Made by a program: the position numbers and the translations under genes | In this document: positions 1 to 26,271 of the stretch, one piece after another | How the letters are laid out: the number at the start of each line of letters is the position of its first letter | How positions within the stretch are numbered: the stretch's first letter is position 1 | IMG/VR virus record: IMGVR_UViG_3300009172_001069 | Location: 1 to 26,271 of that record | Length of the DNA: 26,271 nt | Origin: a virus | Reading direction: 5' to 3' (one strand) | Notes under the pieces: model-generated | What the model saw: the letters and a program-made list of their open reading frames with translations, nothing else | Told to the model about the DNA's origin: nothing | The model's database searches: none

Positions 1-113
1 CCAACTGCTGTCTTGACAACACCTTTAGCTAAGGAGCCTACGCCACGAGCTAAGGTACCAATACCTAATAGCTCTTCAAGCTCTTGATCTTTTGAGAACT
101 CACTGAGTTTCAT
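1..113 (-). CDS. Partial N-terminus of an unknown phage protein
   Basis: This minus-strand gene starts at ATG 113-111 and runs off the left edge, so only about 37 residues are visible. They begin MKLSEFSKDQELEELLG and continue into a Gly/Ala/Val-rich stretch (GTLARGVGSLAKGV). The start lies one base after the stop of the 115-915 gene, which suggests translational coupling. The first residues resemble those of other proteins in this window (M[KR]xSE at 4946 and 25324) and loosely resemble the capsid-targeting peptides of T4 internal head proteins. A head-associated role is therefore an inference. The function is not recognised. Confidence 0.55.
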   Translation of the reverse strand, partial: MKLSEFSKDQELEELLGIGTLARGVGSLAKGVVKTAV

Positions 114-114
114 G

Positions 115-915
115 TTAACCTGCTAATGTTCTTAATAGATTGGATTCGTAGTTAATAGACTCACGCTTCTCACGGCCTGCTGTTTCCATTCCACCTGCTG
201 ACGGTTCTGCTGCTGCAAAATCATCTTCTGCTGGAGCTTCTGCATCCATTGGCTCTGCCGGAGCAGCCATATCAGCTTCGCCACCTTCTTCTGGTTCTGC
301 ACCTAACATTCCTGTTGCTGCTTCTTCACCAGTAAGCTGTCTAATTGACGTTGCTAATGTTTCACGTGTCTGTTTAAGATTTTCTAGTGCTTGTTGAATA
401 GCTGGAGCACTTGCTTCTAAAAATGCTTTTGATTGTTCTGCGCCCATTTCGTCGCGGATTGAATCGCCTAATTGAAGTAGTGTTTCATTTTCCATACCGG
501 AAAGTTCTTCAATCCAACGTCCAACTCGGTCAACCATAGTTTTAGCAGTTACAATAGCACTTGCTTGTTGGATCTCGCCTTCTGTTACTTTCATATCTTC
601 TCCTGTTTCAGTCGCTTCAGCTTGGGGATTTGTTGCTGGAACTTCTAAATTATCAATTGCTGATTCTTCACGTTCTAATAGTTCTGCGTTTAATACATCT
701 AACATAGCTTGAGCTTGATGAAATGCATCACTCTCTAAGTTTTCGTTAAATCCGTTTGCTGTTTTAGCATCGTGGATTTGAGTACGTAACTTGTTACGTG
801 CATCTTCTAACTTGGCAATGTCAAAGCCCTCAAGGTTTAGCTTCTTGCCAAACTGCTTGTACATGGACTCATTTAACTTCGCAGCCCTTGTTCTAAATAA
901 TTCGTTATGTTTCAT
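115..915 (-). CDS. Late acidic virion-like protein, unknown function
   Basis: The protein has about 266 residues. The start is placed at ATG 915, reading MKHNELF, because GGGG sits 9 nt upstream; the in-frame TTG at 930 would overlap that ribosome site. The N-terminal half is charged and helical (LNESMYKQFGKKL, then a LEDARNKLRTQ segment). Residues around 195-245 are a very acidic Ala/Glu/Pro/Met-rich linker, and the C-terminus is short and basic, then hydrophobic (NLLRTLAG). A late-type promoter motif (GAATAAATAC) sits about 35 nt upstream, over the stop of the preceding gene. Long helices with an acidic low-complexity linker would suit a prohead scaffold or other assembly factor, but no family is recognised, so this is only a guess. 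Confidence 0.75.
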   Translation of the reverse strand: MKHNELFRTRAAKLNESMYKQFGKKLNLEGFDIAKLEDARNKLRTQIHDAKTANGFNENLESDAFHQAQAMLDVLNAELLEREESAIDNLEVPATNPQAEATETGEDMKVTEGEIQQASAIVTAKTMVDRVGRWIEELSGMENETLLQLGDSIRDEMGAEQSKAFLEASAPAIQQALENLKQTRETLATSIRQLTGEEAATGMLGAEPEEGGEADMAAPAEPMDAEAPAEDDFAAAEPSAGGMETAGREKRESINYESNLLRTLAG

Positions 916-948
916 TTCGATAATCCCCAAATGTGTATTCTGTTACAT

Positions 949-958
949 GTATTTATTC
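949..958 (-). promoter_or_regulatory. T4-type late promoter motif (GAATAAATAC)
   Basis: This is one mismatch from TATAAATA on the minus strand, followed by C. It lies about 35 nt upstream of ATG 915 and overlaps the stop codon of the 957-1397 gene. The same arrangement recurs across the window. Confidence 0.6.
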
Positions 959-1397
959 AAAACGCCGCTAATCTCTCTGCTTCCGATTTAGCGTTGATCG
1001 CTTTGTACTTAGCATCTTCGTAGCGACACCACATAACTTCTGCTTTTACTTCGTCACAACTATTACATGCCCTATGATATCTATCTAAAAATATGTTGCT
1101 ATCTGTATAGTACCTGCTATAAAGTAGATCAGCAGCAAATAAACTATCTTGTAATGCTTTATCTTCATTCCATGCTAGTAAATTAGCTATTCTAATAGCA
1201 ATAACATTTAAACTTATATCCTTATATACTAATTTATCTCTTTTTAATATATTCTTAAACGGTCCATCGGATTGTATTAGTACATCTCCAACATGAATAC
1301 CTTTTTCAGACGTTGAGGGTAGTATGGTTCCTTGTTCTAGGAACTCCCTATAAGTTTTGGTTACTAGTTGCTCAAAGCGTTTTGAAATGTTAGTCAT
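957..1397 (-). CDS. Hypothetical phage protein, 146 aa
   Basis: The 146-residue protein begins MTNISKRFEQLVTKTYREFL. An N-terminal helix is followed by a short beta-rich part (HVGDVLIQSDGPF, residues about 36-48) and a mostly helical C-terminal half. It has cysteines in RACNSCDEV and MWCRYED but no complete zinc motif. There is no signal peptide or membrane segment. The ATG directly abuts the T-tract of a hairpin terminator, with a TGTAAATAC late-type motif just beyond, so the start region is unusually compressed. I do not recognise a family. Its position among late-promoter genes suggests late expression. Confidence 0.75.
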   Translation of the reverse strand: MTNISKRFEQLVTKTYREFLEQGTILPSTSEKGIHVGDVLIQSDGPFKNILKRDKLVYKDISLNVIAIRIANLLAWNEDKALQDSLFAADLLYSRYYTDSNIFLDRYHRACNSCDEVKAEVMWCRYEDAKYKAINAKSEAERLAAF

Positions 1398-1423
1398 AAA
1401 AAAAAGGACCTTTTGTCCTTTGT
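1398..1423 (-). terminator. Rho-independent terminator abutting the next start codon
   Basis: On the minus strand, the stem AAAGGAC/GTCCTTT closes a short A-rich loop and runs into eight T residues ending at the ATG of the 957-1397 gene. It would terminate transcripts of the upstream 1450-1689 gene. Because it also lies just after a late promoter motif, it could form at the 5' end of the downstream transcript. Confidence 0.7.
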
Positions 1424-1430
1424 ATTTACA
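1421..1430 (-). promoter_or_regulatory. Late-type promoter motif (TGTAAATACA)
   Basis: The motif TGTAAATAC lies on the minus strand 24-33 nt upstream of ATG 1397. With T4-like start-site spacing, the transcript would begin inside the terminator hairpin. It matches the late motif less closely than the other copies (TG instead of TA at the left). Confidence 0.4.
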
Positions 1431-1449
1431 ACTTATATATTTTGTTGGG

Positions 1450-1689
1450 TTACATCTTGAGTAAGATTGTAACTACTACTGATAAAACTGCTGCAATGAT
1501 TGTTCCTGTTGTGCCAATGATTACTTTAGTAATACCTTTTTGGCCTTGTACTACATCTTCGTGAATATGATCTACTTTAACTTCTAACTTAGTCATTCGA
1601 TTATCTAAAGCTTCATAACGAATAGCGCAAAGATCAACATGCGCTTCTAAATTTTCTCTTTCTAATTTTGTAGTAGACGTACTCGCCAT
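1450..1689 (-). CDS. Small holin-like / XhlA-like membrane protein
   Basis: The 79-residue protein has two parts. Residues 1-48 form a charged coiled coil (LERENLEAHVDL, then NRMTKLEVKVDHIHEDV). Residues about 52-78 form one hydrophobic helix (VIIGTTGTIIAAVLSVVVTI) followed by LLKM. This plan matches phage XhlA/holin-associated proteins, where an N-terminal coiled coil sits on one membrane face and a single C-terminal helix inserts. A role in lysis or membrane association is inferred from this architecture alone. It has its own late-type promoter about 110 nt upstream and is followed by a terminator, so it appears to be monocistronic. Confidence 0.75.
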   Translation of the reverse strand: MASTSTTKLERENLEAHVDLCAIRYEALDNRMTKLEVKVDHIHEDVVQGQKGITKVIIGTTGTIIAAVLSVVVTILLKM

Positions 1690-1804
1690 TATATTCTCCG
1701 TAAACTCCCATTCTCTATGGGCAATTAGTAAACTTTGCTGTTAGCCTAATGCGTTTGAATTATAATGCCTTGCTTGCCTAGTAGTGTTACCTACAATGTA
1801 TTTA
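1690..1804. other. Untranslated leader of the holin-like gene
   Basis: This 115-nt gap holds no gene. It lies between the late-type motif at 1798-1807 and the ATG at 1689, so it is probably a long 5' untranslated leader. No strong hairpin was seen. Confidence 0.4.
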
Positions 1805-1807
1805 TCA
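1798..1807 (-). promoter_or_regulatory. T4-type late promoter motif (TGATAAATAC)
   Basis: GATAAATAC on the minus strand, one mismatch from TATAAATA. It overlaps the stop of the 1805-2104 gene and faces the holin-like gene. Confidence 0.6.
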
Positions 1808-2104
1808 TTTGTTAGTAGAAAACAGGTTACGAATTAGCTTCTTTATTGCTGATAATTCGCTTTTAACTTCACCTAGTTGATTTGTAGTTCTGCTAAGTTT
1901 ATTAAACATATCTCTAATTACAAACATAACCCAACACCACCAAACTATGCTCGTAACTGACATAACACTAATACCAACATACACACAAGGATAGGAATTA
2001 ACATGTAGTCCGTACAGAGATAATAGGAAACCTGTAATCATAACGAATACAGATAGTACCATCATCCACGACCAGTTTGTTTGATTGTTGTCTTGTTTCA
2101 TCAT
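1805..2104 (-). CDS. Two-helix membrane protein with cytoplasmic coiled coil
   Basis: The 99-residue protein begins MMKQDNNQTNW; either of the first two Met codons could start it. Two hydrophobic helices are clear: residues about 13-33 (WMMVLSVFVMITGFLLSLYG) and about 40-64 (VYVGISVMSVTSIVWWCWVMF). A basic, coiled-coil-like tail follows (TTNQLGEVKSELSAIKKLIRN). The positive-inside rule puts the tail in the cytoplasm, which makes a hairpin topology. No enzyme motif is present. It sits beside the holin-like gene, so a role in lysis or in membrane remodelling during infection is possible. I recall similar small membrane proteins in marine T4-like phages but have not checked. Confidence 0.75.
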   Translation of the reverse strand: MMKQDNNQTNWSWMMVLSVFVMITGFLLSLYGLHVNSYPCVYVGISVMSVTSIVWWCWVMFVIRDMFNKLSRTTNQLGEVKSELSAIKKLIRNLFSTNK

Positions 2105-2127
2105 ACTATTTAAGCCTATTGCTAGTG

Positions 2128-2137
2128 TAATTTATCA
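2128..2137 (-). promoter_or_regulatory. Late-type promoter motif (TGATAAATTA)
   Basis: GATAAATTA on the minus strand, 24-33 nt upstream of ATG 2104. It is a weaker match than its neighbours because TTA replaces TAC. Confidence 0.45.
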
Positions 2138-2143
2138 ATACAC

Positions 2144-2536
2144 TTAACTAACAGAATCATCTAGACGTATCCAGATGTTTTGATCTTCACCCTCTGTTAC
2201 AAACACAGGGTTTTTAAATTTAATAGTTTCTTTTAGATGGGGGATGATTGGTACATTGTTTAGATCCTCTTTTAGTAGTCCAACATGATCGTTGTCCTTT
2301 AAGAAAACATCTTCTCGTTCAATATTGAATTCCCAATACCATTCATTTTCTACACTAGGATGTTCTACCATTTGAGGCGAGTGATTCCACTGCACAAGAG
2401 CTCGTAGTTCAATGCCCTGCACTAACGAATTAAAATTCGATTGTTGAGCATTTTCTAAAGGGGTAGCTGACGCATGACGATCAGGTACTGCTCGTGTAAT
2501 GTCTACGGTTGTCTTTACTTTATATACTTTCATCAC
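2144..2536 (-). CDS. Hypothetical phage protein, 130 aa, possible virion component
   Basis: The 130-residue protein begins MMKVYKVKTTVDITRA. It is predicted to be mostly beta, with a Trp-rich centre (LVQWNHSPQ and ENEWYWEFNIERED, residues about 48-75) and a C-terminal strand pair (NPVFVTEGEDQNIWIRLDD). It has no signal peptide, membrane helix or catalytic motif. Small beta-rich proteins of this kind are common among structural and accessory proteins of marine T4-like phages, so a virion role is an inference. A late-type motif lies only a few bases before the start codon, so the mRNA may be nearly leaderless. Confidence 0.75.
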   Translation of the reverse strand: MMKVYKVKTTVDITRAVPDRHASATPLENAQQSNFNSLVQGIELRALVQWNHSPQMVEHPSVENEWYWEFNIEREDVFLKDNDHVGLLKEDLNNVPIIPHLKETIKFKNPVFVTEGEDQNIWIRLDDSVS

Positions 2537-2537
2537 A

Positions 2538-2547
2538 CATATTTACC
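2538..2547 (-). promoter_or_regulatory. Late-type promoter motif next to a start codon (GGTAAATATG)
   Basis: GGTAAATATG on the minus strand ends 2 nt before ATG 2536. If used with T4 spacing, transcription would begin at about the start codon, giving a leaderless or near-leaderless mRNA. Confidence 0.4.
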
Positions 2548-2552
2548 GGTCA

Positions 2553-2586
2553 TAAAAAAAGGGCACCAGTTTCCTGACACCCTTTT
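2553..2586 (-). terminator. Rho-independent terminator with GAAA tetraloop
   Basis: On the minus strand, AAAAGGG pairs with CCCTTTT. The stem then continues through three wobble pairs and CAG/CTG, closing a GAAA (GNRA) loop, and ends in a seven-T tract. It follows the 2605-3021 gene and would end the two-gene transcript that starts upstream of 3447. Confidence 0.8.
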
Positions 2587-2604
2587 AATATTAAGTTTTA
2601 TCTA

Positions 2605-3021
2605 TTAACTAAATGTTGCTGCTGCAATTGTAAAGTTAGTAGAGTTGCTTGATGCTGCATTTTCAGCTGCTTTAATAGCTGCTTCTAATACACCATAACC
2701 AACAGTAGTACCGTCAGCGTCATAAACATGTGATGTATCTAAACCAAGTGTTAGTGCCATTACTGTGTCACTAACTCTTTGGAAATGATAAACCTCTGCA
2801 CCTGCTACTGCAATACCTTTAACTACTGCGTCTGCAGAACCACCAGCTGTAGTAAACTGGGCTACTGCAAATGGTGTATCACCACCAGCTGTAACTGTTA
2901 AAAAGGTAAGCTCACGTGTGCCCATGTTTGACAATGGCTGTGCTGCTTTTTGGTTATTAGCGCCAACTGTATAAGTTGAAACACCATCACCTCTTACGAC
3001 TTGTCCGTATAAATCTGCCAT
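2605..3021 (-). CDS. Small virion-like protein, Ala/Thr/Gly-rich
   Basis: The 138-residue protein begins MADLYGQVVRGDGVSTYTVG. It is rich in Ala, Thr, Gly and Val, with few charged residues and many short beta-prone stretches (ELTFLTVTAGGDTPFAVAQF). The C-terminal part has one helix (GVLEAAIKAAENAASS, about residues 107-122). The composition is typical of small abundant virion or decoration proteins, and the N-terminal MADL is shared with the neighbour at 3049-3447. The two genes are 27 nt apart behind one late promoter, with a GGAG ribosome site here and a terminator after this gene. They probably form a two-gene structural operon. No named family is recognised. Confidence 0.75.
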   Translation of the reverse strand: MADLYGQVVRGDGVSTYTVGANNQKAAQPLSNMGTRELTFLTVTAGGDTPFAVAQFTTAGGSADAVVKGIAVAGAEVYHFQRVSDTVMALTLGLDTSHVYDADGTTVGYGVLEAAIKAAENAASSNSTNFTIAAATFS

Positions 3022-3048
3022 GTTAATTCTCCGTTATGTCTAAGTTAA

Positions 3049-3447
3049 TTAGGCTTGTAAACCTGAGAACTCAGCAATCAAAGTTGCTGTAATGCCAGTT
3101 GAACCAGTACCAAAGTTAGATGCCATTGTTGCTGCGCCTGTTCCTTGGATTACTACTTGTACTGCGTCAGTTGTTCCACTTGTGAATACACCTGATTCAG
3201 TTAAAGGTTGTACAGCTACGACAGTGTGTGCATCGTTAGTTCCTGATACATCACCAGCTGTTAGATACTTAATTGCTGCTTCTAACTCTACTGTTGTCAT
3301 GTTTGATTTAGCAAGATTAAGAACACGAGTGCGTCCTGCAATACCTTGTCCTGATTTAGCTGCTTTGTTGTCGCCTAATTCTGCAACACCTGAACCGCTA
3401 TTGTCGTATGTTTGATAGACTCCGCTACCGTTTGATAGATCTGCCAT
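3049..3447 (-). CDS. Small virion-like protein, Gly/Ser/Thr-rich
   Basis: The 132-residue protein begins MADLSNGSGVYQTYDNSG. It is rich in Gly, Ser, Thr and Ala and contains no Cys, His or Trp. The central segment TRVLNLAKSNMTTVELEAAI (about residues 40-59) probably forms a helix-strand unit, and the rest is strand and turn (VVAVQPLTESGVFTSG). Together with the next gene it looks like a pair of small structural proteins. A GAGGAG ribosome site precedes the ATG, and a late-type promoter lies about 60 nt upstream. Very efficient translation signals support an abundant late product. The exact virion location cannot be read from the sequence. Confidence 0.75.
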   Translation of the reverse strand: MADLSNGSGVYQTYDNSGSGVAELGDNKAAKSGQGIAGRTRVLNLAKSNMTTVELEAAIKYLTAGDVSGTNDAHTVVAVQPLTESGVFTSGTTDAVQVVIQGTGAATMASNFGTGSTGITATLIAEFSGLQA

Positions 3448-3471
3448 AATATTATCTCCTCGATTATTAAA

Positions 3472-3495
3472 TGATCCCGCTCAGGGACCGGCTTT
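3472..3495 (-). other. Hairpin in the 5' leader of the virion-like operon
   Basis: GGTCCC pairs with GGGATC around a TGAGC loop on the minus strand, between the late promoter and the ribosome site of the 3049-3447 gene. In the plus direction the same hairpin is followed by TTTTTT, so it could also stop antisense read-through. Confidence 0.45.
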
Positions 3496-3507
3496 TTTCT
3501 TACAGTA

Positions 3508-3517
3508 ATATTTATCA
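3508..3517 (-). promoter_or_regulatory. T4-type late promoter motif (TGATAAATAT)
   Basis: GATAAATAT on the minus strand, about 60 nt upstream of ATG 3447, facing the two virion-like genes. Confidence 0.6.
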
Positions 3518-3555
3518 ATTACTTTAAAATTACGGGGATTTAGGCTATTTTGAGC

Positions 3556-4803
3556 TTAATCTGCTCTAAAAGGTGTCCATCTATCACGTGGAACTAACTT
3601 AACCTTGTCTTTTGTCTTAACAAAGCCTTCTCCACCTGGTTTACCGCCTGTAGTAGCAGTTACATCGCCTTCAGCAGCATCTAGTTCTGCAATGATCTCA
3701 TCTTTGGCTTTCATTATCTCTGTGATAAGATAGAATGTGTCAGCAACTGTTTGACTATCAGCATCAACCATAGCTAATATCTTAGCTTGTTTGTTAACTG
3801 ATACTTTAGAATTCTTTAGCCAGTTTGTAAAGGAGTTTGTGTTTAACTCGCTTAACTTTTTAGCACGACTCATTTGATTAACGAATGTGTAAAAGATATT
3901 ACCCATGTCACTTAATCCAGGTTGTTTAGCAAAAAACTTAGCAATGTTTGCTTGTGATTTGTTTGCTACCTTTTCAATGTTGCCTAGATTGTCTGCGTTA
4001 ACAGCTGGTGCTTTACTAACGTACTGCTGTCCTAGTACAACAAGATCTAGGTTACCGTTGAATGCTTTTACATCTGAAATTGGATCTCCAGTCTTGTCTC
4101 CAAAGTAACCATATGTAGCATGTGCCGCTACTGCAACTTTAGACTTAGCTAGTCTACGACCAATCTCGCTTTCTGTTTTAACATTGTAAGTAGTTTGGTT
4201 AGGTGTAAAACTAATACTACCATCACTACCTGCATAAGGTTTGCCTTGATGGAATAGTAAGTCTCCATATACATAACCTCTATAGTCTACTGGTGTGGCC
4301 TTTTCAAAGATGTCCCACAATGTTGCCATATCTTTAGCAAACTTAGGACGCCAGTCTTCGCCTTTGCCGCGACTATTAATAAACTTTTCTAATTCTTCAG
4401 GACTAGAACTTTTACCTTCTTCTTTGCCCCAGTTATTCTTTCCTACCAACCTAAAGGTTCCGTCATCTTCACGACCCCAATATACTGTAGGGTTTCCGTC
4501 CCACTTAACTGCAACATCACTAGAGTCTGTTTCCATACTCTTTAAAATATTAACAGCACGTTTTGCACCATCATCTGGATTAGTAAACACTAGATCCTCT
4601 ACATGGTTAAACTCTCTGCCTACTGCTGCTTCAGTAACATTGTCTTTGTATTTTTGTTTACGTGGAATAGCTTTTGTTTTATCGTTGTGAGAACCAGCTG
4701 CACCGCTTTTGCGCAATGCATCCATTTCACGCCAGTTAGGATCACGAGGCTTTAACAGCTTCGGTTTCTTTTTGGCTTCAGTTGTGATTTCAAATGCTCT
4801 CAT
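3556..4803 (-). CDS. Large phage protein with nucleic-acid-ligase-like nucleotidyltransferase motifs
   Basis: The 415-residue protein begins MRAFEITTEAKKKPK. It carries motifs in the order expected of the covalent nucleotidyltransferase (DNA/RNA ligase) superfamily. These are VKWDGNP with Lys100-x-Asp102-Gly103 (motif I KxDG), YVYGDLLFH at about 177-185 (a motif III-like position), GEGFVK at 391-396 (motif IV EGxV) and KVKLV at 400-404 (motif V KxK). A role in nucleotide-ligand chemistry, repair or RNA ligation is inferred; activity is unproven because the spacing is unusual. The N-terminus resembles the T4 capsid-targeting peptide (MKTYQEFIAEA). I recall uncharacterised proteins of this kind in T4-like cyanophages. 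Its ATG overlaps the stop of the 48-aa gene upstream by 4 nt. Confidence 0.8.
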   Translation of the reverse strand: MRAFEITTEAKKKPKLLKPRDPNWREMDALRKSGAAGSHNDKTKAIPRKQKYKDNVTEAAVGREFNHVEDLVFTNPDDGAKRAVNILKSMETDSSDVAVKWDGNPTVYWGREDDGTFRLVGKNNWGKEEGKSSSPEELEKFINSRGKGEDWRPKFAKDMATLWDIFEKATPVDYRGYVYGDLLFHQGKPYAGSDGSISFTPNQTTYNVKTESEIGRRLAKSKVAVAAHATYGYFGDKTGDPISDVKAFNGNLDLVVLGQQYVSKAPAVNADNLGNIEKVANKSQANIAKFFAKQPGLSDMGNIFYTFVNQMSRAKKLSELNTNSFTNWLKNSKVSVNKQAKILAMVDADSQTVADTFYLITEIMKAKDEIIAELDAAEGDVTATTGGKPGGEGFVKTKDKVKLVPRDRWTPFRAD

Positions 4804-4946
4804 GTTTTCTTCTTCTTTGTTTTATCTACATAGGTAGCGTGTGGTATTTTTAGATCCTTCTTACCGTATACTGCTCCCACCGTGTGCATCTTTGAAAGTT
4901 TGTCAGCTAACGAATAACGAATATCAACTACTTCGCTTATTCTCAT
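4800..4946 (-). CDS. 48-residue basic protein in a coupled trio
   Basis: This 48-codon gene runs from ATG 4946 to TGA 4800 and begins MRISEVVDIRYSLADK. Its C-terminus is strongly basic (VDKTKKKKT). It overlaps the nucleotidyltransferase gene upstream by 4 nt (ATGA) and the ligase-like gene downstream by 4 nt (ATGA), which is good evidence that it is real and translationally coupled. The first nine residues nearly repeat those of the 25085-25324 protein (MRISEVLDI), so the N-terminus may be a shared targeting tag. The size and charge suggest nucleic-acid binding, perhaps as a packaged internal head protein; this is inference. Confidence 0.7.
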   Translation of the reverse strand: MRISEVVDIRYSLADKLSKMHTVGAVYGKKDLKIPHATYVDKTKKKKT

Positions 4947-5707
4947 TTAACAGAGTCTATCATTCTACGCATCCAATTTGCTTGATAAGTTTCTACCTGC
5001 TTGTTATCCGGTAAAGTTAACCCATCTCTTGCAAATGCGTCTACTGCATCAGCAACTAGATCGTCATAGTTTGGTAACTTCTTAATGTAGTTAACAATTG
5101 ACTCAACTGTTTCTAATGTTGATGGACTTGCTGTTTGACCTAGTAATGTTTTAGCAATCTGATTAGGATCGTTTGATACTAGTTCGTTGGTTTCTCTATC
5201 CTTTAAACCCTCATTTGCTGACCATTTCATACCCTTCGTTTTTGCTATGCTGGAAAGTAGGATGTGACGATGCATACCTTTATAAGGTGAATTAGGTCCT
5301 CCTCCCTGTAGGCTGAACTTCATCCAATCTGGATCACCGAACATAAAGTCCGTTTGCACGAAACCATTCGAGTCATCACCTTTGATCGGAGTTTTAAAGT
5401 GTACGCTAATGCCTGTCTTGCGTACCCACTCTTTAGGTATACCCTGCATGTTGTTTGTAGTAACATAGTCTGTCAATTTGGCTTCTAACTCTGCCTTGGA
5501 CATCTTTGTTACATCAACTGCAAGATCTAGGTCGCCACTGGTTTCTTTCTTTCCAGTAGTGCCTAACATATTATCTGTAAGTTCTAAGTTCGTTACTCCC
5601 TCTAACCATTCAACCGTAGGTAATACATCCGCCTGCATTATTCTTGTTGTTGCAGACTCGCCTTCCGGTGTCTTAAATATGTTTCCGCCTTCGTTAAGGA
5701 TTGTCAT
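4943..5707 (-). CDS. Pol-beta-type nucleotidyltransferase
   Basis: The 254-residue protein contains the signature of the DNA polymerase beta-like nucleotidyltransferase fold. LGTT at about 48-51 is followed by GDLDLAVD with Asp59 and Asp61, the paired metal ligands. A third acidic strand, FVQTDFMFG with Asp120, completes the expected triad. The family transfers a nucleotide to a protein, RNA or small molecule; the substrate here is unknown. The C-terminal half is helical. The start immediately follows the stop of the 5708-5968 gene with no gap. It is coupled through the 48-aa gene to a second, unrelated nucleotidyltransferase-like protein, so the two may act together. I recall homologues in T4-like cyanophages, not checked. 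Confidence 0.8.
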   Translation of the reverse strand: MTILNEGGNIFKTPEGESATTRIMQADVLPTVEWLEGVTNLELTDNMLGTTGKKETSGDLDLAVDVTKMSKAELEAKLTDYVTTNNMQGIPKEWVRKTGISVHFKTPIKGDDSNGFVQTDFMFGDPDWMKFSLQGGGPNSPYKGMHRHILLSSIAKTKGMKWSANEGLKDRETNELVSNDPNQIAKTLLGQTASPSTLETVESIVNYIKKLPNYDDLVADAVDAFARDGLTLPDNKQVETYQANWMRRMIDSVK

Positions 5708-5968
5708 CTATTTGTCTCGTTTCTTGGATTCAATTATTCGCTTGATGCCTCTATCAAATTTAGTGCCATCAGCGCCTTTAATTGAGTTAATAAACCTTCT
5801 CTCTAGCTCGATAGCTGTAGACTGATCATAATGCTTATGCATAGATTCAATTAGGTTTATTGCTGAGTTAATAATATTTGTCGCTCGGCTCTGGATCAGT
5901 GACTCTGCATCTCTGCGGTCAGCGATCTCATTAAGTTCCTGTAAAATTGATCGTGTTTTAATTTTCAT
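5708..5968 (-). CDS. Small helical phage protein, 86 aa
   Basis: The 86-residue protein begins MKIKTRSILQELNEIADRRD and is almost entirely helical, with mixed charge (AINLIESMHKHYDQSTAIELERRFINSIKG). The C-terminus is basic (RGIKRIIESKKRDK). It is the first gene of the leftward operon 5968-3556 and abuts the nucleotidyltransferase gene. Both an exact consensus sigma70 promoter and a late-type motif lie upstream, so it may be made both early and late. I recall very similar small proteins in T4-like marine phages. No function can be assigned; a regulatory or DNA-binding role is possible. Confidence 0.8.
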   Translation of the reverse strand: MKIKTRSILQELNEIADRRDAESLIQSRATNIINSAINLIESMHKHYDQSTAIELERRFINSIKGADGTKFDRGIKRIIESKKRDK

Positions 5969-5994
5969 TTTTTCATTTCCAAATATTACTATGT

Positions 5995-6004
5995 GTATTT
6001 ACCC
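5995..6004 (-). promoter_or_regulatory. T4-type late promoter motif (GGGTAAATAC)
   Basis: GTAAATAC on the minus strand, 27-36 nt upstream of ATG 5968 and downstream of a sigma70-type promoter for the same operon. Confidence 0.5.
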
Positions 6005-6017
6005 TTTTTGTTATTAA

Positions 6018-6046
6018 ATTATATAACAATGGATATTGCCTGTCAA
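6018..6046 (-). promoter_or_regulatory. Consensus sigma70 promoter TTGACA-17-TATAAT
   Basis: On the minus strand TTGACA (6046-6041) and TATAAT (6023-6018) are separated by exactly 17 bp, a perfect bacterial consensus. It faces the 5968-3556 operon and would be used by unmodified host polymerase, so early expression is expected. Confidence 0.85.
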
Positions 6047-6118
6047 TCTATTTAACACTCAACATATATAATTATCCACTCATGCGCATAATGCATGACA
6101 GCCTTTACCACAAAATAC

Positions 6119-6157
6119 TTGATTTTTTATTAGGTTGGCTGTACTATTATATAAATA
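6119..6157 (+). promoter_or_regulatory. Composite plus-strand promoter: sigma70-like plus late TATAAATA
   Basis: TTGATT (6119-6124) and TACTAT (6142-6147) have a 17-bp spacer. An exact TATAAATA (6150-6157) follows at once. Both face the 6352-7423 small-gene run and would leave a leader of about 190 nt. Confidence 0.6.
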
Positions 6158-6351
6158 CAACTGTTATTACAACGCAGACACGTTTTCCAACGTTCTCAAA
6201 TTGAATTAACACACACAGACACTGGGATAGACCGGGGCACCATCCATGCCTTACAAGTGATTGACGTGTACCAAAGGTACATGCACCGCCGGGGAAGATC
6301 CGGGGTATTGCTTTCCTTAAGCATCCAAAACATAGAAACAGGAGAACCACT
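6158..6351 (+). ncRNA. Structured 5' leader of the small-gene operon
   Basis: This 194-nt stretch has no convincing gene and is richer in G+C than its surroundings. Several simple hairpins follow one another: ACGTT-TTCC-AACGT (about 6190-6203), GGCA/TGCC (about 6236-6250), CGTGTACC-AAA-GGTACATG (about 6265-6283), and TGCTT-TCCTT-AAGCA (about 6308-6322). CCGGGG occurs three times (6232, 6289, 6300). It ends in a GGAG ribosome site for ATG 6352. It may be a regulatory leader or a stable small RNA; it matches no riboswitch that I recognise. Confidence 0.4.
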
Positions 6352-6573
6352 ATGAAAAAAGTGATTAAAGTCCTACGAGATTTGTTTGGATCTAAGCCTT
6401 CTTTGAAGAATGATTCTTACCTCGTATGGGCCAAGACAGAGTATAAACATGACTGGCAGTTTGCCTATCAACATATGCTCGACCATAACGGAGCCGCACC
6501 GACACTTAGGGACTTACATCCCTGGAACGACGGCAAACTAAAAAGAAACATAAACTTACAAGGATGGGTATAA
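6352..6573 (+). CDS. Small hypothetical protein, first gene of plus-strand small-gene run
   Basis: The 73-residue protein begins MKKVIKVLRDLFGSKPSLK. A basic amphipathic N-terminal helix is followed by an aromatic segment (YLVWAKTEYKHDWQFAYQHML, about residues 24-44). The C-terminal part contains LHPWNDGKLKRN. It has a good ribosome site (CAGGAGAACCACT before the ATG). Its stop TAA shares a base with the next ATG (TAATG), so it heads a coupled cluster. No family is recognised. The many aromatic and His residues could mean a protein-interaction or membrane-surface role, but nothing specific can be claimed. Confidence 0.7.
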   Translation: MKKVIKVLRDLFGSKPSLKNDSYLVWAKTEYKHDWQFAYQHMLDHNGAAPTLRDLHPWNDGKLKRNINLQGWV

Positions 6574-6764
6574 TGACCTCAGCAACTATTAGTACTTACT
6601 ACTGCACATTTTGCGATGCAGTTAAAACAATCGCAATCACAGCACTTGTTAGTATGATCGCATTTGGCGAATCAGCTGGCAGAGCAAGAGCGGCTGCCGA
6701 ACTTAGCCGTATGGGAATGCACGACGAAGCTAAAGCACTTATGTTAGATGGAGTAAAAAAATGA
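6573..6764 (+). CDS. DUF1127-related small protein with N-terminal CxxC
   Basis: The 63-residue protein starts at ATG 6573, chosen because AGGA lies 8 nt upstream and TAATG couples it to the previous gene; an ATG at 6564 lacks this. The N-terminus YYCTFCDAVKT matches FYCSFCDAIKN of the next protein, which suggests duplication. A short hydrophobic stretch follows (IAITALVSMIAFG). The C-terminus, RARAAAELSRMGMHDEAKALML, resembles the short Arg-rich C-terminal region of alphaproteobacterial DUF1127/YjiS-like proteins. Members of that family studied in hosts act as small RNA-binding or regulatory factors. The assignment is moderate; the phage role is unknown. Confidence 0.65.
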   Translation: MTSATISTYYCTFCDAVKTIAITALVSMIAFGESAGRARAAAELSRMGMHDEAKALMLDGVKK

Positions 6765-6985
6765 GTACTCAAACACTTACACGTTTTTACTGTTCCTTCT
6801 GCGATGCAATTAAAAACTTCTTTAAAGGCTTTATTACTGAAAGCAGGTTTGATCCTAAGTTTGACCACAAAGGCTACAAACAACTGAGCAAGTTAAGCGA
6901 TTACGAATTGCGTGACATTGGTATCACCCGCGGTGACATCAATCATATTTGTAGTGGCGGAACTGTACATAGAGGTAGATTCTAA
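6761..6985 (+). CDS. DUF1127 (YjiS-like) small protein
   Basis: The 74-residue protein carries a convincing DUF1127 core at residues about 43-65: YKQLSKLSDYELRDIGITR followed by GDI. The family consensus is L-x-x-L-S-D-x-E-L-x-D-I-G-I-x-R. The N-terminus (RFYCSFCDAIKNFFKGF) repeats the CxxC segment of the preceding gene. DUF1127 proteins are abundant in Alphaproteobacteria; studied examples influence RNA turnover and stress or nutrient responses. A phage copy could imitate or interfere with that control. It overlaps the previous gene by 4 nt (ATGA) and shares a base with the next (TAATG). Confidence 0.8.
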   Translation: MSTQTLTRFYCSFCDAIKNFFKGFITESRFDPKFDHKGYKQLSKLSDYELRDIGITRGDINHICSGGTVHRGRF

Positions 6986-7215
6986 TGTGGGAAAGAATAA
7001 TCAAACGATGTGAGATTATTGGTCTTACTAGAGCTGCAAGTATGTTACAATCCCAGTACGGGATTACCCAAGAACATGTTAATAAATTAAGAGAAGCTGC
7101 TGACGAAGCTAGAGAAGAACTTCAGAAGATGAAGATTAAAAATAGCTACGAAGCAGGTGATCATTACATGAAAGGTAAGTCTGTTGCAACATGGAAAGGT
7201 AAAGCACATGTGTAA
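6985..7215 (+). CDS. Small helical protein in DUF1127 cluster
   Basis: The 76-residue protein begins MWERIIKRCEIIGLTRAAS. A helical N-terminal half includes GLTRAASMLQSQYGI, which faintly echoes the RARAAAELSRMG segment of the 6573-6764 protein. A charged coiled-coil-like stretch follows (KLREAADEAREELQKMKIKN, about 35-54), then a short basic tail. The start shares a base with the stop of the DUF1127 gene (TAATG). It is probably coexpressed with the DUF1127 pair and may partner them; that is inference. No named family is recognised. Confidence 0.7.
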   Translation: MWERIIKRCEIIGLTRAASMLQSQYGITQEHVNKLREAADEAREELQKMKIKNSYEAGDHYMKGKSVATWKGKAHV

Positions 7216-7285
7216 CTGGCAACCAATGACTGACGAAGAATGTGACTGGGTTTCTAATCCAGTCAAAACCCCTACTACAAAATAA
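7208..7285 (+). CDS. Candidate 25-residue peptide gene
   Basis: This 25-codon ORF begins MCNWQPMTDEECDWVSNPV and overlaps the preceding gene by 8 nt. It has an acidic centre with two Cys and two Trp. It has no strong ribosome site of its own and would depend on coupling. The tight packing of the cluster supports it, but the length makes it uncertain. Confidence 0.4.
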   Translation: MCNWQPMTDEECDWVSNPVKTPTTK

Positions 7286-7300
7286 CACACACGGAGACTT

Positions 7301-7423
7301 ATGAAAAATTTACTTGATAATTTACTAATAAAGTGTGACGGCGAACTATGTGAAAACATAGGATTCGGTATCGTTGCATTTTTTAGTTTTGCAGTAATTT
7401 GGCACTCACTTAGTATTATCTAA
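7301..7423 (+). CDS. 40-residue single-helix membrane peptide
   Basis: This 40-codon gene begins MKNLLDNLLIKCDGELCEN and ends in one hydrophobic helix (IGFGIVAFFSFAVIWHSLSI). A clear GGAG ribosome site lies 5 nt upstream of the ATG. The N-terminal half is polar with two cysteines. The plan fits a small membrane-inserted phage peptide, of the sort used to alter host membrane proteins or lysis timing. It closes the run of overlapping small genes that starts at 6352. The function is unknown. Confidence 0.65.
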   Translation: MKNLLDNLLIKCDGELCENIGFGIVAFFSFAVIWHSLSII

Positions 7424-7427
7424 GCGG

Positions 7428-7456
7428 TTGACAACTACTAAATACTACGTTACACT
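7428..7456 (+). promoter_or_regulatory. sigma70 promoter TTGACA-17-TACACT with embedded late-type motif
   Basis: TTGACA (7428-7433) and TACACT (7451-7456) have a 17-bp spacer, and the spacer contains CTAAATAC (7438-7445), a late-motif variant. It faces the 7497-7808 gene. Confidence 0.7.
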
Positions 7457-7496
7457 AGTAACACTACACACACATACATAATAAAGGAGAAGAATT

Positions 7497-7808
7497 ATGA
7501 GTACAGTAGAATCAAAGCATGGTGCTGAGATATTAAAGCAGACACAAGCTATGGCAGAAATGGTCAAAGACATGATGCCAAAAGTAACCACAAATAAAAA
7601 CGGTTACGAAATTAGAACTAAAGTTTTAGAACTTGCCCAAGGCAATGTTTGGAACGACTATCATGCTAATTTTGCAGGATGGTCAACCCTAGTTACCAAA
7701 GAAGGTGATGAAGTTGTAACAACTGTAGAAATGCCAGAAGTACCTGGTACTGACGCAGTATTAGAAGCTGCTGAAAAGTTTTATGCTTTTGTAAGTGGCA
7801 ACAAGTAA
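7497..7808 (+). CDS. Hypothetical 103-aa phage protein with strong expression signals
   Basis: The 103-residue protein begins MSTVESKHGAEILKQTQAMA. An N-terminal helix of about 30 residues leads to NGYEIRTKVLELAQGNVWND (about 39-58), then a strand region and a C-terminal helix (AVLEAAEKFYAFVSG). It is acidic and soluble, with no cysteine and no membrane segment. The ribosome site is close to ideal (AAAGGAGAAGAATT before the ATG). It has its own sigma70-type promoter and is followed by a hairpin terminator, so it forms a single-gene unit that is probably highly expressed. I recall short homologues in marine T4-like phages. The function is unknown. Confidence 0.8.
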   Translation: MSTVESKHGAEILKQTQAMAEMVKDMMPKVTTNKNGYEIRTKVLELAQGNVWNDYHANFAGWSTLVTKEGDEVVTTVEMPEVPGTDAVLEAAEKFYAFVSGNK

Positions 7809-7903
7809 ACTAAAGTAACATTATATATTTCCTATTTTAGGATGAAGCTAACATTAGAACGCATAGCGATAGTATAGAATAATAAGATTACTGAGTAACT
7901 GAG

Positions 7904-7933
7904 AAGGGCAACCATAGTGTTGCCTTTCTTTTT
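7904..7933 (+). terminator. Rho-independent terminator upstream of the hem operon
   Basis: AAGGGCAAC pairs with GTTGCCTTT (nine pairs, one G-T) around a six-base loop and is followed by CTTTTT. It ends the 7497-7808 transcript and insulates the hemF-hemC-hemE operon. The 95 nt before it hold no gene. Confidence 0.8.
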
Positions 7934-7945
7934 GAGTGCAGGATA

Positions 7946-7951
7946 TATAAT
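7946..7951 (+). promoter_or_regulatory. Likely -10 element of the hemFCE promoter (TATAAT)
   Basis: An exact TATAAT lies 26 nt before the hemF ATG, just after the terminator. No good -35 is present at 16-18 bp, so an activator or a phage middle-type mechanism may be needed. Confidence 0.5.
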
Positions 7952-7977
7952 AATAACAAAGTAAAAAAGGACAGTTC

Positions 7978-8763
7978 ATGTTTGATGAATATAGTCAATG
8001 GTTCCAATCATTACAAGATACGATTTGTAATACAATAGAAGATTTAGATTGCAATATGACTAGCCACAAAGGCTCGTCTAAAAAAGAGTGGAATCAATTT
8101 CACAGAACAATCTACGGTGATGTGTTTGAAAAAGGCACTGTTAACTTCAGTAAGGTTACTTCGGAGTTTGATCCTAAGTTTGCAAAAGAGATTCCAGGTA
8201 CAGAAGAACACAACAGATATAGTGCCACAGGTATTAGTGTTGTATTACACCCATGGAACCCTCATGCTCCTGCTATGCATTTTAACACTCGTTACTTAAA
8301 GACATCAACTAAAGAATGGTTTGGTGGTGGGATGGATGTTACTCCTTGTATGCCATTTGACAAAGAATCATATCATGCAAGTCTAAAACAAATGTGCGAT
8401 ATGCATAACAGTGATTACTATCCTAAGTTTAGTAAAGCATGTGATGAGTATTTCTACTTGCCACACCGCAACGAAACTAGAGGTGTAGGTGGTATCTTCT
8501 TTGAGTATCATGATCCAAAGGATATGGACTTTAATTTTGTTAAAGATGTAGGACGAACATTCAACTCGTTGATCAGAAGTATCATTACTCCTACAATAAA
8601 TATGGACTATACAAGTAGAGACAGACAAATACTAGAACGGAAACGTGGCCGCTACGTAGAGTTTAACTTACTTTATGATCGTGGAACTAGATTTGGATTT
8701 AAAACAGGTGGAAACATGGAAGCAATACTAATGAGTTTACCGCCTAGTGTAAGGTGGGATTGA
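7978..8763 (+). CDS. hemF: Oxygen-dependent coproporphyrinogen III oxidase
   Basis: HemF oxidatively decarboxylates coproporphyrinogen III to protoporphyrinogen IX with O2, in the cytoplasm. The 261-residue protein keeps the family motifs: FEKGTVNFSKV (50-60), VVLHPWNPHAPAMHFNTRY with the catalytic-site His91 and His101 (88-106), FGGGMDVTPCMP (115-126), PHRNETRGVGGIFFEY (162-177) and GRYVEFNLLYDRGTRFGFKT (224-243), then GGNMEAILMSLPP. It is shorter than bacterial HemF (about 300 aa), mainly through a trimmed N-terminus and the loss of the tail beyond VRW. AAAAGGA precedes the ATG. Its stop overlaps the hemC start (TGATG). The anaerobic HemN/HemZ family is excluded because no radical-SAM motif is present. 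Confidence 0.96.
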   Translation: MFDEYSQWFQSLQDTICNTIEDLDCNMTSHKGSSKKEWNQFHRTIYGDVFEKGTVNFSKVTSEFDPKFAKEIPGTEEHNRYSATGISVVLHPWNPHAPAMHFNTRYLKTSTKEWFGGGMDVTPCMPFDKESYHASLKQMCDMHNSDYYPKFSKACDEYFYLPHRNETRGVGGIFFEYHDPKDMDFNFVKDVGRTFNSLIRSIITPTINMDYTSRDRQILERKRGRYVEFNLLYDRGTRFGFKTGGNMEAILMSLPPSVRWD

Positions 8764-9599
8764 TGAGAATTGGTGTAAGAGGAAGTGACCTGGCATTGGC
8801 TTATGCTAGTGCAGCAACGATGATCTTAGAGCACAAGTCATTTATTGATGTAGAGATAGTTGTAATTAAAACAGATGGTGACATACATCAAGATGTGCCT
8901 ATTCATGAGATAGGCGGCAAAGCTGTATTTTGTAGTGCAATTGAAACTGCATTACTTAACGGAGATATAGATGTTGCTGTGCATAGTCTAAAAGATATGC
9001 CAGCAGATGTTGAAGTGGCTGAACTAGAAATAAGCGCAGTACTAGAACGCAGAGATCCAAGAGATTGTGTTATAGGTAACATGGGCATTAATGCAAAAGT
9101 AGGCACTGGTAGCCCACGAAGAGCCGCTCAATTAAAAATATTAAATCCGTACATACAAGTTTCTCCTATTAGAGGAAACATTGATACTCGCATTGCTAAA
9201 TTAGATGCTGGGGAGTATGATGCGATTATTCTTGCTGTTTCAGGATTAGAAACACTTGGACTTGAACATCGCATCAACAAGATATTTAATATTGATGAAA
9301 TGCTGCCTGCAATCGGGCAAGGAGTGATTGCTTTACAAACTGTAAAAGACTCAGAAGCAAGTCAAATAATAAAAACAAAGAATCACTTAGATACTTACTA
9401 TGCTGCAATGGCAGAACGTAGAATGTTAAAAGTTATTGATGGTGATTGCCATACTGCAATTGGTTGTATTTCTAGTGTTGTAGGCGACTGTATTATGTTA
9501 CAAGCACACAACTACGAAACAGGAAAGCACGGTTCAGTTATTGGAAAGAAACTTGACTATCTTAAATTAGGAGAGTCATTAGGAGTAAAACTTATATGA
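8763..9599 (+). CDS. hemC: Porphobilinogen deaminase (hydroxymethylbilane synthase)
   Basis: HemC joins four porphobilinogen units into hydroxymethylbilane on a dipyrromethane cofactor. The 278-residue protein shows MRIGVRGSDLALA at the start, HSLKDMP (about 74-80), GTGSPRRAAQL, IRGNIDTRIAKLD, LPAIGQGVIALQ and, near residue 228, DGDCHTAIG, whose Cys should carry the cofactor. It lacks part of the usual C-terminus (family about 310 aa). ATG 8763 is preferred over GTG 8754 because AAGGTGGG lies 8 nt upstream and the shorter form matches the family N-terminus. It overlaps hemF by 1 nt and hemE by 4 nt. Confidence 0.96.
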   Translation: MRIGVRGSDLALAYASAATMILEHKSFIDVEIVVIKTDGDIHQDVPIHEIGGKAVFCSAIETALLNGDIDVAVHSLKDMPADVEVAELEISAVLERRDPRDCVIGNMGINAKVGTGSPRRAAQLKILNPYIQVSPIRGNIDTRIAKLDAGEYDAIILAVSGLETLGLEHRINKIFNIDEMLPAIGQGVIALQTVKDSEASQIIKTKNHLDTYYAAMAERRMLKVIDGDCHTAIGCISSVVGDCIMLQAHNYETGKHGSVIGKKLDYLKLGESLGVKLI

Positions 9600-10570
9600 A
9601 TAAACTATTTGAAAATGCCTGCAATAGAGTAGAGCAACCTGTACCTCCAATTTGGATGATGCGGCAGGCCGGACGATATCAAAAAGGTTACATGGAAATG
9701 AAAGAACAGTTTACATTTGAACAAATGTGTAAACTTCCACAAGTTGCAGCTAAGGTTGCAATGCTACCAATTAATCAATTTGATTTTGACATTGCAATAC
9801 TGTTTAGTGACATACTTTTCCCTATTGAAGGGTTAGGTGTTCCTCTAAAGTTTAATCCAGGTCCAAAGTTTGAATGGCTAATTACAGAAGAAAATTATAA
9901 AGACCACATGGATGTTGACGCTGCTATTAAACACATGGTGTTTCAAAGTCGTGCTATTACTGCAACACTAGAAGCACTACCTAAAAATAAAAGTCTTATT
10001 GGGTTTGTAGGAGGTCCTTGGACACTGTTAAACTATGCAACTGGTAAACAAAAAACAAGCACTAAGTTTAAAGTAGAATACTTACACAAAGTTCTTGTTC
10101 CTTTGCTCAATCGTAATATACATTTACAGTTAGCAGCTGGTGCCGAAAAAGTTATGATACTTGATAGCGGAGTAGGTAACATGAGTGAAAAGTTCTTTAA
10201 GGATCACTATAAAGAATTACTACAGCCTATGGTAGGCGATCATGTAGGATATTACACACAGCATTTAAATCCTAAATGTATGCCTAGTTTACTTAAAATG
10301 GGTTGGAAAGGAATTGGTGTTGATAGCACTGTTGATATTTCAAAAACTATGAACAAGTATAAAGACGGATTTGTGCAAGGCAACTTTGACGAGCAACTAT
10401 TACTTCTACCTTATTTAGAATGCAAAGAACAGATTCGTTTGTTTTTAAGTAAAATGGATACAGTTGATCGTACAGGATGGGTATGTGGCCTCGGGCATGG
10501 TATTAATAAACTCACGCCCGAAGCTCATGTTGAACTGTTTGTTGATATGGTTAGATCACACTACAGTTAA
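9596..10570 (+). CDS. hemE: Uroporphyrinogen III decarboxylase
   Basis: HemE removes four carboxyl groups from uroporphyrinogen III to give coproporphyrinogen III, the substrate of HemF. The 324-residue protein has the signature PPIWMMRQAGRY with Arg23 and Arg27 (17-28), LFSDILFPIEGLG with the catalytic Asp72 (69-81), GFVGGPWTLLNYA, VQGNFDE and the C-terminal GLGHGI. It is slightly shorter than the usual 340-355 aa. It starts within the hemC stop (ATGA), and AGGAG lies 10 nt upstream inside hemC, so all three genes are translationally coupled. Its 3' end overlaps the convergent 10556-10741 gene by 15 nt. No uroporphyrinogen III synthase (hemD) is adjacent. Confidence 0.96.
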   Translation: MNKLFENACNRVEQPVPPIWMMRQAGRYQKGYMEMKEQFTFEQMCKLPQVAAKVAMLPINQFDFDIAILFSDILFPIEGLGVPLKFNPGPKFEWLITEENYKDHMDVDAAIKHMVFQSRAITATLEALPKNKSLIGFVGGPWTLLNYATGKQKTSTKFKVEYLHKVLVPLLNRNIHLQLAAGAEKVMILDSGVGNMSEKFFKDHYKELLQPMVGDHVGYYTQHLNPKCMPSLLKMGWKGIGVDSTVDISKTMNKYKDGFVQGNFDEQLLLLPYLECKEQIRLFLSKMDTVDRTGWVCGLGHGINKLTPEAHVELFVDMVRSHYS

Positions 10571-10741
10571 TAACCGTTTGGAAATATCATATAGTCGTTG
10601 CAAGTAATTTTGTGTAAATCGTAGTCTAGTTTCTTTGAATGGTTCTGAGTGAGGTATTAACCCTTTCATGCCGTACACTGGCCACTTTGAAAGTTCACCG
10701 TATGTGCTACGCATATAATTATCATATACAACACTTTTCAT
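10556..10741 (-). CDS. Small hypothetical protein, 61 aa
   Basis: The start is set at ATG 10741 because AGGAG lies 6 nt upstream; the in-frame ATG at 10762 has no ribosome site. The 61-residue product begins MKSVVYDNYMRSTYGELSKW, has a Pro/Gly-rich centre (WPVYGMKGLIPHSEP), and ends with a basic helix (FTQNYLQRLYDISKRLL). It lies 24 nt downstream of prs on the same strand and is probably in the same transcript. The 3' end overlaps hemE tail to tail. No family is recognised. Confidence 0.65.
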   Translation of the reverse strand: MKSVVYDNYMRSTYGELSKWPVYGMKGLIPHSEPFKETRLRFTQNYLQRLYDISKRLLTVV

Positions 10742-10765
10742 CTTATCTCCTGTTCCTAACATTAT

Positions 10766-11740
10766 TTAATTCTGTTTTGTAATATGACTGTCAAACAGGC
10801 TAGAAACAGACTCTTCGTTGGTAACCCGACGAATAGCTTCTCCAAATAGATTAGCAACACTAACCTGTCTTGTCTTTTTATAAGTTTTAGGACAATGATC
10901 TAAAATACTATCTGTGACTACTAGTTCGTCAAGAACACTCTTCTCAACCTTTTGATATGCATCAGCGGAAAGTACACCGTGTGTAATATATGCACGAACT
11001 GTTAGAGCACCTGCATCCATAATGGCTTTTGCTGCACTACATAAAGTTCCTCCACTGTCAATGATGTCATCAACTAGAATGGCGTGTTTACCTTTAACAT
11101 CGCCGATCAAGTTCATGACCTCACTCTTACCTGCTTCGGGTCTACGTTTGTCTACGATAGCAATATCTCCTCCAAACATGTCTGCAAACTTTCTAGCACG
11201 AACAACTCCGCCAGCGTCAGGGCTTACAAACACTGTACCTTGCTGTTGCACTTCAGGATCATCAACTAGGCCAATTGTGCGTCTAATGTCTTTAGCGAAT
11301 ACTAGTCGACTAGTTAAGTCATCAACTGGAATATCAAAGAAGCCTTGTATCTGTCCTGCGTGTAGATCCATTGTAAGGATTCTATCTGCGCCTGCTGTTG
11401 TTAATAAGTTAGCTACTAACTTTGCAGTAATAGGTGTACGACTTGCACTCTTACGATCTTGTCTAGCATATCCAAAGTAAGGAATGACTGCTGTAATACG
11501 ACTAGCACTCGACCTACGTGCTGCATCAATCATAATCAACAGTTCCATTAAATTATCGTTTACAGGAGTACTAGTACTTTGTATAATAAAGATGTCTTCT
11601 CCTCTAATGTTTTCTAAAAACTCTACACTCGATTCGCCGTCGGCAAACGTGCTAACATTTGTAGGAACTAAAGATGCAAAACAATGATCTGCAATCTGTT
11701 GTGCTAATTTCTTGTTGGCGTTTCCTGCGATAATTTTCAT
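10766..11740 (-). CDS. prs: Ribose-phosphate pyrophosphokinase (PRPP synthetase)
   Basis: The enzyme makes PRPP from ribose 5-phosphate and ATP, feeding purine, pyrimidine, NAD, His and Trp synthesis. The 324-residue protein, close to the bacterial norm of about 315, has FADGESSVEF (32-41), IPYFGYARQDRKSASRTPIT (86-105), MDLHAGQIQGFFDIPVDDL (124-142), the flexible loop VDKRRP with Lys198, and the PRPP loop VDDIIDSGGTL (223-233). ATG 11740 is preferred over the in-frame TTG at 11746; AGGAAGGGA lies upstream. It is the last large gene of the leftward cluster that begins at 13395. In a phage it probably supports nucleotide supply for replication. Confidence 0.96.
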   Translation of the reverse strand: MKIIAGNANKKLAQQIADHCFASLVPTNVSTFADGESSVEFLENIRGEDIFIIQSTSTPVNDNLMELLIMIDAARRSSASRITAVIPYFGYARQDRKSASRTPITAKLVANLLTTAGADRILTMDLHAGQIQGFFDIPVDDLTSRLVFAKDIRRTIGLVDDPEVQQQGTVFVSPDAGGVVRARKFADMFGGDIAIVDKRRPEAGKSEVMNLIGDVKGKHAILVDDIIDSGGTLCSAAKAIMDAGALTVRAYITHGVLSADAYQKVEKSVLDELVVTDSILDHCPKTYKKTRQVSVANLFGEAIRRVTNEESVSSLFDSHITKQN

Positions 11741-11767
11741 TTTCAAACGGTTCCCTTCCTCTATAAG

Positions 11768-12196
11768 TTAAATTGTGTCCTTGCCTAGATGCCCTTTTAC
11801 CATTTGTTTTATTTCTAAAACATTGTAATTAGGATCTTCAACAAAGAACGTTTCTTGTTGGTAATCTGTGTCAGCAAATCTTATATAGGGAGTATCTAAG
11901 AAGCCTGTGTGCGTTTCAATACTAGCTCGTATTCGCTGATAATCTGCTTCTTCTAGATGTATTCCAAAGTGCGGAACACATACTTCTCCCATATCAACAT
12001 GGTGCTTAGAACGCTCAGGTCCTTTCGACTGTCTTGGGGTTGAACTGTGTAATGTAAGTTCATTTCCAAAGAAGTCTATGTCTTGCCATTTGCCTTCTTC
12101 TGCCATGTCTAATTTGCAACCTAGTACATCTGTGTACCATTGTTTTGCGATTTCCAAATCGCCAGCCTCGATGGCTAGATGAAAACAGTTACTCAT
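11768..12196 (-). CDS. VOC/glyoxalase-fold protein
   Basis: The 142-residue protein begins MSNCFHLAIEAGDLEIAKQW and has two vicinal-oxygen-chelate (glyoxalase/dioxygenase) repeats. His6 in FHLAIE with YTDVLGCKLD begins repeat one. HFGIHLE and FVEDPNYNVLEIKQM lie in repeat two, giving the usual His and Glu metal ligands. The family covers glyoxalase I, dioxygenases and antibiotic-binding proteins, so the substrate cannot be named. The start at 12196 is chosen over 12244 because AAAGGAAG lies upstream and the shorter form matches the family start without overlapping the methyltransferase gene. It lies between prs and the methyltransferase gene. Confidence 0.85.
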   Translation of the reverse strand: MSNCFHLAIEAGDLEIAKQWYTDVLGCKLDMAEEGKWQDIDFFGNELTLHSSTPRQSKGPERSKHHVDMGEVCVPHFGIHLEEADYQRIRASIETHTGFLDTPYIRFADTDYQQETFFVEDPNYNVLEIKQMVKGHLGKDTI

Positions 12197-12209
12197 GCTT
12201 ACTTCCTTT

Positions 12210-12794
12210 CTAATATCTAAAGTGTGCTCTTGATCTTTTTCCACCTTCTGGATTGAAGTTATGGATTACATTAACATCATTCTTTTGTTGATTTAATAAT
12301 GTTTTAGTTCTAAAATCAAAAATAACAGTACTGTCGTTGTTTGTATGTTTAGTTATTAAGTCTTTGTAAGTGTTTGCAGGATAATGAAACCCACAACTTA
12401 ACCAACTGCAAACAAAATCAAATTTGATGTCTGAGTCTAAATTGATGTTATTAGCATCTACGAAATTGTATTTTATGTTTCGGTTGTCCCAATATGTTTT
12501 GAGCTCACTGACTGGAAGATAGAACTTCATGTCTCCAACAGGTCCCCAACTTGATTTGCGAGGACGATCTATTGTTGTTTGGAAGTCTCCTTCTAGTAAC
12601 CATAGTTCAGTTCCGTATTTCTTTTGAAACTGTTCACTTACATAAGCATAGCCGCAGCCAATGTCTAGTATACGTTTGGGAGGAGTTTTAAGGTATGCAT
12701 CTATTTGTTCGAAGCACTCATACGCTGACAACTGATACCTTTCTTTCTGCCAGGTATGAGGATAAAATTCTTTTACTTGGTTATTGTTTTCCAT
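12210..12794 (-). CDS. SAM-dependent methyltransferase-like protein
   Basis: The 194-residue protein has the class I methyltransferase signature RILDIGCGYAYVSEQF at about 40-55 (motif I, the SAM-binding loop). LWLLEGD follows in the position that contacts the SAM ribose, and KFDFVCSWLSCGFHYP lies at the motif IV position. The substrate is unknown. It starts within the 3' end of the HAD-type phosphatase gene (14-nt overlap). It could modify a nucleotide, sugar or small molecule, perhaps together with its neighbours, but this is not shown. The phage-encoded MetK would supply SAM. Confidence 0.85.
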   Translation of the reverse strand: MENNNQVKEFYPHTWQKERYQLSAYECFEQIDAYLKTPPKRILDIGCGYAYVSEQFQKKYGTELWLLEGDFQTTIDRPRKSSWGPVGDMKFYLPVSELKTYWDNRNIKYNFVDANNINLDSDIKFDFVCSWLSCGFHYPANTYKDLITKHTNNDSTVIFDFRTKTLLNQQKNDVNVIHNFNPEGGKRSRAHFRY

Positions 12795-13395
12795 TGTCGC
12801 TATCTGTCAGAATGTTATAGATCTGTTTCCAGTTCTTAACAGTAGTTATGCCTTCTTGTTTATAATTCATGTTGTGACCATGTTCTATTAACAATGGACG
12901 AAGGCCAACTTTTAATCCTGCTTCAGCATTTGCTGGTTTGTCTTCAACCCAGTAATGATTTGTATCTTGATAAACTGCTAGTGCTTCGTCTTTGTCGGCA
13001 CCCGTTCCAAGATATACAAATTTAGTAAATGCTGTTTTACCAAATAGTTTTTTGAGATTCATTGTACGCAACTTACATGCGTTTTTATTTTTAGAAAGAG
13101 ATGTAATAGCATGAAACTCGAATCCATGTTCTTCATGCAATCGTTTAACATAGTACTGTGCATCACGCAATGCTGGGAGGAAACCCATAGTAGCACTTTC
13201 GTTAAACTGCCTAATTAATTTATGTCCTTGGTTTTTAGAAATGCCATATCGCTGACCGATATCGTATACATATTGATATCCCTTGACAGTTTCAAATCCG
13301 TGTTCTTGCATCCAAATATTAAATGCCCACTCCCAATCTAAAACTACACCATCGCAGTCTGTTAGGATAATCTTTTCGTTCTTATTCAATTGCAT
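12781..13395 (-). CDS. HAD-family phosphatase, possibly 5'-nucleotidase-like
   Basis: The 204-residue protein opens with the HAD nucleophile motif LTDCDGVVLDWEWAF (residues about 11-25, DxDGVxxD), as in deoxyribonucleotidase-like HAD enzymes. AITSLSKN (about 97) fits motif II and WVEDKPANAEAG (about 149-160) fits motif IV. The cap domain is helical. The likely role is hydrolysis of a phosphate from a nucleotide or sugar phosphate; the substrate is inferred only from family resemblance. It is the first gene of the leftward operon and has a strong sigma70 promoter upstream, so expression is probably early. Confidence 0.8.
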   Translation of the reverse strand: MQLNKNEKIILTDCDGVVLDWEWAFNIWMQEHGFETVKGYQYVYDIGQRYGISKNQGHKLIRQFNESATMGFLPALRDAQYYVKRLHEEHGFEFHAITSLSKNKNACKLRTMNLKKLFGKTAFTKFVYLGTGADKDEALAVYQDTNHYWVEDKPANAEAGLKVGLRPLLIEHGHNMNYKQEGITTVKNWKQIYNILTDSDNGKQ

Positions 13396-13423
13396 CTTGC
13401 TCCTATTATCTAATTATGTATAT

Positions 13424-13452
13424 ACTATAACATAACGGAGCAATGGTGTCAA
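13424..13452 (-). promoter_or_regulatory. sigma70 promoter TTGACA-17-TATAGT
   Basis: On the minus strand TTGACA (13452-13447) and TATAGT (13429-13424) have an exact 17-bp spacer. It faces the HAD-methyltransferase-VOC-prs cluster, and AGGAG precedes ATG 13395. Confidence 0.85.
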
Positions 13453-13453
13453 C

Positions 13454-14257
13454 CTAAATCTGTGGAGTTTCGGAATTTTTTGCGAGGTTAGCAGAATGTT
13501 TAATGTATTCAACCATACTATGATCTGAAAAGCTATCAACTCTACCTACTTTGATACCTCTCCAAATACCACGCCACTTGTCTTTAAACTTTTGCCATCT
13601 TGTAGGAGTTCTTAGATTACCCCAAGTATTAAAGTAACGTTCTGTGCCGTGATGTGTGTAGCCCATAATTGCCATAGGTACAGTAGTAACAATGTCGTTG
13701 TTGTTTACAAATCTGTTATGAACAATATCTAAACTCTTAGTGTAACCTCTCCAACCCACACGCGGACTTCCGTAGGTGTAAAGCTCAATAGGATCGTTTA
13801 GCTCAATGTTATGCTTTGCTCTACTTGCCATAATAGTTGCCATTGCAGCACCTAAGCTATGTCCACAGAACCAAAGTGTCTTAGTTACGTTTACAGTACG
13901 ATTGATGTCTTCTTCGATCATAGGCCAAAGATCATCTACTTCGTCTTTGAATCCTTGATGTACTCTTGATATTGTTTCTGCTATTACTGGTATAGCTTTT
14001 AAGTCAGCTGCTATATCATTAAATGCAGTAGGCTCAGTGCCACGGCATGCAATAATTAAATCATTTTTGTTCATGAAGCGATATGCTTGTGCGCCGGCCT
14101 TTTCATAAAACTCAACAGTAGTAAATCCTAGTTTAGCTGCTTTCTTTTTTACGCTAGGCAAGTCTTCGTATGCAATTGCTGATAGCTCTGCAAATAGTAA
14201 ACTTCGTTGTTCAAATGTTGTGTCTGTTAATTTAGTCTTTATTTTATTTGTAAACAT
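13454..14257 (-). CDS. Class 3 lipase (alpha/beta hydrolase)
   Basis: The 267-residue protein has the class 3 (fungal-type) lipase layout. LIIACRGTEP (67-76) is the oxyanion strand, CGHSLGAAMATIMAS (131-145) carries nucleophile Ser134, LYTYGSPRVGW (159-169) follows, NNNDIVTTVP (185-194) carries Asp188, and YTHHGTERYF (200-209) supplies the His. The family hydrolyses triacylglycerols or phospholipids. There is no signal peptide, so it would act from the cytoplasmic side or from the virion. An exact late promoter and AGGAG precede the start. Membrane damage at exit or lipid scavenging is inferred. A lipase of this class is unusual in a phage genome. Confidence 0.9.
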   Translation of the reverse strand: MFTNKIKTKLTDTTFEQRSLLFAELSAIAYEDLPSVKKKAAKLGFTTVEFYEKAGAQAYRFMNKNDLIIACRGTEPTAFNDIAADLKAIPVIAETISRVHQGFKDEVDDLWPMIEEDINRTVNVTKTLWFCGHSLGAAMATIMASRAKHNIELNDPIELYTYGSPRVGWRGYTKSLDIVHNRFVNNNDIVTTVPMAIMGYTHHGTERYFNTWGNLRTPTRWQKFKDKWRGIWRGIKVGRVDSFSDHSMVEYIKHSANLAKNSETPQI

Positions 14258-14276
14258 AGTTCGCTCCTACTGTTTT

Positions 14277-14284
14277 TATTTATA
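14277..14284 (-). promoter_or_regulatory. Exact T4 late promoter TATAAATA
   Basis: Exact TATAAATA on the minus strand, 20-27 nt upstream of the lipase ATG and overlapping the stop codon of the 14280-14630 gene. Confidence 0.75.
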
Positions 14285-14630
14285 AAGTAAGCCCTTCATC
14301 CATATAAGGGGTTAGATTTTTCCCAGGCAATACAATACAAGTTTGGTCTTCGTTTGGTCTAATTGTAATTGTAAATGATCTTGTTTTGGGATTGGCCCAG
14401 ACTTCTAACCTTCCCACATACGCACCGCCTGGTGTTTGATATAAAGTATTGCCACTAAAAAAAGGAAGTTCTCCATGTTTTCGTATTAGAGCTTGTATCT
14501 GTTCGTTGCTTCCGCACTCGACCATCAACGGTAATCTTATTGGTGGTTGCTCTTGTTCTTCACCATATGCTGTTCCTGCATAAAATACGACCATCCATGT
14601 TAATACAATAAGTGCCCAAATATGTTTCAT
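14280..14630 (-). CDS. Secreted small protein with signal peptide
   Basis: The 116-residue protein has a typical Sec signal: MKH, a hydrophobic core (IWALIVLTWMVVFYAGTAYG), and a likely cleavage after AYG near residue 23. The mature part is about 93 residues, with two cysteines (VECGSN and DQTCIV) that could form a periplasmic disulphide, and several beta-prone stretches (RSFTITIRPNEDQ). No enzyme motif is present. It lies between the SNase and lipase genes. A periplasmic role in exit, superinfection control or protection of the envelope is possible. I recall similar exported small proteins in marine phages, unverified. Confidence 0.75.
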   Translation of the reverse strand: MKHIWALIVLTWMVVFYAGTAYGEEQEQPPIRLPLMVECGSNEQIQALIRKHGELPFFSGNTLYQTPGGAYVGRLEVWANPKTRSFTITIRPNEDQTCIVLPGKNLTPYMDEGLTL

Positions 14631-14641
14631 GTTCTTTTCCT

Positions 14642-15073
14642 TTATGGAAGTTTAACTACCCCTTCAGCAATCAAACGTTCTCTGTTTTTCATATGTGCTG
14701 CTTTGGTATCATCTTTAGATCCACCAAAGTAAGGAACACATTGTCCTTCAGCAATCATAACTTCTGTTGCTAGACGCCCATCGTCTAAAATAAAGTCTCC
14801 TAAGATACGTCCGAACTTGCCTTTCATATCTTCACCATTCCTACTAATCTGTGTTTTAAGAATAGAAGTCTTTCCTAGTAATTCTTTTAGTCTTTTCTTT
14901 GCAGCAAGGCCAAACGCCTTTTCTACTTTATCTCTTGTGCGTGATTCAGGAGTATCTATCCCCATAACTCTAACACGTTCGTCGGCTAGTATTACATTAA
15001 ATCCTAAGTCAATGTTCACATCTACTGTGTCCCCATCAACCACTCTCGTTACTTCGCATCGGTACTCGTACAT
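14642..15073 (-). CDS. Staphylococcal-nuclease-like (SNase) endonuclease
   Basis: The 143-residue protein is a compact thermonuclease homologue that would cut DNA or RNA with Ca2+. It shows VVDGDTVDVNIDLG (11-24), RVRVMGIDTPES with Arg35, Asp40 and Glu43 (33-44, matching the S. aureus catalytic numbering), and GKFGRILGDF with an Arg at about 89 for the second catalytic Arg. The C-terminal AEGQCVPYFGG also fits the family. There is no signal peptide. It lies between a late promoter and the secreted-protein gene. Roles in host DNA degradation or nucleotide salvage are plausible. Confidence 0.93.
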   Translation of the reverse strand: MYEYRCEVTRVVDGDTVDVNIDLGFNVILADERVRVMGIDTPESRTRDKVEKAFGLAAKKRLKELLGKTSILKTQISRNGEDMKGKFGRILGDFILDDGRLATEVMIAEGQCVPYFGGSKDDTKAAHMKNRERLIAEGVVKLP

Positions 15074-15100
15074 AGATTCGCTCCCTGTATTATTATAGTA

Positions 15101-15110
15101 GTATTTATTA
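15101..15110 (-). promoter_or_regulatory. T4-type late promoter motif (TAATAAATAC)
   Basis: AATAAATAC on the minus strand, 28-37 nt upstream of the SNase ATG. GGGAG follows as ribosome site. Confidence 0.6.
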
Positions 15111-15126
15111 AAAAGTGTGGAAGTTA

Positions 15127-15588
15127 TTAACTCCAGGGTCTACTTGCTGCTGGTGCGCCTGTGTTTTCGTCATCGTCTGCGTTGTATGCATCTGCTTCAT
15201 ATGGGTTAGGCAGTCTGTTCTTATTGAATGTTTTTAATGCCCTATAGTAAACAGCATCAGTATCTGCGGCTGCAAGTCCTTCACGTTTAGCTTGTGCAAT
15301 AGCACCCTTTTGTTCTTGACGTGCTTCTTTGTTGCCAGTCTTTAATGGAACACATATAATTACATCACCTGCGGCAAGTCCTGCGGCAGTTAATGTCTTT
15401 GCGCCATCATTAGCTTGATTGATAGCAGAGTCTTTTTCAGCAACAATTTCACCGTACATTCCTGTTGTAATAGGAGCACCTTCTATTGCTTGTACTAGAG
15501 CTGTAAGTCCGTTCATTGTAGTTGAACCGTAAGTTACAGTCACATTAAACTGTACGCCTGTTAACCCTTTACATTTAATAGTTGCCAT
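15127..15588 (-). CDS. Small virion-like protein
   Basis: The 153-residue protein begins MATIKCKGLTGVQFNVTVTYG. The first half is beta-rich with small residues and includes ALVQAIEGAPITTGMYG. A basic, Lys/Glu-rich helical stretch follows (KTGNKEARQEQKGAIAQAKR, about 83-102). The C-terminal tail is acidic and Asn/Asp-rich (YEADAYNADDDENTG), ending SRPWS. The mix of a small-residue N-terminus and a short ending with PW resembles small structural proteins of marine T4-like phages that I recall, unverified. A late-type promoter about 50 nt upstream and an AGAGG ribosome site support abundant late expression. Confidence 0.75.
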   Translation of the reverse strand: MATIKCKGLTGVQFNVTVTYGSTTMNGLTALVQAIEGAPITTGMYGEIVAEKDSAINQANDGAKTLTAAGLAAGDVIICVPLKTGNKEARQEQKGAIAQAKREGLAAADTDAVYYRALKTFNKNRLPNPYEADAYNADDDENTGAPAASRPWS

Positions 15589-15634
15589 TAGTTACCTCTA
15601 ATTATAGTGATTCGCATATATCGCTTGTTCACAA

Positions 15635-15650
15635 GTATTTAGTTAAATAC
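15635..15650. promoter_or_regulatory. Palindromic back-to-back late-type promoters
   Basis: GTATTTA-GT-TAAATAC is a perfect inverted repeat with a 2-nt centre. Read leftward it gives CTAAATAC for the 15127-15588 gene; read rightward it gives TTAAATAC for the hemA locus. Both are late-motif variants. Confidence 0.55.
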
Positions 15651-15654
15651 AAAC

Positions 15655-15834
15655 ATGTTAAAAATGTTTCGAAGTATTATTTCCATGTGGAAAGACTACG
15701 ATGAACTATTGACAGAACTTCGAAAAGACGGGTGGCATTTTTATACCCACCACACCTTAGGGGGAATAGGTTGTTATTATGATAGACAAAAAGCCAATAA
15801 ACAAATTGCTGAGAGATCTAAAAAGCAACGGTAA
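15655..15834 (+). CDS. Candidate 59-residue ORF overlapping the hemA start
   Basis: This 59-codon ORF begins [19 protein letters not shown], continues [20 protein letters not shown], and then overlaps the first 56 nt of hemA in another frame. The first 41 codons precede hemA and read like a compact amphipathic protein with a Trp/His/Tyr-rich patch (GWHFYTHH). The part inside hemA is constrained by hemA coding and may be incidental. There is no Shine-Dalgarno site, since the late-type motif ends 4 nt before the ATG. It could be a real small protein, a leader peptide controlling hemA translation, or chance. The hemA ribosome site (AGGGGG, AATAGG) lies inside it. Confidence 0.4.
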
Positions 15835-16984
15835 TTACCGTGTTTTTAATGATATCTTACGTGAGCGAGGAGAGTTTCCAAAAGCAATATGGTATGGTCC
15901 ATACAACATTAAGAACATTGTAAATTGGTGTTCTAATGATTATTTAGGTATGGGTCAACATAAAGTTGTCATAGACGCTATGCATACTGCCCTAGACCAA
16001 ACAGGATCAGGCTCGGGAGGTACACGGAACATTGGCGGTACCAGTCACTATCATGTGGCATTAGAAAACGAACTTAGTACACTACATAACAAGGCAAAAT
16101 CATTATTGTTTACGTCTGCTTATGTAGCTAATGAGTGGACTCTTATTTCATTAGCAAAAATATTCCCCAACATTGTATTTTTAAGTGATAGCAAGAACCA
16201 TGCTTCTCTTATCCAAGGCATACTTCACAGTAAAGCACAGAAACAAGTATGGACACACAACAACATGGATCAACTAGATGAACTATGTGCAAGTGCTGTA
16301 CTAGCAGGACAAACACCTTGTATTGTTTTTGAAAGTGTTTATTCAATGGACGGAGATGTTAGTCCTATTGAACAGATATGTAACATTGCTGACAAGTATA
16401 ATGCCATGACGTACATTGATGAAGTTCATGCTGTTGGCCTGTATGGCGAACACGGAGGCGGCTGGACAGAAAAACTAGGGCTTCAATCCCGTGTTGATAT
16501 AATCAACGGAACCCTAGGTAAAGCATTTGGTGTGCAAGGTGGCTACATTGCTGCTGACGCAGACGTAATAGATGCTATTCGTAGTGTCGCCTCCGGCTTT
16601 ATTTTTACAACTTCAATGAGTCCTGTAAGTTGTGCTGGTGCTATGGCTGCAATTAAATACCTAAAAGATCATAACGAAATGCGTGAGCTGCATCAAGAAC
16701 GTGCTGCTAAACTTAAAGAGCGGTTAGCTAAGAATGGTATTCCGGTTATGGAAGAGTCAACTACACACATTGTTCCTGTACTAGTTGGCAATGCTAAGAA
16801 GTGTAAGAGCATGAGTGATATGTTGTTAGACGAACATAATATATATGTTCAAGCAATTAACTTTCCAACAGTAGCAGAAGGAACAGAACGATTACGTTTT
16901 GCTCCTACTCCGTATCATGATGATGGAATGATTGAAGATTTAGTTATTGCTCTGAAGGCTGTATTTGCTCGTCACCAGGATTAA
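15779..16984 (+). CDS. hemA: 5-aminolevulinate synthase (C4/Shemin pathway)
   Basis: ALAS condenses glycine and succinyl-CoA to 5-aminolevulinate, the first committed and usually rate-limiting step of haem synthesis in Alphaproteobacteria. The 401-residue, PLP-dependent protein matches the family along its full length: Arg21 (substrate), [11 protein letters not shown] (51-61), [13 protein letters not shown] (76-88), [12 protein letters not shown] with His141, [19 protein letters not shown] with Asp214 and His217, and NGTLGKAFG with Lys248 (PLP Schiff base). The GTRN segment and overall match separate it from related 2-amino-3-ketobutyrate and 8-amino-7-oxononanoate enzymes. AATAGG sits 8 nt upstream. 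It converges on the cupin gene with a 41-nt overlap, about 5 kb from hemFCE. Confidence 0.97.
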
Positions 16985-17327
16985 GTCTAAATTGATCTTC
17001 TTCATAGTCAGCTGACCCTGTTTCAAATATAGTCGAGTTATGTTCTAGTGACTCTAGCTGATGCGGCGACATTTCAGCAATATCAACAGTATTGCCTTCT
17101 TTAACTATTTGTTCTCTTGGCACTCCTGTTTTAATATCTATAAAAGTAATCTTAAACGATCCTGAATTTACAAACCAACTCTTACGTTTGGTCTTGTGCA
17201 GTAGCATTGCTGTTTTCTTTTTAGGATATTCAAAGACTAGTAGCTTTCCACAATAACTTTCATTTGAAGCAAAGTTTATTTCTAAGCCCCAGTCTTTAAC
17301 TGCATGTCCTTGAGGGATTAACTTCAT
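16944..17327 (-). CDS. Cupin-fold protein (mannose-6-phosphate isomerase type II-like)
   Basis: The 127-residue protein is a single small cupin domain. [20 protein letters not shown] (10-29) opens the barrel, [20 protein letters not shown] carries one His where cupins usually have a metal-binding HxH, and [13 protein letters not shown] (50-62) matches the W-x-V-x-x-G segment. [10 protein letters not shown] (86-95) supplies the second cupin motif. Similar domains serve sugar-nucleotide pathways and occur in marine phages. With fewer His residues, metal binding is doubtful. Its ATG overlaps the clpP stop by 4 nt and its 3' end overlaps hemA by 41 nt. Confidence 0.75.
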
Positions 17328-17914
17328 GGTCGATGATCAACAATCTTATCTATAAGTCCGTATTCAAGAGCTTCTTTAGCTGACATAAACTTATCACGCT
17401 CCATGTCGGCTTCTAGTTGTTCAAACGTTTTACCTTTGCTGTTATGCTTTTCGTAGATCCCTGTAAGTTCTTTTTTCATTTTAAGAATTTCTTCTACTTG
17501 GATCTGCATGTCAGTTGCTTGGCCTCTTGCTCCACCACTTGGTTGATGAATCATATGTCTTGCGTTAGGTAACATATATCGTTTGCCTGGTGCACCGGAC
17601 TGTGCTAACAAGCTACCCATTGAACATGCCTGTCCCATTACATAGGTAGACACTTCAGGTTTAATAAATTGCATTGTATCGTAGATGCTCATGCCAGCAG
17701 TTACTACACCGCCTGGACTATTAATAAACAACGAAATTGGTTTGTCTGAATCTTCTGATTCTAAAAATAGTAATTGGCAAACAACTATGTTAGCCATAAA
17801 ATCCTCTACAGGGCCGTTCAGCATAACAACTCTATCTTTAAGTAATCTGCTGTAGATATCAAAAGCTCGTTCGCCCTTGCTCGTTGATTCTACTACCATT
17901 GGTACTAATGCCAT
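17324..17914 (-). CDS. clpP: ClpP protease subunit
   Basis: ClpP forms the barrel-shaped serine protease that degrades proteins fed by ClpA/ClpX-type ATPases. The 196-residue protein is full length for Clp[20 protein letters not shown] (65-83) forms the oxyanion region, [10 protein letters not shown] (94-103) carries Ser98, HMIHQPSGG (120-128) carries His123, and [19 protein letters not shown] (171-189) carries Asp174, so the triad is complete. No ATPase partner is in the window, so it would borrow the host unfoldase or mix with host ClpP. AAAGGAA precedes the ATG. It is coupled to the cupin gene. Confidence 0.96.
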
Positions 17915-17948
17915 ATTTTCTTTTCCTTTAATTGTTGTGCAAGACGTT

Positions 17949-18860
17949 TCATATACTGTTTATATTAAGGTCTTTAACGATGTTTGTCAACCACGATTTA
18001 ACATTAATGCTTGGAGACCATCCTAGTTTGGTAAGTTTAGTAATGTCAGCCAGTGTACTAGGAATGTGTCCTAGGCGTGGCGGCGTCTCAACTTGCTTGG
18101 TACTTACAATGTCTGCAAGTTCTCTAATAGTTACACTTGTGCCTGAGCCTACATTATATACGTCTCTATCTTTTCCGTGTTCGATAATCAATTTGAGAGC
18201 TTCAATCGCATCGCTTACATGTACAAAGTCTCTAGTCTGTGAACCTGTTGCATCTAGTAACAACGGGTCACCAGCTTGTGCTGCTTCAATAAATTTAGAG
18301 ATAACAAGCGCATACTTGCCTGTTTCCATAAATGGACCATACATTGTAAATGGTCTAACAATCACTAGCTCAGTCTTACCTCTTGATGATTGCGCAGTAA
18401 GTGCTGCCTCGGCTGCCATTTTGCTTATTGCATAAGGACTTGTAGGTGCTAACGGATCTGTTTCTCTATTAGGTACCCACCCATTATCACCATACACGCT
18501 ACTAGAACTAAAGTATATAAACTTCTTTACTCCTAGTGTTTGCGACAGTGAAAATATCTTTTGGCTAGTTCCTATGTTCTGCCTGTAGTATTCTTCGTAC
18601 TCGTTCCAGCTAGGGCTTATCCTAGTTTTATTGGCTAGATGAATAACTATCTCGCAATCCATCATACGCTGCTTAACTTGCCACAGATCTTCTGATATAT
18701 CTGCTCCACATACATTATAGTCATTATAAAAACGCTCACGTTCAGCATTGTCAAACAACTCTAACGGCAAGTCTATACATTCTAGACTGTGTTCTTCGCT
18801 TAATTTATAGACTAGATTACGTCCAAAAAAGCCTGCTGCACCTGTGATTAATATCTTCAT
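17949..18860 (-). CDS. NAD-dependent sugar-nucleotide epimerase/dehydratase
   Basis: The 303-residue protein is an extended short-chain dehydrogenase. [13 protein letters not shown] (1-13) is the NAD-binding TGxxGxxG loop, IVIHLANKT (71-79) fits the family, SSSSVYG with the catalytic Ser (118-124) and Tyr143-x3-Lys147 in YAISK complete the active site, and [10 protein letters not shown] and YNVGSG follow later. Such enzymes remodel UDP- or GDP-sugars, for instance UDP-glucose 4-epimerase or dTDP-sugar enzymes; the exact substrate is not clear. A longer reading frame to 19124 crosses the divergent gene, so ATG 18860 is used. It may alter sugars used for host surface or phage decoration. Confidence 0.93.
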
Positions 18861-18875
18861 ACACATATATATTGT

Positions 18876-18881
18876 ATTATA
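18876..18881 (-). promoter_or_regulatory. Candidate -10 element for the epimerase gene (TATAAT)
   Basis: TATAAT on the minus strand, 16-21 nt upstream of ATG 18860, overlapping the divergent rightward promoter. No clear -35 is visible. Confidence 0.35.
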
Positions 18882-18884
18882 TGG

Positions 18885-18913
18885 TTGACAAGTGGTAATC
18901 GTGAGTGTAATAT
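18885..18913 (+). promoter_or_regulatory. sigma70 promoter TTGACA-17-TAATAT
   Basis: TTGACA (18885-18890) and TAATAT (18908-18913) have a 17-bp spacer. It drives the rightward cluster starting at 19012, leaving a leader of about 90 nt. That leader contains AATTCGTT twice (about 18945 and 18980). Confidence 0.75.
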
Positions 18914-19011
18914 GTAAGTATAAATTAACGCTATGGGCCAGTAATTCGTTACGCACCCAGGCACAAACTAACACTAGCAATTCGTTGCACATGTTATAAG
19001 GAGTTAAGAGC

Positions 19012-20115
19012 ATGAAGAAAGTTCCGTACAATCGCCAGACGGAGATCAACAAGTATCTGGCAAAATTCAAAATTTCATTCGAAATGAAAGATGACGCAAT
19101 TGATTTGCGTACTATGTCTGACAACTACGACCGTGGCATTATTCCACTTAATGATATTGCAGAAGCAATTGATGTTGTACTTGGACCTGACAAGAAACCT
19201 AATGTCCAAGACCCATACAATCCTAAAGAAGGTATTGTAAAGTTTGGTTGGATTGATTGGGACGACATGTATTTGTGGCCAAGGTTCCAACGAGATGTTG
19301 CACCTAACCATATGTATAAAATTGAACAAGACTACGAACACACTGCGGTACTGTTGCCAACTGCTATATTAGTAGACGGAATGTACATGCTGTGGGACGG
19401 TCATCACACATCACAAGAAATGTTTAGACAAAAATATACTACATACCCTATGTGGTATATTGATACAAATATGATTACTGCCAACACAGTACAAGACGCA
19501 GGCTTCACAGACAAAGTAGAGTATGCTGTTTGGTTAGCAGGACAAAACATGATACGTATTAACAGTCGTAACAAACGTAAACTACATGCCTACGATGAGT
19601 TTATGATATTGCTAGAAACAAAAGATAGTGCAACTGTACAGATGAATAACATTTTAACTGCTACAGGGTTTGGTCCTAAACGTAATGCTAACACACCAAA
19701 TGCATTTAGTCAGATTAAAAGTGGACAAACTATATTTGAAATGTCAGATGATTACGGAGTTAAAGGCAAATACTTTAAACGTGCATTGCAATTCCATAAT
19801 GCACACTGGAAGAAGGCAGCAGCAGAGTTAGAGATATGGAGGCCTATGGCATTATTGTATAAGATGGCTGAGGTTGAAGGCTTTGCTATCGATGCAGCTT
19901 TTGATGATGAACTAGGAAAACTGTTTATTAAAATATGGGGTGATCCAACATCAGTACAACTAGGTCTAAAGGACAACTACGAGACTGCACTACACGCCAA
20001 AGGGTTTACAAACCCAAGAGACCACGACCAATGGCGTGTATATGATGCTATTGTAAACTTGTACAATACCTTTATAGGACGTATCCAACTTCCAACAGCA
20101 CAGTGTAGGTGGTAA
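19012..20115 (+). CDS. ParB/sulfiredoxin-fold-like phage protein
   Basis: The 367-residue protein has a ParB-like (ParB/Srx fold) segment. WPRFQRDVAPNHMYKIEQDY (89-108) resembles the entry region. LPTAILVDGMYMLWDGHHTS (115-134) carries the D-G-H-H motif typical of ParB N-terminal domains, where nucleotide is bound. The rest is helical with many charged residues and no second known domain. The role may be DNA binding, nucleotide-triggered switching or nuclease activity; phage members of this fold are poorly characterised. AAGGAG precedes the ATG, and a sigma70 promoter lies about 100 nt upstream. The next gene starts 1 nt after its stop. Confidence 0.75.
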   Translation: MKKVPYNRQTEINKYLAKFKISFEMKDDAIDLRTMSDNYDRGIIPLNDIAEAIDVVLGPDKKPNVQDPYNPKEGIVKFGWIDWDDMYLWPRFQRDVAPNHMYKIEQDYEHTAVLLPTAILVDGMYMLWDGHHTSQEMFRQKYTTYPMWYIDTNMITANTVQDAGFTDKVEYAVWLAGQNMIRINSRNKRKLHAYDEFMILLETKDSATVQMNNILTATGFGPKRNANTPNAFSQIKSGQTIFEMSDDYGVKGKYFKRALQFHNAHWKKAAAELEIWRPMALLYKMAEVEGFAIDAAFDDELGKLFIKIWGDPTSVQLGLKDNYETALHAKGFTNPRDHDQWRVYDAIVNLYNTFIGRIQLPTAQCRW

Positions 20116-20116
20116 C

Positions 20117-20500
20117 ATGAAGTTCTTATACTTAATGAAAGACCCTATGGGTAGTGGTGATTGTAAGATTGGTATTACTGGAGTGGATCGTGCAATGGAT
20201 AGGCTAGGAGTTTATCAGAACAGTTATTCTGCTCGTAGCCATTACGCTACGTTCAATCACTTGTGGTATGGTAAGTCAAACCCAATTAGTAAACTAGAGA
20301 GTGTACTCAAAGACACGTTTGGCTATGCTATTATGCTAGAGGGTAGAGGCTACTCAGAATGGATAGCTGAGCCTGAAGAAACTATACTAAAGAAACTAAA
20401 AGAAACTATTGAAGACTACCATTTTCATGTATACGAGATCGGCAAAGAAATCAATGTACACAACGTAGATGAGGTAATTAATCGGTTGACAGACCTATAA
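20117..20500 (+). CDS. GIY-YIG-like (T5orf172-type) protein
   Basis: The 127-residue protein resembles the GIY-YIG/T5orf172 superfamily. FLYLMKDPMGSGDCKIGITG (3-22) carries the Y-L and K-I-G-I-T strands, RAMDRLGVYQNSYSARSH follows with the usual Arg, and ISKLESVLKDTFGY (about 57-70) holds the conserved Glu. GRGYSEWI at about 76-83 closes the domain. The family includes nicking endonucleases and other DNA-processing enzymes. Whether this one cuts DNA is uncertain. It follows the ParB-like gene by 1 nt, so the two may cooperate. The promoter of the DNA ligase gene lies at its 3' end. Confidence 0.7.
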   Translation: MKFLYLMKDPMGSGDCKIGITGVDRAMDRLGVYQNSYSARSHYATFNHLWYGKSNPISKLESVLKDTFGYAIMLEGRGYSEWIAEPEETILKKLKETIEDYHFHVYEIGKEINVHNVDEVINRLTDL

Positions 20501-20514
20501 ATTTCTGTTATAAT
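20486..20514 (+). promoter_or_regulatory. Consensus sigma70 promoter TTGACA-17-TATAAT with embedded TATAAATT
   Basis: TTGACA (20486-20491) and TATAAT (20509-20514) have an exact 17-bp spacer. The spacer contains TATAAATT, one base from the late motif. It faces the DNA ligase gene at 20550, with AAGGAG as ribosome site. Confidence 0.85.
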
Positions 20515-20549
20515 ATATATATTAATTAGGCACACAAGGAGCAACATAC

Positions 20550-21863
20550 ATGAGAACACAACCGCAAGATATTATCGCACAGTTAGAAGCTGACAATAGC
20601 AAACTAGCCAAACAAGCAATCCTCGAAGCAGCAATGCAAGAAGGACTAGATGAGTTCTTTGAAGGTGTTCGAATGGCTCTTGATAAAACATATACTTTTG
20701 GTGTGAAGCAAGTGCCTGAGCGTTCAGATGTACTTACCGGACAAGGCCTAAGTTGGACAAACTTTGCTGAACTTGCTGAAGCATTGTACAAACGCAAACT
20801 AACAGGACATGCGGCACGTGACGCAATTGAACTTGCAATGAGTGTTGCTACTACTGATCAATGGAATGGTTTTTATAGACGTATTCTTATTAAAGACTTG
20901 CGTTGTGGAATGAGCGAAAAGACTGTTAACAAAGTAGCTAAAGAGTTTCCACAGTATAAAGTACCTGTGTTTGAATGTATGCTCGCCCATGACGGTGCTA
21001 ACCACGAAAAGAAGTTAGTTGGCCGTAAACTTATTGAGCCTAAGCTAGACGGTGTACGTTGTATTACAATTGTTGATCACGAAAACAAAACTGTAACACA
21101 GTACTCACGTAACGGCAAAGTGTTAGAAAACTTTACACACATCACTGATGCACTAAGCAACTTTATTGATGAGTTTGGACGTTCGTTTGTGCTTGATGGA
21201 GAAGTTATGAGTGCTGACTTTCAGCAGTTAATGACACAACTAAATCGAAAGTCAGATGTTGAAGCTGGTGATGCTCGACTTGCACTGTTTGATATTATTC
21301 CGTTGGTAGAGTTTAAACAAGGACAAAGCATACAAGGACAAAGACGCAGAAGCAATATGCTTAAAACATTTGCTAAGATATTTGAACAATGTTATTGTGA
21401 CATTGTAACACAAACAGAAGTAGAACTGGGCACTGAAGAAGGTGATGCACAGTTTAAAGCATATAACTTAGATGCTATTGAAAAAGGTTACGAAGGGATT
21501 ATGATTAAAGACATTGATACTGTTTATCAATGTAAGAGATCACATGCATGGCTAAAGCAAAAGCCGTTTATTGAGGTTACATTGGAGGTTGTAGATGTTG
21601 AAGAAGGAACAGGAAGAAATGAAGGACGACTCGGTGCTATCGTTTGTGAAGGAATGGACGATGGAAGAATGGTTAGGGTCAATTGCGGTAGCGGCTTTAG
21701 TGACAGTAACCGCGATAACTTTTGGACTCTTCGTAGCGATGTTATTGGACAACTAGTAGAAGTACGTGCAGATGCAGTAACACAGAATCAAGACGGTACA
21801 TATAGTTTGCGCTTCCCACGTTTTAAAACGTTCCGAGGCTTTGAACCAGGAGAGAAGGTATGA
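20550..21863 (+). CDS. ATP-dependent DNA ligase, T4 gp30-like
   Basis: The enzyme seals nicks during phage replication and recombination using ATP. The 437-residue protein has an N-terminal helical DNA-binding region (1-155) with GFYRRILIKDLRCGMSEKTV (107-126), as in T4 gp30-type ligases. The adenylation domain has IEPKLDGVRC with Lys165 as the AMP-accepting residue, VLDGEVM as motif III, YEGIMIKD as motif IV and WLKQKP as motif V. A C-terminal OB-fold region (IEVTLEVVDVEEGTGRNEGR) follows. A consensus promoter precedes it, so early expression is likely. The stop overlaps the next start (ATGA). Confidence 0.96.
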   Translation: MRTQPQDIIAQLEADNSKLAKQAILEAAMQEGLDEFFEGVRMALDKTYTFGVKQVPERSDVLTGQGLSWTNFAELAEALYKRKLTGHAARDAIELAMSVATTDQWNGFYRRILIKDLRCGMSEKTVNKVAKEFPQYKVPVFECMLAHDGANHEKKLVGRKLIEPKLDGVRCITIVDHENKTVTQYSRNGKVLENFTHITDALSNFIDEFGRSFVLDGEVMSADFQQLMTQLNRKSDVEAGDARLALFDIIPLVEFKQGQSIQGQRRRSNMLKTFAKIFEQCYCDIVTQTEVELGTEEGDAQFKAYNLDAIEKGYEGIMIKDIDTVYQCKRSHAWLKQKPFIEVTLEVVDVEEGTGRNEGRLGAIVCEGMDDGRMVRVNCGSGFSDSNRDNFWTLRSDVIGQLVEVRADAVTQNQDGTYSLRFPRFKTFRGFEPGEKV

Positions 21864-22024
21864 GTAATATAATAAATTTTCCAGTCGTTAGTGAAAACGA
21901 CAAACAGTTTTTAGAATTAGAGAAACAACAAAAGATTATCGAAGAACAACGTAAAAGAATAGAAGAACTGAGTAAAAAGCCTAAGTCAGTTGTTGTTGAA
22001 GAAGATGATGGGTATCACGATTAA
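21860..22024 (+). CDS. 54-residue coiled-coil protein
   Basis: This 54-codon gene begins MSNIINFPVVSENDKQFLEL and overlaps the ligase stop by 4 nt (ATGA). The middle is an uninterrupted charged coiled coil (EKQQKIIEEQRKRIEELSKK), and the tail is acidic (VVVEEDDGYHD). The coupling to DNA ligase and a plausible composition support a real gene. A DNA-replication accessory role is possible; it is not recognised. Confidence 0.65.
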   Translation: MSNIINFPVVSENDKQFLELEKQQKIIEEQRKRIEELSKKPKSVVVEEDDGYHD

Positions 22025-22049
22025 TAAAATGAAAGCAAGGAATAATAAA

Positions 22050-22286
22050 ATGAAAACAAACGACTCACAGCTACAAGAGCTGTACAATCACTTTTTTGCA
22101 GAAGTAGCCTTAGAGATTCAAGAGAACGAAGACCCGTTAGCTGTAGCTGCGGTGCTAACGTCAATTGCGCTTCGCTTGTACAAAACTTCACTTGATGAAC
22201 GTGACTTTAATAAAATGGTTGCATCAATCGTAGCTAAGAAGGGTGACGTACTACCTTTCTTTGACACTGATAAAGTTCTTCACTAG
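22050..22286 (+). CDS. Small helical phage protein, 78 aa
   Basis: The start is placed at ATG 22050, giving MKTNDSQLQELYNHFFAEVA, because AAGGA lies about 10 nt upstream; two more upstream start codons in frame lack ribosome sites and overlap the previous gene. The 78-residue protein is almost all helix (LEIQENEDPLAVAAVLTSIA at about 18-37, then LRLYKTSLDERDFNKMVASI). It resembles small acidic helical proteins that I recall from marine T4-like phages. No function is assigned. Confidence 0.75.
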   Translation: MKTNDSQLQELYNHFFAEVALEIQENEDPLAVAAVLTSIALRLYKTSLDERDFNKMVASIVAKKGDVLPFFDTDKVLH

Positions 22287-22296
22287 GAGGCTGTAG

Positions 22297-22506
22297 ATGG
22301 AACCCGAAAAGTACCCGAATATAAGTTATAGTTGGACGCAACCCTACTTGCCTACTAACTATAATCCTTTCTATACACCTAGCACAGAGCATGTGGTTAC
22401 AGAAGAAATGATTCGAATTGCTGCTGTAGACAGCATTATAGATCATATGTCAACATACCCTGATGCTGATCGTATCATTAAACAAATACAGGAGAGTAAC
22501 AAATGA
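22297..22506 (+). CDS. Small hypothetical protein, 69 aa
   Basis: The 69-residue protein begins MEPEKYPNISYSWTQPYLPT. The N-terminal third is Pro/Tyr-rich and probably extended, and the rest forms two helices (TEEMIRIAAVDSIIDHMSTY and ADRIIKQIQESN). AGGAGG lies 8 nt upstream. The stop overlaps the next ATG by 4 nt. An extended Pro/Tyr-rich tail plus a helical domain suggests a protein-binding adaptor, but no family is recognised. Confidence 0.7.
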   Translation: MEPEKYPNISYSWTQPYLPTNYNPFYTPSTEHVVTEEMIRIAAVDSIIDHMSTYPDADRIIKQIQESNK

Positions 22507-22787
22507 AACTAGCAGATTTTAAATTACTGCCAACTGAAACTCCTAAGGGTGTACAGGCAATGCTTAACTTTGGTGATTATGAATTAAGTATTATCCAGAA
22601 CGAAATGTCATACGGTAATGCAGCAGGCTTGTTTGAGATAGCAGTATTCAAGAACGACAATATGGTTGAACTGCCGGGTATAACTAATAGCGGAGACACT
22701 GTTGCAGGACATCTAACAGAAGATGATGTTGACATAATCATTAAGAAGATGTACCTAATAGCTAAACAGGAGCCTAAACAAATTTAA
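22503..22787 (+). CDS. Small hypothetical protein, 94 aa
   Basis: The 94-residue protein begins MKLADFKLLPTETPKGVQAM and is predicted to be mixed beta/alpha: strands in MLNFGDYELSIIQNEMSYG and LFEIAVFKN, then GITNSGDTVAGHLTEDDVDI leading to a C-terminal helix (IIKKMYLIAKQ). It overlaps the previous gene by 4 nt and precedes metK by 11 nt. I recall similar short proteins in T4-like marine phages, unverified. The function is unknown. Confidence 0.75.
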   Translation: MKLADFKLLPTETPKGVQAMLNFGDYELSIIQNEMSYGNAAGLFEIAVFKNDNMVELPGITNSGDTVAGHLTEDDVDIIIKKMYLIAKQEPKQI

Positions 22788-22798
22788 TAGGAAACTAC

Positions 22799-23893
22799 AT
22801 GAACTATATTTTTACAAGCGAATCAGTAAGTGACGGACATCCAGATAAGGTTGCAGACCAAATCTCAGATGCTCTTGTCGATGCTGGCTTAAAGAACGGC
22901 GATGAAACAACCCGTGTAGCAATTGAAACACTAGTAACTACTAACATGGTTACACTTGCAGGTGAAGTTAAGAACTTTAATGTAACTAAAGCAGCCGTAG
23001 AACATATTGTACGCAACAAAGTTAAACAGATTGGCTACGAACAAGAAGGGTTTCATTGGAATAAACTAAAGATCTATAATGAAATTCATAGCCAAAGTGC
23101 AGACATTGCACTAGGTACAGACGACTTTGGAGCAGGCGATCAAGGTATTATGTTTGGCTATGCTTGTAATCATACAGCTAGTATGATGCCAGCACCTATT
23201 CATTATGCTCACGAGATATTAAAAGAACTCAAAGGCCTCCGTGAACTAGATGATATCCTAGGTCCAGATGCTAAGAGTCAAGTAAGCGTAGAGTACAATG
23301 GTGCTAGGCGTGAAGGTCTTATTAAACGTATTGATCAAATTGTTATCAGCACACAACATGCTGAAGGCGAAATAGTAATTGCAAGAGAACTTGCAAAGCA
23401 GGCTGCAAGATCAGCCCTAGGTAATTTAATTGATGAAGATACTGTATGGCACATTAATCCTACTGGGAGTTTTGTTATTGGTGGACCTGACGGTGATGCA
23501 GGAGTTACAGGACGAAAGATTATCGTGGACACCTATGGTGGGTTCGCTCCTCATGGTGGTGGCGCTTTTTCTGGAAAAGACCCTACGAAAGTAGACCGTA
23601 GTGCTGCCTACATGGCACGTTGGTTAGCTAAGAACGTAGTAGCAGATGAAATGGCAGACTGGTGTAACATTCAGTTATCGTATGCTATTGGCGTAAAGCA
23701 ACCTACTAGTATCCTTATTGACAGCAACGGACACAATCGTAGTATTGAACATTTTATACGTGAAGAGATTGACTTGAGTCCTAAAGGAATCATTGACAGA
23801 TTTGATTTATTCAACTACACTAACTATAGTGAAAACTGCGTGTACGGACACTTTGGAGACAAAGACGTACCTTGGGAAAAGATAGGATGGTAA
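22799..23893 (+). CDS. metK: S-adenosylmethionine synthetase
   Basis: MetK makes SAM from methionine and ATP, for methyltransferases and for SAM-dependent biosynthesis. The 364-residue protein, near the bacterial norm of about 385, has FTSESVSDGHPDKVADQISD (5-24, the methionine/ATP-binding opening), DFGAGDQGIMFGYA (109-122) and GGGAFSGKDPTKVDRSAAY (253-271, the phosphate-binding loop), all well conserved. The C-terminus is slightly short. It lies in the small-gene run after DNA ligase and before the endonuclease VII gene. SAM could feed the phage methyltransferase and host steps such as tetrapyrrole or DNA methylation. The distribution of metK among phages was not checked. Confidence 0.97.
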   Translation: MNYIFTSESVSDGHPDKVADQISDALVDAGLKNGDETTRVAIETLVTTNMVTLAGEVKNFNVTKAAVEHIVRNKVKQIGYEQEGFHWNKLKIYNEIHSQSADIALGTDDFGAGDQGIMFGYACNHTASMMPAPIHYAHEILKELKGLRELDDILGPDAKSQVSVEYNGARREGLIKRIDQIVISTQHAEGEIVIARELAKQAARSALGNLIDEDTVWHINPTGSFVIGGPDGDAGVTGRKIIVDTYGGFAPHGGGAFSGKDPTKVDRSAAYMARWLAKNVVADEMADWCNIQLSYAIGVKQPTSILIDSNGHNRSIEHFIREEIDLSPKGIIDRFDLFNYTNYSENCVYGHFGDKDVPWEKIGW

Positions 23894-23896
23894 CCC

Positions 23897-24160
23897 ATGT
23901 ATAAAATTGAAGACATTGAACCCGGCAAAAGCTACGGATGCATGTTTAAAGTAGAAACTATGCTAGACACATTTGATAGGCCTCCAGGGCTTAGTGACAC
24001 ACCCTTGAAGGGGCCTGGCACATACGAAGGCTTTGGAGTTATTCAAGTACGTGACCTAGAGTCACGCCACGTTGAACTATACGACACAGAGTCACGTAAG
24101 ACATTCACAGTAAGTTTTGATAATATATGGGATGTTGATGATGTTGAATACACAGACTGA
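23897..24160 (+). CDS. Small hypothetical protein, 87 aa
   Basis: The 87-residue protein begins MYKIEDIEPGKSYGCMFKVE and reads like a small beta-barrel: short strands around YGCMFKVETML, YEGFGVIQVRDLE and RHVELYDTESRKTFTVSFDN. It starts 3 nt after the metK stop and overlaps the endonuclease VII gene. A small SH3- or OB-like fold that binds protein or nucleic acid is a guess from strand pattern only. No family is recognised. Confidence 0.75.
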   Translation: MYKIEDIEPGKSYGCMFKVETMLDTFDRPPGLSDTPLKGPGTYEGFGVIQVRDLESRHVELYDTESRKTFTVSFDNIWDVDDVEYTD

Positions 24161-24521
24161 AAAAGCATGTAGTAAGTGCGGCGTAGTACAACCCTTAGAT
24201 CGTTTTTGTAAAAGCTCTGGTGCAAACTATCTACGCACCGAATGTCGTGACTGTGAGCGTGAGCTAGGCAGAGTACGTAGAGAGCTTAAACGCACACACC
24301 CAACCCCCGGCGATGATCACATATGCCCTATTTGTAAGAAGGGTGCTGCTGCTGTTAAAGGTGCAGGCGGACGCAAGAGCGGCCATTGGTGTTTGGATCA
24401 TGATCATAAGACCAACAAGTTTAGAGGGTTCATATGCCACACATGTAATAGGGCATTGGGTCAGCTACAAGATAGGGTCGATGTTTTAGAGAATGCTATT
24501 CAGTATCTCAAACAGGGTTAG
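24138..24521 (+). CDS. Recombination endonuclease VII-like (HNH-type zinc) protein
   Basis: The protein resembles T4 endonuclease VII (gp49), which resolves branched DNA before packaging. CSKC and CRDC near the N-terminus and CPICK further on are paired cysteines. HWCLDHDHKTNKFRGFICHT followed by CNRALG carries the beta-beta-alpha metal core typical of the family. The start is uncertain (ATG 24132, 24138 or 24141; GGGA lies upstream), giving about 127 residues. It overlaps the 23897-24160 gene, and its 3' end overlaps the convergent YqgE-like gene by 4 nt. A T4 relative needs such a resolvase, so the assignment is strong. Confidence 0.88.
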   Translation: MMLNTQTEKACSKCGVVQPLDRFCKSSGANYLRTECRDCERELGRVRRELKRTHPTPGDDHICPICKKGAAAVKGAGGRKSGHWCLDHDHKTNKFRGFICHTCNRALGQLQDRVDVLENAIQYLKQG

Positions 24522-25081
24522 GCCAGCCAGTTGTTAACCGACTGCTTGGCTGATACGCTAATACTATGATCCCAAAGTTCACTAGGGTCTATATCAAATA
24601 ACTTAGCAGGCTTGGTGTTATCAGCTATTAGCCAACTACTGCTTCTAGTAAAGGGCGGTTGCCCATCCAATTCCATTTTTAGTTGCCCTGGTGCCCATTG
24701 ACTTAGGCCATAGCATATTCTAAACCATCTAGGCGCATCGCCATCTGCTAGGCAATGAAACATGCTTTCGTGGCTAGTAACTCTCCAATGCTCATTAACG
24801 TACATTGTATGCTCGTTCTCCCATTCAGGAGTGTGTAACATCCATATACTGCCCTTTTGTATAGGGCCGCCCCAATAGAGTGGAAAGCGTAAATTTTGTA
24901 GGTCTAGTCTAAGTTCTTTGGCTAGGTCTTCTAGCGTGTGTGGAGTAGGTCTATTAACACAAAGTGCAAATGTACCTTCTTGATTGTGATTGGTGATAAG
25001 GTTTACTGTACGAGCAAAACGCCCGTCAATCATACCCGGTGGTGCAATTATTAAACTTCCATTGGCTGGTTTAACTGTCAT
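24518..25081 (-). CDS. YqgE/AlgH-family (DUF179) protein
   Basis: The 187-residue protein matches the UPF0301 (YqgE/AlgH) family along its length. GSLIIAPPGMIDGRFARTVN (8-27) is the signature opening, LITNHNQEGTFALCVNRPTP (28-47) follows, LYWGGPIQKGSIWMLHTP lies at about 68-85, and CYGLSQWAPGQLKMEL (about 124-139) matches the Y-x-x-W-x-P-G-Q-L motif. The family is widespread in Proteobacteria and its function is unclear; in Pseudomonas AlgH has been linked to regulation of alginate and virulence genes. A phage copy may mimic a host protein. It is the last gene of the leftward run 25324-24518. Confidence 0.93.
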   Translation of the reverse strand: MTVKPANGSLIIAPPGMIDGRFARTVNLITNHNQEGTFALCVNRPTPHTLEDLAKELRLDLQNLRFPLYWGGPIQKGSIWMLHTPEWENEHTMYVNEHWRVTSHESMFHCLADGDAPRWFRICYGLSQWAPGQLKMELDGQPPFTRSSSWLIADNTKPAKLFDIDPSELWDHSISVSAKQSVNNWLA

Positions 25082-25084
25082 GTA

Positions 25085-25324
25085 TTAAGACCAATCTGGT
25101 AACGGGCCGCCATACTTCTTGCCCTTAATCTTTTTACCTTTGACCTTAACTCTTTCTGATCCAATTTTGTGACTCTTGCCGCCATCACGACTGCGATAGC
25201 CTTGGCTCTTACAACTTGACAGTTGACTAGCACCTAGTGCGCTGTCTGGCTTACCCGATGTGCATAGGGCTCTACTTGCTGGCTCTTCAACAAACTGTAT
25301 GTCTAATACTTCGCTTATTCTCAT
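25085..25324 (-). CDS. Small basic phage protein with possible capsid-targeting N-terminus
   Basis: The 79-residue protein begins MRISEVLDIQFVEEPASR, contains the Cys-bearing segment ALCTSGKPDSALGASQLSSC (about 19-38), then a very basic stretch (SERVKVKGKKIKGKKYGG), and ends PLPDWS. The strong positive charge suggests DNA or RNA binding. The first nine residues almost equal those of the 48-aa protein at 4800-4946 and fall in the M[KR]xxE class seen in other proteins here. This suggests a shared N-terminal address tag for packaging into the head, as in T4 internal proteins; that is inference. I recall related basic proteins in marine T4-like phages. Confidence 0.75.
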   Translation of the reverse strand: MRISEVLDIQFVEEPASRALCTSGKPDSALGASQLSSCKSQGYRSRDGGKSHKIGSERVKVKGKKIKGKKYGGPLPDWS

Positions 25325-25557
25325 ATGATGTTCCCTACCATGTGTATTGCTGTGATTAACAGAGCCTTTGTATCTAGGTCATCGCCTGCGTCCGTGTCAA
25401 TCTTAGGCTCTTCAATTAGTCTTAACATAATGTCTTGATACTCATATTCTTCGAGGCCACCACCATCATATTGTTCTGCTACCTGAAGTGCCATAGCAGC
25501 ACGTTCTTTGGCCCATTTAGGTCCATGTTCAGCTAACATTTCTAATTGTTCTCTCAT
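25321..25557 (-). CDS. Small acidic helical protein, 78 aa
   Basis: The 78-residue protein begins MREQLEMLAEHGPKWAKERA. It is helical, with an acidic middle (YDGGGLEEYEYQDIMLRLIE) and an Asp-rich segment (IDTDAGDDLD) before a hydrophobic end (LLITAIHMVGNII). It overlaps the next gene by 4 nt (ATGA). AAGGAAAC and a late-type promoter lie upstream, so it heads the three-gene unit 25557-24518. No family is recognised. Confidence 0.75.
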   Translation of the reverse strand: MREQLEMLAEHGPKWAKERAAMALQVAEQYDGGGLEEYEYQDIMLRLIEEPKIDTDAGDDLDTKALLITAIHMVGNII

Positions 25558-25577
25558 CGTGTTTCCTTGTTGTATAG

Positions 25578-25587
25578 ATATTTATCT
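25578..25587 (-). promoter_or_regulatory. T4-type late promoter motif (AGATAAATAT)
   Basis: GATAAATAT on the minus strand, 21-30 nt upstream of ATG 25557. It probably drives the 25557-24518 genes, including the YqgE-like gene. Confidence 0.6.
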
Positions 25588-25601
25588 AACACATGCACAT
25601 A

Positions 25602-25862
25602 CTAGTGCAAAACTCTATCCGGATCTGCACCATATAGATGCTCTAGGTCAGCGTCTTCTATGCCTAGTCTAGCTTTAAAATATTTGATAACACACTGTAG
25701 TTCATGTGCAGCCAACACTGAATTAGAGCTGTTTATTTGTAACAGTCGTGTGTGTTGTTCTTCGAGCATTTCTAGTTCTTCGTAGAATAGTTCTGCAATG
25801 GTTACAGCTTCTTCTATGATCATTTCATCTTCGTCTGTAAAACTATAATCTTCTTCACTCAA
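25602..25862 (-). CDS. Very acidic small protein, 86 aa, TTG start
   Basis: The 86-residue protein begins MSEEDYSFTDEDEMIIEEAV, using a TTG start at 25862; GGGAG lies about 9 nt upstream, and no ATG fits in frame. It is strongly acidic, with a helical middle (ELFYEELEMLEEQHTRLLQI) and an Asp-rich end (ARLGIEDADLEHLYGADPDR). High negative charge suits a DNA-mimic or protein-binding protein, but nothing specific is recognised. A late-type motif lies 28-37 nt upstream of the start. Confidence 0.7.
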   Translation of the reverse strand: MSEEDYSFTDEDEMIIEEAVTIAELFYEELEMLEEQHTRLLQINSSNSVLAAHELQCVIKYFKARLGIEDADLEHLYGADPDRVLH

Positions 25863-25889
25863 AGTTTGTTCTCCCTTTGCATGTTAATA

Positions 25890-25899
25890 ATATTTAGTT
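25890..25899 (-). promoter_or_regulatory. Late-type promoter motif (AACTAAATAT)
   Basis: CTAAATAT on the minus strand, facing the 25602-25862 gene. It is the same variant as in the palindrome at 15635-15650. Confidence 0.5.
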
Positions 25900-25902
25900 G
25901 AT

Positions 25903-26268
25903 TTAGATGATGTGGGCTAGTTCTTGTGTTTGACGATCTGCTTCGCCCCATGCTTCAATGCCGCCACCAGGACCAATCATTACTAGATCCTGTTTGAGAT
26001 AGAGCACTGAGTTAGGTATACATGCCACACTCTGCATGCCTAGTTCTCTCTCGCTGAGTATGCATATGCCATGATGAAAGCCTGTGTATACTACTTCTTG
26101 CAGTCCACGTTCCTTCATGTAGTCCACAAGTTCTCTGCGCTTGGACATTCTACCCACTTGACTAAATGGTGCCAACACTTGATTGTCATGCTCAGGCATA
26201 ATCACAAACTGATGCTTACAGTCCTGTGTGTACCAACGTATGCGATCAGCTAGTCGTATAGTTTCCAT
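25903..26268 (-). CDS. Hypothetical phage protein, 121 aa, start at window edge
   Basis: The 121-residue protein begins METIRLADRIRWYTQDCKHQ at the extreme right edge, so the true start could lie further upstream. The sequence alternates strands and helices: HQFVIMPEHDNQVLAPFSQV, YMKERGLQEVVYTGFHHGIC and SVLYLKQDLVMIGPGGGIEA. GPGGGIEAWGEADRQTQELA near the end has a glycine-rich turn. His and Cys residues are present but form no clear motif. I do not recognise a family. Confidence 0.65.
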   Translation of the reverse strand: METIRLADRIRWYTQDCKHQFVIMPEHDNQVLAPFSQVGRMSKRRELVDYMKERGLQEVVYTGFHHGICILSERELGMQSVACIPNSVLYLKQDLVMIGPGGGIEAWGEADRQTQELAHII

Positions 26269-26271
26269 TGC

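Follow-up and report, generated by a model that had tools for sequence, protein, structure and literature searches.

Haem biosynthesis genes in a candidate T4-type marine phage: an overlapping hemF-hemC-hemE cluster, hemA and bilin genes on the same contig

Four haem pathway genes in the window

The window analysed in this study, a whole stretch of 26,271 bp of viral DNA, carries hemF, hemC, hemE and hemA (Table 1). All four reading frames are open and family-typical, and the family and PDB matches bear out an earlier note on this DNA, which had described four intact tetrapyrrole genes with diagnostic motifs; to judge from their sequences, the four enzymes look intact and working. An AGGA-type ribosome site was recognized by eye upstream of hemF. 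The stop codon of hemF ends at 8763, giving an overlap of 1 nt with hemC if the latter begins at ATG; with the alternative GTG start at 8754, HemC would have 281 aa and the overlap would be 10 nt. The genes hemC and hemE overlap by 4 nt, and hemA follows hemE after 5,208 nt. The overlaps of 1 and 4 nt read from the sequence earlier are thus correct for the ATG start, as is the distance of 5.2 kb to hemA.

Table 1. Tetrapyrrole genes of the window
Gene and product	Position	Strand	Best matches
hemF, oxygen-dependent coproporphyrinogen III oxidase, 261 aa	7978..8763	+	PF01218 1.9e-83; PDB coproporphyrinogen oxidase 8.5e-55
hemC, hydroxymethylbilane synthase (porphobilinogen deaminase), 278 aa from ATG	8763..9599	+	PF01379 1.9e-64
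hemE, uroporphyrinogen decarboxylase, 324 aa	9596..10570	+	PF01208 8.2e-59; PDB UroD 2.2e-31
hemA (alaS), 5-aminolevulinate synthase (ALAS), 401 aa	15779..16984	+	PF00155 5.5e-66; best PDB matches are ALAS

HemF belongs to PF01218, which matches across most of the protein, and HemE to PF01208, with the active-site stretches MRQAGRY and LGHGI aligned with PDB UroD. HemA is an ALAS rather than KBL, AONS or SPT: its best PDB matches are ALAS 7x98 (2.1e-130) and 2bwn (1.3e-127), versus 7.5e-60 for KBL, and its PLP lysine, K248, is conserved in all 55 distinct viral ALAS. HemC has the SPRR and SLKD stretches, the known fold and the dipyrromethane cofactor cysteine (C229, invariant in 12 of 12 aligned viral HemC), while its C-terminal family, PF03900, is matched at just 4.5e-5, under the cut-off. 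Decay of HemC, considered because of the short C-terminus, was rejected for the window copy, as its AlphaFold model (pLDDT 89; the set of five included one poor model) can be superposed on complete solved structures, with a TM of 0.89 to both 1ah5 and 1pda. Some HemC relatives, at about 247 aa, are shorter than the window copy, to which alone this model-based argument applies. Across the family, dN/dS was 0.05-0.24 in 27 of 28 hand-chosen pairs (HemC pairs being drawn from copies other than that of the window), which indicates purifying selection; the remaining pair was saturated.

Phage location, gene order and donors

The hem genes are phage genes, as the earlier note had held, since three further IMG/VR contigs carry the set, whole or in part, and the hem genes of relatives share contigs with T4-type core genes. 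A 57.5-kb contig (G001) encloses the whole window with 99.93% identity across all 26,271 bp; G002 matches it at 99.9% across 10.7 kb, and G003 at 97-99% in its long blocks, with two short ones at 89-94%. The hem loci are neighboured by a PAAR/tail-lysozyme-like protein (on G001), a tail spike, exonucleases and a phage ATP-dependent DNA ligase (phrog_114, 1.5e-97); the ligase of the window shares just 30-35% identity with the 20 listed among its 1,099 relatives, so that the gp30-like ligase of the earlier note is a weak clue. One relative with hemE-F-C (G005) encodes gp23, and at another locus (L031) hemF-hemC is flanked by a phage helicase, a late sigma factor and SbcD/SbcC-like genes. As metabolic genes within a phage genome, the hem genes are candidate auxiliary metabolic genes, which would alter host metabolism in infected cells.

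The window phage is a candidate T4-type marine phage; its relative G005 encodes gp23, and G001 encodes a DUF6267 protein with weak matches (22-28%) in marine T4-like phages. The gp23 gene was found in 4 of 50 records searched, most contigs lacking this marker, and was not found on the partial contigs G001, G003 and G039. The window phage has a G+C content of about 38% and possesses an IMPDH/GMP reductase family gene as well as CsgF/CsgG, the latter as in pelagimyophages. T4-like late promoters, which had been put forward as support for a phage, were discarded as proof of origin: TATAAATA occurs twice versus 2.8 times expected, which is not above chance. Counts of sigma-70-like sites (32 versus 33.9 expected) and terminator-like sites (9 versus 6.0) likewise gave nothing usable.

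Gene order differs among the relatives, which carry hemC alone, hemE-hemC, hemE-F-C, hemF-C-E or hemF-C-E-B, with hemA in view or not. The last order occurs on a collinear 107-kb sister contig, where hemB directly follows hemE, and this single phage contig possesses hemA, B, C, E and F together with haem oxygenase (hemO) and pcyX genes. In trees, viral HemF and viral HemC each form one clade separate from the sampled bacteria. HemE of the window shares a clade with HemE of small-genome alphaproteobacteria, its nearest among the sampled bacteria, and HemE of two relatives clusters with the Rhodobacteraceae sequences (for L031, 74% identity to the HemE of a Marivivens genome). These trees indicate that the origins of the hem genes differ, and the alphaproteobacterial link proposed earlier is retained. 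The bacterial comparison comprised samples of 240, 76 and 80 genomes, from which the true donors may be absent, and the "bact" length lists contain some viral rows. The trees were restricted to unique rows that were neither truncated nor short and had at most 450 aa; the HemE tree has 12 hand-picked bacterial rows, the ALAS tree is a subset of 29 viral, 39 genome and 6 small-genome rows, and the HemC tree covers bacterial HemC other than the long form present in the small-genome group. Scans used exact patterns of 7-8 residues, so that counts are lower bounds, and covered the best 80 of 476 matches for ALAS and the best 80 of 193 for HemC.

It is barely credible that these genes stem from a chimeric assembly or from host sequence binned as viral. 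The enzymes are of bacterial type, and hemA, hemC, hemE and hemF lie close together in six of eight bacterial genomes picked from the matches and viewed around hemF (hemB too in five; in the other two, G264 and G063, hemF stands without other hem genes), and hemE adjoins hemF in those clusters, as it does in the E-F-C phages. However, the three other contigs agree with the window, related hemF is found on at least 39 viral contigs, and some contigs that bear hem genes also encode gp23 or a late sigma factor together with SbcD/SbcC-like proteins. The window order F-C-E is unlike the bacterial order, and viral HemF and HemC stand apart from the sampled bacteria. A phage-host chimera, which the earlier note had named among the grounds for giving up its reading, is thus contradicted. 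The small-genome alphaproteobacteria encode the same pathway, with HemE in the same clade as (37-48% identical to) that of the phage and hemE adjoining hemF; their hemA is on the opposite strand, hemB lies between hemC and hemE in most, and hemC is long (492-504 aa; the single one scanned did not match HEM4).

Missing steps, bilin genes and known systems

The absence of HemB, HemD and HemH, observed earlier in the window, extends to the whole of the 57.5-kb contig, which gave no matches to them; hemD and ferrochelatase genes were found in none of 50 records searched. Whereas the 107-kb sister possesses hemB, it was not found in the window lineage, and the slot after hemE is taken by a 68-aa ORF in the window and by a 319-aa membrane protein in G003, similar by eye to a phosphate permease. 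Outside the window, the 57.5-kb contig carries overlapping hemO and pcyX genes, the bilin reductase being of the PcyX type (PcyX 5owg, 1.3e-82, versus 8.6e-12 for the best PcyA). Among 38 hemF records searched, which are fragments, hemO was found in 6 and a bilin reductase in 6 (7 records combined). Bilin formation does not always accompany the hem genes, because four of the nine hemF contigs of at least 45 kb show neither gene.

Phage ALAS (valaS), alone or with hemO-pcyA/X, has been described (Wegner et al. 2024, PMC11480375); it was active by complementation, and marine valaS contigs were tied to pelagimyophages. The window phage resembles this system in its first enzyme and in encoding hemO and a bilin reductase alongside it, and differs in having two to four further steps in one overlapping cluster: the main text of PMC11480375 holds no mention of hemC, hemF or hemB and has "uroporphyrinogen" once, in a legend, hemE being indistinguishable there from "heme". 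For the pelagimyophage PMP-MAVG-4, a single sentence names coproporphyrinogen oxidase, porphobilinogen deaminase and GMP reductase, without hemE, hemB or hemA (PMC7029224). By this published description, both phages possess hemF and hemC, and the window phage has an IMPDH/GMP reductase family gene; their G+C contents differ (32% in PMP-MAVG-4). The comparison of the window phage with pelagimyophages covered curli genes and PcyX. The Pelagibacter phage Mosig EXVC030M has a bilin reductase 54% identical to that of the window phage, beside an annotated haem oxygenase, and is absent from the records matched by HemF, HemA, HemE or HemC. HTVC023P-type podophages carry ferrochelatase genes (PMC9599517), that is, another step of the same pathway in another phage type. 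Several early steps do lie on one phage genome, as the earlier note had held, but such a pathway is not entirely new, since ALAS with hemO/pcyX (PMC11480375) and hemF with hemC (PMC7029224) have been published for phages. No description of the near-complete set was found in the passages of the literature available, and it is best read as a richer form of a known type of auxiliary gene. Matches in an annotated phage collection (HemF 2, HemA 19, HemE 12 and HemC 10 records) were all below 60% identity and were set aside as bacterial carry-over or other ALAS-superfamily enzymes, judged from names, lengths and feature labels alone.

Tetrapyrrole flux during infection

It is likely that enzymes of the candidate T4-type phage drive more tetrapyrrole into haem and, in this phage, probably further to a bilin, and the earlier proposal of a lifted flux is to this extent upheld. 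The phage ALAS would form aminolevulinate, and HemC, HemE and HemF, probably translated in step from their overlapping genes, would lead from porphobilinogen to protoporphyrinogen IX. The host would contribute HemB, HemD, protoporphyrinogen oxidase and ferrochelatase; the phage haem oxygenase would then probably open haem to biliverdin, and the phage PcyX would convert this to bilin, presumably to the benefit of the phage. Both hemE and hemF act past the branch to B12 and sirohaem. Thus, the hem set points to protohaem, and B12 and sirohaem were rejected as products.

The genes may instead sustain host respiration, supplying haem for cytochromes during host gene shut-off, with hemO and pcyX serving another purpose or the control of excess haem; this is a real possibility, if somewhat short of probable. 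ALAS is the usual control point of the pathway, and the hosts must be aerobic because HemF requires oxygen. The hemF contigs without hemO and bilin reductase fit such a role, which was also proposed for phage ALAS (PMC11480375). However, both the window phage and its sister encode the haem-consuming hemO and pcyX. Precursor supply for bacteriochlorophyll in a phototrophic host is unlikely: chlorophyll and haem have common steps up to protoporphyrin IX and two relatives' hemE groups with that of Rhodobacteraceae, but no bacteriochlorophyll-specific gene appeared among the family matches obtained, and the nearest bacterial HemE to that of the window comes from small-genome alphaproteobacteria. 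Since the same genome carries hemO and PcyX, neither cytochromes nor bacteriochlorophyll, the destinations suggested earlier, would be the sole or likeliest one. Iron supply has been discussed as a role of phage hemO (PMC11480375), in which case haem oxygenase would free iron for phage or host enzymes and the hem genes would only recycle haem. This is very unlikely to be their purpose, as haem synthesis takes up the iron that its opening frees and a phage driving the synthesis would gain none; an organic product (bilin) or a kept haem pool is thus the likelier aim of the raised flux.

Why phages that infect non-cyanobacterial hosts carry hemO and bilin reductase has been called enigmatic (PMC11480375). 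That these genomes also encode earlier haem steps, in clusters of overlapping genes that are conserved, argues for selection on the tetrapyrrole flux as such, and the question thereby becomes testable in E. coli. The range from hemC alone to hemF-C-E-B hints at how phages may come by a multi-step pathway stepwise, and a phage may build a pigment route inside infected cells. More tentatively, marine T4-like phages might have collected hemA, B, C, E, F, hemO and pcyX one at a time from varied donors and thereby cover almost the whole route that starts with glycine plus succinyl-CoA and ends with a bilin, the host adding only HemD, protoporphyrinogen oxidase and ferrochelatase; infected non-cyanobacterial cells would then make phycoerythrobilin or a related pigment. 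A near-complete early pathway, as suggested by the earlier note, describes the 107-kb sister better than the window phage, from whose partial contigs hemB is absent. In many phages hemC may serve another purpose, since 52 of 80 loci (the best 80 of 193, many of them cut off by contig ends) lack further hem genes over a distance of up to 5 kb.

His342 and Cys400 of Rhodobacter ALAS have been named as haem feedback residues (PMC11480375). In a pairwise alignment, HemA of the window has Lys in place of His342 and lacks the C-terminal Cys. Escape from haem feedback through loss of His342 is unsupported as a phage-specific trait, because just 2 of 75 bacterial ALAS have His at this position. Of 55 viral ALAS, 7 have a Cys in the last 25 aa, as do 36 of the 75 bacterial ones.

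Four haem biosynthesis genes and their products

Open reading frames, family matches and solved relatives agree with the earlier note that the window, an IMG/VR virus record of 26,271 bases, holds four intact tetrapyrrole genes (see table). In a family profile search, HemF, HemC, HemE and HemA matched their families far beyond chance, and the short C-terminal part of HemC gave a match under the cut-off. The proposed overlaps of 1 nt (hemF/hemC) and 4 nt (hemC/hemE) are right with the ATG start of hemC, and the gap of about 5.2 kb from hemE to the downstream hemA measures 5,208 nt.

Features of the window and of related contigs (G001, the 57,527-bp contig containing the window, with its locus L009; L031, a related viral locus)
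Feature	Sequence	Position	Strand	Remark
hemF	window	7978-8763	+	intact; best solved relative coproporphyrinogen oxidase
hemC	window	8763-9599	+	intact; GTG start at 8754 possible; best solved relative porphobilinogen deaminase
hemE	window	9596-10570	+	intact; best solved relative uroporphyrinogen decarboxylase
Ribose-phosphate pyrophosphokinase	window	10766-11746		host-like
Class 3 lipase	window	13454-14257		host-like
hemA	window	15779-16984	+	intact; best solved relative ALAS (5-aminolevulinate synthase)
ClpP	window	17324-17914		host-like
S-adenosylmethionine synthetase	window	22799-23893		host-like
AlgH-like protein	window	24518-25081		host-like
Haem oxygenase (hemO)	G001	50858-51403		overlaps bilin reductase gene
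Bilin reductase	G001	51396-52091		overlaps haem oxygenase gene
IMPDH/GMP reductase family	L009 (G001)	8756-9916
CsgF, CsgG, FecR	L009 (G001)	13618-16955
hemE, Rhodobacteraceae type	L031	4731-5762

The dN/dS ratio was 0.05-0.24 in 27 of 28 hand-chosen gene pairs, the remaining pair being saturated; by gene, these pairs gave 0.06-0.19 for HemF, 0.10-0.24 for HemC, 0.07-0.14 for HemE and 0.05-0.11 for HemA. The PLP lysine is kept in all 55 distinct viral ALAS; among 33 distinct viral HemC rows, 31 show the cofactor cysteine and the other two are cut by contig ends. Phage HemC copies that are not truncated are short (245-281 aa versus mostly 290-318 aa in bacteria), as is phage-type HemE (323-327 aa versus mostly 337-363 aa); the bacterial length lists include some viral rows. 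HemC of the window is predicted to keep the usual fold despite its short length (best of five models at pLDDT 89, with one model poor; TM 0.89 to 1ah5). The window's HemA lacks the residues reported as sites of inhibitory haem binding in the Rhodobacter enzyme; however, escape from haem feedback is not shown, because the histidine among them is likewise missing in 73 of 75 bacterial ALAS.

On G001, outside the window, the haem oxygenase alignment covers the N-terminal histidine and the GDLSGGQ stretch. The adjoining bilin reductase matches solved PcyX (5owg, 1.3e-82) far better than PcyA (8.6e-12), and is 54% identical to its counterpart in Pelagibacter phage Mosig. Thus, the window's phage is predicted to encode enzymes for the synthesis of haem and also for its opening to a bilin.

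Phage context and gene orders in relatives

The earlier note named two alternatives to a phage-borne pathway: a chimera of phage and host DNA, and the same four genes with the same neighbours in a bacterial chromosome. The window lies whole and collinear within G001 (99.93%). G002, a 39.5-kb contig that stops after hemE, agrees at 99.9% across 10.7 kb, and G003, with all four hem genes and another gene after hemE, at 97-99% in long blocks; the dataset numbers of the three contigs differ. As all three agree with the window, it is not a chimera. Bacterial clustering does exist: a stretch of about 10 kb holds hemA, hemC, hemE and hemF in six of eight bacterial genomes inspected, one a 2.4-Mb MAG with a Neomarinimicrobiota label and the other five from alphaproteobacteria (1.2-1.6 Mb); in five of the six, hemB is there too. 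Their adjoining hemE-hemF recalls the order of the hemE-F-C phages, but the overall gene order in the genomes inspected is unlike that of the window. In one of these genomes hemF is followed by a UPF0093 gene, presumably hemJ.

The DNA ligase of the window matches phrog_114, and a DUF6267 protein has weak matches in cyanomyophages, HTVC008M and Melnitz phages; both appear compatible with a marine T4-like phage. The T4-like late promoters offered as a further clue did not hold up, the motif being seen twice against 2.8 expected. G001 also encodes a PAAR/tail-lysozyme-like protein, a tail spike, exonucleases, ribonucleotide reductase and eight tRNAs. The gp23 gene was found in 4 of 50 records searched, one being G005, a 16.7-kb contig with hemE-F-C. 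In L031, hemF-hemC is flanked directly by a phage DNA helicase gene on one side and, on the other, by genes for the late sigma factor and SbcD- and SbcC-like endonuclease subunits; we take these to be T4 uvsW, 55, 47 and 46. G047 (353 kb), G051 (280 kb) and G050 (138 kb) are long viral contigs on which alaS, hemO and a bilin reductase gene occur together; they possibly represent jumbo T4-like phages, and gp23 was seen in G047 and G051.

A HemF scan returned 39 viral contigs (60-100% identity). The order is hemF-C-E in 3, hemF-C-E-B in 12 and hemE-F-C with phage-type HemE in 17; two have a bacterial-type HemE 1.6 kb before hemF-C, three hemF-C with hemE not in view, one hemE-F at the contig end and one hemF alone. 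Neighbouring hem genes overlap by 1-11 nt at 64 of 84 junctions (script-chosen starts), and at least 10 of these contigs also encode ALAS. HemB, HemD and HemH had been expected from the host. Of the 50 records searched, 12 contain HemB, each with the hemF-C-E-B order; HemD (PF02602) and ferrochelatase (PF00762) were found in none of the 50 viral records by searches that detected them in 12 and 8, respectively, of the 14 control genomes. HemO and bilin reductase were each found in 11 of the 50 records, 6 of these among the 38 hemF records searched; one or both occur in 7 of the 38, and neither in 4 of 9 hemF contigs of at least 45 kb. G039, a 107-kb contig collinear with G001 (73 G001 ORFs matched, order nearly all kept), combines hemA, hemB, hemC, hemE, hemF, hemO and pcyX.

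The spot after hemE is variable, and a sister lineage has hemB there. In 12 records (L217-L220, L409-L415; e.g. IMGVR_UViG_3300000101_000007) hemB follows hemE immediately with a 4-nt overlap; one HemB copy inspected has the cysteine-rich stretch DICLCSTTLDGHCC and the MVKPGM lysine. G003 (L012-L013) carries at about 19600-20560 an opposite-strand gene for a 319-aa membrane protein that by eye looks like a phosphate permease; in the window this spot spans about 160 nt.

A wider HemC scan gave 193 viral relatives. Within 5 kb, the best 80 of these 193 loci show hemC alone in 52 (L344-L363 and others), hemF-C-E-B in 12, hemE-C in 7, hemF-C-E and hemE-F-C in 3 each, and hemC with bacterial-type hemE, hemA or hemF in one each. 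ALAS patterns matched 476 viral stretches.

Origins of the genes

In quick trees, a single branch with support 99 sets apart the 26 rows of viral HemF, and another with equal support the 29 rows of viral HemC. For HemE, 24 of 26 viral rows fall in one clade (99/93), sister to HemE of L321, a 1.6-Mb alphaproteobacterial genome (96/90); HemE proteins from other small genomes join them in a wider clade, apart from the common bacterial type. Viral ALAS and a few contigs from MAGs, probably phage too, make up a clade of their own that does not stand beside the small-genome group. HemC is closer to the ordinary alphaproteobacterial type (43-46%) than to that group's long HemC (27-33%). Given these differing affinities, the hem set seems to have been assembled from several sources. 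HemE of L031 and L033 groups with Rhodobacteraceae (the L031 copy is 74% identical to Marivivens HemE); this type in place of the phage type points tentatively to a host of that family and to a recent exchange of the gene. Five ALAS inside the viral clade (L137, L138, L139, L140 and L142), 65-69% identical to the window's HemA, come from bins labelled Neomarinimicrobiota, Flavobacteriales, Rhodobacteraceae and Neisseriaceae; the contigs that carry them are probably phage sequences in the wrong bins.

Proposed role and accompanying genes

The phage ALAS would start the pathway. Synthesis of HemC, HemE and HemF is probably coordinated, and these three would pull porphobilinogen to protoporphyrinogen IX; the host would fill the missing steps. 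Because HemE and HemF act beyond the branch to B12 and sirohaem, protohaem would be the target. Since hemO and pcyX are on the same genome, a bilin is a likely end product in the window's phage; haem that is made and then opened gives no net iron. The long hemF contigs with neither gene suggest that haem may be the goal in other phages.

Passages of published work describe phage ALAS, alone or with hemO and pcyA/X, with demonstrated activity (PMC11480375), name coproporphyrinogen oxidase and porphobilinogen deaminase in PMP-MAVG-4 (PMC7029224), and report a podophage ferrochelatase (PMC9599517), haem biosynthesis genes as a viral class (PMC13184970) and viral alaS (PMC13390420); the haem passages of PMC9301287 deal with ahbD. 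For the hemC-hemE-hemF cluster and for hemA-B-C-E-F with hemO-pcyX, no description was found among the matches listed in the open-licence literature, a scope outside which subscription papers, preprints and supplements lie.

Further host-like genes on G001 are one for ClpS and, by eye, an Hsp20-like gene. Its CsgF, CsgG and FecR genes make up the curli-type set reported in pelagimyophages, and proteins with curlin-like repeats (by eye) are encoded nearby. Its IMPDH/GMP reductase-family gene recalls the GMP reductase listed, in a passage of PMC7029224, among the genes unique to PMP-MAVG-4.
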